Origin: Cryobacterium sp. MP_M3
Lineage (GTDB): Bacteria > Actinomycetota > Actinomycetes > Actinomycetales > Microbacteriaceae
Direction of reading: 5' to 3'
NCBI RefSeq assembly: GCF_015752155.1
Contig: NZ_JADOVI010000001.1
Location: forward strand, 62,001-126,000
DNA: 64,000 nucleotides
The notes under the pieces are model-generated. The model worked only from the letters and a program-made list of their open reading frames with translations, searched no databases and had not been told where the DNA came from. Below, piece by piece: positions 1 to 64,000 of this stretch. The first letter of the stretch is position 1. Each line of letters starts with the position of its first letter. Both the position numbers and the translations under genes were made by a program.

Positions 1-383
1 CGGCCCCTGTGCTGGCGCCGCTGGAGCTTCTCGGCGGTGCGGCGATTCCGATGGTGCTGCTCGCGTTCGGGATGTCGCTGCACGGGGAGCGCCTGCTGAA
101 GGCCGGCCCCGCCCGGACCCGGGTCGTGGTGGCCGCCGTGATCAAGGTGGCCGTGGTGCCCCTGGTCGCTTACCTGTTCGGCCGCTTCGTGTTCGCGCTC
201 GACGCCGCGGAGTTGTTCGGGGTTGTCACCATCTCGGCGCTGCCCACCGCGCAGAACATCTACAACTTCGCCGCCCGGTACGACCGCGGCGTCGCCGCGA
301 CGCGGGACACCGTGCTGGTCACGACCCTGGCCTCGGTACCGGCCCTGCTGCTGATCGCGGCGCTGCTGGCTCCGTCACGCTGA
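1..383 (+). CDS. AEC family (auxin efflux carrier-like) transporter, C-terminal part, cut by window start
   Basis: The reading frame is open from the first bases (GCC-CCT-GTG-CTG) to a TGA at 381-383, so the gene starts outside the window. The visible 127 or so residues are hydrophobic, with four probable membrane spans. They contain the segment ALPTAQNIYNFAARYDRG, typical of the end of AEC-family carriers (pfam Mem_trans), which export or import small organic acids and similar solutes. The substrate cannot be told. The GTG at 9 is an internal valine rather than a start. The gene ends in a convergent gap shared with the ABM-domain gene and is followed by a hairpin. Confidence 0.8.
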   Translation, partial: APVLAPLELLGGAAIPMVLLAFGMSLHGERLLKAGPARTRVVVAAVIKVAVVPLVAYLFGRFVFALDAAELFGVVTISALPTAQNIYNFAARYDRGVAATRDTVLVTTLASVPALLLIAALLAPSR

Positions 384-386
384 ATG

Positions 387-480
387 AGCGTGTTCCGAAT
401 TCAGGAGAACAGCCCGGGGTCGGGGCCGCGGCGGGCATCCGTCGCACTGTTCCGGGTTTCACACCTGAATTCGGAACGCT
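387..480. terminator. Long imperfect hairpin between convergent genes
   Basis: GTTCCGAATTCAGG at 392-405 is the reverse complement of CCTGAATTCGGAAC at 464-477, and the outer AGCG/CGCT bases also pair around a 2-nt bulge. Inside, GGAGAACAG (404-412) faces CTGTTCC (448-454), giving a second stem. It begins 4 bp after the AEC stop and lies before the end of the minus-strand gene at 556, so a two-way terminator is likely. There is no clear T-run. It could also be a dispersed intergenic palindrome like those elsewhere in the window. Confidence 0.5.
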
Positions 481-555
481 TCAGACGCTCGGGTGGGGAC
501 GAGGGGTCCGTGCAGCCATCGGTCCGGGACCGGGCTTCCTGCAGTGGAGTGCGCA

Positions 556-1191
556 TCAGCGGGCAGCGGGCGTGGGCTTTCGACGCGTCAGCCAGGGCCG
601 CAGCATCCGGGTGACCCAGGGCATCACCAGGAAGGTCATGGTCGGGGCCATCACGAGTGTCGTCACCAGGATCTTGGGCAGGATGTCCACGTCGTGCCAG
701 CCGGGGATCAGCCAGGTCGCGAGCAGGGTGAAGGCCAGGTTCGACGGGAGGAAGCCCAGCCCGATGCTCACGGCCTGCTTCCACCGCGGCGGCTGGAAGG
801 ATGGCGCAGTGTCGGCGTCGTCATCGTCGGAGGCAGGGGCGTCGAACCAGCCCTCGATGCCGGTGCGCTTCTCCACCCGGGCGTCGAGGATGAGATCGTG
901 GCCGTCGATCAGCCAGTGCGCCCGCTCCTCGGAGCCCTCCCAGGCATCCAGCAGCTCGGAGTTCGCGAAGCGGTAGAGCATGTGCCAGCTCAGCGAATCC
1001 GCGGTGGCGCGTACCCAGCCGGAGCCGAGGAACCCGGGGAAGCTGCTGGCGAGGTCCATCCCCTGTTGGGCCCAGTGGGTGGCGTCCTGGATGCGGGTGG
1101 GCTCGACCCGGCGGGTGACGGACACGGTGACGGAGGACGCGGGCCGCGCTTGTGGCGCTCCGGCGGCGTTCCCCGGGGGCACGGAAGACAT
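556..1191 (-). CDS. Antibiotic biosynthesis monooxygenase (ABM)-like protein with C-terminal membrane anchor
   Basis: A 211-residue protein. Residues about 20-115 look like an ABM ferredoxin-like fold, with the pattern TRRVEPTRIQDATHWAQQGM and a later WHMLYRFANSELLDAW. An acidic linker (SDDDDAD) follows, then two hydrophobic spans at about 145-200 and a basic tail. This layout is known in bacterial ABM/DUF proteins of COG3224 type, whose function is unknown; a role in breaking down or sensing a small molecule is only a guess. The ATG at 1191 is preceded at 6 nt by GATACT, close to the TANNNT boxes of neighbouring genes, so the mRNA may be leaderless. It is convergent with the AEC gene. Confidence 0.65.
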   Translation of the reverse strand: MSSVPPGNAAGAPQARPASSVTVSVTRRVEPTRIQDATHWAQQGMDLASSFPGFLGSGWVRATADSLSWHMLYRFANSELLDAWEGSEERAHWLIDGHDLILDARVEKRTGIEGWFDAPASDDDDADTAPSFQPPRWKQAVSIGLGFLPSNLAFTLLATWLIPGWHDVDILPKILVTTLVMAPTMTFLVMPWVTRMLRPWLTRRKPTPAAR

Positions 1192-1269
1192 GGTTCCAGT
1201 ATCGCCGCTGCGTGCGCCGCCGCCGTTGCCGTCTCGTTTCCGGCTCGTTGCGGGCGGCGGGGAGGTCGC

Positions 1270-2106
1270 CTAGAAGATCATCGGGCGGTCGTCGCCCTCG
1301 CCGTCGAGGGCCAGCTCCACCACGACGGGAACATGGTCGCTGGGCGCGTCGCCCTTACGTTCGTTGCGGTGGATGCTCGCCCCGGTGACCAGGTCGGCGA
1401 ACGACGGCGAGCCGAGGATGAAGTCGATCCGCAGGCCCTCGTTGCGCGGGAAACGCAGCTGCTTGTAGTCCCAGTAGGTGAAGCCCTCCGGCACCAGCGG
1501 TCGCACCACGTCGTGCAGCCCCGCGCCTTCGAAGGCTTCGAAAGCGGCGCGCTCCGGCGGCGAAATGTGCGTGGAGACCCCGGGGACCAGGGTGGGGTCA
1601 CCCACGTCACTGTCCAGCGGGGCGACGTTCCAGTCGCCCATCAGGGCCAGGGCGAGGTGCGGATTCGCGGCGAGTTCCTGTCGCGCGTGCTCCTCGAGCC
1701 GGGCCAGCCAGTCCAGCTTGTAGGCGTAGTGCGGGTCGTCGAGGGACCGCCCGTTCGGCACGTACAGGCTCCACAGGCGCAGGTCGCCGACGGTGGCGCC
1801 GAGCGCGCGCGCCTCGAGCGGCAGGCCGGGACCCTCCTCGCCCTTCTGAAAACCGGGCATCCCGGGGAAGGCGGTGGCGACATCCGTCAGCTCGTGACGG
1901 CTCGCGAACGCGACCCCGTTCCACTGGCTCAGGCCGTGGATCGCCAGCTCGTAGCCGGCCTCCTCGAACTGGCGGGCCGGGAACTGCTCCGGCTTGCACT
2001 TGATCTCCTGCATCGCGAGCACGTCGATGTCCTCGCGAACCATCCAGTCGACCACCCGGTCGACGCGGGCTCGGATCGAATTGACGTTCCAGGTGGCGAT
2101 GCGCAT
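1270..2106 (-). CDS. xth: Exodeoxyribonuclease III (xth)
   Basis: A 278-residue DNA repair nuclease of the EEP superfamily that cuts at abasic sites and degrades DNA from 3' ends. Seen directly are N7 in MRIATWNVNS, the metal ligand E34 in MQEIKCKPEQF, the GDWNVAPLDSDVGD active-site stretch, and the terminal SDHVP with the catalytic D257/H258. The family length is about 260-280. The frame stays open upstream to 2274, but the family start is MRIATWNVNS at 2106. A TAGGCT box lies 7 nt before this ATG, which supports a leaderless start there. It is divergent from the F420-dependent oxidoreductase gene. Confidence 0.93.
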   Translation of the reverse strand: MRIATWNVNSIRARVDRVVDWMVREDIDVLAMQEIKCKPEQFPARQFEEAGYELAIHGLSQWNGVAFASRHELTDVATAFPGMPGFQKGEEGPGLPLEARALGATVGDLRLWSLYVPNGRSLDDPHYAYKLDWLARLEEHARQELAANPHLALALMGDWNVAPLDSDVGDPTLVPGVSTHISPPERAAFEAFEGAGLHDVVRPLVPEGFTYWDYKQLRFPRNEGLRIDFILGSPSFADLVTGASIHRNERKGDAPSDHVPVVVELALDGEGDDRPMIF

Positions 2107-2113
2107 GCCCCCC

Positions 2114-2119
2114 AGCCTA
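2114..2119 (-). promoter_or_regulatory. -10 box of a probable leaderless promoter for xth
   Basis: On the minus strand TAGGCT is followed by 7 nt (GGGGGGC) and then the ATG of xth. Transcription would start at or next to the start codon. This is one of thirteen such boxes in the window. Confidence 0.55.
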
Positions 2120-2207
2120 TTTGACGGACACCGCGCCGCCCGGGACGGGGATACTCGGAGACAGCAATGGCAGGATTGACGCACGACCAGAAGGCAGGGG
2201 TGGACCC

Positions 2208-3209
2208 ATGACGGATTTGCAGATCGGCTACGCGGCGATGCTGGAGCAGTTCGCGCCGGCGGAGGCCGTTGCACTCTCGGCCTACGCAGAGGAACACGGC
2301 TTCACCGGCGTGATGGCGGCGGACCACTTCCAGCCGTGGGTGCCCGCCCAGGGCCAGTCGTCGTTCGTCTGGAGCGTGCTCGCCGCGGTCGCCGAGCGCA
2401 CGAAGGGCGACTTCGGCCCCGGCGTCACCGCGCCCACCTTCCGCTGGCACCCGGCGATGGTCGCGCAGGCCTCGGCCACGCTCGCGTCGATGTACCCGGG
2501 AAGGCACTGGCTCGGCCTCGGCTCCGGCGAGGCCCTCAACGAGCACATCGTCGGCGGCTACTGGCCGGAGGCCCCCGAACGCATCAACCGCATGTTCGAG
2601 GCAATCGAGATCATCTCGAAGCTGTTCACCGCGTCGATCGCCGGCAAGGACGTCAAGCACTCCGGCCAGTTCTTCAAGCTGGAGTCGACCCGGCTCTGGA
2701 CCATGCCGGAGGTCGCGCCCGAGATCCTCGTCGCGACCGCCGGGCCGGTCACCGCCAAGCGCGCAGGGCGGCATGCCGACGGCCTGATCACGGTCGGCGC
2801 CCCGCTGGAGAAGATCTCGATGCTGTTCGGCAAGTTCGACGACGGCGCCCGCGACGCCGGCAAGGACCCGTCGACCATGCCCAAGGTGCTGCAACTGCAC
2901 ATGAGCTGGGCCGAGACCGACGAGGAGGCGATGACGAACGCGCTGCACGAGTGGCCGAACGGCGGGATGAAGTTCCCGAAGGGGGACATCCGTTCACCTT
3001 TCGAGTTCGAGCAGATGGCGAAGCTGGTGCGCCCGGAGGACTTCGAGGGACGGATGATCATCTCGGCCGACCCCGACGACCACCGCGCCTACATCCAGAA
3101 GTTCGTCGACCTCGGCTTCGACCGGATCTACCTGCACAATGTGGGGCGCAACCAGCGCCAGTGGATCGACGTGTTCGGCGCCTCCGTGCTGCCGAAGCTC
3201 GTGCGGTAG
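2208..3209 (+). CDS. F420-dependent LLM-class oxidoreductase (glucose-6-phosphate dehydrogenase-like family)
   Basis: A 333-residue luciferase-like monooxygenase fold protein. It has the family hallmarks of F420-dependent alcohol/sugar dehydrogenases: the N-terminal [33 protein letters not shown], the conserved [20 protein letters not shown], and [18 protein letters not shown]. Relatives use F420/F420H2 as hydride carrier; the substrate here is not known and need not be glucose-6-phosphate. The ATG at 2208 follows AAGGCAGGGGTGG, a usable ribosome site, whereas the open frame extends back to 2121 without family similarity. The next gene, cofE, starts 2 bp after the stop, so enzyme and cofactor tailing are probably co-expressed. 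Confidence 0.85.
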
Positions 3210-3211
3210 TG

Positions 3212-4087
3212 GTGCCCGACCCCACCGGGATGCACATCTTCGTGCTCGCGGGCATCGGCGAGGTGCGGGCCGGTGACGACCTCGCCGCGCTCATCCTCGC
3301 CGCCGCCGAGTCGCCGGACGCCGGCCTGGCCGACGGTGACATCCTCGCTGTGACCAGCAAAATCGTGTCCAAGGCCGAGGGGCGTCAGGTCGCCGCGACC
3401 GACCGGGAGCAGGCGATCACCGACGAGACCGTGCGCGTCGTCGCGACCCGCGTCTACCCGGGCGGGGTCACCCGCATCGTCGAGAACCGGCAGGGGCTCG
3501 TGATGGCCGCGGCCGGCGTCGACGCGAGCAACACCCCCGACGACACGGTGCTGCTGCTGCCCGTCGACCCGGATGCCTCCGCCCGGGCGCTCTGCGCCAC
3601 CCTCCGCGCGCGCACCGGGCTGCGGCTCGGCGTGCTGATCACCGACACGGTCGGCCGCCCGTGGCGGGAGGGCCAGACCGACATCGCGATCGGCGCGGCC
3701 GGGGTGGCGGTGCTCGACGACCTGCGCGGCACGACGGATGCCTCCGGCCGGCAACTCGACGTCACCGTCGCCGCCGTCGCCGACGAGATCGCCGGCGCGG
3801 CCGACCTCGTCAAGGGCAAGACCAGCGGCAACCCGGTCGCCGTCGTGCGCGGGCTCGGCCGCCTGGTCGATGCCCGGGTCCCCGGGGACACGGCCGTGCG
3901 GGATGCCGCGCGCGGCGCATCCGCGCTGCTGCGCCCGAGTGAGAACGACATGTTCCGGCTGGGCACGGCGGAGGCCCTCGCGGAGGGCTACGCCGCGGGA
4001 TACGCCGCCGGTGTCGCCGCCGGTGGTCTCGCCCCGTTCGGTTCGACGGGGACGCCCGCGGAGGATCCGGGCTCGATGCCCGGCTGA
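3212..4087 (+). CDS. cofE: Coenzyme F420-0:L-glutamate ligase (CofE), single-domain
   Basis: Adds the gamma-linked glutamate tail to F420-0 using GTP and divalent metal. The sequence shows the CofE core: [53 protein letters not shown], and a final [18 protein letters not shown]. In mycobacterial FbiB this last segment leads into a C-terminal FMN nitroreductase-fold domain of about 200 residues. Here the protein instead ends after an alanine/glycine-rich tail, at about 291 residues. The start is uncertain: GTG at 3209 or 3212, coupled to the upstream stop, or ATG at 3230 ([13 protein letters not shown]), which fits the family best. No strong Shine-Dalgarno is seen at any of them. Confidence 0.9.
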
Positions 4088-4096
4088 TCCCGCAGG

Positions 4097-4125
4097 TTGT
4101 CGCGACGCCGGAGGTGCGTTAGCGT
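4097..4125 (+). promoter_or_regulatory. Promoter of the alpha/beta hydrolase gene
   Basis: TTGTCG at 4097-4102 and TAGCGT at 4120-4125 are 17 nt apart. The -10 box ends 6 nt before the ATG at 4132, so the mRNA should be leaderless. Confidence 0.55.
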
Positions 4126-4131
4126 GCGGGC

Positions 4132-4911
4132 ATGCAGACCCAGGTCGGCGAGGTGATGGTCCATTCCGTGGAGCGCGGGGACGGTCGACCCGTGCTGGTG
4201 TTCCACGGCGCGGGCGTCGACCACCGCGAGGCCGAGGCGTGTTTCGAGCCGGCCCTCGGCGCCGCGGCAGGGCTGCGGCGGATCTATCCCGACCTCCCCG
4301 GCATGGGCCGGACCAGGGCGCCCGCAACGATGCGCAGCGCGGATGACGTGCTGGACACGCTGCTCGGTTTCGCGGGCGCCGTCTCGGGCGGGTCGCCGTA
4401 CCTTCTCATCGGGCACTCGGCGGGTGCGTACTTCGCGCAGGCGATGGCGGCGAGGCACCCGGCGCAGGTGGGCGGGCTCGCACTCGTCTGCCCGCTGCTG
4501 CCAGGACTCGGCGAGGTCCCGGAGCACCGGGTCGCGGTCGCAACGGGGGTGTTCGGTGACGAGGCCTTCCGGAGCTACTTCGTGATCCACACCCCGGAGA
4601 TGCTCGACCGGTACGACCGGTACGTCGCGCCGGCCGCGGCTCTCGTTGACGAGGCGGCGCTCGAACGCATCGGAGGACGGTGGGAGCTCACCCCCGATCA
4701 CGCGCCGGTCTACCCCGGCCCGACGCTGGTCGTGGCCGGCCGGCTGGATTCGACGGTGGGGTATGCCGCCGCCGCCGACCTCGTCCATCACTACCCGCAT
4801 GCCTCGCTGGCCGTTCTGGACGACGCCGGACACGCGCTGCCCCACGAGCAGCCGGCCCTCCTGCGCGCCCTCGTCGCCGAATGGCTCGCCCGGGTTGAGC
4901 GCTCGGGTTGA
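4132..4911 (+). CDS. Alpha/beta hydrolase
   Basis: A 259-residue single-domain hydrolase. The oxyanion-side VLVFHGAGVDH (21-31), nucleophile S96 in GHSAG, acid D206 in AGRLDSTVG and base H234 in DAGHALP form a full catalytic triad, so an active esterase, lipase or C-C hydrolase is likely. The substrate is unknown. It has its own promoter box but stands between cofE and cofC; a link to F420 is possible only by position. The end of the gene carries a 14-bp direct repeat (GGGTTGAGCGCTCG, from 4892 and 4906) that runs over the stop codon. Confidence 0.8.
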   Translation: MQTQVGEVMVHSVERGDGRPVLVFHGAGVDHREAEACFEPALGAAAGLRRIYPDLPGMGRTRAPATMRSADDVLDTLLGFAGAVSGGSPYLLIGHSAGAYFAQAMAARHPAQVGGLALVCPLLPGLGEVPEHRVAVATGVFGDEAFRSYFVIHTPEMLDRYDRYVAPAAALVDEAALERIGGRWELTPDHAPVYPGPTLVVAGRLDSTVGYAAAADLVHHYPHASLAVLDDAGHALPHEQPALLRALVAEWLARVERSG

Positions 4912-4939
4912 GCGCTCGGGCCGACCCGACCCGCGACGG

Positions 4940-4945
4940 TAAACT
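4940..4945 (+). promoter_or_regulatory. -10 box of a probable leaderless promoter for cofC
   Basis: TAAACT is followed by 7 nt and the ATG of cofC at 4953. The spacing argues for 4953 rather than the upstream open-frame start at 4908. Confidence 0.5.
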
Positions 4946-4952
4946 TCGGGGC

Positions 4953-5657
4953 ATGGAAACGGGGCAGTCGGCGCAGTGGGTGGCCGTCGTCCCGGTGAAG
5001 GGAAACCCGGGCGCGAAGAGCCGGCTCGGCGACCGGCCCGACCGGCCCCGGCTGGCGGATGCCTTCGCCCTCGACACGGTCGGGGCGGTGCTGGCGGCGC
5101 GCGGCGTCGACCGGGTCCTGGTGGTCACCGCCGATGCCGGCCTCGCCGCGCGCCTCGCCGCCCTCGGGGCGGAGATCGTGCCCGAGGACGTGCCCGCGAA
5201 GGAGGCGGCCGCCCGGGAGGGGGCCGGCGAGAGTGCCCGGCCACCGGCCGACCCGATGAACGCGGCGATCCGGCTGGGACTGACCGCGGCGAGCACCCGG
5301 TTCCCGCGGGCGAACCAGCTGGTACTGACCGGGGACCTCCCCGCCCTCACGCCCGCCGACATCGAGCATGCCCTCGCGCTCGCCGCCGGACACCAGCGAT
5401 CCATGGTGTCCGACGCCGCCGGAACCGGAACGACCACCCTGCTCGCGCTCGCCGGGGTGCCGGTCGATCCCCGGTTCGGGCCGGGCTCCCGGGCGGCGCA
5501 CGAGGCCGCCGGGCACGTGCCGCTGGAGATCCCGCCGGCCACCGGCATCCGCAGCGACGTCGACACCGCCGCCGACCTGCTCGTCGCGGAGCGCCTCGGG
5601 CTCGGGGCGCACACGCGCCTCCTCCGTGCCGGGGACCCGGCTTCGATCGGGCGCTGA
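4953..5657 (+). CDS. cofC: 2-phospho-L-lactate (or phosphoenolpyruvate) guanylyltransferase CofC/FbiD
   Basis: Activates the three-carbon phospho-acid with GTP to make the donor that CofD joins to the deazaflavin Fo. It is 234 residues long, the family size. The nucleotidyltransferase N-terminus VAVVPVKGNPGAKSRL, the LVLTGDLPALTPADI metal-binding region and ALAGVPVDPRFGPGS near the C-terminus are all typical. Whether it prefers 2-phospholactate, phosphoenolpyruvate (as shown for mycobacterial FbiD) or 3-phosphoglycerate cannot be read from the sequence with confidence. The ATG at 4953 is supported by a TAAACT box 7 nt upstream. It is convergent with the PTS gene, with a hairpin between them. 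Confidence 0.9.
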   Translation: METGQSAQWVAVVPVKGNPGAKSRLGDRPDRPRLADAFALDTVGAVLAARGVDRVLVVTADAGLAARLAALGAEIVPEDVPAKEAAAREGAGESARPPADPMNAAIRLGLTAASTRFPRANQLVLTGDLPALTPADIEHALALAAGHQRSMVSDAAGTGTTTLLALAGVPVDPRFGPGSRAAHEAAGHVPLEIPPATGIRSDVDTAADLLVAERLGLGAHTRLLRAGDPASIGR

Positions 5658-5810
5658 CGCAGGGCGCCTGCTCCGGGCGCTGACGCTTCGGGATGGAGTT
5701 TTTCGCGACACGCGGTGTTTCCGGGCGCGGATCGCGGCGCGGCGCGAGATTCACCGCTGTGAGCAGACCCGGCCTGCGCGCGGCGCGCGGCGCAGCGCGC
5801 GGCGGGCGGC

Positions 5811-5851
5811 GGGCGGATGCCGGCCGCGTCGGCGCGCGGCGGCATCCGCCC
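5811..5851. terminator. Hairpin terminator built from inverted CGGATGCC octamers, between cofC and fruA
   Basis: GGGCGGATGCCG at 5811-5822 and CGGCATCCGCCC at 5840-5851 form a perfect 12-bp stem with a 17-nt loop, between the 3' ends of two convergent genes. A second hairpin of the same design (same octamer, same loop length) follows purA at 50291-50329. The region 5658-5810 before it is GC-rich with no gene. Confidence 0.65.
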
Positions 5852-5864
5852 GGGGCGGTCGGGC

Positions 5865-7958
5865 TCAGATCCCGGCGGGGACCGTCTTCTTCGCACCGAC
5901 CTGCCCGGCCAGCGCCTCGAGCACGTCCGTGGGGGTCGCGGCGGCCTGGAGGGCGGCCCGGAAGGCGGGTTTCATCAGGGCGCGGGACAGCTGCGCGAGC
6001 ACGGTGAGGTGCTCGGTGCCGGCCGCCGCCTCCGGAACGGCGATCATGAAGACCAGGGTGGCCGGGGAGCCGTCGGTCGAATTCCAGTCGATGCCGTTCC
6101 TGCTGCGGGCGAAGGCGAGCACCGGGGCGGTGACCCCGTCGGACTTGGCGTGGGGGATCGCGATGCCGTCGCCGATGCCCGTCGTGCCGTGTTCCTCGCG
6201 GGCGAAGGCCGCCTGGATGACGAGAGCCTCGTCGGTGACCCGGCCGGTCGTGCTCATCAGGCCGGCGAGGCTGCGGATCAGCGTGTCCCGGTCGGTCTCG
6301 TCAACGTCGAGCACGATCGTACGTTCGTCGATGTAATCGAGCACCGTCTTCTTCGCCGGGGGCATGGTCGCCGAAACGGACTCGAGCTCGGCCGAGCGGT
6401 CCGGGCCGGTGGCAGGGGAGACCGGACCGGAGGCATCCGCAACAGACACCGCAGCAGACGCAGGCGCGGTCGCCGAAGCGTGGCGGGCCGCCGTGCGCGC
6501 GGAAATGCCGAGCAGCAGCACCGACACGAGGGCGGTGACGACGGCGCCGGTCAGCAGCGCCGCAAAGTACATCGGCACCCCGGAGACGGCGCCGAAAACG
6601 GCGACGATCGGGCCGCCGTGCGGCACGGAGTCGGTGACGCCGAACAGGGCGGCGATGCCGCCGGCCACGGCGCCGCCGATCATGTTCGCCGGGATGACCT
6701 GCAGCGGCTTGGCGGCCGCGAGCGGGATGGCACCCTCGGTGATGCCGAAGAAGCCCATGAACAGGGCGGCGATGCCGGCCTCACGCTCGGGCTTGGAGAA
6801 GTAGCGGCCGCGGATCAGCGTGGCCAGGCCCATCCCGAGCGGCGGAACGGCGATCGCGGCGGCGACCATGCCCATCGGGGCGGGGTTGCCGGCCGCGATC
6901 AGGGCGCCGCCGAACAGGAACGCGGTCTTGTTGATCGGGCCGCCCATGTCGAAGGCGACCATGGCGCCGAGGATCAGGCCGAGCACGATCACGCTGCCGC
7001 CCTGCAGGCCGGTGAGGAACGTGGTCATGCTGGAGAAGACCCAGCTGATCGGCTGGCCGAGGGCGAGCACGAAGGCGCCGCCGACGATCACGGTAGTGAG
7101 CACCGGGATCACGAGGATCGGCATGATCGGCCGGATGAAGCGGTGCACGGGGATCTTCTTGATGCCGAGGGCGACGAAGCCGACCAGGAAACCGGTGATG
7201 ATGCCGCCGATGAAGCCGGCGCCGGACTCGGAGTTGTAGAACGCGCCGGTGGTGGCGATCCAGCCGCAGATCATGCCCGGCGCGAGCCCGGGCCGGTCGG
7301 CGATCGCGTAGGCGATGAACCCGGAGAGGATCGGCACCATCAGGGTGAAGCCGAGCACGCCGATCTGGTTGATCGTCAGCCAGAAGCTGCCCTCGGGGAT
7401 GACGAGCCCCTTCGGGGTCGCCTCGCCGCCCAGGGAGAGCGAGATCGCGATGAGCAGCCCGCCGACCACGACGAACGGGATCATGTAGGAGACGCCGTTC
7501 ATCAGGGCGCGATACAGGGTGCCCCCGAAGTCCGCCCTGCCGGCGCTCGCGGTTCCGGAATCCCGGCCGTCACCGGCGGCGGACGGCACTGCGGCGGACG
7601 GCTCGGCGGCGAGGGCGTCCCTGATCAGGGCGGCAGGGTGATGGATGCCGTCGGCCACCCTGGCGGACACGATCCGCTTGCCCGTGAAGCGCGAGCGGTC
7701 GATCTTGGTGTCCGCGGCGATCACCACGGCGTCCGCACGATCGATGTCGTCCTGGCTGAAGGTGCCCTCCACGCCGACCGAGCCGTGCGTCTCGACCTTC
7801 ATCTCGTAGCCGAGCTCCGCCGCCGCGCTCTCCAGCTTCTCCGCTGCCATGTAGGTGTGCGCGATGCCGGTTGGGCATGCCGTGATCCCGAGGATCAGGA
7901 GCCTCGGTGGGGCCGGGGGCGCGTCGGCGAGAAGTGCGGGCGTGACGGGTTCGGGCAT
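5865..7958 (-). CDS. fruA: PTS fructose-family transporter, fused EIIB-EIIC-EIIA
   Basis: A 697-residue phosphotransferase permease that imports and phosphorylates a fructose-type sugar. The order is EIIB (about 18-120, phospho-cysteine C28 in TACPTGIAHTYMAAE), EIIC (about 150-490, membrane domain starting YRALMNGVSYMIPFVVVGG), an Ala/Ser/Pro linker, and EIIA (about 545-697, phospho-histidine about H603 in IPHAKSDG). Many relatives start with EIIA, so the B-C-A order is worth noting. No fruK or regulator gene adjoins it. A 20-bp palindrome lies 63 bp upstream of the ATG. Fructose as substrate is the family default, not proven. Confidence 0.92.
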   Translation of the reverse strand: MPEPVTPALLADAPPAPPRLLILGITACPTGIAHTYMAAEKLESAAAELGYEMKVETHGSVGVEGTFSQDDIDRADAVVIAADTKIDRSRFTGKRIVSARVADGIHHPAALIRDALAAEPSAAVPSAAGDGRDSGTASAGRADFGGTLYRALMNGVSYMIPFVVVGGLLIAISLSLGGEATPKGLVIPEGSFWLTINQIGVLGFTLMVPILSGFIAYAIADRPGLAPGMICGWIATTGAFYNSESGAGFIGGIITGFLVGFVALGIKKIPVHRFIRPIMPILVIPVLTTVIVGGAFVLALGQPISWVFSSMTTFLTGLQGGSVIVLGLILGAMVAFDMGGPINKTAFLFGGALIAAGNPAPMGMVAAAIAVPPLGMGLATLIRGRYFSKPEREAGIAALFMGFFGITEGAIPLAAAKPLQVIPANMIGGAVAGGIAALFGVTDSVPHGGPIVAVFGAVSGVPMYFAALLTGAVVTALVSVLLLGISARTAARHASATAPASAAVSVADASGPVSPATGPDRSAELESVSATMPPAKKTVLDYIDERTIVLDVDETDRDTLIRSLAGLMSTTGRVTDEALVIQAAFAREEHGTTGIGDGIAIPHAKSDGVTAPVLAFARSRNGIDWNSTDGSPATLVFMIAVPEAAAGTEHLTVLAQLSRALMKPAFRAALQAAATPTDVLEALAGQVGAKKTVPAGI

Positions 7959-8021
7959 GGCTGGGTGGTCCTTCCGGGGCGAGGCCGACCGGAATCTCCG
8001 CGAACACCACAGCCCAATTTC

Positions 8022-8041
8022 ATAAGCTTAACTAAGCTTAT
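8022..8041. promoter_or_regulatory. Palindromic operator upstream of the PTS gene
   Basis: ATAAGCTTA and TAAGCTTAT are perfect 9-bp arms around AC, in an AT-rich patch that stands out from the GC-rich surroundings. It lies between the cofD stop (8066) and the fruA start (7958), where a promoter for fruA must be. It is probably the binding site of a dimeric sugar-responsive repressor encoded elsewhere. Confidence 0.6.
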
Positions 8042-8065
8042 CACCCCCGAAAGAGGGCCTGGCGA

Positions 8066-9076
8066 TCAGGTGCTCCGACCGCCCGGGCGAACGGAGCGGC
8101 CGAGGTCCAGGGCGGCCGCCGCGATCCGTGCGGTCGACGCCACGTCACGCATCCAGAGCGGCACGGCCGCCGAGCGGACGCCGGCGGCCGCCAGCACGGG
8201 CAGCGCCGCGGCATCCGTCACGTCCACCAGCCAGGCGTCGAGCACGCCCCCCGAGCCGCGGGAGCCGTAGTGCAGTGCCACGGCCTCGGCCGCGGTCTCG
8301 ACGCCGATCGTGCGCAGGCACGCGTCGGCCATACCCCGCACGGCCGAGCCGGCGATGATCGGCGACACGCCGACGACCGGCGCCGCGGTTGTCTGGAGCG
8401 CCTCGCGGATGCCCGGAACGGCGAGGATCGTGCCCACCGAGACGACCGGGTTCGACGGCGGCAGGATGACCAGGTCGGCCTCCGTGAGGGCGGCGAGCAC
8501 CCCGGGCGCGGGGGCGGCGTGCGGGAGCCCGACCTGCACGAACTCGGTGACCTCCACCTGGGAGCGGTAGCGCACCCACCACTCCTCGAAGTGGATCAGG
8601 TCGCCGGCCTCGTGCTCGTCGATCGCCGCGTCGAGCCGCACGTGGGTCTCCACGGGCTGGTCGCTCATCGGCAGCAGCCGGGCGCCCGGCTGCCAGCGCC
8701 GGCAGAGGAACTCGGTCGCCTCACTCAGGGTGGCCCCGCCGCGGAGCAGGTCGCTGCGCACGATGTGGGTGGCCAGGTCGAGGTCGCCGAGGGTGAACCA
8801 GGACCAGCCACGCCCGTAGGCGGCGATCTCGGCCGAGGTTCGGCGGGTCTCCTCCGGCCGGCCCCAGCCCTGTTCCTCGTTGATGCCGCCGCCGAGCGTG
8901 TACATCACGGTGTCGAGGTCGGGGCAGATGCGCAGGCCGTCGAGCCACATGTCGTCGCCGGTGTTCACGATCACGGTCACCGCCGTCTCAGGGGCGGTCG
9001 TGGCGAGGTGGTGCAGCAGGCCGCGGGTGAAGCGGGCGCCGCCGATTCCGCCGGCGAGCACGGTGATGTTCTTCAT
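8066..9076 (-). CDS. cofD: 2-phospho-L-lactate transferase CofD (FbiA)
   Basis: Transfers the phospho-lactyl or phosphoenolpyruvyl group from the CofC product onto Fo, giving F420-0 or dehydro-F420-0. The 336 residues include the N-terminal nucleotide-type loop VLAGGIGGARFTRGL, the Fo-site stretch NTGDDMWLDGLRICPDLDTVMYTLGG, and ILPPSNPVVSVGTIL, all diagnostic of the family. The start overlaps the end of the ABC ATPase gene by 4 bp (ATGA), so it is the last gene of the binding protein-permease-ATPase-cofD operon. That makes the transport genes and the F420-0 synthesis step one unit. Confidence 0.93.
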   Translation of the reverse strand: MKNITVLAGGIGGARFTRGLLHHLATTAPETAVTVIVNTGDDMWLDGLRICPDLDTVMYTLGGGINEEQGWGRPEETRRTSAEIAAYGRGWSWFTLGDLDLATHIVRSDLLRGGATLSEATEFLCRRWQPGARLLPMSDQPVETHVRLDAAIDEHEAGDLIHFEEWWVRYRSQVEVTEFVQVGLPHAAPAPGVLAALTEADLVILPPSNPVVSVGTILAVPGIREALQTTAAPVVGVSPIIAGSAVRGMADACLRTIGVETAAEAVALHYGSRGSGGVLDAWLVDVTDAAALPVLAAAGVRSAAVPLWMRDVASTARIAAAALDLGRSVRPGGRST

Positions 9077-9873
9077 GCGGGGCCTGTTTCCTGGTCGAGG
9101 CTTGAACTGGGGGAGAACACGATGACCGGATGCCCGCCCCGGGGATGCGCGACGATGTCGCAGTCCACCCCGTAGACCTCGGCGATGGTCTCGGGCACGA
9201 GCACCTCGGCGGGGGTTCCGGCAGCGACGAGCCGCCCGCGGTGCAGCAGGAGGATCCGGTCGCAGTACGCGGCCGCGAGGTTGAGGTCGTGCAGGGCCAT
9301 GATCGCGGTCAGCCCGAGCGAGCGAACCTGGCCGAGCAGGCCGAGCTGGGCGCTCACGTCGAGGTGGTTGGTGGGCTCGTCCAGCAGCAGCAGGCTCGGC
9401 CGCTGCGCGAGCGCCCGGGCGATCTGCACCCGCTGCTGCTCCCCGCCGCTGAGGGTGTGCCAGCGCCGCGCGGCCAGCGCGCCGCCGCCGACCATGGCGA
9501 GCGATTCCTCGGCCACCCGGTGGTCGTCGTCGCCGCCGAAGTCGCCGAACAGCCGGCTCCGGTGCGGGATCCGGCCGAGCAGCACGACCTCGCGCACCGA
9601 CAGGTCGACGCTCGGCGCCGCGCTCTGCTCGAGCAGGGCCACCCGCCGCGCCGTCTCCCGTCGGGTGAGGCCGTGCAGGGCGGTGCCGTCGAGTTCGACC
9701 TCGCCGCCCGCCGGGGTGTCGAGGCCGGCGATCAGCCGGAGCAGGGTGGACTTGCCGGCGCCATTGGGGCCGAGCAGGCCGGTCACCGAGCCGGTCGCCA
9801 GCTGCGCCGAGACGTCGTCGAGGATGGTCGTGCCGCCGATCCGGAACGACACCCGGTCGAGTTTCACGCCCAT
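9073..9873 (-). CDS. ABC transporter ATP-binding protein, proposed F420-0 transporter
   Basis: A 266-residue FecE/BtuD-like ATPase with intact Walker A (GPNGAGKST, K41), signature LSGGEQQ (141-147) and Walker B LLLLDEPTNHLD (D165, E166). It overlaps cofD by 4 bp and the permease by 10 bp. By fold alone it would be called siderophore/cobalamin-type. The exact three-gene cassette next to F420 genes in actinobacteria has been proposed as an importer of F420-0 (TIGRFAM families for ATPase, permease and binding protein). The placement in one operon with cofD strongly favours an F420-related substrate here, though direction and ligand are unproven. Confidence 0.85.
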   Translation of the reverse strand: MGVKLDRVSFRIGGTTILDDVSAQLATGSVTGLLGPNGAGKSTLLRLIAGLDTPAGGEVELDGTALHGLTRRETARRVALLEQSAAPSVDLSVREVVLLGRIPHRSRLFGDFGGDDDHRVAEESLAMVGGGALAARRWHTLSGGEQQRVQIARALAQRPSLLLLDEPTNHLDVSAQLGLLGQVRSLGLTAIMALHDLNLAAAYCDRILLLHRGRLVAAGTPAEVLVPETIAEVYGVDCDIVAHPRGGHPVIVFSPSSSLDQETGPA

Positions 9874-10934
9874 GCCGCGGCCCTCCGGCTCTTGATCAGC
9901 ACGATGAAGACGGGCACCCCGATGAGCGCGGTGATGATGCCGACGGGCAGTTCACGCGGGTCGAAGACGGTGCGGGCGAGGGTGTCGGCCACGACGAGGA
10001 AGAGCGCGCCGAAGATCACGGTCAGCGGCAGCAGCCGACGGTGGCCCGGCCCGCTCAGCCCGCGCACGAGGTGCGGCAGGATCAGCCCGACGAAACCGAT
10101 CGCGCCGCTCACGGCGACCATGGCCCCGGTGAGCAGGGCGACCGCGCCGAGCAGCGCCCACCGGGTGGCGTTGACGTTGATGCCGAGGGAGGCTGCGGCC
10201 GTGTCGCCGAACGCGAACGCGTCCAGCCGGGTGGCCGAGAGCACGATCCCGGTGCCCACGACCACGAGCGCGCTGCCGGAGATGAGCACGCTGGTCCAGG
10301 AGCTGCCGGCCAGGGAGCCCAGCAGCCAGTTGAGGATCTCCCGGTAGGAGTCGCCCTTGGCCGACCAGAAGATGACGAAGGATGTCCCGGCCGCGCCGAG
10401 CTGGGCGATCGCGAGTCCGGAGAGCACCGCCCGGCCAGGGGTGATCGTGCCGCCGACCCTGGCGATGCTCAGGGTGGCGACCAGGGCGGCCAGTGCGCCG
10501 AGGAACGCCGCGGCCGGCAGGGCGAAGGCGACGCCGAGGATGACGACGCAGACCGCGCCGAGCGACGCCCCGCTGGACAGGCCGAGCAGGTAGGGGTCGG
10601 CGAGCGGGTTGCGGGTGACGCTCTGCATGACGGCCCCGGAGAGCGCGAGCCCCGCGCCGACCGCGGCCGCGGTCAGCACTCGCGGCAGGCGCAGCTGCCA
10701 GACGATGGAGTCGGTCAGCGGCGGGACATCCGTCATTCCGGGCAGGCCCAGGTGGCGGCCGACGCTCGCGAGCACGTCGGAAAGCCCCACGTCGGCCGGG
10801 CCGACGGCGACGGCCGCGGTGCAGACGAGCAGCAGCGCCAGCACCGACGCCGCGACGAGGCCGAGGTAGCGCCCGCGCGCCGCCGCCCGTCCGCCGTCCG
10901 TCCGCTCGCCCGCCGTCACGGTGTCCCCTGTCAT
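9864..10934 (-). CDS. ABC transporter permease (FecCD/BtuC type), proposed F420-0 transporter
   Basis: A 356-residue protein of the FecCD family with about ten membrane spans. The diagnostic stretches are LRLPRVLTAAAVGAGLALSGAVMQSVTRNPLADPYLLG and, near the end, GAIGFVGLILPHLVRGLSGPGHR. It ends with RELPVGIITALIGVPVFIVLIKSRR. It works with the adjacent ATPase and lipoprotein. The ATG at 10934 lies 12 bp after the binding-protein stop. Homologues move siderophores, heme and cobalamin; the gene setting points to F420-0. Confidence 0.85.
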   Translation of the reverse strand: MTGDTVTAGERTDGGRAAARGRYLGLVAASVLALLLVCTAAVAVGPADVGLSDVLASVGRHLGLPGMTDVPPLTDSIVWQLRLPRVLTAAAVGAGLALSGAVMQSVTRNPLADPYLLGLSSGASLGAVCVVILGVAFALPAAAFLGALAALVATLSIARVGGTITPGRAVLSGLAIAQLGAAGTSFVIFWSAKGDSYREILNWLLGSLAGSSWTSVLISGSALVVVGTGIVLSATRLDAFAFGDTAAASLGINVNATRWALLGAVALLTGAMVAVSGAIGFVGLILPHLVRGLSGPGHRRLLPLTVIFGALFLVVADTLARTVFDPRELPVGIITALIGVPVFIVLIKSRRAAAWA

Positions 10935-10946
10935 GCGGTCTCCCGG

Positions 10947-11966
10947 CTACTTGGACTTCTGCTTGTCGAGCGCGGCCAGCTGGTCGATGGCCGACCCGGC
11001 GGCCTCCACGTTGCGGATGCCGGCCTCGGTGGCCGCGAACGGCAGCACGATGTAGCGCTTGTTCTTCACCGCATCCAGCCCCTGGGTCGCCGGGTTCGAC
11101 TCGAGCGTGGCGATCTTCGACGCCGCGGTGTTCCAGGTGGCGTCGACGAGCACGATCACGCTCGGGTTCGCGGCGATGACGGATTCCCAGCCCACCGAGG
11201 TCCAGGTGTCGTGCACGTCGGCGAACACATTGGTCAGGCCGGCGGCCTTCATGATCATGGCGGGCGAGCCGATCCCGGCGCCGACGTAGGGGCTGTCGGT
11301 GCCGCTGGAATACCAGAGTGCCGTGGTCTTCGCATCGGCGGGGGCAAGGGCGGCCAGCGCCTTCTCCTGCGTCTTCACGAGCTTGTCCGCGGCATCCGCC
11401 CGGCCGAAGATGGCGCCGGCCTCGGCGATCTCCGCGAACACGGAGTCGAACGTCAGCGGGTCGGGCATGTAACCGGCGCCCTTGCACGCGGCGGGGGAGA
11501 CGTAGCTGCCGATGCCGAGGCCCTCCAGCTGGCCGCGCTCGCCGACGCCGTCGGCCGTGAAGTTGGACTCCCAGCCGCCGTAGACGAAGTCGGGCGTGAG
11601 GTCCAGCACGGCCTCCTGGCCGGGCACGAAGTCGCTGACCACGTTGAGGCCCTTCCCGGCCGCGGCCAGGGATGCCGGCAGCGGGCCGTCGAGGAACGCC
11701 GAGCCGACGATGCGGTCGCCGAGGCCGAGCGCGAGCAGCAGCTCGGTGGTGGACGACTTGATCGTCACGACGCGCTGGGGCGCCGCGGCCACGGTCACGG
11801 CGGTGCCGCAGTTGTCGAGCGTGACGGGGTACCCCGCCGGGGCTTCGGTCGCGCCGCTCCCGGGGGTCGCCCCGCCCGCGGCGCCGCCGGCTCCGGCGCA
11901 TCCGCCCAGCATCAGGGCGACGGATGCCGCGCCCGCGACGGAAAGGAGAATACTTCGACGGTTCAT
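10947..11966 (-). CDS. ABC transporter substrate-binding lipoprotein, proposed F420-0 binding protein
   Basis: A 339-residue periplasmic-binding lipoprotein. The N-terminus MNRRSILLSVAGAASVALML is followed by the lipobox GGC (LMLGGCAG), so it is exported and lipid-anchored. The mature part has the FecB/BtuF pattern: PQRVVTIKSSTTELLLALGL, LDLTPDFVYGG and NPSVIVLVDATWNT. The open frame continues to 12227, but that extension covers an intergenic palindrome. The ATG at 11966, with AAAGGAGAATAC running the wrong way inside the gene, lacks a strong ribosome site (AACCTCACG upstream), so the start rests on the signal peptide. It is the first gene of the operon ending in cofD. Confidence 0.85.
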   Translation of the reverse strand: MNRRSILLSVAGAASVALMLGGCAGAGGAAGGATPGSGATEAPAGYPVTLDNCGTAVTVAAAPQRVVTIKSSTTELLLALGLGDRIVGSAFLDGPLPASLAAAGKGLNVVSDFVPGQEAVLDLTPDFVYGGWESNFTADGVGERGQLEGLGIGSYVSPAACKGAGYMPDPLTFDSVFAEIAEAGAIFGRADAADKLVKTQEKALAALAPADAKTTALWYSSGTDSPYVGAGIGSPAMIMKAAGLTNVFADVHDTWTSVGWESVIAANPSVIVLVDATWNTAASKIATLESNPATQGLDAVKNKRYIVLPFAATEAGIRNVEAAGSAIDQLAALDKQKSK

Positions 11967-12001
11967 GACAACCTCACGTGGGGAAAACCGCCCGCTCTCT
12001 T

Positions 12002-12064
12002 CCGCGAGAGTGCACTTTTCGCCCTCAGGGAAGTGCTGAAGGGGCGAAAACTGCACTCTCGCGG
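12002..12064. repeat. Family A intergenic palindrome, copy 1
   Basis: Two 23-nt arms (12002-12024 and 12042-12064) pair with a single mismatch around a 17-nt loop. The outer ends read CCGCGAGAG and CTCTCGCGG. Length and ends match two further elements at 53777-53837 and 54922-54982, but the inner arm (TGCACTTTTCGCCC) differs. It lies between the MocR stop and the binding-protein start on the minus strand. Confidence 0.6.
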
Positions 12065-12151
12065 CCAGGGGGGGGCGGCGGAGCGGGGGGAGCCGCGGGG
12101 CGCGGCAAGGGTGGGGAGTGAATGTGTGTGGGGACCTGCCGCCCAAGTCAG

Positions 12152-12178
12152 GGTTGGCACGACCGGTCAGAGCCAACC
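12152..12178. terminator. Hairpin downstream of the MocR gene
   Basis: GGTTGGC (12152-12158) and GCCAACC (12172-12178) form a 7-bp stem. The loop holds the palindrome GACCGGTC (12161-12168). It starts 18 bp past the MocR stop on the minus strand, so a terminator or a regulatory site for the F420-0 operon is possible. The remaining 12065-12151 is G-rich with no gene. Confidence 0.4.
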
Positions 12179-12195
12179 GGCGGTCTGGATCCAGC

Positions 12196-13584
12196 CTAGG
12201 CCCATCTCGTTTCGGGCGGGCGCGCACCGGGAGCGGGGAGGAGCGGGCCGGGTCCCGGGCGGCGCACCACCGCGGCGAGGGCCCGCGCGACCTCCGTCAC
12301 GTCGCCGTCGAGCGCCCCGACGGTCACCCGGATGAACGCCTCCGGGCGGTCCTCGGCCAGGAACGGCGCGCCCCCGGCCACCCGGATGCCAGACGCCGCC
12401 AACTGCACGATGGCATCCCGTTCGTCGACCACCGGAAGCCAGGTGTTGATGCCGTCCGCCTGCCCGGTCGGCCAGCCGAGCCCGGTCAGGGCGTCGGCCA
12501 GGGCCTTCTGCCGCGCGAAGTAGATCCGCCTGGCCTCACCGATCTGGGCGATGCTGTCGCCGTGCGTGAGCAGGTCGTGCAGGATCGACTGCAGCATCCG
12601 GCTCGTCCAGCCGGGCCCGAGCATCCGTCTGGCCACGATCCGGTCCACGAGCGCCGCCGGGCCACCGAGGGCGGCGATGCGCAGGTCGGGGTCGTGCGAC
12701 TTCGAGTAGCTGCGCACGTGCAGCACCCGGCCGGGCAGCCAGCGGCCGAGGCTCACGTCGGGGGCCACGCTGATCTCGCCGGAGTGGTCGTCCTCGATCA
12801 CGACGGTCTGCGCGTTGCGCTGGTGCACGCCGAGCAGCCTCGCCAGTTCCTCGGCCCGCGCGGGCGGCATCGACGCCCCGGTCGGGTTGTGCGCGCGCGG
12901 CTGCAGGATGACCGCGACCGGCGACTGCGCGAGGGCGGCGGCGAAGGCGGCCGGCACGATCCCGTGCTCGTCGACCGGCACGGGCAGGCGTTCGATGCCG
13001 ACCTGGTCCAGGAGGTCGAAGAACGGGGGGAAGCCCGGGTCCTCCACGATGACCCGGTCGCCGAACCGGGCCACCGCGTCGAGGCTGCGGGAGATGGCGT
13101 CGAGGGCGCCGTCGACGACCGTGATCGACTCGGCCGGGAACGGCCAGGATGCCCGCAGCACCGCGAGGAGCTCCGGGATCACCGGCAGCTCCTGGTAGAC
13201 GACGGTGGCGGCCCGCTGGGACACCCGGGAGAGCGCCGGGCCGAGATCGGGCAGGAGCTGCGGGTCGGGCGTTCCCCGGGACAGGTCGATCCTGGCCTCG
13301 CGGTGGTAGCCGGCCATCGACTGGCTGCGGGCCGGCAGCCAGCGCGGCGCCGCCTCGAGCACGAAGGTGCCGCTGCGGCCGCGGGAGACGATCAGGCCCA
13401 CCGCGGAGAGCGCCTGCCAGGCGTGGCTGACCGTCGCCGGGCTCACCGCCAGGGCCGCCGCCAGTGCGCGCACGGTGGGCAGCCGGTCGCCGGGGGCGAG
13501 CCGGCCCGAGCTGATCAGGCGGCCGAGCGCGGCCGCGATCCCGGCGGGAGTGCGGTGCTCGACCTCGTCGATAACGGTTTGCAT
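12196..13584 (-). CDS. MocR-type transcriptional regulator (GntR HTH fused to class I aminotransferase domain)
   Basis: A 462-residue PLP-linked regulator. Residues about 10-75 are a winged helix (GRLISSGRLAPGDRLPTVRALAAALAVSPATVSHAWQAL, read in parts). Residues about 110-450 are an aminotransferase fold with LQPRAHNPTG, the VIEDDHSGE aspartate and the PLP lysine in SYSKSHDPDLR. The start MQTVIDEVEHRTP at 13584 has AAGGGG 3 nt upstream; the open frame reaching 13737 would run through the divergent promoter. MocR proteins usually sit beside and control genes of amino acid, vitamin or amine metabolism, binding an amine through PLP. The divergent pyrimidine/beta-alanine operon is the likely target. 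Confidence 0.88.
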   Translation of the reverse strand: MQTVIDEVEHRTPAGIAAALGRLISSGRLAPGDRLPTVRALAAALAVSPATVSHAWQALSAVGLIVSRGRSGTFVLEAAPRWLPARSQSMAGYHREARIDLSRGTPDPQLLPDLGPALSRVSQRAATVVYQELPVIPELLAVLRASWPFPAESITVVDGALDAISRSLDAVARFGDRVIVEDPGFPPFFDLLDQVGIERLPVPVDEHGIVPAAFAAALAQSPVAVILQPRAHNPTGASMPPARAEELARLLGVHQRNAQTVVIEDDHSGEISVAPDVSLGRWLPGRVLHVRSYSKSHDPDLRIAALGGPAALVDRIVARRMLGPGWTSRMLQSILHDLLTHGDSIAQIGEARRIYFARQKALADALTGLGWPTGQADGINTWLPVVDERDAIVQLAASGIRVAGGAPFLAEDRPEAFIRVTVGALDGDVTEVARALAAVVRRPGPGPLLPAPGARPPETRWA

Positions 13585-13775
13585 GACCCCTTGCCTCCGG
13601 CTGGTTTGGACGACAGGATGATTAACGCGTGCGTCACACACAGAAACAGAACTGAAATGTTTACGTCGAAGAATAACAAACACGGACAACGCAGTCCGAT
13701 TCGACTCAACTGATTCGGCGATGCGACTCCCGGCCACAGGGCCAGCTCAGCGCCGAGCTCGATGTGGAGGCAAGG
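13585..13775. promoter_or_regulatory. Divergent promoter region between the MocR regulator and the pyrimidine operon
   Basis: 191 bp without a gene, clearly AT-richer than the rest (for example 13640-13680, with GAAATGTTTACG and GAATAACAAACACGG). The hexamer GATTCG occurs twice in direct orientation at 13698-13703 and 13712-13717, 14 bp apart. MocR proteins often bind direct repeats, so this pair is a candidate operator. The exact -35/-10 boxes are not clear to me. GGAGGCAAGG at 13767-13775 is the ribosome site of the first operon gene. Confidence 0.45.
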
Positions 13776-14654
13776 ATGACCGGGGACACCAGCACCACCG
13801 ACGGCCGCGCAATCGTGCGGGCCGCCATCACCCAGACCGACTGGACCGGCGACCAGGAGTCGATGATCGCCAAGCACGAGGGATTCGTGCGCACGGCGGC
13901 CGAGGCCGGCGTGCAGGTGATCTGCTTCCAGGAGCTCTTCCACGGGCCGTACTTCGGCATCGTGCAGGACCCGAAGTACTACGACTACGCCCAGAGCGTG
14001 CCCGGCCCGTTGGTCGAGCGATTCCAGAAACTCGCCGCGGAGCACAAAATGGTGATCGTGCTCCCCGTCTACGAGGAGGAGCAGCCCGGCGTGCTCTACA
14101 ACACCGCCGCCGTGATCGACGCCGACGGCAGCTACCTCGGCAAGTACCGCAAGCACCACATCCCGCACCTGCCCCAGTTCTGGGAGAAGTTCTACTTCCG
14201 CCCCGGCAACGGCGACTACCCCGTCTTCGACACCATGGTCGGCCGCATCGGCGTCTACATCTGCTATGACCGGCACTTCCCCGAGGGTTGGCGGGTGCTC
14301 GGCCTGAACGGCGCCGAGATCGTCTTCAACCCCTCGGCCACCAAGCCCGGCCTCTCCAACCGGCTCTGGGAGCTCGAGCAGCCGGCCGCCGCGGTCGCCA
14401 ACCAGTACTACATCGGCGCGAACAACCGCATCGGCACCGAGAGCCGCGAGTTCGGCGACGAGGCGGTCACCTTCTACGGCAGCTCCTACTTCGTCGACCC
14501 GCGCGGCAATTACGTCGGCGAGGTGGCGTCGACGGATGCCACGGAGATCGTCATCCGCGACCTCGACCTCGGCGTCATCCGCGAGGTGCGCAACTCGTGG
14601 CAGTTCTACCGCGACCGCCGCCCCGACTCCTACGAGCCGATCGTCGAACCCTGA
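13776..14654 (+). CDS. Beta-ureidopropionase-type nitrilase-family amidohydrolase
   Basis: Hydrolyses an N-carbamoyl amine, most likely N-carbamoyl-beta-alanine to beta-alanine, CO2 and ammonia, the third step of reductive uracil breakdown. The 292 residues carry the nitrilase triad: E53 in ICFQELFHGPYF, K126 in GKYRKHHIP and C163 in YICYDRHFPEG. SATKPGLSNRLWELEQPAAA and NNRIGTE also match beta-alanine synthase relatives. The ATG at 13776 follows GGAGGCAAGG; an in-frame GTG at 13764 is less likely. It is the first gene of the operon and precedes dihydropyrimidinase by 23 bp. An N-carbamoyl-D-amino acid hydrolase role cannot be excluded. Confidence 0.88.
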   Translation: MTGDTSTTDGRAIVRAAITQTDWTGDQESMIAKHEGFVRTAAEAGVQVICFQELFHGPYFGIVQDPKYYDYAQSVPGPLVERFQKLAAEHKMVIVLPVYEEEQPGVLYNTAAVIDADGSYLGKYRKHHIPHLPQFWEKFYFRPGNGDYPVFDTMVGRIGVYICYDRHFPEGWRVLGLNGAEIVFNPSATKPGLSNRLWELEQPAAAVANQYYIGANNRIGTESREFGDEAVTFYGSSYFVDPRGNYVGEVASTDATEIVIRDLDLGVIREVRNSWQFYRDRRPDSYEPIVEP

Positions 14655-14677
14655 GCCCGGCCGAATAGGAGCGCACC

Positions 14678-16126
14678 ATGACGACAACCCTCATCACCGG
14701 CGGCACCGTTGTGACTTCGACCGGCCGGTCCAGAGCCGACGTGCTCATCGATGGCGAGACGATCGCCGCAGTGCTGGCTCCCGGATCCCGGCTGCTCGGC
14801 GCCGACCTGGCCTCCGGCGCCGACCGGGTGATCGACGCGACCGGCAAGTACGTGATCCCGGGCGGGATCGACGCGCACACCCACATGCAGCTGCCGTTCG
14901 GCGGCACCGCGGCATCCGACACCTTCGAGACCGGCACCCGCGCGGCCGCGTGGGGCGGAACCACCACGATCATCGACTTCGCGGTGCAGAGCTACGGCCA
15001 GCGCGTCTTCGACGGCCTCGCCGCGTGGCACGAGAAGGCCGCCGGCAACTGCGCGATCGACTATGCGTTCCACCAGATCATCGGCGACCTCAACGCGGAT
15101 TCCCTGCAGGCGATGGACGGGCTGCTCGCCGAGGGGGTCTCCAGCTTCAAACTGTTCATGGCCTACCCGGGCGTCTTCTACTCGGATGACGCGCAGATCC
15201 TCAAGGCGATGCAGAAGTCGGCCGAGACCGGGCTGATGACCATGATGCACGCCGAGAACGGGCCGGCGATCGACGTGCTCGTCGGCCAGCTGCTGGCAGG
15301 CGGCAAGACCGACCCGTACTACCACGGCGTCGCCCGGGCCTGGCAGCTCGAGGAGGAGGCCACCCACCGCGCGATCATGCTCGCCAATCTCACTGGGGCG
15401 CCGCTCTACGTGGTGCACGTCAGCGCCAAACAGGCCGTCGCCCAGCTCGCGGCCGCCCGCGACAACGGCCAGAACGTGTTCGGCGAGACCTGCCCGCAAT
15501 ACCTCTATCTCTCCCTCGAGGAGAACCTCGGCGCCCCCGGCTTCGAGGGTGCCAAATGGGTGTGCTCGACCCCGCTGCGCTCCCGGGCCGAGGGGCACCA
15601 GGAACACCTCTGGCAGAGCCTGCGCACGAACGACCTGCAACTGGTCTCCACCGACCACTGCCCGTTCTGCATGAAGGGCCAGAAGGATTTGGGCCTCGGC
15701 GACTTCTCCAAGATCCCGAACGGGATCGGCTCGGTCGAGCACCGCCTCGACCTGCTCTACCAGGGCGTGGTCAGCGGCCGGATCTCACTCGAACGCTGGG
15801 TCGAGATCACCTCCACCACCCCGGCGCGCATGTTCGGCCTCTACGGGAAGAAGGGTGTGATCCAGCCGGGGGCGGATGCCGACATCGTCGTGTACGACCC
15901 CGCCGGCCACACCTCCATCGGCTATGGAACCGATGAGAACGGCGAGCCGACGGGCCGCAGCCACCACATGAACATGGACCATTCGGCCTGGGAGGGCTAC
16001 GAGATCGACGGCCACGTCGACATCGTGCTCTCCCGCGGAAAGGTCGTCATCGCCGAGAACTCCTACCTCGGGGCCAAGGGCGACGGCCGGTTCGTCAAGC
16101 GCGGCCTGAGCCAGTACCTCATCTAG
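14678..16126 (+). CDS. hydA: Dihydropyrimidinase (D-hydantoinase)
   Basis: Opens the ring of dihydrouracil or dihydrothymine (and hydantoins) to N-carbamoyl-beta-amino acids. The 482 residues show the whole binuclear metal site of the amidohydrolase family: H67 and H69 in GGIDAHTHMQ, the carboxylated lysine K158 in SSFKLFMAY, H191 in MMHAENG, H247 in LYVVHVSA and D326 in STDHCPF. The substrate-side YPGVFYSDD fits dihydropyrimidinases. An AGGAGCGCACC ribosome site precedes the ATG. It lies between the beta-ureidopropionase and the LLM oxidoreductase, which argues for the pyrimidine rather than the hydantoin role. Confidence 0.93.
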   Translation: MTTTLITGGTVVTSTGRSRADVLIDGETIAAVLAPGSRLLGADLASGADRVIDATGKYVIPGGIDAHTHMQLPFGGTAASDTFETGTRAAAWGGTTTIIDFAVQSYGQRVFDGLAAWHEKAAGNCAIDYAFHQIIGDLNADSLQAMDGLLAEGVSSFKLFMAYPGVFYSDDAQILKAMQKSAETGLMTMMHAENGPAIDVLVGQLLAGGKTDPYYHGVARAWQLEEEATHRAIMLANLTGAPLYVVHVSAKQAVAQLAAARDNGQNVFGETCPQYLYLSLEENLGAPGFEGAKWVCSTPLRSRAEGHQEHLWQSLRTNDLQLVSTDHCPFCMKGQKDLGLGDFSKIPNGIGSVEHRLDLLYQGVVSGRISLERWVEITSTTPARMFGLYGKKGVIQPGADADIVVYDPAGHTSIGYGTDENGEPTGRSHHMNMDHSAWEGYEIDGHVDIVLSRGKVVIAENSYLGAKGDGRFVKRGLSQYLI

Positions 16127-16139
16127 GGCAGGGGACAGC

Positions 16140-17156
16140 ATGGATTTCGGAGCAGTACTCCAGACCAACCCGCCGTCGGCCCGCGTCGTGCAACTCGCCC
16201 AGCTCGCCGAGGTGCACGGCTTCAGCCACGTCTGGACCTTCGACTCGCACCTGCTCTGGCAGGAGCCCTATGTGATCCACAGCCGCATCCTCGCCGAGAC
16301 CCGCAGGATCATGGTCGGCCCCATGGTCACCAACCCGGCCACCAGGGACTGGACCGTGACGGCGTCGACCTACGCCACCCTGAACGAGATGTACGGCAAC
16401 CGCACCATCTGCGGCATCGGCCGCGGCGACTCCGCGGTGCGGGTCACCAACGGGGCGCCCACCACGCTGAAGACGTTGCGCGAATCGATCCATGTCATCC
16501 GTGAACTGGCGAATTCGCGCTCGGTGGAGCACAACGGCGCCACCCTCCGGTTCCCGTGGAGCACGGGGTCCAGCCTCGAGGTGTGGGTGGCCGCCTACGG
16601 GCCGCTCGCGCTCAAGCTCGCCGGAGAGGTCGGCGACGGCTTCATCCTGCAGATGGCCGACCTCGACGTGGCCGAGTGGATGATCGGCACCGTGCGGAAG
16701 GCCGCGGCGAACGTGGGACGCGACCCGGAGTCGATCAGGTTCTGCGTCGCCGCGCCGATGTACATCGGCGACGACTGGGAGCACATGCGCAACCAGTGCC
16801 GCTGGTTCGGCGGCATGGTCGGCAACCACGTCGCCGACATCGTCGCCAAGTACGGCACCGACTCCCACGTGCCCAAGGCCCTCACCGACTACATCGCCGG
16901 CCGTAGCGGCTACGACTACAACCAGCACGGCCGCGCCGGCAACGCGCACGCCGACTTCGTGCCCGACGAGATCGTGGACCGGTTCTGCCTGCTCGGCACG
17001 TCGAAGGACCACATCGAGAAGCTGCAGGCCCTCAAGGAGCTCGGGGTCGACCAGTTCGCCGGCTACCTCCAGCACGACAACAAGGAGGAGACCCTGCGGG
17101 TTTACGGGGAGACCGTGATCCCTGCCCTCACCGATCCCATCGTGGCGAAGCTATGA
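16140..17156 (+). CDS. LLM-class oxidoreductase, F420- or flavin-dependent, of the pyrimidine operon
   Basis: A 338-residue luciferase-fold protein. MDFGAVLQTNPPSARVVQLA, the WTFDSHLLWQEPY segment, CGIGRGDSAVR and VWVAAYGPLALKLAGEVGDG match a subgroup of putative F420-dependent oxidoreductases close to methylenetetrahydromethanopterin reductase (the CPS_4043-like family). It follows dihydropyrimidinase by 13 bp, with a GGCAGGGGACAG ribosome site, and its stop overlaps the next start (ATGA). The operon has every later step of reductive pyrimidine breakdown but no PreT/PreA or DPYD gene. A role in reducing uracil or thymine, or in oxidising a modified pyrimidine, is therefore inferred; cofactor and substrate are unproven. 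Confidence 0.8.
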   Translation: MDFGAVLQTNPPSARVVQLAQLAEVHGFSHVWTFDSHLLWQEPYVIHSRILAETRRIMVGPMVTNPATRDWTVTASTYATLNEMYGNRTICGIGRGDSAVRVTNGAPTTLKTLRESIHVIRELANSRSVEHNGATLRFPWSTGSSLEVWVAAYGPLALKLAGEVGDGFILQMADLDVAEWMIGTVRKAAANVGRDPESIRFCVAAPMYIGDDWEHMRNQCRWFGGMVGNHVADIVAKYGTDSHVPKALTDYIAGRSGYDYNQHGRAGNAHADFVPDEIVDRFCLLGTSKDHIEKLQALKELGVDQFAGYLQHDNKEETLRVYGETVIPALTDPIVAKL

Positions 17157-18058
17157 CCACGCCCACCACGCCCCGGCCCCGCCGCGGACCGCTTCCCGCC
17201 CGCCGGTTCGTCGTCGGCGCGCTTGGGCTGGTGCTGCTCGCCGGGCTCTGGGAGCTCTACAAGCTGCTCGGCCCGGCGGACGGCGTCGTGGTCGCCGGCG
17301 TCACCGTGCTGCCGCGCACCAGCGACCTGGCCATGCCGCACCTCTGGGTGATGGCCGGGCGGGCGCTCGAACCGGTCACCGGCGCGGGCAACGCGGCGCC
17401 GCTCTGGCAGGCCGTCGTCGACGCCTCCCTGTTCACCCTCGGCATCTCCGCGGTCGGCTGGCTCGTCGGCGTCACCGTCGGCCTCGCGCTGGCGCTCCTG
17501 ATGCAGCGGTTCCGGCTGGCCGAGGCGGCCGTGCTGCCCTGGATCATCCTCAGCCAGACCGTGCCCCTGATCGCCCTGGCTCCGCTCGTGCGGCGCTGGG
17601 GAACCCAGATCCAGTTCGGCGCGTTCAGCTGGGAGAGCTGGATGTCGGTGGCCCTGATCGCCTCCTACCTCGCCTTCTTCCCGGTCTCGGTCGGCGCCCT
17701 CCGGGGCCTCGGCTCGCCCGACGCCAACCACGTCGACCTGATGCACTGCTACTCCGCCGGCTGGTGGAAGACCCTCTGGCGGCTGCGGCTGCCGGCGAGC
17801 GTCGGCTACCTGCTGCCCGCGTTGCGCCTCGCCGCGGCCAGCGCCGTGATCGGCAGCGTCGTCGCCGAGGTGTCGATCGGGCTGCGCGGCGGCATCGGCC
17901 GGATGATCGTCGAATACGCCGGCGCGGCCGGCGGCGACCCAGGCAAACCGTGGGCGCCGATCTTCGGCTCGGTGCTCGTCGGGCTCGTCGCCGCCGGGTT
18001 CGTCGGGCTGATCGGGCTCGGCCTCCGCCGGTTCCGGCGCGGGGAGGTCGCGGCATGA
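17153..18058 (+). CDS. ABC transporter permease (NitT/TauT family), pyrimidine operon
   Basis: A 301-residue integral membrane protein with about six spans. It has the binding-protein-dependent permease signature (EAA-type loop) around GALRGLGSPDANHVDLMHCYSAGWWKTLWRLRLPASVGYLLPALR. It overlaps the LLM gene by 4 bp and the ATPase gene by 4 bp. With the second permease it probably forms a heterodimeric channel, as in NMT1/THI5-type importers of pyrimidine-like ligands. The ligand here is probably a pyrimidine base, nucleobase derivative or carbamoyl/ureido compound, judged from the operon. Confidence 0.85.
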   Translation: MTTPTTPRPRRGPLPARRFVVGALGLVLLAGLWELYKLLGPADGVVVAGVTVLPRTSDLAMPHLWVMAGRALEPVTGAGNAAPLWQAVVDASLFTLGISAVGWLVGVTVGLALALLMQRFRLAEAAVLPWIILSQTVPLIALAPLVRRWGTQIQFGAFSWESWMSVALIASYLAFFPVSVGALRGLGSPDANHVDLMHCYSAGWWKTLWRLRLPASVGYLLPALRLAAASAVIGSVVAEVSIGLRGGIGRMIVEYAGAAGGDPGKPWAPIFGSVLVGLVAAGFVGLIGLGLRRFRRGEVAA

Positions 18059-18912
18059 GCGCGCCGGAAGCGATCCCGGAACCGGCCCCGGTGCACGGCA
18101 AAGCCGCGAGCCTGGCCGTGGACGTGCGCGGGGTGAGCCGCGTGTTCGCCGGCCGGAAGGGGGCATCCGTCACGGCCCTCGACTCCGTCGGCCTCACCGT
18201 GGAGCCCGGCGAGTTCGTCTCGCTGATCGGCCCGAGCGGCTGCGGCAAGAGCACCCTGCTGCGGCTGATCGCCGACCTCGACACCCCGACCACAGGCGAG
18301 ATCCGGGTCTTCGGCAAACCGGCCAGGCAGGCCAGGATCGACCAGGACTACGGCATCGCCTTCCAGCAGGCCGGACTGCTGCCCTGGCGCACCGTCAGCG
18401 GGAACATCGAACTGCCGCTCGAACTGCACGGCGCCGGCCGGGCGGCCCGTCGCGCCCGCGCGGCCGAGCTGATCGAGCTGGTCGGGCTGTCGGAGTTCGC
18501 CGGCCACTACCCCGACCAGCTCTCCGGCGGCATGCAGCAGCGGGTGGCGATCGCCCGGTCGCTGGCGGAGAGCCCGAGCCTGCTGCTGATGGACGAACCG
18601 TTCGGCGCGCTCGACGAGATGACCCGGGAGCGGATGCAGAACGAACTCGTGCGGATCTGCGCAGAGACGAGCGCCGCCGTGGTGTTCGTCACCCACTCCA
18701 TTCCCGAAGCCGTCTTCCTCTCCAACCGGGTCGTCGTTCTGGAGCCGCGGCCGGGCCGCATCCGGGATGTCCTCCGGGTCGGCCTCGGCGAGACCGGGGC
18801 GCGCGGCGAGACCCTGCGCGAGGATGAGGAGTTCTTCCACGTCGTCAGCCAGGTGCGCGAGCTGCTGCACGGTGAGGCCCCGGCCGGGGCGAGGGGGGTC
18901 GAGGCCCGGTGA
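18055..18912 (+). CDS. ABC transporter ATP-binding protein, pyrimidine operon
   Basis: A 285-residue NitT/TauT-type ATPase. Walker A is GPSGCGKST, the Q-loop is AFQQAGLLPW, the signature LSGGMQQRVAIAR and Walker B LLLMDEPFGALDE are intact, and the switch histidine lies in VFVTHSIPEA, so it should be active. The ATG overlaps the permease stop (ATGA), and the gene's own stop overlaps the GTG of the next permease. It energises uptake by the two permeases and the downstream lipoprotein. Confidence 0.9.
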   Translation: MSAPEAIPEPAPVHGKAASLAVDVRGVSRVFAGRKGASVTALDSVGLTVEPGEFVSLIGPSGCGKSTLLRLIADLDTPTTGEIRVFGKPARQARIDQDYGIAFQQAGLLPWRTVSGNIELPLELHGAGRAARRARAAELIELVGLSEFAGHYPDQLSGGMQQRVAIARSLAESPSLLLMDEPFGALDEMTRERMQNELVRICAETSAAVVFVTHSIPEAVFLSNRVVVLEPRPGRIRDVLRVGLGETGARGETLREDEEFFHVVSQVRELLHGEAPAGARGVEAR

Positions 18913-19733
18913 GCCAGGCATCCGTTCGGCAGGGCGGCGCCGGCCAGACCGGCCAGACCGGCCAGACCGGCCAGGCCGGCGGGCCGGTGCGCACCGTGCT
19001 GGCGCCGGTCCTGCTGGGCGTGGCCGTCGTGCTGCTCTGGCAGGGGGCGGTCACCCTGCTCGCCATCAAGCCGTTCATCCTGCCCGGGCCGCTGACGATC
19101 GCCGACCAGTTCGGCGCGAACCTGCAGAACGTGGCCAACGGGATGCTCGCCACCGGCCGGAACGCCCTCATCGGACTCCTGATCGGCACCGTGCTCGGGG
19201 TGCTGCTCGCGATCCTCGCCGCGCTCGTGCGCCTGCTCGACGAAATGGCCGCGCCGATCGTCGCCGCCATCGCGGTCGTGCCGATCGTGGCGCTGGCCCC
19301 CGTGCTCTACACGATGTACGGCGCCGGTGCCGAAACTGCCCGGCAGTTCGTGGCGGCGCTCGCCGTGTTCGTGCCCGTGTACTTCAACACCCTCAAGGGG
19401 CTCCGGCAGGTGCGCCCCGTGCACCGCGACCTGATGCGGTCGTATGCGGCCAGCAACTGGCAGGCCACCCGCACCGTGACCCTGCCGACCGCGCTGCCGT
19501 TCGTGTTCACCGGTCTGCGGATCGCCTCCTCGCTTGCCGTCATCTCGGCGCTGATCGCCGAGTACTTCGGCGGCCCGGTCGGCGGCCTCGGCAAATCGAT
19601 CACCTCGTCGGCGTCGAGCAGCAACTACGGGCTGGCCTGGGCGTACGTGCTGGGCTCGATCCTGCTCGGCCTCCTCTTCTATTCGGCAGCGCTCATCGTC
19701 GAGAAGCTCGTCAGCCGCCGGTCCGGCGGATAG
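18909..19733 (+). CDS. Second ABC transporter permease, pyrimidine operon
   Basis: A 274-residue permease of the NitT/TauT type with six likely spans. The cytoplasmic loop is FNTLKGLRQVRPVHRDLMRSYAASNWQATRTVTLPTALPFVFTGLR. The start is GTG at 18909, overlapping the ATPase stop (GTGA). The N-terminus holds a short glutamine/threonine/glycine repeat encoded by four tandem 9-bp units (18942-18977), which could vary in number between strains. It is a different subfamily member from the first permease, so the pore is likely a heterodimer. Confidence 0.87.
   Translation: MSQASVRQGGAGQTGQTGQTGQAGGPVRTVLAPVLLGVAVVLLWQGAVTLLAIKPFILPGPLTIADQFGANLQNVANGMLATGRNALIGLLIGTVLGVLLAILAALVRLLDEMAAPIVAAIAVVPIVALAPVLYTMYGAGAETARQFVAALAVFVPVYFNTLKGLRQVRPVHRDLMRSYAASNWQATRTVTLPTALPFVFTGLRIASSLAVISALIAEYFGGPVGGLGKSITSSASSSNYGLAWAYVLGSILLGLLFYSAALIVEKLVSRRSGG
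18942..18977 (+). repeat. In-frame 9-bp tandem repeat in the permease N-terminus
   Basis: GGCCAGACC occurs three times in a row (18942, 18951, 18960), followed by GGCCAGGCC. It encodes a TGQ-type repeat without changing frame. Confidence 0.7.
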
Positions 19734-19817
19734 GCGTCCGCCGCGTGCGCGCGACGGTCGATGCACCACGATGCACCATCCACAACACAGCCAGGCAACC
19801 ATTTCACGGAGGTAGAC

Positions 19818-20969
19818 ATGAAACACAGCACACGATGGCTGGGCACGATGGGCGCCCTCGCCGCCACCAGCGCCCTCGTCCTCACCGGCTGCAGCACCGG
19901 GACCGCGTCGACGACGGCGACCTCGGGTTCCGGCGGGGACCTCGTCCCGATCACCCTGCAGCTGCAGTGGGTCGCCCAGGCCCAGTTCGCCGGCTACTAC
20001 GCGGCCGTCGACCAGGGCTTCTACAAGGATGAGGGCCTCGACGTCACGATCGCCGAGGGCGCCGCGGACATCGTGCCGCAGGACGTCCTCGCAGCCGGCG
20101 ACGCCGACTACGCCATCTCCTGGGTGCCCAAGGTGCTCGGCTCGATCGAGCAGGGCGCCAACATCACCGACGTCGCCCAGATCTTCGAACGCAGCGCCAC
20201 CACCCAGATCTCGTTCAAGGACAAGGGCATCACCTCGCCCGCCGACCTCAACGGCAAGAACGTCGGCAGCTGGGGCTACGGCAACGAGTGGGAGCTCTTC
20301 GCCGGCATGCAGAAGAGCGGGGTGCAGGTGGGCGACATCAACCTCGTGCAGCAGGCCTTCGACATGAACGGGTTCCTCTCCGGGGACATCGACGCGGCCC
20401 AGGCCATGACCTACAACGAATACGCCCAGGTGCTCGAGACGAAGAACCCGAAAACGGGCGAGCTCTACCAGCCGTCCGACCTCAACGTGATCGACTGGAA
20501 CAAGGAGGGCACGGCCATGCTGCAGGATGCGATCTGGGCCGACGCCGGCAAGCTCGCCTCCGACAAGGACTATGCCGCCAACACGGTCAAGTTCATCAAG
20601 GCGTCGATCAAGGGCTGGATCTACGCGGCCACCGAACCGGAGAAGGCGGCCGGGATCGTCACCGCGGCCGGGTCGCAGCTGCCGGCCGGACACCAGCTCT
20701 GGATGACCAACGAGGTCAACAAGCTGATCTGGCCGTCCACGAACGGGGTCGGCCTGATCGATGCGGCCGCCTGGAAGAACACCGTCGACATCGCGATGAA
20801 CACCAAGAACGAGACCGGCGCCACCATCATCACCGCCGAACCGCCCAAGACGGCGTACTCGAATGAGTACGTGCAGAAGGCGCTCGACGAGCTGAAGGCG
20901 GACGGCGTCGACGTGATGGGCGCCGACTGGAAGCCCATCACGGTCACCCTCACCGAGGGCGGCAAGTAG
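19818..20969 (+). CDS. ABC transporter substrate-binding lipoprotein (NMT1/THI5-like), pyrimidine operon
   Basis: A 383-residue lipoprotein with the signal MKHSTRWLGTMGALAATSAL ending at a lipobox LTGC. The mature protein begins ITLQLQWVAQAQFAGYYAAV, the hallmark of NMT1/THI5-like binding proteins, which bind thiamine pyrimidine precursors, riboflavin precursors and other pyrimidine-like rings. DFKDKGI-type and GSWGYGNEWELFAGM segments follow. The ATG at 19818 has GGAGGTAGAC just upstream; the open frame from 19761 is not used. It lies at the 3' end of the transporter block. A pyrimidine ligand is an inference from family and operon. Confidence 0.87.
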   Translation: MKHSTRWLGTMGALAATSALVLTGCSTGTASTTATSGSGGDLVPITLQLQWVAQAQFAGYYAAVDQGFYKDEGLDVTIAEGAADIVPQDVLAAGDADYAISWVPKVLGSIEQGANITDVAQIFERSATTQISFKDKGITSPADLNGKNVGSWGYGNEWELFAGMQKSGVQVGDINLVQQAFDMNGFLSGDIDAAQAMTYNEYAQVLETKNPKTGELYQPSDLNVIDWNKEGTAMLQDAIWADAGKLASDKDYAANTVKFIKASIKGWIYAATEPEKAAGIVTAAGSQLPAGHQLWMTNEVNKLIWPSTNGVGLIDAAAWKNTVDIAMNTKNETGATIITAEPPKTAYSNEYVQKALDELKADGVDVMGADWKPITVTLTEGGK

Positions 20970-20995
20970 GCTCGCCCCACCGCCTCTCCTGCTGA

Positions 20996-21024
20996 GGCCG
21001 GGTGGTCCACCGGACCGCCCGGCC
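20996..21024 (+). terminator. Strong hairpin between the binding-protein gene and the aminotransferase gene
   Basis: GGCCGGGTGGTCC (20996-21008) pairs with GGACCGCCCGGCC (21012-21024) over 13 bp with one T-G wobble and a 3-nt loop. There is no T-run. It may stop part of the transcripts, or protect the 3' end of the transporter mRNA, so that aminotransferase and dehydrogenase are made at a different level. Confidence 0.55.
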
Positions 21025-21087
21025 CAGCTCCCCGTCCTCCACACAACGCATCTCCTTCACTCAACGCAGAGAAAGAACACGATATTC

Positions 21088-22407
21088 GTGAATGACACCA
21101 CCGCCGCCAGCCTGAACGACGCCGCCTACGAGCTGGACCGGGCCTACGTCTTCCACTCCTGGTCGGCGCAGGCCGCCCTCGCACCGCTCGTGATCGCGGG
21201 CGGAAAGGGGTCCCGGGTCTGGGACTACGACGGGCGCAGCTACCTGGACTTCTCCAGCCAGCTCGTCAACGTGAACATCGGCCACCAGCATCCGGCCGTC
21301 ACCCAGGCGATCATCGACCAGGCCGGCACCCTCGCCACCGTCGCGCCGTCGACCGCGAACCTCATGCGCGGCGAGGCCGCCAAGCGCATCGTCGACCGCG
21401 CCCCGGCCCGCTTCAACAAGGTCTTCTTCACCAACGGCGGGGCGGATGCGATCGAGAACGCGATCCGGATGGCCCGGCTGCACACCGGCCGGGACAAGGT
21501 GCTCTCCACCTACCGCTCGTACCACGGCAACACCGGCGCGGCCATCGTGGCGACCGGCGACTGGCGGCGCATCCCGAACGAATTCGCGCGCGGGCACGTG
21601 CACTTCTTCGGCCCCTACCTCTACCGCAGCGAGTTCTGGGCGACGACGCCCGAGCAGGAGTCGGAGCGTGCGCTGCGCCACCTCGAGCGCATGATCCAGA
21701 GCGAGGGGCCGGGCACGATCGCGGCCGTGCTGCTCGAGTCGATCCCCGGCACGGCCGGGGTGCTCATGCCGCCGCCCGGGTACCTGGCCGGGGTGCGCGC
21801 GCTCTGCGACCGCTACGGGATCCTCCTGATCCTGGACGAGGTGATGGCCGGCTTCGGCCGCACCGGGCGGTGGTTCGCCTTCGACGGTTTCGACGTGACC
21901 CCCGACCTGATCACCTTCGCCAAGGGCGTCAACTCCGGCTACGTGCCCACCGGCGGGGTGATCATCTCCGAGTCGATCGCGAACGACTTCGAGACCACCG
22001 TCTTCCCCGGCGGACTCACCTACAGCGGGCATCCGCTGGCGATGGCGTCGATCGTGGCCGCCCTCGACGCCATGGAGAACGAGGGCATCGTCGCCAACGC
22101 GGCCCGGATCGGGCGAGACCGGCTCGCGCCGGGCCTCGCGGAACTGCAGGAGAAGCACCCGATCATCGGCGAGGTGCGCGGCGAGGGCGTGTTCTGGGCG
22201 CTGGAGCTCGTGGCCGACCGGGGCACCCGCGCACCGCTGAGCGGCGGCGTGATGGGCCGGATCAAGGCCGAGCTGCTCGCCCGCAACCTCCTGCCCTTCC
22301 TCGCCGACAACCGGATCCACGTCGTGCCGCCGTGCGTGGTCACCGACGACGAGGTCGCCGAGGCCCTGGCCATCTACGACGAGGTCCTCAGCCTCGACCT
22401 CATCTGA
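21088..22407 (+). CDS. Class III aminotransferase, beta-alanine (omega-amino acid):2-oxo acid type
   Basis: A 439-residue PLP enzyme of fold type I. It has the PLP aspartate D250 in ILLILDEVMAGFGRTGR, the PLP lysine K279 in LITFAKGVNSGYVPTGGV, and THE FTNGGADAIENAIRMAR phosphate-binding helix of class III aminotransferases. In this operon it should convert beta-alanine (or beta-aminoisobutyrate) to malonate (or methylmalonate) semialdehyde. The start is GTG at 21088 after AGAGAAAGAAC. It is separated from the transporter genes by a hairpin and followed by the semialdehyde dehydrogenase after 53 bp. Other omega-amine donors are possible. Confidence 0.88.
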   Translation: MNDTTAASLNDAAYELDRAYVFHSWSAQAALAPLVIAGGKGSRVWDYDGRSYLDFSSQLVNVNIGHQHPAVTQAIIDQAGTLATVAPSTANLMRGEAAKRIVDRAPARFNKVFFTNGGADAIENAIRMARLHTGRDKVLSTYRSYHGNTGAAIVATGDWRRIPNEFARGHVHFFGPYLYRSEFWATTPEQESERALRHLERMIQSEGPGTIAAVLLESIPGTAGVLMPPPGYLAGVRALCDRYGILLILDEVMAGFGRTGRWFAFDGFDVTPDLITFAKGVNSGYVPTGGVIISESIANDFETTVFPGGLTYSGHPLAMASIVAALDAMENEGIVANAARIGRDRLAPGLAELQEKHPIIGEVRGEGVFWALELVADRGTRAPLSGGVMGRIKAELLARNLLPFLADNRIHVVPPCVVTDDEVAEALAIYDEVLSLDLI

Positions 22408-22460
22408 CCTGCCCGCCGCCGGCTCCCCCACTCCCACTCGACGAAGAGAAACGAAGGACA

Positions 22461-23960
22461 ATGACTGATCTGCCCTCAATCACCCACTGGATCGACGGGG
22501 CGCCGTTCGATGGAACCTCGACCCGCACCGCGCCGGTCTTCAACCCCGCACTCGGCGCCGTCGCCAAGCACGTGCGCCTGGCCGGCGCCGTCGACGTCGA
22601 CACCGCCGTCGCCTCCGCCCAGGCCGCCTACCCGGCGTGGCGGGACACCTCCCAGGCCCGGCGGCAGGGCGTCATGTTCACCTTCCGCGAGCTGCTCAAC
22701 GCGCGCAAGGGCGAGCTGGCCGACATCCTCACCGCCGAACACGGCAAGGTGACCGCGGATGCCCTCGGCGAGATCGCTCGCGGGCTCGAGGTCGTCGAAT
22801 TCGCCCTCGGCATGCCGCACCTGACCAAGGGCGAGTACTCGGAGAACGTGTCGACCGGTGTCGACGTGTACACGCTGCGCCAGCCGCTCGGCGTCGTGGG
22901 AATCATCAGCCCGTTCAACTTCCCGGCGATGGTGCCGCTGTGGTTCTTCCCGATCGCGATCGCCGCCGGCAACACCGTGGTGCTCAAGCCGAGCGAGAAG
23001 GACCCGTCGGCGTCGAACTGGATGGCCGCCCTGATGACCGAGGCCGGCCTGCCCGCCGGGGTGCTCAATGTCGTGCACGGCGACAAGGAGGCGGTCGACG
23101 CCCTGCTCGTGCACCCCGACGTGCAGGCGATCTCGTTCGTCGGCTCCACCCCGATCGCCAAGTACATCTACGAGACCGCGGCGCACCACGGCAAGCGCGT
23201 GCAGGCCCTCGGCGGCGCCAAGAACCACATGCTGGTGCTGCCGGACGCCGACCTCGACCTGGCCGCGGATGCCGCGGTCAACGCCGGTTTCGGCTCGGCC
23301 GGTGAGCGGTGCATGGCGATCAGCGTCGTGGTGGCCGTCGAACCGGTCGCCGACGCGCTGGTCGCGAAGATCACCGAGCGGTTGAAGGGGCTCAGGGTCG
23401 GCGACGGCATGCGCGGCTGCGACATGGGGCCGTTGATCACCAGTGCGCACCGGGACAAGGTCGCCTCCTACATCGACGTGGCCCGCACCGACGGCGCCGA
23501 GGTCGTCGTGGACGGGCGCGGCATCGAGGTGGACGGCGACGCATCCGGCTTCTGGCTCGGCCCGACCCTGTTCGACCGGGTCGATACCGACTCGGATGTC
23601 TATCTCGACGAGATCTTCGGCCCGGTGCTCTCGATCGTGCGGGTCGGCAGCTACACCGAGGGGCTCAACCTGATCAACCGGAGCCGCTACGGCAACGGCA
23701 CCGCGATCTTCACCAACGACGGCGGCGCGGCCCGGCGCTTCCAGAACGAGGTGCAGGTCGGCATGGTCGGCATCAACGTGCCGATCCCGGTGCCGGTGGC
23801 GTACCACTCGTTCGGTGGCTGGAAGGACTCCCTCTTCGGCGACGCGAAGGCATACGGGCCGGCCGGGATCGCGTTCTACACCCGGGAGAAGGCCATCACC
23901 AGCCGCTGGCTCGACCCCAGCCACGGCGGCATCAACCTCGGCTTCCCCCAGAACGCCTAG
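22461..23960 (+). CDS. mmsA: CoA-acylating methylmalonate/malonate semialdehyde dehydrogenase
   Basis: Oxidises malonate semialdehyde to acetyl-CoA with CO2 release, or methylmalonate semialdehyde to propionyl-CoA, using NAD+ and CoA. The 499 residues carry the catalytic C284 in FGSAGERCMAIS and the oxyanion asparagine in SPFNFPAMVPLW. At the place where ordinary aldehyde dehydrogenases have a general-base glutamate it reads LGGAKNHMLVLPDAD, the hallmark of the MmsA/IolA CoA-acylating group. The ATG at 22461 has GAAGGA 5 nt upstream. As last gene of the operon it feeds the carbon of uracil or thymine into central metabolism. Confidence 0.93.
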   Translation: MTDLPSITHWIDGAPFDGTSTRTAPVFNPALGAVAKHVRLAGAVDVDTAVASAQAAYPAWRDTSQARRQGVMFTFRELLNARKGELADILTAEHGKVTADALGEIARGLEVVEFALGMPHLTKGEYSENVSTGVDVYTLRQPLGVVGIISPFNFPAMVPLWFFPIAIAAGNTVVLKPSEKDPSASNWMAALMTEAGLPAGVLNVVHGDKEAVDALLVHPDVQAISFVGSTPIAKYIYETAAHHGKRVQALGGAKNHMLVLPDADLDLAADAAVNAGFGSAGERCMAISVVVAVEPVADALVAKITERLKGLRVGDGMRGCDMGPLITSAHRDKVASYIDVARTDGAEVVVDGRGIEVDGDASGFWLGPTLFDRVDTDSDVYLDEIFGPVLSIVRVGSYTEGLNLINRSRYGNGTAIFTNDGGAARRFQNEVQVGMVGINVPIPVPVAYHSFGGWKDSLFGDAKAYGPAGIAFYTREKAITSRWLDPSHGGINLGFPQNA

Positions 23961-24001
23961 CCCGCCCTCCGCCTGCCCCCCCCTCCCGCGCGCGATGGCG
24001 G

Positions 24002-24967
24002 TCAAGGGGTGGCGTGCGGCGGCGCGGTGGCCGAGGTGTGCTCGGCCTGCACCCGCTCGGCCTCGGCCCGCAGCACGTCGACGACCGTGCGCACCGCGAG
24101 GCGCTCGGCCCGGTCGGGGCGCATCAGCGCCACGATCTGCCGCTCGGCGTCGACCCCGCGCAGCGGCTTGAGCACGAGCTTGCCCGGCTGGTCGCCACCC
24201 CAGGTGTAGCGCGGCACGAGCGCAATGCCCAGGCCCGCCATCACGAACGCCTCGATCAGCCGCATGTCCGCGAAACGCTGCGCCACCAGCGCCTGCCCGG
24301 CGCCCTGCTGTTCGATCTGGTGCAGGATGCGTTCGAACGGGTAGCCGTCCGGTGCGCCGATCCAGGTCTCGCCGACCACGTCGGCCGGCCCGATCCAGGC
24401 ACGGGAGGCCAGGCGGTGGTCGGCCGGCAGCCCCACGTCGAGCGGCTCGGTCATCAGCGGGACCACGGTCAGTCCCCGCCCGCCCCAGGGCAGCTGGCCG
24501 CGCAGGCTGTAGGCGAGCACGATGTCGAAGTCGGCGGTCAGCGCGGGGAAGTCGCTCAGCTCCGGGTCCTTGTCGGTGCAGTTCACGACCAGGCCCGGCA
24601 CCGACGCGATCTGCCGCAGCGCGCCCGGTAGCAGCATCTCGCCCGCGGTCGGGAACGTCACCAGGCTCACCTCGCCGGTGGCGTGGTTGCGGAACTCGTC
24701 CCACACCGCGTTCGCCCGGGCGAGGGCGACGGCGACATCGGTCGCACTGCGGGCCAGCGCGCGTCCGGCATCCGTCAGGATCAGGCCACGCCCACTGCGT
24801 TCGGTGAGCGGCAAACCGGCCTCCCGCTCGAGCACCTTGAGCTGCTGCGACACCGCCGATGGCGTGCGGTGGGTGGCCCGCGCGACCTCGGTGATGCTGC
24901 GGCGTTCGGCCAGTTCCCTGAGCAATTCGAGCCTCTGCACATCCATGTAGCTAAGCTTCACACTCAT
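24002..24967 (-). CDS. LysR family transcriptional regulator
   Basis: A 321-residue regulator: a winged helix-turn-helix at about 8-67 (LLRELAERRSITEVARATHRTPSAVSQQL, read in parts) and an effector-binding domain at about 95-300. It is convergent with the pyrimidine operon and divergent from a small membrane-protein gene. The start is ATG at 24967 or ATG at 24946 (MDVQRLELL), the latter closer to family starts. A 25-bp near-palindrome abuts the upstream start and TTGACA lies beyond it (24999-24994, minus strand), so it probably controls itself. Its effector is unknown; control of the neighbouring pyrimidine genes is possible. Confidence 0.85.
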   Translation of the reverse strand: MSVKLSYMDVQRLELLRELAERRSITEVARATHRTPSAVSQQLKVLEREAGLPLTERSGRGLILTDAGRALARSATDVAVALARANAVWDEFRNHATGEVSLVTFPTAGEMLLPGALRQIASVPGLVVNCTDKDPELSDFPALTADFDIVLAYSLRGQLPWGGRGLTVVPLMTEPLDVGLPADHRLASRAWIGPADVVGETWIGAPDGYPFERILHQIEQQGAGQALVAQRFADMRLIEAFVMAGLGIALVPRYTWGGDQPGKLVLKPLRGVDAERQIVALMRPDRAERLAVRTVVDVLRAEAERVQAEHTSATAPPHATP

Positions 24968-24992
24968 TGCAGAACAATGCGATTGTGCTGCA
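24968..24992. promoter_or_regulatory. Palindromic LysR-type operator at the regulator's own start
   Basis: TGCAGAACAAT and ATTGTGCTGCA are inverted around CGG-like centre bases, 21 of 25 positions being symmetric. It has the T-N11-A character of LysR boxes and touches the LysR start codon. Confidence 0.6.
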
Positions 24993-25082
24993 CTGTCAAT
25001 AGTGGTCGAATTAACACGTCGAACTCGTGCAATGGTGCCTCCGTCTCCCCGACATCAACCTCCATTCACGAAAGGTACGACC

Positions 25083-25205
25083 GTGTTCGTTCTCCTCGCC
25101 GTTCTCGTTCTCATTGTTCTCTCCTCCGCTGCGGCCGTCGTCGTCGACGTGCAGAAGGACGGCTACCGTCGTCTCCCCGAGCGCAAGCTCGTCCGCAGCT
25201 TCTGA
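25083..25205 (+). CDS. Small membrane protein of 40 residues, function unknown
   Basis: GTG at 25083 opens a 40-codon frame with GAAAGG about 8 nt upstream. The protein has one hydrophobic segment (FVLLAVLVLIVLSSAAAVVV, residues 2-21) followed by a charged tail (DVQKDGYRRLPERKLVRSF). This is a plausible single-span microprotein with its tail in the cytoplasm. It lies alone between the LysR gene and pyrE. A longer frame from 25002 exists but its extra part is not membrane-like and overlaps the regulatory region. I recognise no family. Confidence 0.55.
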   Translation: MFVLLAVLVLIVLSSAAAVVVDVQKDGYRRLPERKLVRSF

Positions 25206-25258
25206 AGCGTCGGAACGCCCGCCGGGAACCCCGCGGGCCCGCATAGCGGCCGATGGCC

Positions 25259-25264
25259 TAAAGT
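25259..25264 (+). promoter_or_regulatory. -10 box of a probable leaderless promoter for pyrE
   Basis: TAAAGT is followed by 6 nt and the GTG of pyrE at 25271. Confidence 0.55.
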
Positions 25265-25270
25265 TGGACT

Positions 25271-25819
25271 GTGAAAGACACTCGCCAGCAGCTCATCGAC
25301 CACATCTCGGCCGAGGCCGTCTTCCACGGTGATTTCACCCTCACCAGCGGCAAGAAGGCCACGTACTACGTCGACCTCCGCAAGGTGAGCCTCGACCACC
25401 GGGTCGCCCCGCTGATCGGTCAGGTCATGCTCGATCTCATCGCTGAGATCCCTGACGTGGCCGCCGTCGGCGGGATGACCATGGGCGCCGACCCCGTCGC
25501 CGCCGCGATCCTGCACCAGGGGGTCGCCCGCGGTCTCGCCTACGACGCCTTCGTCGTGCGCAAGGAACCCAAGGACCACGGCCGCGGCCGCCAGGTCGAG
25601 GGTCCCGACCTGGCCGGCAAACGCGTGATCGTGCTCGAAGACACCTCCACGACCGGCGGTTCCCCGCTGGCCGCGATCGAGGCGCTGAAGAAAGTCGGCG
25701 CCATCATCGCCGGCGTCGCCGTGGTCGTCGACCGTGACACCGGCGCGCGCGAAGTGATCGAGGCCGCCGGCTACCCGTATTACGCCGCCATCGGCCTTGA
25801 GGACCTGGGGCTGCGCTGA
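25271..25819 (+). CDS. pyrE: Orotate phosphoribosyltransferase
   Basis: Makes orotidine 5'-phosphate from orotate and PRPP in de novo pyrimidine synthesis. The 182 residues have the family start LIDHISAEAVFHGDFTLTSGKKATYYVDLR, the lysine-bearing VVRKEPKDHGRG loop and the PRPP motif VIVLEDTSTTGGSPL. The start is GTG at 25271, with a TAAAGT box 6 nt upstream. The stop overlaps the next start (TGATG). It is interesting that both pyrimidine synthesis and breakdown genes stand side by side, but they are separate transcripts. Confidence 0.95.
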   Translation: MKDTRQQLIDHISAEAVFHGDFTLTSGKKATYYVDLRKVSLDHRVAPLIGQVMLDLIAEIPDVAAVGGMTMGADPVAAAILHQGVARGLAYDAFVVRKEPKDHGRGRQVEGPDLAGKRVIVLEDTSTTGGSPLAAIEALKKVGAIIAGVAVVVDRDTGAREVIEAAGYPYYAAIGLEDLGLR

Positions 25820-27603
25820 TGCCCGACAAGGACGGACAGGGCGAAGACGGAGTCGACTGGCTCGCCTCCCAACTCGGCGGCGGAGCCAAACCGGCCAGCC
25901 CCGACGAGTTCGTTCCCCGCAAGGGCACGCCCCGCCGGCCGAAGGACACCCCCGCCGAGCCTGCGGCGCCCGCTGACGGCGGCCCGAAGCCGGCCGGCTT
26001 CCTCTGGGGCCTGAGGCCCACCACCGAGACAGACCCCCACCTGGCGTCGACGGATGCCGCAACTCCCGCCGCCACGCCGGCCGCCGCCGCCATGCCGCCC
26101 GCCTCCGCGCCCGTCCCGGCCGACGCGGCGCCGCGTCCCGCCCGCGCCGCCGAGCCCGGCGCCGGCCATCGGGCCGAGCCGCTCACCCCTGCGCAGCCGG
26201 CGGACCTCACACCCGCGGCCCTGAGCCCCGCCCGGACCGCCGGGCACACCCCGGCAGCGCCCGAAGCCGACGTCCGTCCCGAGGCGCCCGCGCCCGAATC
26301 GCCCGCCGCCGCACCGGCCGCCCCCGCCGTGCCGACGCGCTCGGAGGTCGACCTCGAGCCTGCGCCGTGGTGGACGACCCCGGCCCAGTCCCCACTCGTG
26401 CCGACCACCGAGGAGGCCGCCGACGCGCTCAGGGCGGGCGCCCACGCCGCGCCGGTTGCCGCGACGCCGCCCCCGCTGCCGATCCCCGCCCCAGCCCCTG
26501 CCCCCGCGCTTCGGCGCTTCCGGGCGCGCGCCGCCGCACCTGCCCCGCTGGACGCCGAGCTCCCGGCCCCCGAGACCCCGGCCGGGACCCCGCCCGCCGC
26601 GGCTCCGGCGCCGCCCGTCGAGCCCGCGTCGCCCGTCGAACCCGCGCCGACAGTGGCGATGGCGACCCGGCCAGACCCGAGCCGGCCAGACCCGAGCCGG
26701 CCAGACCCGGCCCAACCAGGCGCGACCCCGGCCGACCTGACGACTCGCGCGATCGCCGAGCCCGAGGCAGACGAGCCCGAGGCGACCCTGCCCGAGGCAA
26801 CCCTGCCCGGAGCGACCCTGCCCGCGACCCGCCAGACCCGCAGGCTCGCGAAGGCGGCCGCGACCGACCGGCCGGCGATGCCGGCCCCGGGTGCGGCACC
26901 GACCGTGGCCATTCCGGCGGGACCCGCGGCATCCGCCGGCCCGGCCGGCCCGGACGCCCCCGTTCGACGTCGCGGACCCGGCGGCCGGTCGCCGTCACGC
27001 CCGGGCGTTTTCGGTGGGCTGCCTCCCCGACTGGTCTGGATCGCCGGCGCCCTGCTCGCCGTGATCGTGCTCGTCGGCCTCTTCTTCCTCGGCCGGCAAC
27101 TCGTCGGCGGCAACGCCCCGGCCGCTGTGGCCACGTCCAGCGCGGCCGCGACCCCGACCGCCACGCCGACTCCCACGGCCACGCCGGAGCCCACCGGCCC
27201 CCAGCCGGTCGGCGTGCACAAGTGGAACACCCTCTTCGGCGGCGAATGCCTGCAGCCGTACGTGTCGCCGTGGGAGGAGGACTTCACCGTCGCCGACTGC
27301 GCCGCCCCGCACGCCGCCCAGCTGGTCTACCGGGGGACCTTCCCCGGGGATGCCGCCGCCGCGTTCCCCGGTGAGGAAGCCCTGGCCTCGCAGATCAACC
27401 TGCTCTGCAGCGCGACCGGCGTGATCGACCTGGCCGCTGCCGCCGCGTTCGCCGACGTGCAGGTGCAGGGCAGCTACCCGATCACCGCGGAACAGTGGGC
27501 GAAGGGCCCGCACTACTACTACTACTACTGCTTCGTCAACCGGTCAGGCGGCGAGCCGCTCTCCAAGAGCGTGGCCGGCCCCGGGCCGGCCCCCGCCGGC
27601 TGA
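25819..27603 (+). CDS. Pro/Ala-rich single-span membrane protein with septum-formation-like C-terminal domain
   Basis: A 594-residue protein. Residues 1-400 are disordered, rich in proline, alanine and arginine, with short repeats (RPDPS units near residue 290; EATLP/GATLP units near 320). One membrane helix lies at about 405-425 (LVWIAGALLAVIVLVGLFFLG). After a TPTATP spacer the outer domain (about 463-594) has cysteines and the CLQPYVSPWEEDFTVADCAAPHAAQL pattern of the septum-formation (DUF4190-associated) family. Five tyrosine codons in a row (27514-27528) are odd. It overlaps the pyrE stop. An envelope or division role is only suggested by the domain. Confidence 0.65.
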   Translation: MPDKDGQGEDGVDWLASQLGGGAKPASPDEFVPRKGTPRRPKDTPAEPAAPADGGPKPAGFLWGLRPTTETDPHLASTDAATPAATPAAAAMPPASAPVPADAAPRPARAAEPGAGHRAEPLTPAQPADLTPAALSPARTAGHTPAAPEADVRPEAPAPESPAAAPAAPAVPTRSEVDLEPAPWWTTPAQSPLVPTTEEAADALRAGAHAAPVAATPPPLPIPAPAPAPALRRFRARAAAPAPLDAELPAPETPAGTPPAAAPAPPVEPASPVEPAPTVAMATRPDPSRPDPSRPDPAQPGATPADLTTRAIAEPEADEPEATLPEATLPGATLPATRQTRRLAKAAATDRPAMPAPGAAPTVAIPAGPAASAGPAGPDAPVRRRGPGGRSPSRPGVFGGLPPRLVWIAGALLAVIVLVGLFFLGRQLVGGNAPAAVATSSAAATPTATPTPTATPEPTGPQPVGVHKWNTLFGGECLQPYVSPWEEDFTVADCAAPHAAQLVYRGTFPGDAAAAFPGEEALASQINLLCSATGVIDLAAAAAFADVQVQGSYPITAEQWAKGPHYYYYYCFVNRSGGEPLSKSVAGPGPAPAG

Positions 27604-27619
27604 CGAGGACCGTCCGCCC

Positions 27620-28420
27620 CTAGATCTCGTCCGAGAGCACCGGTTCGCGGGCGACGAGCTCGTGCACGCCCGAGATGATCTCGTCGGGGCGGAACGGGTA
27701 GCGGCGCACCTCGGCCTCGTCGCTGATGCCGGTCATCACCAGGATCGTGTGCAGCCCGGCCTCGATCCCGGCGACGATGTCGGTGTCCATCCGGTCGCCG
27801 ATCATGGCCGTGTTCTCCGAGTGCGCGCCGATCTTGTTCATCGCCGAACGGAACATCATCGGGTTGGGTTTGCCGACGACATACGGCTCCATCCCGGTCG
27901 CCTTCGAGATGAGAGCGGCGATCGCGCCCGTCGCGGGCATCGGGCCGTCGGCGCTGGGGCCGGTCGCATCCGGGTTCGTCGCGATGAAGCGAGCGCCGGC
28001 CAGCAGCAGGCGGATCGCCTTGGTGATCGCCTCGAATGAGTAGTTGCGGGTCTCCCCGACGACGACATAGTCGGGGTTCGTCTCGGTCATGATGAAGCCG
28101 GCCTCGTGCAGGGCGGTCGTCAGGCCGACCTCGCCGATCACGAAGGCGGTGCCGCCCGGCGCCTGCGACTTGAGGAAGTCGGCGGTGGCGAGGGCGGAGG
28201 TCCAGATCCGCTCCTCCGGCACGATCAGGCCGGACGCACGGAGTCGGGCGCTCAGGTCTCGCGGTGTGAAGATGGAGTTGTTGGTCAGCACGAGGAACGG
28301 CGTCCCGGCATCGGTCCAGTTCTGGATCAGTTCGGCCGCACCGGGCAGCGGGCTGTTCTCGTGCACGAGCACGCCGTCCATGTCGGTGAGCCAGCATTCG
28401 ATCTCGTCGCGGCGTGTCAT
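27620..28420 (-). CDS. HAD-IIA family phosphatase (NagD-like)
   Basis: A 266-residue haloacid dehalogenase-type hydrolase. Motif I is DMDGVLVHEN (nucleophile D14, acid D16), motif II LTNNS, motif III lysine in GKPNP and motif IV GDRMDTDI, all intact, with the IIA-type cap in between. Relatives dephosphorylate nucleotides, 4-nitrophenylphosphate or phosphoglycolate; the true substrate is unknown. GAGGAG lies about 7 nt upstream of the ATG, and a TAGGCT box is seen further up (28444-28449, minus strand). It is convergent with the pyrE operon. Confidence 0.88.
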   Translation of the reverse strand: MTRRDEIECWLTDMDGVLVHENSPLPGAAELIQNWTDAGTPFLVLTNNSIFTPRDLSARLRASGLIVPEERIWTSALATADFLKSQAPGGTAFVIGEVGLTTALHEAGFIMTETNPDYVVVGETRNYSFEAITKAIRLLLAGARFIATNPDATGPSADGPMPATGAIAALISKATGMEPYVVGKPNPMMFRSAMNKIGAHSENTAMIGDRMDTDIVAGIEAGLHTILVMTGISDEAEVRRYPFRPDEIISGVHELVAREPVLSDEI

Positions 28421-28472
28421 TGGGCGCTCCTCAGGGTCGACCCAAGCCTAGCCGGGACGGGTTTCCGGGCGG

Positions 28473-29132
28473 TTACAGAGTCAGCCAGATCGATGCGGCG
28501 GCATCAGGGCGCAGAGAGCGGATGCGCCCGCCCGGCAGGCGCACCGCGCCCGCCTCGAGCACGGTCAGGGCGCTGCCCGGCCCGATCGATTCGGCGGCGA
28601 GGTCGCGCAGGATCCCCGGGTCGCGGTCGCTGATCCGCAGCACCGTCCCGGCGTGGCCGGGCGCGGCATCCGACAGCAGGATCGCGGGCACCCGCACCAG
28701 GCTGCCGTCGGCCGCCGGGATGAGGTCGCCGTGCGGGTCGGCGCCCGGGCGGCCGAGCCGCTCGTCGATCGCTTCGAGCAGCCGGTCGGAGAGCGCGTGC
28801 TCGAGTACTTCCGCCTCGTCGTGCACCTCGTCCCAGTCGTAGCCCATCTCGCGCACGAGCCAGGTTTCGACCAGGCGGTGCCGCCGCACCACCGCGCTCG
28901 CGCCGAGGAAACCCGCCCGGGTGAGCCGGAGCGGCCCGTACGGCACATGCGTGATCAGCCCGGCCGCGGCGAGCTTCTTCACCATCTCGGTGACGGATGA
29001 CGGCGCCACCCCGAGGCGCGAGGCGAGCACCGAGGGGGTGATCGGCTCCGGCTGCCATTCGGTGTGGGCGTAGATGGTCTTGAGGTAGTCCTCCACAGCG
29101 GGGGTGGACAGTGCCTTGTGCTTTCTGGTCAT
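28473..29132 (-). CDS. mntR: Manganese-dependent DtxR-family regulator (MntR type)
   Basis: A 219-residue metalloregulator. The winged helix is at about 8-70 (VEDYLKTIYAHTEW, SRLGVAPSSVTEMVKKL). The metal-binding and dimer domain follows with RHRLVETWL and EVHDEAEVLEHALSDRL, which hold the conserved histidines and acids. A C-terminal FeoA/SH3-like part lies at about 145-219. It begins 13 bp after the mntH stop, so the two genes form one operon. The palindrome over the mntH start is the likely operator, giving manganese-controlled uptake and self-control. An iron-responsive IdeR role is less likely next to an Nramp gene. Confidence 0.85.
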   Translation of the reverse strand: MTRKHKALSTPAVEDYLKTIYAHTEWQPEPITPSVLASRLGVAPSSVTEMVKKLAAAGLITHVPYGPLRLTRAGFLGASAVVRRHRLVETWLVREMGYDWDEVHDEAEVLEHALSDRLLEAIDERLGRPGADPHGDLIPAADGSLVRVPAILLSDAAPGHAGTVLRISDRDPGILRDLAAESIGPGSALTVLEAGAVRLPGGRIRSLRPDAAASIWLTL

Positions 29133-29145
29133 CCGGTTCCCGGCC

Positions 29146-30411
29146 TCAGGCGCCGGTGAAGATCAGCACGAGCAGCACCACGTTCAGGGCGACGAGCAGC
29201 ACGGCGGCGACGATGCCGGCGGCGGTGGTGAACCACCGGTTCGTGTAGTCGCCGAGCACGTCCCGGCGGGAGGTCAGCCAGATCAGGGGGATCAGCGCGA
29301 ACGGGATGCCGAACGAGAGCACCACCTGGCTGAGCACGAGGGCGAGGGTCGGGTCGAAGCCCAGACCGAGGATGAGCAGGGCGGGGATGAGAGTGACCAG
29401 GCGGCGCAGCAGCAGAGGAACGCGGATGTGCAGCAGGCCGTGCATGATCTCCGCGCCGGCGTACGCGCCGACCGAGGTCGACGCGAGCCCGGACGCGAGC
29501 AGCCCCACCGCGAACAAGGTCGCGACGATGGGGCCGAGGTTCGCCTGCAGGGCGGCGTAGGCGCCGGGCAGGCTGTCCGTTCCGGGCGCGCCCTGCAGGG
29601 CGGACGCGGCGAGCAGGAGCAGGGCCAGGTTCACGGTGCCGGCGATCGCCATGGCGATCGAGACATCCCACCGGGTCGCCCAGAGCAGCCGGCGGGTCGC
29701 GGTCGGCCCGACGATGTCGGGGAACCGGTCCCGGGCCAGGGCCGAGTGGGCGTAGATCGCGTGCGGCATGATCGTGGCGCCCAAGATCGACGCGGCCAGG
29801 AGCACGGAGTTGGCGCCCTCGAACCGGGGCACCAGCCCGCCCGCGACCCCGGCGGCATCCGGCGGCGCGAAGAAGACGCCGGCGGTGAAGCCGACCGCGA
29901 TGATCAGGAGCAGCGCCAGCACCACCCGTTCGAAGCTGCGCGGCCCGCGGCGGGTCTGCACCGTGAGCACGAGCATCGAGACGACGCCCGTGATGATCCC
30001 GCCGGCCAGCAGGGGCAGGCCGAACAGGAGATAGAGGGCGACCGCGCCGCCGATGATCTCGGCCAGGTCGGTGGCCATCGCCACCAGTTCTGCCTGCAGC
30101 CAGTACAGCCTCCGCCCGAGCGGCCTCCGCAGCCGCGCCCCGAGGATCTCCGGCAGGCTCGTGCCGGTGACGATCCCGAGCTTCGCCGAGAGGTACTGGA
30201 TCAGCCAGGCCATCAGGTTGCCGGCGATGACCACCCAGACCAGCAGGTAGCCGAAGCGCGCCCCGGCCGTCATGTTGCTCGCGACATTGCCGGGGTCGAG
30301 GTAGGCCACCCCGGCCACGAGAGCGGGTCCGAGCAGCCAGATCAGGCGAGTGGATGCGACGGTGGCCGGTTTCGCGCCGACCGGCGCCTGCGCCGTCCCA
30401 GATTTAGGCAT
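29146..30411 (-). CDS. mntH: Nramp-type divalent metal (Mn2+) transporter
   Basis: A 421-residue proton-coupled manganese importer with about eleven membrane spans. The Nramp metal-site motifs are present: DPGN in the first span (AYLDPGNVASN) and MPH in the sixth (GATIMPHAIYAHS). The open frame runs upstream to 31248, but similarity starts at MPKSGTAQ and a TATGAT box lies exactly 6 nt before the ATG at 30411, so this is taken as a leaderless start. It is followed by mntR in the same operon and is divergent from the SpoU methyltransferase gene. Confidence 0.92.
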   Translation of the reverse strand: MPKSGTAQAPVGAKPATVASTRLIWLLGPALVAGVAYLDPGNVASNMTAGARFGYLLVWVVIAGNLMAWLIQYLSAKLGIVTGTSLPEILGARLRRPLGRRLYWLQAELVAMATDLAEIIGGAVALYLLFGLPLLAGGIITGVVSMLVLTVQTRRGPRSFERVVLALLLIIAVGFTAGVFFAPPDAAGVAGGLVPRFEGANSVLLAASILGATIMPHAIYAHSALARDRFPDIVGPTATRRLLWATRWDVSIAMAIAGTVNLALLLLAASALQGAPGTDSLPGAYAALQANLGPIVATLFAVGLLASGLASTSVGAYAGAEIMHGLLHIRVPLLLRRLVTLIPALLILGLGFDPTLALVLSQVVLSFGIPFALIPLIWLTSRRDVLGDYTNRWFTTAAGIVAAVLLVALNVVLLVLIFTGA

Positions 30412-30420
30412 ACCGAAATC
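30401..30420. promoter_or_regulatory. Palindromic MntR/DtxR-type operator over the mntH start
   Basis: GATTTAGGCATACCGAAATC is symmetric at 16 of 20 positions and has the TTTAGG-CC-AAA look of DtxR/MntR boxes. It contains the mntH start codon (30409-30411) and touches the -10 box (30418-30423). A bound repressor would block transcription start directly. Confidence 0.65.
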
Positions 30421-30423
30421 ATA
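30418..30423 (-). promoter_or_regulatory. -10 box of the leaderless mntH promoter
   Basis: Minus strand TATGAT, then TTCGGT, then ATG. It overlaps the right half of the operator. Confidence 0.6.
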
Positions 30424-30448
30424 GCCTCGCTGCCGCCGCGCAGTGCCC

Positions 30449-30516
30449 CGAGATCTGCCCTTTCGGTCGAGACCGACCCGCGCACCGGTCGGTCTCGACC
30501 GAAACGGCGGGTCTCG
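30449..30516. repeat. Family B intergenic palindrome, copy 1
   Basis: The core TTTCGGTCGAGACCGACC (30461-30478) pairs perfectly over 18 bp with 30487-30504, with an 8-nt loop. An outer stem (30449-30459 with 30506-30516, 9 of 11) extends it. The same core recurs at 51131-51206 and 52298-52370. This copy lies between the divergent mntH and SpoU genes. Confidence 0.7.
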
Positions 30517-30521
30517 ACGAA

Positions 30522-30615
30522 GGCGGGTGGGAGCGGGCGGGCGGGGCCGAGTGGGCGGGGCCGGGCGGGAGCGGGCGTTCGGGGCCGGGCGGGGCCGGGG
30601 CCGCCGGGGCCGGGA
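30522..30615 (+). other. G-rich tract with G-quadruplex potential upstream of the SpoU gene
   Basis: About 95 bp made almost only of GGG/GGGG runs separated by 1-5 bases (for example GGGCGGGCGGGGCC), just before the TACGGT promoter box. Several overlapping four-run quadruplexes can be drawn on the plus strand. Confidence 0.45.
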
Positions 30616-30621
30616 TACGGT
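30616..30621 (+). promoter_or_regulatory. -10 box of a probable leaderless promoter for the SpoU gene
   Basis: TACGGT, 6 nt, then GTG at 30628. Confidence 0.5.
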
Positions 30622-30627
30622 TGCAGG

Positions 30628-31257
30628 GTGACTGAACCGTTCAACCCGACGCCCGAGCTCTCGACCCACGGCGTCGGCCCCTGGCCGGGCGACCTCCCCG
30701 AGGAGCCCTTCTACGACCCGGAACTGCTCGAGCACGGCGACACCCGCAACGTGATCGACCGGTACCGGTACTGGTCGATGGCGGCCATCGTGGCCGACCT
30801 CGACGAGAAGCGGCATCCGTTCCACGTCGCCATCGAGAACTGGCAGCACGACATGAACATCGGTTCGATCGTGCGCAGCGCCAACGCGTTCGCCGCCGAC
30901 ACCGTGCACATCATCGGCCGGAAGCGCTGGAACAAGCGCGGCGCGATGGTCACCGACCGCTACCAGCACGTGCTCCACCACCCGGATGTCGCGGCCTTCG
31001 TCGCCTGGGCCGCCGGCGAAAAGCTGCCGATCATCGCCATCGACAACGTGCCGGGCAGCGTCATCATCGAGACCTTCCGCTTCCCGGAGCGCTGCGTGCT
31101 CCTCTTCGGGCAGGAGGGCCCGGGGCTCTCCGGGGAGGCGATCGCCGCAGCCGACGCCGTGGTGGAGATCAGCCAGTTCGGCTCGACCCGGTCGATCAAC
31201 GCCTCGGCGGCGGCGGCCGTGACCATGCACGACTGGGTGCTCCAGCACCGGTTCTGA
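30628..31257 (+). CDS. SpoU/TrmH-family RNA 2'-O-methyltransferase
   Basis: A 209-residue SPOUT enzyme that methylates ribose in tRNA or rRNA using S-adenosylmethionine. The three family motifs are clear: NIGSIVRSANAF (about 74-85), LLFGQEGPGLSGEA (about 151-164) and QFGSTRSINASAAAAV (about 180-195), which form the trefoil-knot cofactor site. The start is GTG at 30628, set by a TACGGT box 6 nt upstream. The N-terminal 50 residues are an actinobacterial extension. The exact target nucleotide is unknown. A short hairpin follows the stop. Confidence 0.88.
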   Translation: MTEPFNPTPELSTHGVGPWPGDLPEEPFYDPELLEHGDTRNVIDRYRYWSMAAIVADLDEKRHPFHVAIENWQHDMNIGSIVRSANAFAADTVHIIGRKRWNKRGAMVTDRYQHVLHHPDVAAFVAWAAGEKLPIIAIDNVPGSVIIETFRFPERCVLLFGQEGPGLSGEAIAAADAVVEISQFGSTRSINASAAAAVTMHDWVLQHRF

Positions 31258-31272
31258 GCGGCGGCGCGGCCG

Positions 31273-31288
31273 CCCCCAGCACTGGGGG
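31273..31288 (+). terminator. Short GC hairpin after the SpoU gene
   Basis: CCCCCA and TGGGGG form a 6-bp stem around GCAC, 15 bp after the stop. No T-run. The rest of the gap to 31429 carries a GATAGATT box and repeats of TTCTCAG (31327-31333, 31357-31363), which may be promoter or control sites for the giant gene. Confidence 0.4.
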
Positions 31289-31429
31289 CATCCGTGGCTG
31301 GCGGTCCCGGCACCGGAAACGATAGATTCTCAGAAGATGTTTGCCCGGGGGGCGATTTCTCAGCCGTTGTCGGTCTGAGGGGTGTGGCATCGACGTGCCC
31401 GTTGTCGATACCCCCCCCTGGAGTTCTCC

Positions 31430-34400
31430 GTGCCGCAGCCCCACCCCCGCACCCGCCCGCGCCACCAGAAGCGGCAGGTGCTCTTCGGAGGCGGCTTCCT
31501 CGCCCCGGCCCGCGCGCACATCCGCATCACCGCCGGCCTTCTCGCCAGCCTGCTCGTCGCCGTCGGCCTGACCCTCGGCGCGGTCGTCGCCCCGGCCAGC
31601 GCCGACGCCCTGATCTCCCTCTCCGCCACCTCGACCGGCACCATCCTCGCCGGCGAGGACGCGACGGTCACCCTCACCGCCAGCGGACCGAGCGGGTCGA
31701 CCGCCGACTACTACAACCTGGCCTTCCGCTACGCGCTCCCGACCGGGGTCACCTACGTCGCCGACAGCGCGAAGAGCGCCACCGTGCCCGCCCTGCCGAA
31801 CCCCACCATCGTGGTCATCACCGACTCGGCCGGGCCGCCGGCAGTCACCCACCAGGTGCTGATCTGGACGAACATCGCCGACCTCCCGCACGGCACCACC
31901 CCCGGGTTCAGCTTCGGGATCAAACCGGATGCCAATGTTTACCCGGTCGGGGCGCCGATCCCGGGCACTGCGGCCGTCTACGCGCAGACCAACCCGCGCC
32001 TGCTCGCCAAGTTCGACAAGGACACCGGCATCGTCGTCGCCGGCAGCTTCGCCGCCTCGGACACCGTCAGCCCGCAGGCCACCAAGGTCGCCGCGATCAA
32101 GGTGACCAAGAGCGAGCCCAGCCCCGAGCACGAACTCATGCGCGGCGTGCACAACGAGGGCACGGTCTACACGATCGCCACCCGCAACACCGGCATCGCC
32201 CCCACCACCGGCGTCGTCCTCGTCGACTACCTGCCCGCCGGGCTCGAGTTCCTCGGCTGCGGAGCGACCGACAACAGCGCCGCCGAAGAATACCCGGGCT
32301 CCGGGCCAGTGCGCGCCACCCTCACCGGCGGCGAAGTCGCCACCTGTGAGACCCCGGTCAGCATCGACACGGTGAACGACCGTCCCGGGTTCGCCGGCCA
32401 GGTGTTCACCAAGGTCACCTGGAACCTCGGCGCGCTCGCCGCCGGCTCCACCCGCACCATCACCTACGCCGCTGGGATCCCGCTCCGGGCCAACACCCTT
32501 GCCTGGCCCGCGGGCGCCCCCGCCGCCGCGTCCCTGCTCCAGGGTGCGAACCTCGACAACAACACCGGGGCATCCACCCGCCAGGAAGACGCCGCCGCCG
32601 GCGGGCAGTCGCTGACGAACACCGCAACGGCCTCCGGCACGTACACCGGCAAGGTCGCCACCCCGGCGGATGCCGCCACCTCGTCCAGCGACTCCGTCAC
32701 CGTGAAGGCCATGGACCTGTCCATCGTCAAGTCCGGCACCAGCGTGTTCACCGCCGGCGACACCGCCGACTTCTCCCTGCTGGTCCGCGCCGGCGAGTAC
32801 ACCGACGACAGTGCCATGACCATCGTCGACACCATCCCCAACGGCCTCTGCCCGATCCTGCCTGCCGCCGTGCTCTTCACCCGCAGCGCGGGCTGCCCCG
32901 GCGACGGCATCGTCACCAATGCGACCGTGACCGGCGCCGTGGCCAACAGTGACGGCACGTTCACCGTCACGATGACGCCCGCTCCCAACGCGATCGCCCA
33001 TGACGGCAGCGTGATCATCACGTACAGCGCCTACATGAACGCCACCTACCAGGGCACGACCAGCACCGGCACCGGCGCGGGCGTCCCCACCGCCGCCGGG
33101 GACTCCTTCCTCAACACGGTCACCATCGCCGGAACCACGACGGGGCTCACCCCGGGCGACAGGGCCATCAAGGCGGTCACCGATGACTCGTCCGCCGGAC
33201 TGGGCTCTGACGGGCCGGAGATCAGCAAGAAGGTGCTGGAGCGCCCGACCCCCGGGGCCACCCCGGTGGCGTGCGAGGCAGCGCCGGGCAACTACGTCGA
33301 CGCACCCCAGACCCCGGCCTACCAGGTCGGCGACAAGGTCTGCTTCGAGCTCACCGTCACCTTCTCCACCTCGACCAAGACCCGCAACGCCCAGATCACC
33401 GACTTCGTGCCGGTGGGCACCCGTTACGACTCCTTCGTCCTCGCCCCCGGCAGCACCGTCGCAGTCACCCCTGTCGCCGGCACCCAGTCCGCGACCCCCC
33501 TGGTCGCCGACCCGCTCCCCGCGGCCTGGAACCTCGGCTCCTCCGAGGGCGGCGCCGACCTCTTCGTGCCCAAGGGCGCGAAGCTCACCCTGTACGTGAG
33601 CGCCGTCATCGTCTCGCGCTCCGACAGTGCGGGCGTCGACATCACCGCCAACCTGATGAAATACCGCCAGGAGACGACCGACGGCGGCGTGCTCGCCCTG
33701 CGCGACCAGGTCGACTACCTGGTCGCCCCGACGCCGGCGGTCCTGCTCGCCAAGAGCATCGCCACCGTCAACGGCACCGCCCCCGCGGCCCCGAATGACA
33801 ACGTCGTGGTCAAAGAAGGCGACGTCGTCAGCTACTCCGTCGACGTGAGCGGGGCCCCGTCAAACCTCTTCGACGTCGAGGACGTCGTCGTCTGGGACGC
33901 TCTCCCGGCCGGCTACGACTGTGCGACCTGGACCGTCACCGGCATCACCGCGGGCGGCGTCTGCCGCAACCCGGGTGACGGCGGCTACCCGGCCAATTCG
34001 GCCGCACCGGCCGGACGCAGCGTGATCCTCTGGACCATCGCCGGGCCGCTCTCCGCGTCCGCCGTCGCCACACTGGCCTACAGCGTGACCATGCCCGTCG
34101 GCTTGAGCGTGTCCAGGATCTTCGTCAACACGGCATCCGTCGTCGCGTTCACCGCGCCGACCACCAACGCCACCGACAACGCCTACTTCCCGAAGGGCTC
34201 GCTCAACCCGGCCCACGACACCGACGGCAACGCCGCCCCGGCGAACGACAACGCCCAGGTGCGCCTCGCCGACGCCGTCACCGGCAAGACCGGAATCAGC
34301 CGCATCAACGAGACCGGCAATACCGCCGGCCAGGCCGTGGCCGGCGAGCTCGTCGACTACACCTTCTCCGTCATGGTCCCGGCCCACACCACCGTCTTCA

Positions 34401-37400
34401 ACGGCGTGCTCTCCGATGCCCTCCCGGCCGGCCTGACCACGACCGGGGCGACCGCCACGGCAACCCTGGACGGCGGGGCCCTCCCGGTCGGGTTCGGCCT
34501 GGACACGACCACCGGCGCGCTGACCTTCCCGGCGACCTACGACAACACGACCGCCGCCGACCAGGTCTTCATCGTGACCCTGCCCGGCGTGCTCGTCGAC
34601 GTCACCCTGGCCTCCGGCACCCTCACCAACACGGCCACCTTCGCCAGCAAAGTCACCCTGGGCGGCACCGCGGTGACTCCGCGCACCACATCCGTGTCCA
34701 TCGCCGTCGTCACCCCGCTGCCCACCCTCGCCAAGGTCGTCGACAAGCCGACCGCGCAGGGCGGCGACACCGTGGTGTTCACCCTGACCGCCGGAAACAC
34801 CGCCGGCCGCCCGGCCGCCTACGACTCCGTCGTCACCGACTGCCTGCCCGCCGGCCTGATCTTCGGCAGCTTCCTCACCGCACCCGTCGGCACCGTCACC
34901 TCGAGCGCGGCCGGCACCGGCGTCGCCGGCAACGGCTGCGCCGTCGGCACCACCAGGCTGGCGTGGGTGTTGCCCGGCACCGGGGCGCTGCTCAACCCCG
35001 CGACGACCCAGCTCACCTACTCCGCGCAGGTCGACCCGGCCTCCGCCGGCCTCGTCAGCTACACGAACACCGCCTCCGTCACGGGCTCGACCCTGTCCGC
35101 CAACGCCGCGAACAACGCCGCCGTCGAGCGCATCGTGACCGCGGGGGCATCCGCCGTCGTCACCGTCGAGGGCGCGACGACCGTCAAGACGGTCGCCCCG
35201 GCCACCGCCACGATCGGCGGCACCGTGGGCTACACCGTCAAGGTCGTCCTCCCGAAGAACGTCAACTTCTACAACGCGACCATCGTCGACACCCTCCCGG
35301 CCGGCCTGACCGCCGACGCGTCGACCGCGACCGTGACCTGCCAGACCGCCACCCTGGCTGACTGCGCCACGGACCTCCCGAACTCGCCGACCTTCACCCT
35401 GGCGCCCTCCGGCCAGAAGATCGGCTGGCTGCTGGGCACCGTGACCTCCAAGCCTCTGAACCGCACCGTCACCGTCACCTTCACCGGAACGGTCACCTCG
35501 GCCGTCGCCAACATCGCCGGCAAGGTGCTCACCAACACCGCCGTCCTCGCCTGGAATGACTCCGCCAAGGCCGCCCCGGCCACCGCGGCGTCCCCGTTCG
35601 ATCGCACCGGCACCCTCGGCACGGTCGACATCACGGTCATCGAGCCCAAACTCAGCATCACCAAGGGCGTCTCCAACACGACGCCCGAGCCCGGCCAGAC
35701 CTTCACCTACACGGTCACCGCCCGCAACGCGAACACCGCCACCACGAGCACCGCCTTCGCCGTCAGCATCGTCGACACCATCCCCACCGGCATCGACCTG
35801 TCGAGCATCACCAACATCTCGGGCGGCGGCGTGCTCTCCGGCAACACCATCACCTGGTCGGTCGCGAGCATCGCAAAGAACGCGTCCGCGGTTCTGACGT
35901 ACGACGCGAAACTCGCCGCGTCGACCACCCTCGGTACGGGCGCGCTCGTGAACACCGTGCGCATCCCCACCTACTCGTCGCTGACCACCGGCGGCCGTGA
36001 CTACACCGCCAACCCGCCGACCGCCACGGCCTCCGTGACACCCGACTTCCCGTTCATCACCCTCGCCAAGACGGTGTCCGCCGGCACGACGGCCTACCTC
36101 AACACCCCGTTCGGCTGGACCCTCACCCTGCGCAACACCGGCAGCGGAACCGCCGCCACGGTCACCCCGACGGATGTCCTCCCTGCCAACTGGATCTACG
36201 TCGCCGGAACCGGCACCGCCTCCATCAACGGCGCAGCCGCGGCCCCCCTCGCCGACCCGGCCGTGACGACGGCCGGCGGCGTACAGACCCTGGTCTGGCC
36301 GGCGTTCACCACCGTCGCCCCCGGCAACAGCATCGTGATCCGCTACTCGGCGCAGCCCACTGCGGCCGCCACCACGACGCCCGGCGCCGGCTCGCTCACC
36401 GCCCACACCAACACCCTGTCCGCGTCGACGACGGATGCGACCGGAGCCACCGGGCGCGGCGGCCCGACCCCGTACACGGCTACCCCGGTCACCGCGGCGG
36501 CGCACCTCGACTCCGCCGACCTGCGCCTCGTCAAGACGGCCGGCTCGGCGCTCGTCGCCGGAACGACGACGGCCGACGCCTGGACCATCACCGTGTCCAA
36601 CCTCGGAACGGATACCGCGGTCGGCAACGTCGGCGGCCACAACTTCCGGGTCACCGACACCCCGGCGCAGCCGCTGCCGGCCGGCCTGGTCGTCTCCCTG
36701 GCCTCCGGCACCGGCTGGAGCTGCTCCGTGCCGGATTCCGGCACCGGCGCCTTCACCTGCGACCGCACCAACGCCGGCGAAACCCTGGCCTCCGGCAGCG
36801 CCTGGCCGGCCATCACCGTGGCCGTCCGGGTCGCCGCCGACGTGGCATCCGGCAGCACGGTGACCAACTCGGCCACCGTCGCCGGCCTCACGTTCGACCC
36901 GGCCACCGGGAACAACACCGACACCAGCGCGATCAGGGTCACCACCAGCGCCGACCTCCGCATCGTCAAGGCCGCCCAGGGCGTCTTCGCCGCCGGGGAG
37001 GTCGCCACCTGGACGATCGACGTCACCAACGACGGCCCCTCGCTGTCGGTGGCCCCGCTCACCGTGACCGACACGCTGCCCGGCAACATCTCGGGCGTCA
37101 CCGCGACCGGGGCCGGCTGGACCTGTGACACCTCGGTGACCCCGGTGAGCTGCACCACGGCCACCGACCTCGCCCTCGGCGCCACGTCCCGCATCACGGT
37201 CACCGCTCTGGTCGACGCCGACTTCACCGGGAGCCTGACCAACTCGGCCACCGTCACCGGCACCACCCCCGACCCGAAGCCGTCCAACAACACCTCCGGA
37301 CCGACCACCCCGGTCGGCACCGGCACCAGCCTGGCGATCGAGAAGACCCTCGTGGGCGCGAAACTCGTGCCGGGGACCGAGGCGACCTACCGGTTCCTCG

Positions 37401-39790
37401 TCACCAACACGGGCCTGGCGAACGCCCGCAACGTGCATATCACCGACGCGCTCCCGAACGGGCTCACCTTCGTGCGCCAGAGCGCGGCGGGCCCCGGCAC
37501 CTGGACCTGCACGGAGACGGCCACGGCCCCGTCGACCATCGGCTGCACCCTGGCCGGCACGCTCGCGCCCGGCGTCTCCGCAGCCCAGACGGTCGACGTG
37601 ACCGTTCTCGTGCCCAGCAGCCTCACCGGTGACGTCGTCAACGCGGCCACGGTCTCCGCCGACAACGCCCCGTCGGTCACCGACGACACGAGCACCGCCC
37701 TCACCGGCGAATCCGACCTCGGCATCGTCAAGTCCCACCCGGCCGGGCCCGTCACGGCCGGCACCGAGGTGAGCTACACCCTCTCGGTCACCAACCACGG
37801 TCCGTCCGACGCCCCCGTCGGCACCGTCGTCACCGACCACGTCCCCGCGGGACTCATCGCGCAGTCGGCCGACGGCGGCGCCGAGTGGAGCTGTGACCTG
37901 CCGGTCGGCCAGGACCTGACCTGCACCAGCACCGGCATCCTCGCCGCCGGTGACACCGCGTCGGCCATCACGGTGGTCGTGGCGATCCCGGCCGGCGCCG
38001 GCCCGGCCACGCTCACGAACGTCGCCGACGTCGCGGGTGTCCTGCCCGAACCCGCGACCGACCCGAACCCGAACAGCGCCAGCGACCCGACGGACGTCAC
38101 CGACCTGGCCGACGTCACCATCGTCAAGTCGATCACGCCCGACGCCGCCACCGTCGTAGCCGGCGGGTCGATCGTCTACACGCTGACGGTGACGAACGCC
38201 GGGCCGTCCGACGCGGATGCCCTGAGCGTCACCGACACCCTCCCGGCCGGCTTCACCGCCACGGCGATCGAGGGCGCCGACTGGACCTGCACGCTCGCCA
38301 CCGTGAGCTGCACCCGGGCGACCCTCGGGGTCACCACCTCCGTCATCACCGTCACCGCCACGGTGTCCCCGGCCGTCCTCGACGGCACGGTGGCCACCAA
38401 CACCGCCGACGTCGCCTGGACCGACGGCCGCCCGGGTCCGCACACCGACACGGACTCCGTTTCCGTGACGGTGACGGCCGTGGCCGACCTGGTGCTGGTC
38501 AAGACGGCGCCGATCACCACGCCGAACGCCGGCGACGCGGTCGACTTCGATCTCGCGCTCACCAACGCCGGGCTCTCCGACGCCGTCGGGCCGATCACGA
38601 TCGTGGACACGCTGCCGGTCGGCATCCGCTTCCAGGCGAACACCCCCGGCTGGACCTGTGTCGGCGACGCCGTTCCGGCCGACGCCGAACAGCCCGTCAC
38701 CTGCACGCTCGGCGACGGCAGCGTCGGCCTCCCGGCCGGCGGCACCGCCACCGCGCTGAGGATCACGACGAGCACGGATCCCGCGCTCGGCCTGGTCACT
38801 CTGACGAACACCGCCACCGCGGCCACGCCGACGAGTGAGAGCGACCGGGACAACAACACCGACCCGGCCCTGGTCACATTCGTCCGCAGCGCCGACCTGC
38901 GCATCGTCAAGTCGCACGTCGGTGCGGGCGCCATCGGCGCCACCACCGCGTTCAGCCTGGTCGTCACCAACGCGGGCCCGTCCACCGCGGTCGGGGTCAG
39001 CGTCGTCGACTCCCTGCCGAAGGGGCTGACCTACGTCGACGCCACCGGCAGCGACCCGGCGTGGACCTGTGCCGCGGCAGACCCGGATGCCGCCACCGGC
39101 GTCACGCAGGTCACCTGCAACCTGGCCGGCGACCTCGGTGCCACCGCCACCGCGCCTGCCCTGTCGGTCAACGCCCTCGTCGGCGCCGGTGCCTACCCGG
39201 CCGTCGACAACGTCGCCGTCGTCTCCTCCGCCACCCCCGATCCGAAGCCGGAGGACAACACGGCCACCGACCCGCTGGCCGTCACCCCGCTGGTCACCCT
39301 TGCGGTCACCAAGAAGCACCTCGGCCAGGCCCGCGTCGGCGGCACGCTCGACTACCTCATCTCGGTGTCGAACGTCGGAGTCACGGCCGACCCGGGCGGA
39401 TTCACGATCGTCGACCGGCTCCCCGCCGGGCTTGCCTTCGCGAGCAGCGCCGGTGAAGACGTCACCTGCGCCACCGCCGGATCCACCGTCACCTGCACCT
39501 TCGACGGGCCGCTCGTGATCGGGGCGACCCGCACGGTGACGCTGACCATCTCGGTGCTGGCCGTCGCGTTCCCGCAGGTCGTGAACACCGTCACGGTGCA
39601 GAGCCTCTACCAGGATCCGGCCGCCGTGATCCTGCCGGGCAGCGACACCGCGGTGGTGCTCAAGGCGCTCGCCCACACCGGCGTCGACCTCCAGGTCGGC
39701 CTGCTGATCGCCTTCGCGATCCTCGTGCTGCTCCTCGGCGCGATGCTGCTCCTGGTCGCCCGAAAGAGGCGAGGCATCCGCCGCGGATAG
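31430..39790 (+). CDS. Giant DUF11-repeat cell-wall protein with LAHTG sorting signal
   Basis: A 2786-residue secreted protein. A signal peptide covers about residues 30-60 (RITAGLLASLLVAVGLTLGA, then ASADA). The body holds about 17 tandem DUF11-type (beta-sandwich) repeats. Each begins like ADLRIVKS, passes through VTNAGPS and VDTLPAGL, and often ends GWTC; the first eight are more divergent and the last nine about 125 residues each. The C-terminus is LAHTG (2747-2751), a hydrophobic helix and ARKRRGIRRG, a wall-sorting signal of the LAxTG kind used by class E sortases. GTG at 31430 has GGAG 6 nt upstream. Surface adhesion, fibre or stalk formation is inferred. No sortase gene is in the window. 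Confidence 0.88.
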   Translation: MPQPHPRTRPRHQKRQVLFGGGFLAPARAHIRITAGLLASLLVAVGLTLGAVVAPASADALISLSATSTGTILAGEDATVTLTASGPSGSTADYYNLAFRYALPTGVTYVADSAKSATVPALPNPTIVVITDSAGPPAVTHQVLIWTNIADLPHGTTPGFSFGIKPDANVYPVGAPIPGTAAVYAQTNPRLLAKFDKDTGIVVAGSFAASDTVSPQATKVAAIKVTKSEPSPEHELMRGVHNEGTVYTIATRNTGIAPTTGVVLVDYLPAGLEFLGCGATDNSAAEEYPGSGPVRATLTGGEVATCETPVSIDTVNDRPGFAGQVFTKVTWNLGALAAGSTRTITYAAGIPLRANTLAWPAGAPAAASLLQGANLDNNTGASTRQEDAAAGGQSLTNTATASGTYTGKVATPADAATSSSDSVTVKAMDLSIVKSGTSVFTAGDTADFSLLVRAGEYTDDSAMTIVDTIPNGLCPILPAAVLFTRSAGCPGDGIVTNATVTGAVANSDGTFTVTMTPAPNAIAHDGSVIITYSAYMNATYQGTTSTGTGAGVPTAAGDSFLNTVTIAGTTTGLTPGDRAIKAVTDDSSAGLGSDGPEISKKVLERPTPGATPVACEAAPGNYVDAPQTPAYQVGDKVCFELTVTFSTSTKTRNAQITDFVPVGTRYDSFVLAPGSTVAVTPVAGTQSATPLVADPLPAAWNLGSSEGGADLFVPKGAKLTLYVSAVIVSRSDSAGVDITANLMKYRQETTDGGVLALRDQVDYLVAPTPAVLLAKSIATVNGTAPAAPNDNVVVKEGDVVSYSVDVSGAPSNLFDVEDVVVWDALPAGYDCATWTVTGITAGGVCRNPGDGGYPANSAAPAGRSVILWTIAGPLSASAVATLAYSVTMPVGLSVSRIFVNTASVVAFTAPTTNATDNAYFPKGSLNPAHDTDGNAAPANDNAQVRLADAVTGKTGISRINETGNTAGQAVAGELVDYTFSVMVPAHTTVFNGVLSDALPAGLTTTGATATATLDGGALPVGFGLDTTTGALTFPATYDNTTAADQVFIVTLPGVLVDVTLASGTLTNTATFASKVTLGGTAVTPRTTSVSIAVVTPLPTLAKVVDKPTAQGGDTVVFTLTAGNTAGRPAAYDSVVTDCLPAGLIFGSFLTAPVGTVTSSAAGTGVAGNGCAVGTTRLAWVLPGTGALLNPATTQLTYSAQVDPASAGLVSYTNTASVTGSTLSANAANNAAVERIVTAGASAVVTVEGATTVKTVAPATATIGGTVGYTVKVVLPKNVNFYNATIVDTLPAGLTADASTATVTCQTATLADCATDLPNSPTFTLAPSGQKIGWLLGTVTSKPLNRTVTVTFTGTVTSAVANIAGKVLTNTAVLAWNDSAKAAPATAASPFDRTGTLGTVDITVIEPKLSITKGVSNTTPEPGQTFTYTVTARNANTATTSTAFAVSIVDTIPTGIDLSSITNISGGGVLSGNTITWSVASIAKNASAVLTYDAKLAASTTLGTGALVNTVRIPTYSSLTTGGRDYTANPPTATASVTPDFPFITLAKTVSAGTTAYLNTPFGWTLTLRNTGSGTAATVTPTDVLPANWIYVAGTGTASINGAAAAPLADPAVTTAGGVQTLVWPAFTTVAPGNSIVIRYSAQPTAAATTTPGAGSLTAHTNTLSASTTDATGATGRGGPTPYTATPVTAAAHLDSADLRLVKTAGSALVAGTTTADAWTITVSNLGTDTAVGNVGGHNFRVTDTPAQPLPAGLVVSLASGTGWSCSVPDSGTGAFTCDRTNAGETLASGSAWPAITVAVRVAADVASGSTVTNSATVAGLTFDPATGNNTDTSAIRVTTSADLRIVKAAQGVFAAGEVATWTIDVTNDGPSLSVAPLTVTDTLPGNISGVTATGAGWTCDTSVTPVSCTTATDLALGATSRITVTALVDADFTGSLTNSATVTGTTPDPKPSNNTSGPTTPVGTGTSLAIEKTLVGAKLVPGTEATYRFLVTNTGLANARNVHITDALPNGLTFVRQSAAGPGTWTCTETATAPSTIGCTLAGTLAPGVSAAQTVDVTVLVPSSLTGDVVNAATVSADNAPSVTDDTSTALTGESDLGIVKSHPAGPVTAGTEVSYTLSVTNHGPSDAPVGTVVTDHVPAGLIAQSADGGAEWSCDLPVGQDLTCTSTGILAAGDTASAITVVVAIPAGAGPATLTNVADVAGVLPEPATDPNPNSASDPTDVTDLADVTIVKSITPDAATVVAGGSIVYTLTVTNAGPSDADALSVTDTLPAGFTATAIEGADWTCTLATVSCTRATLGVTTSVITVTATVSPAVLDGTVATNTADVAWTDGRPGPHTDTDSVSVTVTAVADLVLVKTAPITTPNAGDAVDFDLALTNAGLSDAVGPITIVDTLPVGIRFQANTPGWTCVGDAVPADAEQPVTCTLGDGSVGLPAGGTATALRITTSTDPALGLVTLTNTATAATPTSESDRDNNTDPALVTFVRSADLRIVKSHVGAGAIGATTAFSLVVTNAGPSTAVGVSVVDSLPKGLTYVDATGSDPAWTCAAADPDAATGVTQVTCNLAGDLGATATAPALSVNALVGAGAYPAVDNVAVVSSATPDPKPEDNTATDPLAVTPLVTLAVTKKHLGQARVGGTLDYLISVSNVGVTADPGGFTIVDRLPAGLAFASSAGEDVTCATAGSTVTCTFDGPLVIGATRTVTLTISVLAVAFPQVVNTVTVQSLYQDPAAVILPGSDTAVVLKALAHTGVDLQVGLLIAFAILVLLLGAMLLLVARKRRGIRRG

Positions 39791-39794
39791 GGGC

Positions 39795-39800
39795 TAGCGT
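39795..39800 (+). promoter_or_regulatory. -10 box of a probable leaderless promoter for the NTF2-like gene
   Basis: TAGCGT, 6 nt (GGGGTC), then ATG at 39807. It begins 4 bp after the giant gene's stop. Confidence 0.5.
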
Positions 39801-39806
39801 GGGGTC

Positions 39807-40175
39807 ATGACTGAGATCACTGACGATCTGCCCGCCCGCCTGCTCCACGAGGAGCAGGAGGGCTGGCAGGCGATCCTCGCCGGCCGCGGCGGAGAGTATT
39901 ACCGCCGCACGATGACCAGGGACGCGCTGCTGATCCTGCCCGGGAGGGTCATCACCCGGGACCAGGTGATGGCGGCGTTCGCCGCCGCCGCCCCGGTCGA
40001 CAGCTACCAGCTGCGCGAGCCCGCCGTGATCCGGATCAACGAGCACGCCGGCATCCTCGTCTATCGCCTCGTCGCCCGCCGCGGCGAGACCACGACCGAG
40101 GTGAACGCGGCCACGACCTACGTATTCGCCGACGGCGGCTGGTGCGTCGCCGCCCACCAGCAGACCGCGATCTGA
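39807..40175 (+). CDS. NTF2-like / DUF4440 protein
   Basis: A 122-residue protein with the cone-shaped NTF2 fold pattern: an N-terminal helix with LLHEEQEGWQAILAGRGGEYYRRTM, the middle VITRDQVMAAFAAAAP, and strands ending RRGETTTEVNAATTYVFADGGWCVAAHQQTAI. Such proteins bind or isomerise small ligands or act as dimer modules, but no catalytic residues can be assigned. A TAGCGT box 6 nt before the ATG gives it its own promoter despite lying 16 bp behind the giant gene. It is probably cytoplasmic. Confidence 0.7.
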   Translation: MTEITDDLPARLLHEEQEGWQAILAGRGGEYYRRTMTRDALLILPGRVITRDQVMAAFAAAAPVDSYQLREPAVIRINEHAGILVYRLVARRGETTTEVNAATTYVFADGGWCVAAHQQTAI

Positions 40176-40214
40176 GCGCTCCGCCGGGGGCCCGAACAGG
40201 GCCTTCCGGCAGGG

Positions 40215-40243
40215 TTGTGGACCCTCCTGCCGCAGGCTACCGT
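40215..40243 (+). promoter_or_regulatory. Promoter of the baeRF-like gene
   Basis: TTGTGG at 40215-40220 and TACCGT at 40238-40243 are 17 nt apart. The start would leave a leader of about 30 nt with GAAGGGA as ribosome site. Confidence 0.5.
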
Positions 40244-40280
40244 GGCGAACAGGTACACATCGTGAGAAGGGACTCCGACC

Positions 40281-41417
40281 ATGGCTGACTTCGGAAATGA
40301 GGGGCTGGCGGACCTGTATCGCCGGCCCGGTTCGGTTTCGACGGTCTATGCGGATGTCACCCAGACCGGCGAGGACCCGCGCCGCACGTCCACCATCCGG
40401 CACCGCACCCTGCGTGAGTCGTTGGCCGCCGCGGGAGCGCCGTCCGGTGACGCGGACACGATCGTCGAACTGATCGAGGAACCGCCGGGCGTTCCCGGCA
40501 AGGTCAGCCGGCTGATGGTCGTGCGCGACGGCAAGGTCGAGTTCAACGAGCTGCTCCCCGGGGAGCCCCTGGGCGAGTTGATGGCATCCTACGGCCCCGT
40601 TCCCGGCCTGATCCCGCTGTTCACCCAGCGCCCGCGTGACCTCAGCTACGTGGTCGCCGAGGTCGGCCGGGACGGCGGCGAGATCCGGCTGTTCCGACTG
40701 AGCCAGGCCGACCCGGTGGCGGAGGAAGACGTGCAGGGCGACACCGAGTACATCACCAAGGTGCAGGTCGGCTTCCTGTCCAACTCGCGCTACCAGCGCG
40801 ACACCGAGGAGATCTGGAAGCGCAACGAGGGCCAGGTGGCGGACGCCATCGACGAAATCGTGCGCGACAGCGGCGCCGAACTCCTGGTCGTGACCGGGGA
40901 CGTGCGCGCCCGCCAGCTCCTCGTCGCCCAGCTTGCCCCCGCCACCAGGGACATCCTCGCCGTGGTGCCGACGAACACCCGGCCGGGCGGTGCGACCACC
41001 CGCGAACTGGAAGAGGACCTCGACCGGCACATCGCGTCGATCCTGGCCCAGGACGAATACGACGCCCTCGAACGCCTGGAATCGGGGCGCGGCGAGGGGC
41101 TGGCCGAGATCGACTTCGCCGCCGTGGTGCGGTCGCTCCAGCAGGGCCAGGTGGAGGTGCTCATCCTCGACCCGGCCGGCCTGTCCGGGACCACCCTGAT
41201 CGCCCTCGACCGGGAACCGTGGGTCGCCGGCTCGTCGGCGGATGCCCTCGGCGCCGGCGAACTCGGCGAGGTCGCCGCCGCGGACGCCCTGGCCAGGGCC
41301 GCCACCCTCACCGACGCCCGGGTCGTGGTCGTGTCGCACGGCGAGCTTCCCGACGACTCCACCGCCGCGGCGCTGCTGCGCTGGTCGACCCTGCCGGCTG
41401 CACCCGAGTCGGAGTGA
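40281..41417 (+). CDS. Rv2629-like bacterial release-factor-fold protein (baeRF family 2, Vms1-related)
   Basis: A 378-residue protein resembling mycobacterial Rv2629. The N-terminal part (about 1-120) has VSTVYADVTQTGEDPRRT; the middle and C-terminal parts follow the eRF1-like order with ITKVQVGFLSNSRYQRDTEEIWKRNEGQVADAIDEI and EELLVVTGDVRARQLL-type segments. Proteins of this fold include eukaryotic Vms1 and eRF1, which free peptides from tRNA or stalled ribosomes. No GGQ is present, so hydrolase activity is unproven. It has a leadered promoter with GAAGGGA before the ATG. Stress or ribosome-associated roles are inferred from relatives only. Confidence 0.75.
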   Translation: MADFGNEGLADLYRRPGSVSTVYADVTQTGEDPRRTSTIRHRTLRESLAAAGAPSGDADTIVELIEEPPGVPGKVSRLMVVRDGKVEFNELLPGEPLGELMASYGPVPGLIPLFTQRPRDLSYVVAEVGRDGGEIRLFRLSQADPVAEEDVQGDTEYITKVQVGFLSNSRYQRDTEEIWKRNEGQVADAIDEIVRDSGAELLVVTGDVRARQLLVAQLAPATRDILAVVPTNTRPGGATTRELEEDLDRHIASILAQDEYDALERLESGRGEGLAEIDFAAVVRSLQQGQVEVLILDPAGLSGTTLIALDREPWVAGSSADALGAGELGEVAAADALARAATLTDARVVVVSHGELPDDSTAAALLRWSTLPAAPESE

Positions 41418-41436
41418 CGGGGGCCGCCCCTCACCC

Positions 41437-41838
41437 TCAACGGTGTTCGCGGCGCCAGACGAGTTTCAGTCCCGACCAGTCCTCGTCCAGCGCCGCGACC
41501 TTCACATCGACGAGCCCGATGGTCAGTGCGGTGTCCCGGATGAGGTTCTCGGTCATCTCACTCCGGTGACCGGCCGCCTTGCGCGGCCAGGCGATCCACA
41601 CCATGCCGGCCGGACGGATCCGCTCACCCAGCGCCGGCAGCTCGGCGACGAAGACCGCCGGGTCGGTGTGGAACGCCACGATCACCGCGGCAGGGGCGTC
41701 CGTTTTTCCGGTCAGCCAGTTGATGCGCTCTGGCGAGTCCGGAACCACCCACCCCGCCGGCGCGTGCAGCAGCTGCGCCGCGTGACCCGCCCGGAGCCCG
41801 AGCTTTTTCCACATCGGGGTACCCGAATAGCCGCCCAT
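41437..41838 (-). CDS. DUF3052 family protein
   Basis: A 133-residue protein of an actinobacterial family of unknown function. It shows the family pattern GYSGTPMWKKLGLRAGHAAQLL, AFHTDPAVFVAELPALGERIRPAGMVWIAWPRKAAG and the terminal VKVAALDEDWSGLKLVWRREHR. The annotated frame can start with GTG at 41844, but a TAGCCT box lies exactly 6 nt before the ATG at 41838, so that start is chosen. It is convergent with the baeRF gene and follows the YhgE/Pip exporter on the same strand. Confidence 0.82.
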   Translation of the reverse strand: MGGYSGTPMWKKLGLRAGHAAQLLHAPAGWVVPDSPERINWLTGKTDAPAAVIVAFHTDPAVFVAELPALGERIRPAGMVWIAWPRKAAGHRSEMTENLIRDTALTIGLVDVKVAALDEDWSGLKLVWRREHR

Positions 41839-41844
41839 CCGCAC

Positions 41845-41850
41845 AGGCTA
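41845..41850 (-). promoter_or_regulatory. -10 box of a probable leaderless promoter for the DUF3052 gene
   Basis: Minus strand TAGCCT, 6 nt (GTGCGG), then ATG at 41838. Confidence 0.55.
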
Positions 41851-41896
41851 CCCGGCTCACCCGATGACCGCGACGGTGACGGGTGGGGCCGGCGCG

Positions 41897-44095
41897 TCAG
41901 CCGATCAGGCTCGGCTTGAGGTCGCGCAGGGTGCGGAAATGGGTCATCCGGGTGACCCCGATCGCCGCGAGCGTCAGCGCACCGGCCAGCCAGAGCAGCA
42001 GCACCCCGGCGTCGGCCCAGGCCGTGGCCGGGTTGCCGCCGTACATCAGCTGACGGATGCCGTCCACGGCATAGCTCATCGGCACGACATGGTGCAGCCA
42101 GGCGAGCGGTGCCGGCAGGGTCTGCCAGGGGAAGGTGCCACCGGCGGTGACCAGCTGGATCACCATCAGCACGAGCCCGATGAACTGGCCGACGCTGCCC
42201 AGCCACACGTTCAGGGCGAGGATGATCGCCGCGAACGCCAGCGCGGCGAGCCCCATCATCGAGTAGGTGCCGACAGGGTTGTGCACCTCGAACCCCAGCA
42301 CGCCGGCGAGGATGGCGAACAAGGCGGCCATCTGCACCATCCCGAGCAGTCCCGGGGTGAGCCAGCCGGCCAGGGTGATCTTCAACGGAGAGTGCAGCGC
42401 GGTGATGGCGCGGCGGGAGACGGGCTTCACGATCAGGAACAACGCGTAAATGCCGATCCAGCCGGCCAGGCTCGCGAAGAAGGGGGCCAGGCCGGCGCCG
42501 TACGTCCCCGCCGAGGTGACGGCGGCGGTCTCGAGCGCGACCGGGTCGGCGATGGTCGACCCCTGCAGGGTGCGGGCCTGGGGCGTCGAGTCCGGGATGC
42601 GGGTGACCCCGTCGGCGAGCCCGTCGCGCAGGGTGCCGGCGCCGGTCTGCAGCACGCCGAGCCCGTCGCGCAACCTGGCGGCACCGGTCGACAGGCTGGA
42701 GGCCCCGGCGTCGGCCTCGTGTGCGCCGGCGGAGGCGGTGTTCGCGCCGTCCCGCACGTCCGCTGCTCCGGAGGCGAGGCTCGCGGCACCGTCCGCGGCG
42801 GCGCGGGCGCCGGTGGCGACCTGGGCGGCGCCGGCGCTCGTCTGGCCGGCCCCGGCGGCGAGGAGCGCGGTCTTGTCCCGCACCGTGGCGGCGCCCGTCG
42901 CTGCGGCGGTGGCGCCCGCAGCGGTCTGGGCGGCTCCGGCGTTGAGGGTCGCGCTGCTGTCGGCGAGCAGTCCGACCTGGCCGTCGATCCCGGTGACGAT
43001 GGCGCTGCCGGTGCCGAGCCCGGTCGTGACCGGGTCGAGTTCGGCGAGCACCGCCTGGATCTGCTCCGGGCTGAGGTTCGCGGCTTCGAGCCTGGTCTGG
43101 ATGGCCGACCGGGCCGCGGTGAGGGAGGCGGTGGTGTCTGCGAGCGTCGACCGGGCCTGTCCGGTCGCGGCCGTGAGCGCCGGGGCGCCGTCGGCGAGGG
43201 CCTGCGTGCCGGCGGCCACCTGCCCGGCGCCGCCGGCGACCTGAGAGGTGCCGGCCGCGAGATCGACGGTCCCGGCGGCGAGGGCAGTCGCCCCGGTGGA
43301 GACCTGCGCGGCGCCGTCGGCGACCTGGCGGGTGCCGCCGGCGACGGCCTCCGTCCCGGCGGAGAGACTACCCGCGCCGTCGGCGACCTGGCCTGAACCG
43401 GTGGCCAGCTGGCCGAGCCCAGTGGCGAGCACGCCGATGCCGCCGGCGAGCCGGCCCGCGCCGTCGGCGAGGCTCGCGCTTCCGCTTCCGGCGGAGGCGG
43501 CGCCGTCGGTGACCTTGCCGGCCCCGTCGGCGGCGGTGACCAGGTTCGCCCGCACATCGGAGAGCCCGATCAGGAGCCGGTCGGCCGCCTGCTTATTGAC
43601 CTTGGCGACGATGGCCTCGCGCAGGGTCTTCGCGGCCTGGTTGCCGATCGTCGACGCCAGGTAGCTGTTCGTGTCGTTGGTGGTGAGGGTGATGGTCGCC
43701 TGCCGAGGGCTGGCGCCGGCCGACGACGCGATGGCCGTGGAGAAGTCGGCGGGGATCGTCACGCTGAAGTCGTACCGGGCGTCGGCCACCCCGGCCTTGG
43801 CGGTGGCCGCGGAGACCCGGTGCCACTGGAAGGTGCCGTCGTCGACGAGCTGGGTGGCCACCTCGTCGCCGTAATTGTGGGCAGGGCCGGTGGTGTCGGC
43901 GCCGGAGGCACCGGTGTCGGCCACCACGAGCGCGACCGGCACCCGGTCGAGTCCGGCGTACGGGTCCTGGTTGGCCCAGAGGTACAGCCCGCCGTAGAGC
44001 ACGGGCACGAGCAGCAGCGCCATCAGGGCGATCCGGCTCATCACGGTGGCGGTCAGGCGGGCGAGTTCGGCCCGCACCATGGCGAAGATCTTCAC
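41897..44095 (-). CDS. YhgE/Pip-family membrane exporter (ABC-2-like permease), left copy
   Basis: A 732-residue membrane protein. One span near the N-terminus (SRIALMALLLVPVLYGGLYL) is followed by a large outer domain. That domain includes roughly 300 residues of short ALADGA/LATG-type repeats predicted to form long helices, and five or six spans lie at the C-terminus (from about 500). This is the YhgE/phage-infection-protein architecture, related to ABC-2 permeases and to MmpL/ESX-type exporters of envelope material. GTG at 44095 overlaps the stop of the ATPase-like gene (GTGA), so the two are translated together; ATG at 44080 is an alternative. The transported substance is unknown. Confidence 0.85.
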   Translation of the reverse strand: MKIFAMVRAELARLTATVMSRIALMALLLVPVLYGGLYLWANQDPYAGLDRVPVALVVADTGASGADTTGPAHNYGDEVATQLVDDGTFQWHRVSAATAKAGVADARYDFSVTIPADFSTAIASSAGASPRQATITLTTNDTNSYLASTIGNQAAKTLREAIVAKVNKQAADRLLIGLSDVRANLVTAADGAGKVTDGAASAGSGSASLADGAGRLAGGIGVLATGLGQLATGSGQVADGAGSLSAGTEAVAGGTRQVADGAAQVSTGATALAAGTVDLAAGTSQVAGGAGQVAAGTQALADGAPALTAATGQARSTLADTTASLTAARSAIQTRLEAANLSPEQIQAVLAELDPVTTGLGTGSAIVTGIDGQVGLLADSSATLNAGAAQTAAGATAAATGAATVRDKTALLAAGAGQTSAGAAQVATGARAAADGAASLASGAADVRDGANTASAGAHEADAGASSLSTGAARLRDGLGVLQTGAGTLRDGLADGVTRIPDSTPQARTLQGSTIADPVALETAAVTSAGTYGAGLAPFFASLAGWIGIYALFLIVKPVSRRAITALHSPLKITLAGWLTPGLLGMVQMAALFAILAGVLGFEVHNPVGTYSMMGLAALAFAAIILALNVWLGSVGQFIGLVLMVIQLVTAGGTFPWQTLPAPLAWLHHVVPMSYAVDGIRQLMYGGNPATAWADAGVLLLWLAGALTLAAIGVTRMTHFRTLRDLKPSLIG

Positions 44096-44748
44096 AGGGC
44101 GGCCTTCCCGGTCATGATCGACACCGATTCGGTGACGGTGGTGACCCGCAGTTCGGGGGACAGGGCGGCGATGGAGTGCGCCGAGGCATCCCCGGCGATG
44201 GCGAGCACGGAGTAACCGCGTTCGGCCAGGTTCCCGGCGATCGTCCACCAGCCCAGCGGGTCCCCGCCGTGCCGGTCGGGGGAGCAGAGCACGAGACCCT
44301 CCACGTCTTCGCGCAGCACCGCCAGCTCGGTGAGCAGACGGATGCGCGCATCCGGTTCGAGGTCGGCCATGATGCAGCGCGCGTCCGCGGTCATCCCGAG
44401 GCCGGCGAGCACCCGGGCCACGGCCCGGCGGTGGCCGACGCGGCCGGCGAACATGAGCTCCTCGGCCACCACCTCCGCCACCGTCACGTCCGCGGCCGGC
44501 TCGCACACGCCGGGGGCGTCGACGAGGGCGACGCGGGCGCGGATCGCGCCGTAGTCGGTGGCGCCGTCGATGGTGACGGTGCCCGCATCCGGGCGCATCC
44601 GTCCGGAGGCGATGAGGCCGAGCACGGTCGGGCGGCGTTCGGTCTCGGCGCGCGCGAGGGTGAGGGAGCCGCTGTGGAAGTCGAGCGAGGTGCGGGGGAG
44701 GGAGGAGTCGCGGGGACCCTTGGTGACATCGGTGAGGGTGATGCGCAT
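44092..44748 (-). CDS. ABC-ATPase-like protein with lost Walker A (probable pseudo-ATPase)
   Basis: A 218-residue protein aligned in outline with ABC ATPases: MRITLTDVTKGPRDSS start, GRMRPDAGTVTIDGA, ADVTVAEVVAEELMFAGRVG and a late LAERGYSVLAIAGDAS. Where Walker A (GxxGxGKS/T) belongs it reads LARAETERRPTVLGL, with no glycine loop and no lysine. The signature is DLEPDARIRL and the Walker B place is LVLCSPDRHGG without the Asp-Glu pair. ATP hydrolysis is therefore unlikely. The ATG at 44748 has GAAGG upstream. It is translationally coupled to the left YhgE/Pip exporter and shares a divergent promoter region with the right-hand pair. Confidence 0.72.
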   Translation of the reverse strand: MRITLTDVTKGPRDSSLPRTSLDFHSGSLTLARAETERRPTVLGLIASGRMRPDAGTVTIDGATDYGAIRARVALVDAPGVCEPAADVTVAEVVAEELMFAGRVGHRRAVARVLAGLGMTADARCIMADLEPDARIRLLTELAVLREDVEGLVLCSPDRHGGDPLGWWTIAGNLAERGYSVLAIAGDASAHSIAALSPELRVTTVTESVSIMTGKAAL

Positions 44749-44928
44749 GCGGGTGCCTTCAGGTTGATGGGGGCAGGCGCCCCGTCCGCGGAGCGTCGCT
44801 GTCGTTCGGGGCCGGCGTCGTTCGGGGCGGCGGCTCTGGCGGGCTGATGCCCGGGTCGGCCGCCGGACGGGCCGGGCCGGTTGAACCCCCGACACGCCGC
44901 CTGGCGGCGCGGGGGTCGTCCCACAATC

Positions 44929-44944
44929 TACTGACTAGTCAGTA
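44929..44944. promoter_or_regulatory. TetR-type operator, left copy
   Basis: TACTGACTAGTCAGTA is a perfect 16-bp palindrome upstream of the left exporter operon. The same half-site returns 74 bp away. The rest of the gap 44749-45039 is GC-rich without a gene. Confidence 0.75.
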
Positions 44945-45002
44945 CAAGTACAAGGGTTCCCAGCGGACTGGCGGCTTTGCGTTCCGGCCGGACGCCGACC
45001 TA

Positions 45003-45018
45003 TACTGACTGGTCAGTA
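45003..45018. promoter_or_regulatory. TetR-type operator, right copy
   Basis: TACTGACTGGTCAGTA has 7-bp perfect arms (TACTGAC/GTCAGTA). It lies 21 bp before the GTG of the right ATPase gene, with the AAAGGAAAGAGG ribosome site in between, and overlaps CCTATACT, a possible -10 box. Confidence 0.75.
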
Positions 45019-45039
45019 CAAAAAGGAAAGAGGTTCGAC

Positions 45040-45717
45040 GTGCAGTCGACTGTGTGGGCGGACGACCTGGCCCTGGAATTCAAGCGCGGTGGGGTCTACG
45101 GCCCGCTGAGCTTCGAGGTCGGCGACGGCCTCACCGTGCTCTGCGGGCCGTCCGGCAGCGGGCGCACCAGCCTCATGCTCACCCTGGCCGGGCGGATGAA
45201 GCCGACCAGCGGAAGCCTGACCGTGCTCGGCCAGGAGCTGCCGCGCCGCGCCCGCCGGGTGCAGAAGCGCACCGGCATCTCCGGTTTCCACGACATCGAC
45301 AACCTCGAGGATTCGGTCACGGTCGGCGCGGCGATCCGTGAACGCGAGGCCTGGGTGTCGCCCTGGTGGGCGTTCATCCGCGCGGTCGACGACACCGAGG
45401 TGCGGCGGGTCTGCGCCGCCGTCTTCGGAGACGTGCCGATCCCCGCCGCGGACGCCGTCATCTGGGACCTCGACGAGGTGCAGACCGTGCTCCTCCGCGC
45501 CGCACTCGCCCTGATGAACGAGCCGAGCATCCTCTTCTTCGACCAGGTCGAGCAGGTGCACTCGGCCGAATCCCGCCGCATCCTCTGGCAGCGCCTCGCC
45601 GCCCTCGTCGAGGGCGGCACCTGCGTGATCGCCTCCGCCACCGCACCGGACACCGAACTGTGGTCCGACCTCGGCATCGAACCGACCGTCATACTCATGA
45701 ACAAGGAAAACCGCTGA
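45040..45717 (+). CDS. ABC-ATPase-like protein with Walker A Lys-to-Arg and Glu-to-Gln changes
   Basis: A 225-residue ABC ATPase relative. Walker A reads GPSGSGRTS, with arginine in place of the essential lysine, and the Walker B end reads ILFFDQVEQ, with glutamine where the catalytic glutamate belongs. The signature motif is not recognisable (WDLDEVQTVLLRAALAL). These changes predict weak or no ATP hydrolysis, though nucleotide binding may remain. GTG at 45040 follows AAAGGAAAGAGG and the right operator. The stop is immediately followed by the ATG of the right YhgE/Pip gene, so they form a pair, with tetR as third gene. Confidence 0.78.
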   Translation: MQSTVWADDLALEFKRGGVYGPLSFEVGDGLTVLCGPSGSGRTSLMLTLAGRMKPTSGSLTVLGQELPRRARRVQKRTGISGFHDIDNLEDSVTVGAAIREREAWVSPWWAFIRAVDDTEVRRVCAAVFGDVPIPAADAVIWDLDEVQTVLLRAALALMNEPSILFFDQVEQVHSAESRRILWQRLAALVEGGTCVIASATAPDTELWSDLGIEPTVILMNKENR

Positions 45718-47805
45718 ATGTTCGCCTTCCTCTCCTCCGGCACCGAGCTGCACCGCTTCGGCAAGGGCAAGATGCCCAAGATCGCCCTCGTCGTGCTCAT
45801 GTTCATCCCCCTCATCTACGGGGCCCTCTACCTCTGGGCCTTCTGGGCGCCCAATGACGCCATGGACAACCTGCCCGTCGCCCTCGTGAACGCGGATGCC
45901 GGCGCCAGCCGCGACGGAAAGCCCGTCACTGCGGGCAAGGACCTCGTCGCCCAGCTCGTCGACGGCCACGACCTCGGCTGGACGGTGACCAGCGCGAAGG
46001 ATGCCGCGGCCGGCGTGAAGGACGGCGACTACTACTTCGCCGTCACCATCCCGCGGGACTTCTCCGCCAGCGCGGTGTCCGCCGGCACCGACACGCCCAC
46101 CTCCGCCGTGGTCCAGGTCGACTACAACGACAGCAACAGCTTCCTCGCCACCACCATGGGCAAGCAGGCGATGGTGCAGCTGCGCGACGCGGTGGCCGAG
46201 AAGATCGGCGACCAGACCGTCAACGCACTGCTGGTGGGCGTGAACGACGCCGGCAGCGGCATCCGCTCGGCCGCCACCGGCGCGAAGACGCTCGCCGACG
46301 GCATCTCCACCGCCCAGGCCGGCGCCGGCACGCTCACCGCCGGGCTCGGCACCCTCTCCGACGGGGCGACCAGCCTCGACGGCGGCGCCGCGCGCCTCGC
46401 CGACGGTGCGGCCACGCTCTCCACCGGGCTCGACACGCTCTCCCAGGGTGCCGGGGCGCTCTCCGGGTCCAGCGTGAAGCTCGCCGACAGCACCGGCCAG
46501 GTCTCGGCGGGGATGCAGGCGGCGGCCACCGGGGCCGCCACCCTGGCCGACAAGTCCCAGCAGCTCGCGGGCGGCGCCACCGCCATCGCCGACGGCACCG
46601 GCACGCTCGCCGACGGCACGGCATCCGTGGCCCAGGGCCTCGACGAACTCGAGGCGGCGATGGATGCCGTCCCGCTCGCCCCCGCGGCGGCCTTCCGGCC
46701 GGCCCTGGAGAAGCTCCGGGCCGGTGCGGCCGACGTCGACGCCGGCGCGCAGGGCGCGGTCGCCCAGACCCGGGACTATGCCGGTCTGAGCGGCCAGTTC
46801 TCGGCCGGAGTCGGCGAGCTCTCCGGCAAGCTCAACGCGGGGGCGCCGGGCGCGGCCCAGGTCGCCACCGGGGCCGGGCAGTTGTCCACCGGCGCGGCGA
46901 GCCTGGCCGAGGGCGCCGCGACCGCCGCCACCGGGTCGCACGCCCTGGCCGACGGATCGAGCGCACTCCGGACCGGAGCTGACTCCCTCGCCGACGGCTC
47001 GGCCAAACTCGTCGCCGGCGGCACGGAACTGCAGGACGGCACGGTGAAACTCGCCTCCGGTTCCCGCACCCTCTCCGACAAGCTCACGGAGGGAGGCCAG
47101 GCCGCCCCCGACCTCAGCCAGGCCGAAATCGACCGGAAGACGGATGTGATCGCCAGCCCCGTCACGCTCGACCAGCGGTGGGAGAACGCCTCGAGCAGCT
47201 TCGGCGAGGGCTTCGCCCCGTTCTTCCTGGCCCTGGCCACCTTCGTCGGCGCGCTGATCACCTGGCTCATCCTGCGCGCCCTGCCCACCCGGGCGCTGGC
47301 CAGCGCGGCCTCGGGGCTCCGCACCACGATGACCGGGTTCCTCCCGGCCATGGCCGTGGGGCTCGCCCAGGTCGTGATCATGGTGCTCGTGCTGGTCTAC
47401 GGGATCGGGCTCCAGCCGCGGTACTGGCTCGGGATGAGCGCCTTCATCTACCTGACCACGCTCGCCTTCCTCGCCCTGCAGCAGATGTTCATCATCCTGC
47501 TCGGCACCGCCGCGGGCCGCGTGGTCAGCCTGGTGCTGCTGATGCTGCAGCTGAGCTCGTCGGGCGGAACCTACCCGGTCGAGACCACGCCGGAATTCTT
47601 CCAGGCGCTGCATCCGTTCATGCCGGCGTCCTACGTGGTCACCGGGCTGCGGCAACTCATCACCGGCGGCATCGACTCTAGACTGTGGGTCTCGGTAGCG
47701 GTTCTGCTGGTCATGCTGGTGGGATCCATCGCCCTCAGCGCCTGGAGCGCCTCCCGGCAGCGGATGTGGACCGTCGGCCGGCTGCACCCCGAACTGACGA
47801 TCTAG
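45718..47805 (+). CDS. YhgE/Pip-family membrane exporter (ABC-2-like permease), right copy
   Basis: A 695-residue paralogue of the left exporter. The N-terminal span is IALVVLMFIPLIYGALYLW, and the conserved NLPVALVNADAGAS and DYYFAVTIPRDFSAS segments follow. A long region of LADGA/LSTG-type repeats (about 180-460) comes next, then six C-terminal spans with SSSGGTYPVETTPEFFQALHPFMPASYVVTGLRQLITGG, the typical Pip ending. Start and preceding stop are adjacent (TGAATG). Export of a lipid, polymer or toxic compound under TetR control is inferred. Confidence 0.87.
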   Translation: MFAFLSSGTELHRFGKGKMPKIALVVLMFIPLIYGALYLWAFWAPNDAMDNLPVALVNADAGASRDGKPVTAGKDLVAQLVDGHDLGWTVTSAKDAAAGVKDGDYYFAVTIPRDFSASAVSAGTDTPTSAVVQVDYNDSNSFLATTMGKQAMVQLRDAVAEKIGDQTVNALLVGVNDAGSGIRSAATGAKTLADGISTAQAGAGTLTAGLGTLSDGATSLDGGAARLADGAATLSTGLDTLSQGAGALSGSSVKLADSTGQVSAGMQAAATGAATLADKSQQLAGGATAIADGTGTLADGTASVAQGLDELEAAMDAVPLAPAAAFRPALEKLRAGAADVDAGAQGAVAQTRDYAGLSGQFSAGVGELSGKLNAGAPGAAQVATGAGQLSTGAASLAEGAATAATGSHALADGSSALRTGADSLADGSAKLVAGGTELQDGTVKLASGSRTLSDKLTEGGQAAPDLSQAEIDRKTDVIASPVTLDQRWENASSSFGEGFAPFFLALATFVGALITWLILRALPTRALASAASGLRTTMTGFLPAMAVGLAQVVIMVLVLVYGIGLQPRYWLGMSAFIYLTTLAFLALQQMFIILLGTAAGRVVSLVLLMLQLSSSGGTYPVETTPEFFQALHPFMPASYVVTGLRQLITGGIDSRLWVSVAVLLVMLVGSIALSAWSASRQRMWTVGRLHPELTI

Positions 47806-47815
47806 GAAGGACGCC

Positions 47816-48391
47816 ATGCCACGCTCGACCGGAACCAAACGCGCCATCCTGGACGCGACGCTGGAGCTGGCAGCCACCAAGGGGATCACCGGCACCACGA
47901 TGGACGAGGTCGCGGAGCGGGCCGGGGTGGCCAAGGGCAGCCTGTATTACAACTTCTCCTCGAAGGACCGCCTGTTCGAAGAACTGCTCCAGGAGGGGGT
48001 CGGCGCGCTCGCCGACACCCTCCGGGAGGCACGGGACGGCCTGCACGGGCGGGCCGCGCTCGAGGCACTGATCGGCGCGCTGCTGGACCGGATCGCCTCG
48101 AACCCCGCCCTGGCCAAGCTGATGGCGTCGGAGATCTTCCGCACCGACCGCACCTGGCAGAAAACCCTGTTCGCGCTCCGGCACGAGGCCCTCGCGGTCT
48201 TCGCCGACGCGATCGCCGAGGCGAAGCCGGGCAGCCGGGACGACGGCACGTGCGGCCTGATGGCGTCGAGCGTGTTCGGGGCCGTGCTCATGTCGGGCCT
48301 GGAATGGCTGGTCTTCGATCCGGAGAGGCCCCGCGACGAGGTCTCGGCCGCCATCCTGGACTCCTTCTCCGGCGGCCTCCTCGGCGACTGA
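47816..48391 (+). CDS. TetR family transcriptional regulator of the YhgE/Pip cluster
   Basis: A 191-residue one-component repressor. The helix-turn-helix lies at about 6-55 (LELAATKGITGTTMDEVAERAG, then VAKGSLYYNFSSKDRLFEELL), and the rest is an alpha-helical ligand and dimer domain. It is the third gene of the right operon (AAGGA ribosome site, 10 bp after the exporter stop). The two TACTGAC palindromes in the divergent promoter are its likely targets, which would make it control both exporter operons and itself. The inducer is unknown. Confidence 0.9.
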   Translation: MPRSTGTKRAILDATLELAATKGITGTTMDEVAERAGVAKGSLYYNFSSKDRLFEELLQEGVGALADTLREARDGLHGRAALEALIGALLDRIASNPALAKLMASEIFRTDRTWQKTLFALRHEALAVFADAIAEAKPGSRDDGTCGLMASSVFGAVLMSGLEWLVFDPERPRDEVSAAILDSFSGGLLGD

Positions 48392-48438
48392 CCCGGTGAT
48401 CGAGCCTGGACCCGGTGATCGAGCTTGTCGAGATCACC
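48390..48438. repeat. Tandem partial repeat with GATCGAG/TCGAGATC hairpin after tetR
   Basis: GACCCGGTGATCGAGC occurs twice, from 48390 and 48409. The second copy continues into TTGTCGAGATCACC, closing an imperfect hairpin between GGTGATC (48414-48420) and GATCACC (48432-48438). The first copy looks like half of the same element. Probably a dispersed intergenic repeat doing duty as terminator. Confidence 0.5.
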
Positions 48439-48489
48439 GTCGCCCACCCCGCTCCGAGGCCGCCCGACGAGTCGGCAGCCCGTCCGCGA

Positions 48490-48495
48490 TAAGAT
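48490..48495 (+). promoter_or_regulatory. -10 box of a probable leaderless promoter for DUF3151-purA
   Basis: TAAGAT, 5 nt, then GTG at 48501. Confidence 0.5.
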
Positions 48496-48500
48496 CGAGT

Positions 48501-48995
48501 GTGACCGGCGAAAACTTGATTGAGCAGCCCGAGACCCTCCTTCCCGCGGAACCGGAGGTGATCGAGGCACTCCGGCGAACCGGCAGCATCGATCTCGCCT
48601 CGGTCGTGGCGGCGCATCCGACCTCGTCCCTCGCCTGGGCCGTGCTCGCCGATGTCGCCCACCTGGAGGGCCGCACGATCGAGTCCTACGCCTTCGCGCG
48701 GGTCGGCTACCATCGCGGCCTCGACGCGCTGCGCAAGGCAGGCTGGCGCGGCCACGGTCCCGTCCGGTGGACCCATGAACCCAACCGCGGTGTGCTCCGC
48801 GCGCTGTACGCGCTGCGCCGGGCCGCCCGGGAGATCGGCGAGAACGACGAGTTCGAGCGCCTCACCACCTTCCTGAACGACGCCGACCACACCGTGATCA
48901 GCCGGATCGAGCAGGAAACCATTACGCCGGACGGGTACCGTGCCAACGACCCGGCCCCGCCCACCGAGGCGTTCTTCATCCGAGGAGAGAACTGA
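48501..48995 (+). CDS. DUF3151 family protein
   Basis: A 164-residue actinobacterial protein of unknown function, often found beside purA. It begins [20 protein letters not shown] and has the helical-repeat-like stretch [48 protein letters not shown], which resembles a TPR-like fold. The open frame reaches back to 48396 through a repeat; the GTG at 48501 fits both the family start and the TAAGAT box. The purA ATG follows the stop by 1 bp, so both are one transcript. Confidence 0.82.
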
Positions 48996-48996
48996 T

Positions 48997-50283
48997 ATGC
49001 CAGCGATTGTTTTGATCGGAGCCCAGTGGGGCGACGAGGGCAAGGGCAAGGCGACTGACCTTCTCGGCAGCCGGGTCGACTATGTCGTCAAGTTCAACGG
49101 CGGCAACAACGCCGGCCACACGGTTGTCATCGGCACCGAGAAGTACGCGCTGCACCTGCTGCCCTCCGGCATCCTCACCGCCGGGGTCACGCCGATCATC
49201 GCCAACGGCGTGGTCGTCGACATCGAGGTCCTCTTCGAGGAGCTCGACGCGCTCATCTCCCGTGGCGTGGATGTCTCGAAGCTGCGGGTGAGCGCGAACG
49301 CGCACATCATCACCCAGTACCACCGCACGGTCGACAAGGTCACCGAGCGTTTCCTGGGCAAGCGGCAGATCGGCACCACCGGCCGTGGCATCGGCCCGAC
49401 CTACGCCGACAAAATCAACCGCGTCGGCATCCGCGTGCAGGACCTCTTCGATGAGAACATCCTGCGCCAGAAGGTCGAGGGCGCGCTCGAGCAGAAGAAC
49501 CACCTGCTGGTCAAGGTCTACAACCGCCGCGCGATCTCGGTCGACGAGGTCGTCGAGGACCTGCTCAGTTACGCCGAACGCCTGCGCCCGATGGTCGCCG
49601 ACACCGCCCTGCTGCTGCACCAGGCGCTCACCGACGGCAAGACCGTGCTGTTCGAGGGCGGCCAGGCGACCATGCTGGACGTCGACCACGGCACCTACCC
49701 GTTCGTCACCTCCTCGAACGCCACCTCCGGCGGCGCGGTGACCGGCTCGGGCATCGGCCCGAACCGGATCGACCGGATCATCGCCGTCGTCAAGGCGTAC
49801 ACGACCCGCGTCGGCGCCGGCCCCTTCCCGACCGAACTGTTCGACGACTCGGGCGAGTTCCTGCGCGCCAAGGGCTTCGAGTTCGGCACGACCACCGGCC
49901 GCCCCCGTCGCTGCGGCTGGTACGACGCACCCGTCGCCCGGTACACGGCCCGGATCAACGGTGTCACGGACTTCGTGCTGACCAAGCTCGACGTGCTGAC
50001 CGGCCTCGACGTCATCCCGGTCTGCGTCGCCTACAGCGTCGACGGCGTGCGCTTCGACGAGGTGCCGGTGTCGCAGTCCGACTTCCACCACGCCAAGCCC
50101 ATCTTCGAGGACTTCCCCGGCTGGACCGAGGACATCACGGGCGCCCGCACATTCGAGGACCTGCCCCGCGCAGCCCAGGACTACGTGCTCGCCATCGAGA
50201 AGATGAGCGGCGCCCGCATCTCGGCGATCGGCGTCGGCCCCGGCCGCGAAGCGATCATCTCCCGGCACGACCTCGTCGACTGA
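48997..50283 (+). CDS. purA: Adenylosuccinate synthetase
   Basis: Joins IMP and aspartate with GTP to adenylosuccinate, the first committed step to AMP. The 428 residues are the standard length, with the P-loop [11 protein letters not shown] (8-18, catalytic D13), H41 in GGNNAGHTV, the IMP-site [16 protein letters not shown] and [14 protein letters not shown] near residue 300. GAGGAGAGAACTGAT precedes the ATG; the longer frame from 48940 overlaps the DUF3151 gene and is not used. A CGGATGCC-type hairpin follows. Confidence 0.97.
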
Positions 50284-50290
50284 GCAGAGA

Positions 50291-50329
50291 AACGGATGCC
50301 GGCGGCGAACCGTTTCGTCGGCATCCGTT
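50291..50329 (+). terminator. Hairpin terminator built from inverted CGGATGCC octamers after purA
   Basis: AACGGATGCCG (50291-50301) and CGGCATCCGTT (50319-50329) form a perfect 11-bp stem with a 17-nt loop, 8 bp after the purA stop. The design matches the cofC/fruA terminator at 5811-5851. Confidence 0.65.
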
Positions 50330-50365
50330 CACCGCTCCGTCACGTTCTGCTGGCACAATGTCGGG

Positions 50366-51010
50366 ATGAGCGCCCTCCGCCCGGCGCCCGCGACGATCGC
50401 GGGCCAGTACCTGCAGCTCGAGCCGCTGACGCGCGTGCTGCTGCCCGAGCTGCACCGGGCGATCGCCCAGCCGGCCGTCTTCGCCGGAGGCTACGGCGGC
50501 GGGCCGGCCGGACTGCGTGCCGGCCTCGGTGACTTCATCGACTGGGCCCTCGGCTACTACCAGTGGGCGGGACTGCCCTACGCGGTGCGCCTGATCGGCG
50601 GCCCGCATGACGGCGACCTGGTCGGCACCTCGACCCTCGGCGACCTCGACCTGGCCAACGGCACGGCGCACCTGGGCTGGACCGCCTACGACCCGCGGGT
50701 CTGGGGCACCGCCGTCAACGCCGAGGCCAAGCTCCTCCTGCTCGGCCTCGCCTTCGAGCACGGATTCGGCCGGGTGAAGATCCAGGCCGACGCGCTGAAC
50801 GTGCGTTCCTGCGCCGCGATCGCGGGCATCGGGGCCACCTATGAGGGCACCATCCGCCGCGAGCGACGCCGCGCCGACGGAAGCTGGCGCGACACCGTGG
50901 TGTACTCGGTGCTCGAGGACGAGTGGCCGCGGGTGCGGGCCGGCCTCCGGGCGCGGCTCGACGGCTACGCCACCCAGGCGGTGCACTACCGAATCGGCCA
51001 GCTGAGCTAG
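50366..51010 (+). CDS. GNAT family N-acetyltransferase (RimJ/RimL-like)
   Basis: A 214-residue acetyl-CoA-dependent acyltransferase. It starts LQLEPLTRVLLPELHRAI, typical for RimJ/L-like enzymes. It has the GTSTLGDLDLANGTAHLGWTAYDPRVWGTAVNAEAKLLLLGLAFEHGFGRVKIQADALNVRSCAAIAGIG series, matching motifs A and B of the group. Substrates include ribosomal protein termini and small amines; the one here is unknown. CAATGT lies 4 nt before the ATG, a weaker version of the leaderless pattern. A long hexamer array follows the stop. Confidence 0.85.
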   Translation: MSALRPAPATIAGQYLQLEPLTRVLLPELHRAIAQPAVFAGGYGGGPAGLRAGLGDFIDWALGYYQWAGLPYAVRLIGGPHDGDLVGTSTLGDLDLANGTAHLGWTAYDPRVWGTAVNAEAKLLLLGLAFEHGFGRVKIQADALNVRSCAAIAGIGATYEGTIRRERRRADGSWRDTVVYSVLEDEWPRVRAGLRARLDGYATQAVHYRIGQLS

Positions 51011-51014
51011 GGGT

Positions 51015-51134
51015 CCGCTCCCGCTTCGCTCCCGCTTCGCTCCCGCTCCCGCTCCCGCTCCCGCTCCCGCTCCCGCTCCCGCTCCCGCTCCGCTCCCGCT
51101 CCCGCTCCCGCTCCGCTCCCGCTCCCGCTCCCGC
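51015..51134. repeat. Hexanucleotide array (CTCCCG)n with G-quadruplex potential on the minus strand
   Basis: About 120 bp made of CTCCCG units, some shortened to CTCCG or altered to CTTCG. It starts 4 bp after the GNAT stop and runs into a family B palindrome. The minus strand reads GGGAGC repeated, an ideal G3N3 series for stacked quadruplexes, and units can change number by slippage. Confidence 0.85.
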
Positions 51135-51206
51135 CGAGTTCTGCCGTTTCGGTCGAGCCCGCCCCCCACACCGGTCGGCCTCGACCGAAAGGGTAGAACT
51201 CGGCGG
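51131..51206. repeat. Family B intergenic palindrome, copy 2
   Basis: TTTCGGTCGAG (51147-51157) pairs with CTCGACCGAAA (51180-51190), and the outer stem 51131-51146 pairs with 51191-51206 at 14 of 16 positions. The full element is 76 bp, lying between the hexamer array and the EamA gene. Confidence 0.7.
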
Positions 51207-51254
51207 GTTTCGGCCGTCGAGGTGGGAACCGTCGCCGGCCGCGCGCGGCCGCGA

Positions 51255-51260
51255 TAGGGT
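51255..51260 (+). promoter_or_regulatory. -10 box of a probable leaderless promoter for the EamA gene
   Basis: TAGGGT, 6 nt, then GTG at 51267. Confidence 0.5.
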
Positions 51261-51266
51261 CGGCAG

Positions 51267-52286
51267 GTGATCGACACTCCGACGAAGGGCAAGACCCTCG
51301 TCACCCTCCAGTTCCTGGGCATGGGCGTGGTCTGGGGCTCCAGCTTCCTGTTCATGAAGGTCGCCCTGGCCGGGGTCAGCTTCGGCCAGGTGGCCTGGTC
51401 CCGCCTCGTGCTCGGCGGCCTCACCCTGGGCCTGATCGTGCTCGTCACCCGGCCCCGCGTGAACCACGGCCCGGTGCTCCCACGCGAGCGCATCGTCTGG
51501 CTGCACTTCCTCGTGATCGCGATCACCGGATGCGTCGTGCCGCACCTCCTGTTCGCGTGGGCAGAGCAGTACGTGTCCTCGAGCCTGGCGAGCATTTACA
51601 ACGCCGTCACCCCGATCATGACGGCGCTGATGGCCACTCTGGCCTTCCGGGTGGAGCGACTCGTCCGCGGCCAGGTGGTCGGCGTGGCCGCCGGCATCCT
51701 CGGCGTGGTCGTGATCATCGGGCCGTGGCAGTACGCGGCCCTGACCGGCGACCTCTGGGGCCAGCTCGCCTGCCTGGGCGCCGCGGTCTGCTACGGCTTC
51801 ACCTTCGGCTACACCCGCCGGTTCCTCAGCGGCCGGCCGATCGCGGGAGCGACCTTCGCGTTCCTCAACATCGGGCTCGGCGGGGCGATCATGCTGCTGC
51901 TCACCCCGGTGCTGGCGTGGCATCCGGTGGCCCTCACCCTGCCGATCGTGCTGAGCCTGGTCGCGCTCGGGGCGCTCGGCACCGGGGTCGCGTACATCTG
52001 GAACATCAAGGTGCTCCGGGCCTGGGGGCCGACGAACGCGTCCACGGTCACCTACGTCACCCCGGTGGTCGGTGTGCTGCTGGGAGTGCTCCTGCTCGGC
52101 GAAACCCTGTCCTGGCACGAACCGCTCGGCGCCGCCTTGGTGCTCCTCGGCATCCTGCTCGCCCAGAAACGGCTCCGGCTGCCGCCGCGCCGTTCGGCGG
52201 CCGCCCGCGAGGCTCCTCCCGGCAGCGCGGCCGAGGCTCCCCGCGCGGCCGAGGCTCCCCGCGCGGCCGAGTCCCCGCGCCGCTGA
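51267..52286 (+). CDS. DMT superfamily transporter (EamA)
   Basis: A 339-residue protein with two EamA halves and about ten membrane spans. The typical GMGVVWGSSFLFMKVALAGV opens the first half, and SLASIYNAVTPIMTALMATLAF and STVTYVTPVVGVLLGVLLLGE mark the ends of the halves. Such proteins export amino acids or other small metabolites. The C-terminus holds a short repeat (EAPRAAEAPRAAESPRR). The start is GTG at 51267, with TAGGGT 6 nt upstream. Family B palindromes lie on both sides of the gene. Confidence 0.88.
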   Translation: MIDTPTKGKTLVTLQFLGMGVVWGSSFLFMKVALAGVSFGQVAWSRLVLGGLTLGLIVLVTRPRVNHGPVLPRERIVWLHFLVIAITGCVVPHLLFAWAEQYVSSSLASIYNAVTPIMTALMATLAFRVERLVRGQVVGVAAGILGVVVIIGPWQYAALTGDLWGQLACLGAAVCYGFTFGYTRRFLSGRPIAGATFAFLNIGLGGAIMLLLTPVLAWHPVALTLPIVLSLVALGALGTGVAYIWNIKVLRAWGPTNASTVTYVTPVVGVLLGVLLLGETLSWHEPLGAALVLLGILLAQKRLRLPPRRSAAAREAPPGSAAEAPRAAEAPRAAESPRR

Positions 52287-52297
52287 GTCCCCGCCCC

Positions 52298-52370
52298 GCC
52301 GAGATCCGCCATTCCGGTCGAGCCCGCTCCGCACACCCGTCGGCCTCGACCGGAAGGGTCGAAGTCGGCG
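52298..52370. repeat. Family B intergenic palindrome, copy 3
   Basis: TTCCGGTCGAG (52312-52322) pairs perfectly with CTCGACCGGAA (52345-52355). The outer arms (CGCCGAG near 52298 and CGGCG at 52366-52370) pair less well. It begins 12 bp after the EamA stop and ends 19 bp before the chorismate mutase -10 box. Confidence 0.65.
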
Positions 52371-52388
52371 GTGATTTCGGCCGCACGG

Positions 52389-52394
52389 TATCGT
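52389..52394 (+). promoter_or_regulatory. -10 box of a probable leaderless promoter for chorismate mutase
   Basis: TATCGT, 6 nt, then ATG at 52401. Confidence 0.5.
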
Positions 52395-52400
52395 CGAACC

Positions 52401-52784
52401 ATGGCAGCAGCAGAGGAATTGCCCGCGGGCGCGGGGCAGGATGCGATCGACGAGCTGGGCAGCATCCGGCAGAGCATCGACAACATCGATGCGGCGCTGA
52501 TCCACCTGCTCGCCGAGCGCTTCAAGTTCACCCAGCAGGTCGGCCGGCTCAAGGCCGCGCACGGTCTGCCGCCGGCCGACCCGACCCGGGAGCTGCTGCA
52601 GATCCAGCGCCTGCGCGGCCTCGCCGAGGAGGCAAGACTCGACCCGGCGTTCGCCGAGAAGTTCCTCAATTTCATCATCGCCGAGGTGATCCACCACCAC
52701 GAGAAGATCGCCGGCACCGAGAACACGAACGGCGCCGCCCGTGCGGCCGGATCCGCCGCGACCGGAACGAACCCGGCCACGTGA
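52401..52784 (+). CDS. Chorismate mutase (AroQ type)
   Basis: Rearranges chorismate to prephenate for phenylalanine and tyrosine. The 127 residues form the all-helical AroQ monomer: LGSIRQSIDNIDAALIHLLAERFKFTQQVGRLKAAHGLPPADPTRE carries the active-site Arg, Lys and Asp/Glu pattern, and EKFLNFIIAEVIHHHEKIA forms the last helix. The start at 52401 is set by a TATCGT box 6 nt upstream (the frame is open from 52371). The stop overlaps the GTG of the next gene (GTGA), so it is co-translated with a short-chain dehydrogenase. Confidence 0.92.
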   Translation: MAAAEELPAGAGQDAIDELGSIRQSIDNIDAALIHLLAERFKFTQQVGRLKAAHGLPPADPTRELLQIQRLRGLAEEARLDPAFAEKFLNFIIAEVIHHHEKIAGTENTNGAARAAGSAATGTNPAT

Positions 52785-53713
52785 CCTGGAACCCGCGACG
52801 CCTTCCCGGCCAGGCCGGCAAAACCTTCGTGGTCACGGGCGCCAACGCGGGGCTCGGCTACTTCACCGCCGAGCAGCTCGCGGATGCCGGTGCCCACGTC
52901 GTGCTCGCCTGCCGCAACCCTGACCGGGCCCGGGCCGCCGCCGGGGCGATCCGCGGGCGGGTGCCGGGGGCATCCGTCTCGACCGTGCCGCTCGACGTTG
53001 CCGACCTTGCCTCCGTGCGGCGGGCGGCCGACGCCCTGCTCGAACTCCCGGCCATCGACGGCCTCATCCTCAACGCCGGGATCGTGCACCCGCCGCGCCA
53101 CCGGGAGGTCAGCGTCGACGGCAACGAACTCGTGCTGGCCACCAACTACCTGGGCCATTTCGCGCTCACCGCGCTGGTCTTGCCGGCGCTGCGGCGCACG
53201 CCGGGCAGCCGGGTCGTCTCCCTCGGCTCGATGATCTCCCGCATCATCGACTCCACCCTCGACGACCTGCAGCTCGAGGCGGGCTACAGGCAGTGGACCG
53301 CCTACGCGCAGTCGAAGATCGCCCTGCAGGTGTTCGGGTTCGAGCTCGACCGCCGGCTGCGGGCAGCGGATGCCGGCGGTCCCGGCGGGGTCGCATCGCT
53401 GGTCGCACACCCCGGCTACTCGATCTCGGGGCTGACGCCCGGCATCCGCGGGGTCAGCGAGCCCAGCCGCGGCACGCGCTTCGTCGACAACCTGCAGGGT
53501 CTCATGGCCCAGGGCAAGGATCGCGGCGCCTGGTCGGTCGTGCGCGCCGCCGCCGAACCGGATGCCGTCGGCGGCCAGTACTACGGCCCCCGCTTGATCA
53601 CCCGCGGCGCCCCGGCGCTGCAACGACCCACCCGCACCTCCCTCGACCGGGCGGTCGCCGAGTCGCTCTGGTCGCGCTCGGAGCAACTCCTGGGTGTCCC
53701 CTTCCCGCTGTAG
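52781..53713 (+). CDS. Short-chain dehydrogenase/reductase (retinol dehydrogenase-like)
   Basis: A 310-residue NAD(P)-dependent oxidoreductase of the extended SDR type. The cofactor motif is VVTGANAGLGYFTAEQLADAG, then LDVADLASVRRAAD, LILNAGI and NYLGHFALTALVLPAL. The catalytic serine lies in VVSLGSM and the Tyr-Lys pair in YAQSKIALQVFGFEL. The substrate is unknown. The GTG start overlaps the chorismate mutase stop; whether it acts in aromatic metabolism is not clear from the sequence. Confidence 0.87.
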   Translation: MTWNPRRLPGQAGKTFVVTGANAGLGYFTAEQLADAGAHVVLACRNPDRARAAAGAIRGRVPGASVSTVPLDVADLASVRRAADALLELPAIDGLILNAGIVHPPRHREVSVDGNELVLATNYLGHFALTALVLPALRRTPGSRVVSLGSMISRIIDSTLDDLQLEAGYRQWTAYAQSKIALQVFGFELDRRLRAADAGGPGGVASLVAHPGYSISGLTPGIRGVSEPSRGTRFVDNLQGLMAQGKDRGAWSVVRAAAEPDAVGGQYYGPRLITRGAPALQRPTRTSLDRAVAESLWSRSEQLLGVPFPL

Positions 53714-53776
53714 CACGCCCATCCCCGCTGCGGCGCCCGCCCAGGTCGAGTCATTCCGCTGCTCCCCGCTGCACGC

Positions 53777-53837
53777 CGCGAGAGCTGGTGAATCGTCGGT
53801 CTGAGTTGTCCAAACCGACGTTTCACCCGCTCTCGCG
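53777..53837. repeat. Family A intergenic palindrome, copy 2
   Basis: Arms 53777-53800 and 53814-53837 pair at 22 of 24 positions around a 13-nt loop, with ends CGCGAGAG and CTCTCGCG and the inner GGTGAATCGTCGGT. Arms and loop length are nearly those of copy 3, 1.1 kb away. It lies between the convergent SDR and DUF559 genes and probably serves as their terminator. Confidence 0.75.
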
Positions 53838-53895
53838 TGCACGGAAGTGCCGCGCATGCCGCGCACGGAGGGGCACCGCTGCGACGCGATCTGCG

Positions 53896-54810
53896 TCAGG
53901 GACGCCATCCAGCGGCGCGCAGTGCCGTTTCGACCTTGCGGAGCACCGACGCCGGCATCCTTCGCAGGTGGGACTTGTTGATCCGGATCACCCGCCAGTC
54001 CTCCTCCATGATCCGGTCGAGCCGGTCGACATCCCAGTGATACTGATCCTCGTCGGTGCGGTGCTGCTCGCCGTCGTATTCGACGAGCACGCGGTACCGG
54101 CGGTAGACCAGATCCCCGGTGGCGATCTTCACCCCGAAGCGGTCGGCGATGTCGCAGTTCACCTCCGGCTCCGGCAGCCCTGCTCGCACGATCAACAGAC
54201 GCAACTCGGTCTCCTTCGGGGAGTCGACCCCGGGCCGCACCCATTCGAAGGCCTCGCGCAGCTTCCTCACGCCCCGATGCCCCGCATAGCGCAGGACTGC
54301 TGCCCGAAGCGACTCCATCGTCGCTTGCGGTTTCTTGCGGCGAACCAGCGCATCGCCGACCTTGATCAGGTCGTCGAGATCGAGCACGGATGCGAGTCGG
54401 CACCAGGTATCGACCGGCGATGTGACCCGCAGCCCCCGGACCTCCACGACGGCAATGCTCCCGGCGCGGACATGGTGGCCGATGACCCCGGAGCTTCCGT
54501 GCCGGGCGGCCGGCTCGTCGGTGCACACGTGCAGCAATTGCGAACGCGCGAGGCCGAGCGGCAAGGGCAGACCAAGGATGATGGCCGCGGTCACGTCGCT
54601 GAAGAACTGGTCGCGGGACATCCGCAGACTGTAGGCCACGATCCGGGACTCGATCGTGGTGGTGGTCCCGGGGGCTGCGTGCAGGCCCCGAAACGGATGC
54701 TCCAGGTCGGCACGCCGCAAACGCTCACGGCTGAGACCGGCATCGAGTCCCTCTGCCGTCGTGAATGCTCGGGCGCTCAAGTGGTGCGGGAGCTTCCCAG
54801 CCCGTTTCAT
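53896..54810 (-). CDS. DUF559 (Vsr-like) endonuclease-domain protein with AbiEi-like N-terminus
   Basis: A 304-residue protein. The N-terminal part (about 1-75) looks like the winged-helix lead of AbiEi-type proteins (LSARAFTTAEGLDAGLSRERLRRADLEHPFRGLHA). The C-terminal part (about 195-304) is a DUF559/Vsr-like PD-(D/E)XK domain with ETELRLLIVRAG, GDLVYRRYRVLVEYDGEQHR and RIMEEDWRVIRINKSHL; the acids fit the metal site. Such genes are frequent and variable in actinobacteria; defence or DNA repair is suggested but unproven. ATG at 54810 is preferred over TTG at 54828. Family A palindromes lie on both sides. Confidence 0.72.
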   Translation of the reverse strand: MKRAGKLPHHLSARAFTTAEGLDAGLSRERLRRADLEHPFRGLHAAPGTTTTIESRIVAYSLRMSRDQFFSDVTAAIILGLPLPLGLARSQLLHVCTDEPAARHGSSGVIGHHVRAGSIAVVEVRGLRVTSPVDTWCRLASVLDLDDLIKVGDALVRRKKPQATMESLRAAVLRYAGHRGVRKLREAFEWVRPGVDSPKETELRLLIVRAGLPEPEVNCDIADRFGVKIATGDLVYRRYRVLVEYDGEQHRTDEDQYHWDVDRLDRIMEEDWRVIRINKSHLRRMPASVLRKVETALRAAGWRP

Positions 54811-54817
54811 CCCCCGA

Positions 54818-54838
54818 GGATGCCCCAAACCGGCATCC
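54818..54838. repeat. Inverted GGATGCC pair just upstream of the DUF559 gene
   Basis: GGATGCC (54818-54824) and GGCATCC (54832-54838) are perfect inverted copies with a 7-nt loop. This is the third hairpin in the window made from this motif. Confidence 0.5.
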
Positions 54839-54921
54839 GTTCGCCCGATTCATCCACACCCGAACCCCAGCACCCTCGCCGGCGCCTCACCGGCGCCCCG
54901 GCCCGACCCGAGGTGCCCTCA

Positions 54922-54982
54922 CACGAGAGCGGGTGAATCGTCGGTATCAGACGCTGAAACCGACGATTCACCCGCTCTCGCG
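54922..54982. repeat. Family A intergenic palindrome, copy 3
   Basis: Arms 54924-54945 and 54959-54980 are perfect inverted copies over 22 bp with a 13-nt loop. The right arm is identical to that of copy 2 except for one base. It lies 14 bp beyond the purL stop and upstream of the DUF559 gene. Confidence 0.75.
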
Positions 54983-54995
54983 GCCGAATCGCTCG

Positions 54996-57305
54996 CTACT
55001 GCGCGAAGCGGGACGGCAGGGTGCTGCGGTGGCGTGACTGCAGGTCGAGCAGGCTCACCGTGAAGTAGTCCTGGATCTCGAGCACCGGCGCCGTCGCATC
55101 CGTCACGCCGATGCGCAGCACCGGGTAGCCGCGCCCCTCGCACAGGCCGAGGAACTTCACGTCGTCCTCGCGCGGCACCGACACGACCACGCGGCCGGCC
55201 GACTCCGAGAACAGGGCGACGGATGCGTCCACCCCGTCGCGCTCGCAGATGTCGCCGAGCCACACCCGGGCGCCGACCCCGAACCGGAGCACCGCCTCGG
55301 CCAGCGTCTGCGCCAGCCCGCCCGTGCTGAGGTCGTGCGCGCTGTCGATCAGCGCCTCCACCGACGCCGCGTGCAGCAGCCCGGCGAGGGTGGCCTCCCC
55401 GGCCAGGTCGACCACGGGCGGCATGCCGCCGAGGTGGTCGTGGATGACGCCGGCCCAGGCGGAGCCGTCGAGCTCCTCACGGGTGATGCCGAGCAGGTAG
55501 ATGTTGTGGCCGTCGTCCTGCCAGCCGCTGGGCACGCGGCGGGCGACGTCGTCGATCACGCCGAGCACGGCCACGACCGGGGTCGGGTGGATCGGCTGGT
55601 CGCCGGTCTGGTTGTAGAACGAGACGTTTCCGCCGGTGACCGGGATCTCCAGCTCGAGGCAGCCGTCGGCCAGCGCCGTCACGGCGCGTTCGAACTGCCA
55701 CATCACTTCGGGGTTCTCCGGCGAGCCGAAGTTGAGGCAGTCGCTGATACCCACCGGCACCGCGCCGGTCGCGGCCACGTTCCGGTACGCCTCGGCGAGG
55801 GCGAGCTGCGCGCCGCGGTATGGGTCGAGCTGGCAGTAGCGGCCGTTCGCGTCGGTGGCGATCACGAAGCCGAGGCCGGATTCCTCGTCGATCCGGATCA
55901 TGCCCGCGTCGTCGGGGAAGGAGAGCGCCGTGTTGCCTAGCACGTACCGGTCGTACTGGTCGGTGATCCAGCTGGGGTCGGCCAGGTTGGGCGAGCCGAG
56001 CAGGGCGAGGAACTGCTCCCGGAGGGTGGCAGCATCCGTCGGGCGGGGCAGGGCGGATGCCGTGTCCGCCTGCAGCGCGTCGAGCCAGGCCGGGTAGGCC
56101 ACGGGGCGGTCGTAGACGGGGCCGTCGACCGCGACGGTGCGCGGGTCCACGTTGACGATCTCCTCGCCGTGCCAGTCGATGATCAGCCGGCCGGAGTCGT
56201 TGACCTCGCCGAGCACGCTGGTCTCGACGTCCCACTTCGCGGTGACGGCGAGGAACCCGGCGAGCTTCTCCGGGGTGACGACGGCCATCATCCGTTCCTG
56301 GCTCTCCGACATGAGGATCTCTTCGGCGGTGAGCGACGGGTCCCGCAGCAGCACCTTGTCGAGCTCGATGAACATGCCGCCGTCGCCGTTGGAGGCGAGC
56401 TCGCTGGTCGCGCAGGAGATGCCGGCCGCCCCGAGGTCCTGGATGCCTTCGACGAGCTTGTCGCGGTACAGCTCGAGGCAGCACTCGATCAGCACCTTCT
56501 CGGCGAACGGGTCGCCGACCTGCACGGCGGGGCGTTTGGTCGGCCCGCCCTCGGAGAAGGTGTCCGACGCGAGAATGGATGCCCCGCCGATGCCGTCTCC
56601 GCCGGTGCGCGCCCCGAAGAGCACGACCTTGTTGCCCGCGCCGGTGGCGTTGGCCAGGTGCAGGTCCTCGTGCCGGAGCACGCCCACCGAGAGGGCGTTG
56701 ACGAGGGGGTTGCCCTGGTAGACCTTGTCGAACCAGGTCTCGCCGCCGATGTTGGGCAGGCCGAGGCAGTTGCCGTAGAAGGAGATGCCGGAGACGACGC
56801 CGTGCACGACGCGAATGGTGTCGGGGTCGTCGATGTCGCCGAAGCGGAGGGCGTCCATCACGGCGACCGGGCGGGCGCCCATCGAGATGATGTCGCGCAC
56901 GATGCCGCCGACGCCGGTCGCGGCGCCCTGGAACGGCTCGATGTAGGAGGGGTGGTTGTGCGACTCGATCTTGAACGTGACCGCCCAGCCCTCGCCGACG
57001 TCGAGTACGCCGGCGTTCTCGCCCATGCCGACCATCAGGTTCTTCTTCATGGCGGGGGAGACCTTGTCGCCGAACTGGCGCAGGTACTTCTTCGAGCTCT
57101 TGTAGGAGCAGTGCTCGCTCCACATCACCGAGTACATCGCGAGCTCGCCCGAGGTGGGGCGGCGGCCGAGGATGGTGCGAATCTCCGCGTACTCGCCCGG
57201 GGTCAGGCCGAGCGCGTCGAACGGCTGCTCTTTGTCGGGAGTCGCGATCGCGTTGGTCACGGTGTCGGCGACGCCGCGGGAGGATGAAGTGGAAACAGCG
57301 GTCAC
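54996..57305 (-). CDS. purL: Phosphoribosylformylglycinamidine synthase subunit II
   Basis: The ATP-dependent synthase subunit that converts FGAR to FGAM in purine synthesis, working with PurS and PurQ. The 769 residues are the usual size of the small PurL type. Signs include [16 protein letters not shown], the active-site histidine stretch [42 protein letters not shown] and the second-half [11 protein letters not shown]-type motif. The start is GTG at 57305 after GGGAGAACGCCTC. TAGACT (57350-57345, minus) is the likely -10 box, giving a leader of about 35 nt. It is divergent from the TMEM175 gene. Confidence 0.96.
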
Positions 57306-57344
57306 GAGGCGTTCTCCCAGGGATAGCGGATGCTTGGCCCCGCA

Positions 57345-57350
57345 AGTCTA
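57345..57350 (-). promoter_or_regulatory. -10 box for purL
   Basis: Minus strand TAGACT, about 40 nt upstream of the GTG, so unlike its neighbours purL seems to have a leader with a ribosome site. Confidence 0.4.
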
Positions 57351-57384
57351 CCGTCGCGGGCTGTTCTCCTCCCCAGCCGGACGG

Positions 57385-57390
57385 TACGTT
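57385..57390 (+). promoter_or_regulatory. -10 box of a probable leaderless promoter for the TMEM175 gene
   Basis: TACGTT, 6 nt, then ATG at 57397. Confidence 0.5.
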
Positions 57391-57396
57391 GGTCGC

Positions 57397-58098
57397 ATGA
57401 GCGCCGACCAGTCCGTCCCGGCCCCGCCCCGCAGGGTTCGGCCCCCTGGTGTGGCCGACCGGTATCGCGCGCTCCTCGCCGCCGGCAGCGGAACCGAACG
57501 GGTCGAGTTCTTCAGCGACGCCGTGTTCGCGATCGCGATGACACTGCTGGTGCTCGACATCCGGGTGCCGGACGTGCCGGACGGCGGGCTCGGCGAGGCC
57601 CTCGTCGACCTCACCCCCAAGTTCTTCGCCTATGCGCTGAGCTTCGCGGTGATCGGGATCAACTGGGCCAGCCACCACCGCAAGTTCCGGGTGATCACGG
57701 GCTTCACCCGGCGTCTCGTGCAGATCAACCTGCTGCTCCTGCTGCTCGTGGCCTTCGTGCCCTTCCCCACGGCCGTGCTGAGCGAGTACGGCGAGGTGAC
57801 GGAGGCCGTGGTGCTGTACGCGGCCACGGTGGCCGCGATCAGCGCGGTGCAGGCCTGGCTGTGGGTGGCCGCGCGTCGCGCCGGACTGTTGCACCCCGCG
57901 GTCGACCGTGGCGTGTACCGCTACCTGCTCCGCAACAGCCTGGTGAGCGCTGTCGTCCTGGCGGCGTCGATCGTGATCGCCCTGCTGGGCCAGCCCCTCG
58001 CCGCGATGTACAGCTGGATCCTGATCTGGCCGTTGTCGTTCCTCGCCCACCGGGCCGGCGGGCGACGCCCGGCCGATCTCGAGCCGGCCGGCGACTGA
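57397..58098 (+). CDS. TMEM175/DUF1211-family potassium channel-like protein
   Basis: A 233-residue membrane protein with six predicted spans. The family signature is in the first span: RVEFFSDAVFAIAMTLLVLD, the FSD motif that lines the pore of bacterial TMEM175 channels. SHHRKFRVITGFTRRLVQINLLLLLLVAFVPFPTAVLSEYG is also characteristic. Bacterial members are tetrameric K+ leak channels. The ATG at 57397, with TACGTT 6 nt upstream, is chosen over the open frame from 57154, which overlaps purL. It is followed by a CGAC microsatellite and the aldo/keto reductase gene. Confidence 0.85.
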   Translation: MSADQSVPAPPRRVRPPGVADRYRALLAAGSGTERVEFFSDAVFAIAMTLLVLDIRVPDVPDGGLGEALVDLTPKFFAYALSFAVIGINWASHHRKFRVITGFTRRLVQINLLLLLLVAFVPFPTAVLSEYGEVTEAVVLYAATVAAISAVQAWLWVAARRAGLLHPAVDRGVYRYLLRNSLVSAVVLAASIVIALLGQPLAAMYSWILIWPLSFLAHRAGGRRPADLEPAGD

Positions 58099-58103
58099 GC
58101 ACG

Positions 58104-58130
58104 CTCGACCGATCGACCGACCGACCGACC
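58104..58130. repeat. (CGAC)n microsatellite
   Basis: CTCGACCGAT followed by several CGAC units, 5 bp after the TMEM175 stop and 44 bp before the next start. It can change length by slippage and so alter promoter spacing. Confidence 0.65.
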
Positions 58131-58173
58131 ACCCGCCCGCCCGGGACGAGGCGGAGTGTGCCAGCATGAATGG

Positions 58174-59199
58174 GTGACCTATCTCCCCGCTGACACCAGA
58201 CACGACTCCATGCCCTACCGCCGCACCGGGCGGAGCGGCCTCAAACTCCCCGCCATCTCCCTGGGGCTGTGGCAGAACTTCGGCGACACCACGTCGCGCC
58301 AGACCCAGCGGGACATCCTGCGCCGCGCGTTCGACCTCGGGGTGACCCACTTCGACCTCGCCAACAACTACGGCCCGCCCTACGGCAGCGCCGAGACGAA
58401 CTTCGGCGCGCACCTGCGGCAGGATTTCTCCGCGCACCGTGACGAACTGGTCATCTCCACCAAGGCCGGCTACGACATGTGGCCGGGACCGTACGGCGAG
58501 TGGGGATCCCGCAAGTCGGTGCTTGCCAGCCTGGACCAGTCGCTCGGCCGGATGGGCGTCGACTACGTCGACGTGTTCTACTCGCACCGCGCCGACCCCG
58601 ACACGCCGCTCGAGGAGACCATGGGCGCCCTGCACACCGCGGTCACCAGCGGCAAGGCCCTCTACGCCGGCGTGTCGTCCTATTCGCCCGAGCGCACCCG
58701 GCAGGCCGCGGAGATCCTCGCCGGCCTGGGCACCCCGCTGCTGATCCACCAGCCCTCCTACTCGATGGCCAACCGCTGGGTCGAGACCGAACTCCTCGGC
58801 ACCCTCGACGAGCTCGGCGTCGGCTGCATCGCGTTCTCGCCGCTGGCCCAGGGGCTGCTCACCGACCGCTACCTGCACGGGGTGCCCGAGGGCTCGCGGG
58901 CAGCCCGCCCCGGCTCGATGAGCAAGGACATGATCAACGAGGAGACGCTCGGGCACATCCGGGCGCTCACCGCGATCGCGGCCGACCGCGGGCAGTCGCT
59001 CGCGCAGCTCGCGCTGGCCTGGGTGCTGCGGCGCCGCGAGGTCACGTCCGCCCTGGTCGGGGCGTCATCCGTCGCCCAGCTGGAGACGAACCTGGCCGCC
59101 CTGGACAACCTGGCCTTCGACGACGAGGAACTCGCCCGCATCGACCTGCACGCGGTCGACCTGGGCATCAACCTCTGGGCTCAGTCGGCCGCCGTCTAG
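58174..59199 (+). CDS. Aldo/keto reductase (YghZ/Gpr, L-glyceraldehyde 3-phosphate reductase type)
   Basis: A 341-residue NADPH-dependent reductase. The catalytic tetrad is in FDLANNYGPPYGSAE (Asp, Tyr), ISTKAGYDMWPGPYGEWGSRK (Lys) and DVFYSHRADPDTPLEETMG (His). The STKAGYDMWPGPYG block is diagnostic for the YghZ group, which reduces methylglyoxal and L-glyceraldehyde 3-phosphate. GTG at 58174 starts VTYLPADTRHDSMPYRRTG; ATG at 58210 is an alternative. The stop overlaps the convergent APC permease stop by 4 bp. Confidence 0.9.
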   Translation: MTYLPADTRHDSMPYRRTGRSGLKLPAISLGLWQNFGDTTSRQTQRDILRRAFDLGVTHFDLANNYGPPYGSAETNFGAHLRQDFSAHRDELVISTKAGYDMWPGPYGEWGSRKSVLASLDQSLGRMGVDYVDVFYSHRADPDTPLEETMGALHTAVTSGKALYAGVSSYSPERTRQAAEILAGLGTPLLIHQPSYSMANRWVETELLGTLDELGVGCIAFSPLAQGLLTDRYLHGVPEGSRAARPGSMSKDMINEETLGHIRALTAIAADRGQSLAQLALAWVLRRREVTSALVGASSVAQLETNLAALDNLAFDDEELARIDLHAVDLGINLWAQSAAV

Positions 59200-60776
59200 G
59201 CCTCCTGCTGCGGCACGACCCCGTCCGTTCGGCGCGGCAGGGTCGTGCCGCGGAAGAACGGCGGATGCACCCTCCACCAGACCAGCATCAGCACGGCCCC
59301 GAGCAGCATCGCTCCGATCCCCACTACCGCGACGGCGCCGATGCCGAAGATCGTGACGTTGTTGCCGTTGTCGTCCTGCAACCAGTCGGGCAGGGCGTAC
59401 TGCGCCAGCCCGTAGCCGAACGCGGCGGTGAGCATCAGGCCGCCGAGCAGCGGGAAGACCCCGCGCATGATCACATTCCGGAACGACGACCACAGGGTCT
59501 TGCGGTAGAACCAGACGCAGGCGTAGCCGGTCAGCCCGTAGTAGAAGGCGATCATCAGGCCGACCGAGCCGATCAGGGCGCCCAGGAGCCGGGGGCTGAT
59601 CAGCGTGAACAGAACGTAGAAGCCGATCGAGACAGCCCCCATCGCCACGGTCGACCAGGTCGGGGTGAGGAACCGGGGGTGGATCCGGGCGAACCGTTCC
59701 GGCAGGGCCCGGTAGACGGCCATCGACAGTGCGGTGCGTGCGGTCGGCAGGATCGTGGTCTGGGTCGACGCGGACGCCGAGGTCAGGATGGACGCGGCCA
59801 GCAGCAGCATCGCGATGTTGCCCAGCACGCTGTTGCCGAACAGCGCCGGTCCGATGGCGGTGAAGACGTCCGCCGAGTTCGCGTCATTGCCGAGCCCGAT
59901 CCCGTCGGTACCGACCCCGGCGAACGCGATCGCGGCGACCGTGACGAGGGCGTAGGTGCCGAGCAGCAGGAAGGTGCTGATCACGGCGGCGCGGCCGGGG
60001 GTGGTGCCGGGGTCCTCCGTCTCCTCGTTCACGGAGACGGCGGTGTCCCAGCCCCAGTAGATGAAGACGGCGGTGAGCACGGCCGGGGCGATCACGGTGC
60101 CGAAGTCGAGGGTGAACGGGTTGAACCAGTCCAGGCTGGGCGTGAGGGAGTAGCTCTCGGCGCTCCCCGAGTAGACGCGCACCAGCGCGTACACGGCGAA
60201 CATGACCAGCACGATCACCTCGATCGCCAGCAGCCAGTACTGGATCCGTGCGGAGAGTTCGATGCCGCGGTAGCAGATGTAGGTCATCACGGTGATCCAC
60301 AGCACCCCGGCGACGGTGGACCAGAACTGGTCGTTGGCCAGATCTGCGACCCCGGTCAGGCCGAGGTCGCCCAGGAAGACGAACGAATAGGAGCCGGCGA
60401 CCTGGGCCAGGTTGGCCATCACGATCACGTCGGCGGCGATGATGCCCCAGCCGCCGAGCCAGCCGGTGATCGGGCCGAATGCCCGGCTCGCCCAGGTGAA
60501 CGTGGTGCCGCAGTCCGGTTCGGCCTTGTTCAGCTCCTGGTAGGCGACGGCGATCAGGTACATCGGGATGAAAGCCAGCAGCACGATGCCGGGCGCCTTG
60601 ACCCCGGCCAGGAGCGCGCCGCCGCTGGCCACGATGAAGCCCAGGCTCGCGGCGAGGCTGTAGGCCGGCGCGGTGGAGGCCATCCCGACGACGATGCTCG
60701 ACACCAGGCCGAGCGCGCCGCCCTTCAGGCCTTTGCTGTCGACCTGGTCCGGCTGCGGGGGAACGGTGTCGGTCAT
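59196..60776 (-). CDS. APC superfamily amino acid permease
   Basis: A 526-residue permease with about twelve membrane spans. The start of the fold is KGLKGGALGLVSSIVVGMASTAPAYSLAASLG, typical of the group, and CGTTFTWASRAFGPITGWLGGWGIIAADVIVM and WGWDTAVSVNEETEDPGTTPGRAAV follow. It exchanges or imports amino acids or polyamines; the substrate is unknown. ATG at 60776 has GGGAG upstream; a TTG at 60788 is possible but inside the ribosome site. It is convergent with the aldo/keto reductase gene with overlapping stops. Confidence 0.88.
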   Translation of the reverse strand: MTDTVPPQPDQVDSKGLKGGALGLVSSIVVGMASTAPAYSLAASLGFIVASGGALLAGVKAPGIVLLAFIPMYLIAVAYQELNKAEPDCGTTFTWASRAFGPITGWLGGWGIIAADVIVMANLAQVAGSYSFVFLGDLGLTGVADLANDQFWSTVAGVLWITVMTYICYRGIELSARIQYWLLAIEVIVLVMFAVYALVRVYSGSAESYSLTPSLDWFNPFTLDFGTVIAPAVLTAVFIYWGWDTAVSVNEETEDPGTTPGRAAVISTFLLLGTYALVTVAAIAFAGVGTDGIGLGNDANSADVFTAIGPALFGNSVLGNIAMLLLAASILTSASASTQTTILPTARTALSMAVYRALPERFARIHPRFLTPTWSTVAMGAVSIGFYVLFTLISPRLLGALIGSVGLMIAFYYGLTGYACVWFYRKTLWSSFRNVIMRGVFPLLGGLMLTAAFGYGLAQYALPDWLQDDNGNNVTIFGIGAVAVVGIGAMLLGAVLMLVWWRVHPPFFRGTTLPRRTDGVVPQQEA

Positions 60777-60881
60777 CGGTGCTCCCAACGGTGGGCGAGG
60801 TGGCTAGTGACTGTTCTACCCCCGTTTGGCACCCGCCGCACCGGCCGGATGTACCGGCGGGGCGGGCAGGGGCCGCGGCGC

Positions 60882-62450
60882 TCAGAACTCGGGCATGAAG
60901 CTCTGCCAGACCGCACGCCGTTCCCCGCGCGGGTCCGACTCGATCCTGTCCTCCTCGTCGATGATCAAGGTCAGGCGTTCGGTCTCGGTGTAGGTCGGCC
61001 AGGTGTCGTCCGGCCGGCCGGTGACGGCGAAACGCAGCCAGTGCCGCCGCATCCCTTCCCCGGCGCCGATGAACGCCGCGCGGCCGCCGAGCAGGCTCAT
61101 CGCCCGGGCGAAGGGGGCGTCGACCTGCTCGAACAGGGCGAACAGTTCCAGGCCGTGGGTGGCGCCGATGCCGAGCAGGTGCATGAGCCGGGGGGCCAGG
61201 TCGAACCGGTACACGTAGACCGGCGCCACCCGGGAGTGCAGTTCGCCGATCTGCATGCTCGGGTACCAGAACACGAAGTCGCCGCCGAAGTCGACGGCCG
61301 ACCGGTTCGCCGGCAGCCGGGAGTACACCGCCCGCATCGCGTCGTGCGAGGCCACGGGGGCGTTGTCGTAGACGGACACGATCCGCCACGGCGACCGGGG
61401 GAGGATGTCCACTCGGCCCCGGAACAGCGAGCCCTCCCGCTCGTTCGTGCCGATGATCAGCGGCACCCGGTGCGCCCGCCCGTGCCGGAACGCGTCGAGC
61501 GGCCGTTCGGGCAGGAAGTCGCCGTCCACGACGGGCACCAGGCAGAACGTGCCGGGGTTGGCGTCGGGGGTGCGGGATTGCACGACCACGGCCGCGCGGG
61601 TCAGGTCGGCGACCTCAGCGGAGCAGAGCAGGTCATTCGGGTCGGCCTGCTCCTCGCTGGGAACCTCGGTGATCGCCCGCAGCTCGTCGACGAATTCCGC
61701 GGCCCAGCCGTCGGTGAGCGCGGTGGAGAACGCGGCGTTCGTCGGGGCGCTCTGCGCGATCGCCCGGGCGAACAAGCCCGTGGCGCTCGGTGTCGCCATC
61801 AGCGTGATCACCGCGTTGCCGCCGGCTGATTCGCCGAACACCGTCACGTTGTGCGGGTTGCCGCCGAAGGCACGGATGTTGTCCCGCACCCATTGCAGGG
61901 CGGCCACCTGGTCGCGCAGCCCGAGATTGCTCTCGAGGGGTCGCTCCGGCGTCGAGTACCGGCTGAAGTCGAGGTAGCCGAGCGCGCCGAGCCGGTAGTT
62001 GAAGCTGACGTAGACGACCCGGCCGCTCCGCACGAAGCGTTCGCCGCGGCCGGCGAATTCCTGCGACGAGCCCACGCTGTACCCGCCGCCGTGGATGAAC
62101 ACCATCACCGGCCGGCCCAGCCGTTTGCGGGAGGGCGCCGCCGGGCGCAGCACGTTGATGGTCAGGCAGTCCTCGCCGGCGGGCACCTTCGGCCCGGCCC
62201 CCTTGAACTGGCCCTTGTACGGTTGCGGCGCGATCCGCCCGAACGCCGACGCGTCCCGGATGCCGTCCCACGGCACGACGGGCTGGGGCGCGCGGAACCG
62301 GTACTCGCCCACCGGCGGAGCGGCGTAGGGGATCCCGCGCCAGGCCAGCATGCCGTCCTCCTGCACGCCGCGCACGATGCCGCCGGTGACCCGCACATCC
62401 AGGCGGCCAGGCAGCGGCACCGGTGTGTCGTAGGCCAGGATCGCGCTCAT
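60882..62450 (-). CDS. Type B carboxylesterase/lipase
   Basis: A 522-residue esterase of the cholinesterase-like family. It has the oxyanion-hole VFIHGGGYSVGSSQ (118-130), nucleophile S208 in VFGESAGGNAV, acid E339 in GTNEREGSLF and base H432 in GATHGLELFALF, so it should be active. No signal peptide is evident, which suggests a cytoplasmic enzyme acting on small esters or carbamates. It lies 105 bp upstream of the APC permease gene on the same strand and 68 bp after the flavoprotein gene, so these may share a transcript. Confidence 0.9.
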   Translation of the reverse strand: MSAILAYDTPVPLPGRLDVRVTGGIVRGVQEDGMLAWRGIPYAAPPVGEYRFRAPQPVVPWDGIRDASAFGRIAPQPYKGQFKGAGPKVPAGEDCLTINVLRPAAPSRKRLGRPVMVFIHGGGYSVGSSQEFAGRGERFVRSGRVVYVSFNYRLGALGYLDFSRYSTPERPLESNLGLRDQVAALQWVRDNIRAFGGNPHNVTVFGESAGGNAVITLMATPSATGLFARAIAQSAPTNAAFSTALTDGWAAEFVDELRAITEVPSEEQADPNDLLCSAEVADLTRAAVVVQSRTPDANPGTFCLVPVVDGDFLPERPLDAFRHGRAHRVPLIIGTNEREGSLFRGRVDILPRSPWRIVSVYDNAPVASHDAMRAVYSRLPANRSAVDFGGDFVFWYPSMQIGELHSRVAPVYVYRFDLAPRLMHLLGIGATHGLELFALFEQVDAPFARAMSLLGGRAAFIGAGEGMRRHWLRFAVTGRPDDTWPTYTETERLTLIIDEEDRIESDPRGERRAVWQSFMPEF

Positions 62451-62481
62451 GCCGTCCTCGTCTCCTCTTGCTGGCCTTCTC

Positions 62482-62505
62482 GGTGCTGGTGCTGGTGCTG
62501 GTGCG
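62482..62505. repeat. (GGTGCT)4 tandem hexamer upstream of the esterase gene
   Basis: Four units of GGTGCT (the last ending GGTGCG) in the 68-bp gap between the flavoprotein stop and the esterase start. No clear promoter is seen here. Confidence 0.7.
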
Positions 62506-62518
62506 GCCGGTGGCGCCG

Positions 62519-63253
62519 CTACCGGTATTCCGGGTTCGCCTGGAAGCCGAATCGCTCGCCCTTGTCCCAGTCCTGGCGCAGGTTGCCGTAGGCGGGGATC
62601 CCCCCGTTGGCCTTGAGGATCGCGGCCAGGTGCATGAGGTTCCAGGTCATGAAGGTGGTGTTGCGGTTGGTGAAGTCGTTCTCCGGCCCGCCGGAGCCCG
62701 GGTCGAGGTAGCTCGGGCCCGGGCCGATCTCGCCGATCCAGCCGGAATCCGCCGCGGGCGGGATCGTGTAGCCGATGTGCTGCAGGCTGTAGAGGATGTT
62801 CGATGCGCAGTGTTTCACGCCGTCCTCGTTGCCGGTGATGATCGCCCCGCCAACTTTGCCGTAATAGACGTACTGGCCCTTGTCGTTGAATTCGCCGCTC
62901 ATCGCGTAGAGCCGTTCGATGATCCGCTTGGTGACCGAGCCGTTGTCGCCGAGCCAGATCGGCCCGCCGATGACGAGGATGTCGGAGGTGCGCACCTTGT
63001 CGAACAGGGCCGGCCAGGCATCCGTCCTCCAGCCGTGCTCGGTCATGTCGGGGTAGACGCCGGTGGCGATCTCATGGTCGACCGCCCGGAGCGTTTCGAC
63101 GTAGACGCCCTGCTCGTGCATGATCGCCGCGCTGAGGTTCATGATGCCCTGCGTGTGGCTGACCTCGGGGCTGCGTTTCAAGGTGCAGTTGATGAACAGG
63201 GCCCGCAGGCCGGAGTACTCGAAGGATGCCTGGGTGTTGCGGGTCGGGGTCAT
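62519..63253 (-). CDS. NADPH-dependent FMN reductase-like flavodoxin-fold protein
   Basis: A 244-residue flavoprotein. The flavodoxin-like pattern is clear: LRALFINCTLKRSPEVSHTQGI (phosphate loop), TSDILVIGGPIWLGDNGSVTKRIIERLYAM and GGAIITGNEDGVKHCASNILYSLQHIGYTIPPAADSGWIGEIGPGPSYLD. Relatives reduce quinones, azo dyes or FMN with NAD(P)H. ATG at 63253 is used rather than the frame start at 63331, which lies in the divergent promoter; AAAACT stands 6 nt upstream. It is divergent from the MFS gene. Confidence 0.82.
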   Translation of the reverse strand: MTPTRNTQASFEYSGLRALFINCTLKRSPEVSHTQGIMNLSAAIMHEQGVYVETLRAVDHEIATGVYPDMTEHGWRTDAWPALFDKVRTSDILVIGGPIWLGDNGSVTKRIIERLYAMSGEFNDKGQYVYYGKVGGAIITGNEDGVKHCASNILYSLQHIGYTIPPAADSGWIGEIGPGPSYLDPGSGGPENDFTNRNTTFMTWNLMHLAAILKANGGIPAYGNLRQDWDKGERFGFQANPEYR

Positions 63254-63337
63254 GGCGCCAGTTTTGCACCGGCCCCGGGCTCCGGCTAGGGGTCCCGGCC
63301 GGGCGAGGTCCCTTTGCCCGGGCTCCGTCATCGGGGC

Positions 63338-63343
63338 TATAAT
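63338..63343 (+). promoter_or_regulatory. -10 box TATAAT of a probable leaderless promoter for the MFS gene
   Basis: TATAAT, 5 nt (TCGGC), then GTG at 63349. The best match to the consensus in the window. Confidence 0.55.
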
Positions 63344-63348
63344 TCGGC

Positions 63349-64000
63349 GTGACTCCCCGCCAGCGCCGCGTCCTGATCGTGGCCATCCTGTCGTCCTTCG
63401 TGGCCTTCCTCGACGGCTCCGTCATCAACGTGGCGCTGCCCGCGATCGGGCGGGAGTTCGGCGGCGACCTGGCCCTGCAACAGTGGGTGGTCGACGGCTA
63501 CCTGCTCTCCCTCGGCGCGCTGATCCTCGTGGCCGGTTCCCTCTCCGACACCTACGGCCGGGTGCGGGTGCTGCGGGCGGGCCTGATCTGGTTCGGGATC
63601 ACCTCGCTGGCCTGCGCCGTGGCGCCGCTGGGGACCCTGCTGGTGGTGGCCAGGATCCTGCAGGGCGTGGCGGCCGCGCTGCTGGTGCCGAGCTCCCTCG
63701 CCCTGATCACCTCCACCTTCTCCGGCCCGGCGCAGGGTAAGGCGATCGGCGCCTGGACCGGCTGGACCGGCATCGCCGGCATCGCGGGGCCGGTGCTCGG
63801 CGGCGTCATGGTCGACACGATCGGCTGGCGCTTCGTCTTCGGGATCAACGTGCTGCCCATCCTGGTCACCCTGATCGTGCTGGCCCGGATCGACGAGCCG
63901 GCGCGCACCGGCCCGGCCGCCCGGATCGACCTCGCGGGCGCGGGGCTGGCCGTCGTCGGCCTGGGCGCCCCCGTCTTCGCGCTGATCGAGCAGGGCCGAC
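63349..64000 (+). CDS. MFS drug:H+ antiporter (DHA2/EmrB-QacA type), cut by window end
   Basis: The first 217 residues of a multidrug-type exporter, open to the last base. It has VAILSSFVAFLDGSVINVALPAIGREFG in the first span (the D-x-x-x-x-N-V-A-L-P pattern of 14-span drug exporters), WVVDGYLLSLGALILVAGSLSDTYGRVRV with the MFS loop motif, and GWTGIAGIAGPVLGG, the antiporter motif C. The start is GTG at 63349, next to a TATAAT box. Its ligand is unknown. The divergent flavoprotein may be its partner in resistance to a reactive compound. Confidence 0.88.
   Translation, partial: MTPRQRRVLIVAILSSFVAFLDGSVINVALPAIGREFGGDLALQQWVVDGYLLSLGALILVAGSLSDTYGRVRVLRAGLIWFGITSLACAVAPLGTLLVVARILQGVAAALLVPSSLALITSTFSGPAQGKAIGAWTGWTGIAGIAGPVLGGVMVDTIGWRFVFGINVLPILVTLIVLARIDEPARTGPAARIDLAGAGLAVVGLGAPVFALIEQGR

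Follow-up and report, generated by a model that had tools for sequence, protein, structure and literature searches.

The window, the whole 64,000-nucleotide stretch of DNA analysed here, comes from Cryobacterium sp. MP_M3, whose assembly of 56 contigs has a listed completeness of 100%. Between positions 13776 and 23960 its forward strand carries pathway genes with close or overlapping ends, and all of those that an earlier sequence-only reading had placed there were found in position. A carbon-nitrogen hydrolase, likely a beta-ureidopropionase (13776..14654; PF00795), stops at 14654, and a dihydropyrimidinase (14678..16126; TIGR02033, 534 bits versus a cut-off of 393) starts at 14678. The latter stops at 16126, and at 16140 begins an LLM oxidoreductase of family TIGR03842 (16140..17156), the proposed F420H2-dependent uracil/thymine reductase. 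Its stop overlaps the start of an ABC transporter permease (17153..18058; PF00528) at 17153–17156, and 4-nt overlaps follow between this permease and the importer ATPase (18055–18058) and between the ATPase and a second permease (18909–18912; gene at 18909..19733; PF00528). The ATPase (18055..18912), a 285-aa open frame between the two permeases, was identified by eye. An NMT1/THI5-type substrate-binding protein (19818..20969; PF09084), a class III omega-amino acid aminotransferase proposed to act as a beta-alanine transaminase (21088..22407; PF00202) and MmsA, a CoA-acylating (methyl)malonate-semialdehyde dehydrogenase (22461..23960; TIGR01722, 680 bits versus 448.5), complete the run. GGAGG lies 5' of the ATG codons at 13776, 18055 and 19818; across the whole window such sites are not above chance. 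On the reverse strand, a MocR-like regulator with an aminotransferase domain (12196..13737; PF00392 and PF00155; start uncertain) diverges from the operon and is PtsJ-like, below the NCBIfam cut-off, and a LysR-type regulator (24002..24967; several LysR models, all below cut-off) stands at the downstream end.

Each later step of the pathway has a candidate enzyme inside this operon. The best solved relatives of the amidase are 2vhh (183 bits), 5h8i (181) and 8pt4 (179). The entry 5h8i is an N-carbamoylputrescine amidohydrolase and 8pt4 a beta-ureidopropionase, two classes that score alike with the window protein; 2vhh is listed as CG3027-PA, which we take to be the fly beta-alanine synthase. 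No NCBIfam model matches the amidase above cut-off, the best being TIGR03381, below its own. The dihydropyrimidinase, the kind of enzyme that the pathway requires, is the genome's only copy above the TIGR02033 cut-off. Solved relatives of the substrate-binding protein include the formyl-aminopyrimidine binding protein 3ix1 and THI5, the aminotransferase is closest to the taurine:2-oxoglutarate aminotransferase 6jix (E 2e-107), and the best solved relatives of MmsA are MMSDH. The presence of both an omega-aminotransferase and MmsA points to beta-alanine or beta-aminoisobutyrate as the product, as uracil and thymine give.

The LLM Oxidoreductase and the Usual First Enzyme

The first step of the reductive pathway is normally carried out by the iron-sulfur flavoenzyme PreTA/DPYD. 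The window LLM protein belongs to TIGR03842 (591 bits versus a curated cut-off of 295, covering profile positions 1–329), a family to which NCBIfam assigns no function, has PF00296 as its only domain and lacks the DHOD-type FMN and ferredoxin domains that mark PreA, PydA and DPYD. The sequence-only reading had found no PreTA in the pathway, and a profile search extends this to the full genome: no PreA lies above cut-off (best 98 bits versus 335). Two DHO_dh matches exceed the Pfam cut-off. The contig 2 match precedes a frame that looks by eye like pyrK, and the match on contig 6 reaches 30 bits with the PreA model. A PreA elsewhere in the genome was rejected. Quite probably the operon encodes reductive pyrimidine degradation, with the LLM protein taking the place of PreTA/DPYD at the first step.

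The six best solved relatives of the LLM protein are all Mer, three of them titled F420-dependent; 8cbb and 9hav are weak matches. Homology to Mer is full-length, with 32% identity to 8qpm. Among TIGR03842 members, with a usable LLM match in 156 of 161 loci, 69 near-invariant columns are common to Actinomycetota and Alphaproteobacteria. Near-invariant here means that at least 97% of 53 non-redundant members share the residue, which allows no more than one deviating member per column. In the one Mer sequence compared, 8qpm, 34 of the 69 columns are identical, including G60 and V63-T64-N65-P66, and 35 differ, among them W40, R95, S98, R101, W149, Y153, Q171, R221, W222, N229, H230, Y251, R255, Y258-D259-Y260 and C283; the pathway also differs. 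Homology to Mer, together with the operons, suggests that TIGR03842 proteins would bind F420 and use it in catalysis.

Linkage across Actinomycetota

In 80 named loci from close relatives (LLM proteins 81%–98% identical), dihydropyrimidinase lies directly upstream of the LLM gene in every case (80/80). A phylum-wide draw of 78 TIGR03842 loci over 16 Actinomycetota families, 50 of them with full flanks, places dihydropyrimidinase within ~8.5 kb in 57 of the 78, in 43 of the 50 and in 15 of the 16 families. The linkage occurs on both sides of the deepest split in the tree (a weakly supported split), and it is kept at 45%–50% LLM identity despite changed gene order and non-homologous partners: a CN-hydrolase may be exchanged for an M20 amidase, and the NMT1 importer for an NCS1 nucleobase symporter. 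Seven of the 50 full-flank loci (L148, L166, L182, L186, L197, L198 and L220) have no dihydropyrimidinase within ~8.5 kb, and in L197 and L198 (family f33) MmsA stands alone among the pathway genes searched. An aminotransferase is nearby in 49/78 loci (35/50 with full flanks) and MmsA in 17/78 (12/50), so these last steps vary more across the phylum than does the link between LLM gene and dihydropyrimidinase.

Beyond this genome, then, the grouping of LLM gene, dihydropyrimidinase and amidase singled out by the earlier reading is tight across families, and the same swap of the first enzyme seems to appear in many actinobacteria. Among 396 Actinomycetota genomes surveyed, PreA is above cut-off in two and TIGR03842 in 79, with no overlap; PreA is so rare in the phylum (2/396) that its absence from the 79 is statistically uninformative. 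In one of the two PreA genomes (G208), a 19-kb stretch holds genes for PreA, a PreT-like protein, dihydropyrimidinase and an M20 amidase but gives no LLM match.

F420 Genes and Alphaproteobacterial Plasmids

Synthesis genes for F420, a rare cofactor, and proposed F420-0 transport genes had been reported just upstream of the operon, and profile matches bear this out. CofE, the F420-0:L-glutamate ligase (3230..3958, forward; TIGR01916, 224 bits versus 181), and CofD, the 2-phospho-L-lactate transferase (8066..9076, reverse; TIGR01819, 342 bits versus 257), are joined by a putative F420-0 ABC transporter that runs on the reverse strand from 9073 to about 11966. It comprises an ATPase (9073..9873; TIGR03873, 348.5 bits, below the cut-off of 372), a permease (9864..10934; TIGR03869, 460 bits versus 437) and a substrate-binding protein (10947..11966; TIGR03868, 439 bits versus 392) whose start was placed by eye at a lipoprotein-like signal. 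By these genes the host should be able to make or import F420. In the window's family, CofE is found in 92/92 TIGR03842 genomes versus 18/107 others (raw counts, kinship ignored). No CofD match was seen in 19 of these 92 genomes, 17 of which have the F420-0 binding protein above cut-off, nor in 6 of the 79 TIGR03842 genomes of the phylum survey.

In a second phylum, a full F420 operon has the LLM gene as its last member. The order cofG-cofH-cofD-cofC-cofE-npdG-TIGR03842 occurs on plasmids of Paracoccus alcaliphilus and Leisingera aquaemixtae; the Pseudomonadota evidence comprises 11 plasmid records, ten from Leisingera, of which one Leisingera and the single Paracoccus were examined in detail. 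In Leisingera the rest of the pathway lies alongside, with transhydrogenase, aminotransferase, M20 amidase, dihydropyrimidinase and NCS1 nucleobase symporter genes adjoining the operon; the Paracoccus plasmid stretches examined contain no dihydropyrimidinase. This arrangement supports an F420-dependent reductase, and an NADPH-dependent F420 reductase together with a transhydrogenase suits consumption of F420H2. The nearest solved relative of the symporter is the hydantoin permease Mhp1, which leaves the imported ring unfixed. A Rhodococcus plasmid also gives a match, at 34% identity.

Proposed Pathway and Alternatives

The genes present, their linkage, their co-occurrence with those for F420 and the absence of the usual enzymes are observed; the substrate, F420H2 as donor and the chemistry we infer as follows. 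CofD and CofE would make or finish F420, part of which the putative F420-0 transporter perhaps imports, and the cell's F420 reductases would reduce it. In the TIM-barrel pocket, a hydride would pass from deazaflavin C5 of F420H2 to C6 of uracil or thymine, and an acid of the protein would protonate pyrimidine C5 to give dihydrouracil or dihydrothymine. Dihydropyrimidinase would then open the ring, the amidase would release CO2 and ammonia to form beta-alanine or beta-aminoisobutyrate, the aminotransferase would yield (methyl)malonate semialdehyde, and MmsA would produce acetyl-CoA or propionyl-CoA. Steps two to five are established for the enzyme families named. Judged from sequence, there is a good probability that the window LLM protein reduces uracil/thymine with F420H2. 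It is also likely, if somewhat less firmly so, that TIGR03842 as a whole has this activity and forms the main Actinomycetota entry to reductive pyrimidine degradation, an iron-sulfur-free counterpart of dihydropyrimidine dehydrogenase, with a Rhodobacterales plasmid island bringing its own F420 factory and some Microbacteriaceae and Arthrobacter perhaps using scavenged F420-0.

An F420H2-dependent reductase might instead act on another pyrimidine or hydantoin-like ring, such as a modified base, and feed the same amidohydrolase and amidase. The dihydropyrimidinase and NCS1 families are promiscuous, the symporter's kinship to Mhp1 and the likeness of the NMT1 binding protein to thiamine-pyrimidine binders fit such a substrate, and partners are swapped in several clades, with MmsA absent nearby in many loci. 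Yet the aminotransferase and MmsA indicate beta-alanine or beta-aminoisobutyrate, and the annotated Leisingera stretch has no hydantoin racemase (in the incomplete PLSDB gene tables), which makes this rather unlikely. We regard as very unlikely a RutA-like, flavin-dependent monooxygenase acting on pyrimidines with FMNH2 and oxygen. RutA is likewise an LLM-family enzyme of pyrimidine catabolism that acts on uracil, and LLM proteins include many FMN monooxygenases, with 8cbb and 9hav as weak matches here. RutA is, however, an oxygenase whose product is not known to need the dihydropyrimidinase found directly upstream in all 80 named loci, and an FMN enzyme would leave the CofE of all 92 family genomes unexplained. 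RutA, which the sequence-only reading had named as an outcome that would overturn it, was rejected: TIGR03612 is above cut-off in 0/12 chosen genomes, this one included, and its matches here at E 1e-3 do not list the window LLM protein.

The enzyme could also act elsewhere in the pathway or oxidatively, for example on an aldehyde or dihydropyrimidine with F420, in a cell that imports dihydrouracil or has another reductase. A few f33 loci, which keep the LLM gene and MmsA without dihydropyrimidinase, would fit, but the later steps already have their candidates, the Leisingera reductase and transhydrogenase suit F420H2 use, and the PreA operon of G208 has no LLM gene; we consider this highly improbable. 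That the neighbourhood reflects chance or common descent with no functional link would suit the close kinship of the 80 named loci, but linkage persists at 45%–50% identity with order and partners differing, and of 11 LLM-family genes above cut-off in the genome, the TIGR03842 one adjoins the only dihydropyrimidinase above cut-off. With 80/80 named and 43/50 full-flank loci linked, chance was rejected, and a lack of any functional link is extremely unlikely.

Relation to Known Systems

The proposed F420H2-dependent pathway shares with the Pyd pathway (PreTA, DPYD or ferredoxin-dependent PydAc) a dihydropyrimidinase, a beta-ureidopropionase-like amidase, an omega-aminotransferase and a semialdehyde dehydrogenase, and the overall conversion would be the same. 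It differs in its first enzyme, an LLM TIM-barrel without DHOD-type FMN or Fe-S domains, and in the proposed donor, which would be F420H2 and not NAD(P)H or ferredoxin. If correct, it would give a function to the widespread TIGR03842 family, place a non-homologous enzyme and a third donor type in a textbook pathway, account for how pyrimidines could be broken down by actinobacteria that lack dihydropyrimidine dehydrogenase, and provide a physiological reason to keep or scavenge F420 outside mycobacteria and methanogens. We speculate that an iron-sulfur-free reductase might also act on fluoropyrimidines.

The open-access literature searched yielded no measured activity for a TIGR03842 protein, no paper naming the family, no two of CPS_4043, F420-dependent oxidoreductase and dihydropyrimidinase together, and, for F420 with hydantoinase, only unrelated titles. 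The accessible portion of PMC4016543 mentions neither luciferase nor F420, and that of PMC8764529 neither transporter nor salvage. An F420-dependent start to pyrimidine degradation was not found in print among the open-access matches listed, in the portions accessible; it may be published elsewhere, as most subscription papers and preprints lay outside the search.

Two related cases have been described. In the reductive uric acid pathway of Chloroflexota, a putative F420-dependent PF00296 protein replaces a PydA-like or YgfK dearomatising flavoenzyme (PMC12507026); this luciferase-family protein, likened to TIGR03842 by description, has yanthine as its proposed substrate and belongs to another phylum (PMC12507026). 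In napsamycin and mureidomycin biosynthesis, NpsU/SSGG-03002, for which 42 homologues are listed, is a putative F420/FMN oxidoreductase reducing the uracil C5-C6 bond (PMC10714638). It too is likened by description, with a role in antibiotic biosynthesis, and although an in vitro assay failed, the uracil reduction in mureidomycin is backed by genetics and NMR (PMC10714638).

Conservation of the Operon

All members of the one-strand pyrimidine-degradation row claimed in the sequence-only reading were located: nine plus-strand genes at 13776–23960 of the window, separated by short gaps or overlapping. An amidase (carbon-nitrogen hydrolase, by family scan) is followed by a dihydropyrimidinase (TIGR02033, above cut-off) and the LLM oxidoreductase at 16140–17156, a TIGR03842 member by its score of 591 bits (cut-off, 295). 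NCBIfam labels this family, to which no function is assigned, a "hypothetical equivalog". Then come an importer permease, a putative ATPase, a second permease, the importer's NMT1/THI5-type binding protein, a class III aminotransferase (permeases, binding protein, and aminotransferase by family scan), and finally a CoA-acylating (methyl)malonate-semialdehyde dehydrogenase (MmsA; TIGR01722, above cut-off). Among solved relatives, beta-ureidopropionases and N-carbamoylputrescine amidohydrolase are both close to the amidase, with nearly equal scores. The nearest solved relative of the aminotransferase is taurine:2-oxoglutarate aminotransferase, so this enzyme suits an omega-amino acid such as beta-alanine. 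A MocR-like regulator with an aminotransferase domain (12196–13737) is divergent from the operon.

The operon is real and conserved. The window LLM protein and its counterpart in Cryobacterium sp. HLT2-28 share 98% identity, and in 80 named loci collected with it as query (81%–98% LLM identity) a dihydropyrimidinase always lies directly upstream of the LLM gene (80/80). An amidase accompanies it in 76, and in each of the other four loci the LLM gene begins <2 kb from the upstream end of the contig. The NMT1-type importer looks dispensable, as Cryobacterium loci (L049, L050, L052, L066, L068, and L097; L047 and L059) lack it or retain only pieces beside the LLM gene, yet have the enzymes.

As these 80 loci are close relatives, we also examined 78 phylum-wide loci, one for each genome above the TIGR03842 cut-off (79 of 396 evenly sampled Actinomycetota genomes, the window's own omitted). 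Window and Leisingera proteins served as tblastn queries for partners within ~8.5 kb of the LLM gene; 50 loci have full flanks (at least 6.5 kb upstream and at least 2.5 kb downstream). In this survey, of the kind that the sequence-only reading had proposed, dihydropyrimidinase is near the LLM gene in 57/78 loci (43/50 with full flanks) and in 15 of 16 families; none of the 79 TIGR03842 genomes has PreA above cut-off. The amidase is found in 67/78 loci (47/50), an NMT1 or NCS1 transporter in 57/78 (39/50), the aminotransferase in 49/78 (35/50), and MmsA in 17/78 (12/50). The dihydropyrimidinase link occurs on both sides of the tree's deepest split, though inner supports are often low.

Other parts vary between families. 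The typical order in family f18 is dihydropyrimidinase, aminotransferase, M20 carbamoylase, NCS1 nucleobase symporter, and LLM (locus L143 was family-scanned); NCS1 is present in 8/11 loci of f5, one of which (L194) additionally has a PucR-type regulator; and in 7/8 loci of f29 MmsA sits between dihydropyrimidinase and the LLM gene. By tblastn, no dihydropyrimidinase was found within ~8.5 kb in seven full-flank loci (L148, L166, L182, L186, L197, L198, and L220). A PF04199 "putative cyclase" hydrolase at L148:14058–14741, near an aminotransferase-M20-NCS1-LLM row, might replace it there. The family without the link is f33 (0/3 loci); in its loci L197 and L198 the LLM gene is near MmsA with no dihydropyrimidinase or amidase match, and L197 also has a GMC-type oxidoreductase, making a different use of the TIGR03842 family possible. 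In the single-contig genome G225, two overlapping LLM matches replace one (G225:C1:2193491–2194476, locus L209), as if this copy were broken or mis-sequenced.

Co-occurrence with F420

The claimed F420 synthesis and F420-0 transport genes are present upstream of the operon, as CofE, CofD, and a putative F420-0 ABC transporter. In the window's family (Microbacteriaceae by named relatives), 92 of 199 genomes have TIGR03842 above cut-off, and CofE, the F420-0 glutamate ligase, is above cut-off in all 92 versus 18 of the 107 others (Fisher p ~8e-39 over 199 genomes, uncorrected for kinship). A CofD match is absent in 19 of the 92. That actinobacteria may scavenge F420-0 is an existing idea, reflected in NCBIfam names. 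All 19 CofD-less genomes keep CofE and 17 carry the putative F420-0 importer's binding protein above cut-off, so they resemble scavengers of F420-0 more than exceptions. Of the remaining two, G417 has binding-protein pieces at contig starts and G568 has no listed match. Extension of F420-0 by CofE is described in PMC8764529. Phylum-wide, a CofD match at E 1e-3 was obtained for 73 of the 79 TIGR03842 genomes, and CofD is above cut-off in 202 of all 396; the six TIGR03842 genomes with no match (G119, G160, G173, G259, G318, and G327) are draft assemblies, 81%–96% complete and in 190 to 580 contigs. In five Arthrobacter loci (L081, L089, L093, L106, and L108), CofE and a second LLM gene precede the operon by a few kb and the stretch gives no CofD match, which may mark a neighbourhood for F420-0 salvage.

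LLM matches at E 1e-40 came from 13 records of the plasmid collection, three of which were examined in detail. On those of Paracoccus alcaliphilus (43% identity) and Leisingera aquaemixtae (42%), cofG, cofH, cofD, cofC, cofE, and npdG lead straight into TIGR03842. In Leisingera, the adjoining divergent genes encode both transhydrogenase subunits (alpha and beta), an aminotransferase, an M20 "Zn-dependent hydrolase", dihydropyrimidinase, an NCS1 nucleobase:cation symporter, and a DUF1330 protein. In Paracoccus, genes for an ABC importer come next, and the stretches examined showed no dihydropyrimidinase. In the third, an unannotated Streptomyces plasmid, tblastn detects the amidase, dihydropyrimidinase, and LLM genes. 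Both alphaproteobacterial plasmids have a DUF1330 protein close to their F420/TIGR03842 genes (L221:7710–8003 of NZ_CP081034.1 in Leisingera, by annotation; L140:3083–3373 of NZ_CP067126.1 in Paracoccus, PF07045 confirmed). The LLM enzyme is tied to dihydropyrimidinase and to F420 alike.

The Usual First Enzymes

A PreA elsewhere in the genome could supply the first step. The full-genome preA search proposed earlier found no match above the cut-off of 335 (NF006183) in the window's genome; the best, at 98 bits, is a dihydroorotate-dehydrogenase-like gene followed by what by eye is a pyrK-like frame. Pfam DHO_dh has two matches above cut-off there, one in such a pair at G000:C2:221548–223520 (L009:13549–15521) and a second on contig 6. 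The LLM protein could instead be RutA, itself of LLM type, an identity we dismissed: TIGR03612 is above cut-off in none of 12 chosen genomes, the window's included, and its matches at E 1e-3 do not include the window protein. Of the 11 LLM-family genes above cut-off in this genome, the TIGR03842 one adjoins the sole above-cut-off dihydropyrimidinase.

Only 2 of the 396 Actinomycetota genomes have PreA above cut-off, neither among the 79 with TIGR03842, and PreA is too rare for this exclusion alone to be evidence. One of the two, G208, shows the swap of LLM gene and PreA directly: a PreT-like frame (GltD-type, below cut-offs), PreA, an M20 amidase, and dihydropyrimidinase follow one another there, and the 19-kb stretch has no LLM match. 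In the other, G191, PreA is on a 3,757-base contig, too short to judge neighbours.

Candidate Function of the LLM Enzyme

The LLM protein is best read, and with good probability, as a candidate F420H2-dependent uracil/thymine reductase. It would share the function of dihydropyrimidine dehydrogenase while standing outside that family. The open-access literature searched yielded no paper naming TIGR03842, and among the matches listed no title reports F420- or deazaflavin-dependent reduction of this kind in pyrimidine catabolism. For mureidomycin, genetics and NMR show that the uracil C5-C6 bond is reduced by a putative F420/FMN oxidoreductase, while its in vitro assay failed (PMC10714638). PydA types that depend on NAD(P)H or on ferredoxin are described in PMC7332683, where candidates were gathered via DHOD and ferredoxin domains, a criterion that an LLM enzyme would escape.

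Among solved structures, the LLM protein comes closest to methylene-H4MPT reductases (Mer): these take the first six places with nearly full-length alignments, and three carry "coenzyme F420-dependent" in their titles. F420-dependent FGD1 comes next. Across 53 non-redundant TIGR03842 members (identity down to 42%), conservation reaches at least 97% in 69 columns, of which the single Mer sequence compared matches 34 and differs in 35. At most one of the 53, which include both Alphaproteobacteria, deviates in any of these columns, and this suggests one substrate across the family. A cysteine plays a role in mammalian DPD, and on that analogy we would guess the conserved C283 to be a candidate proton donor.
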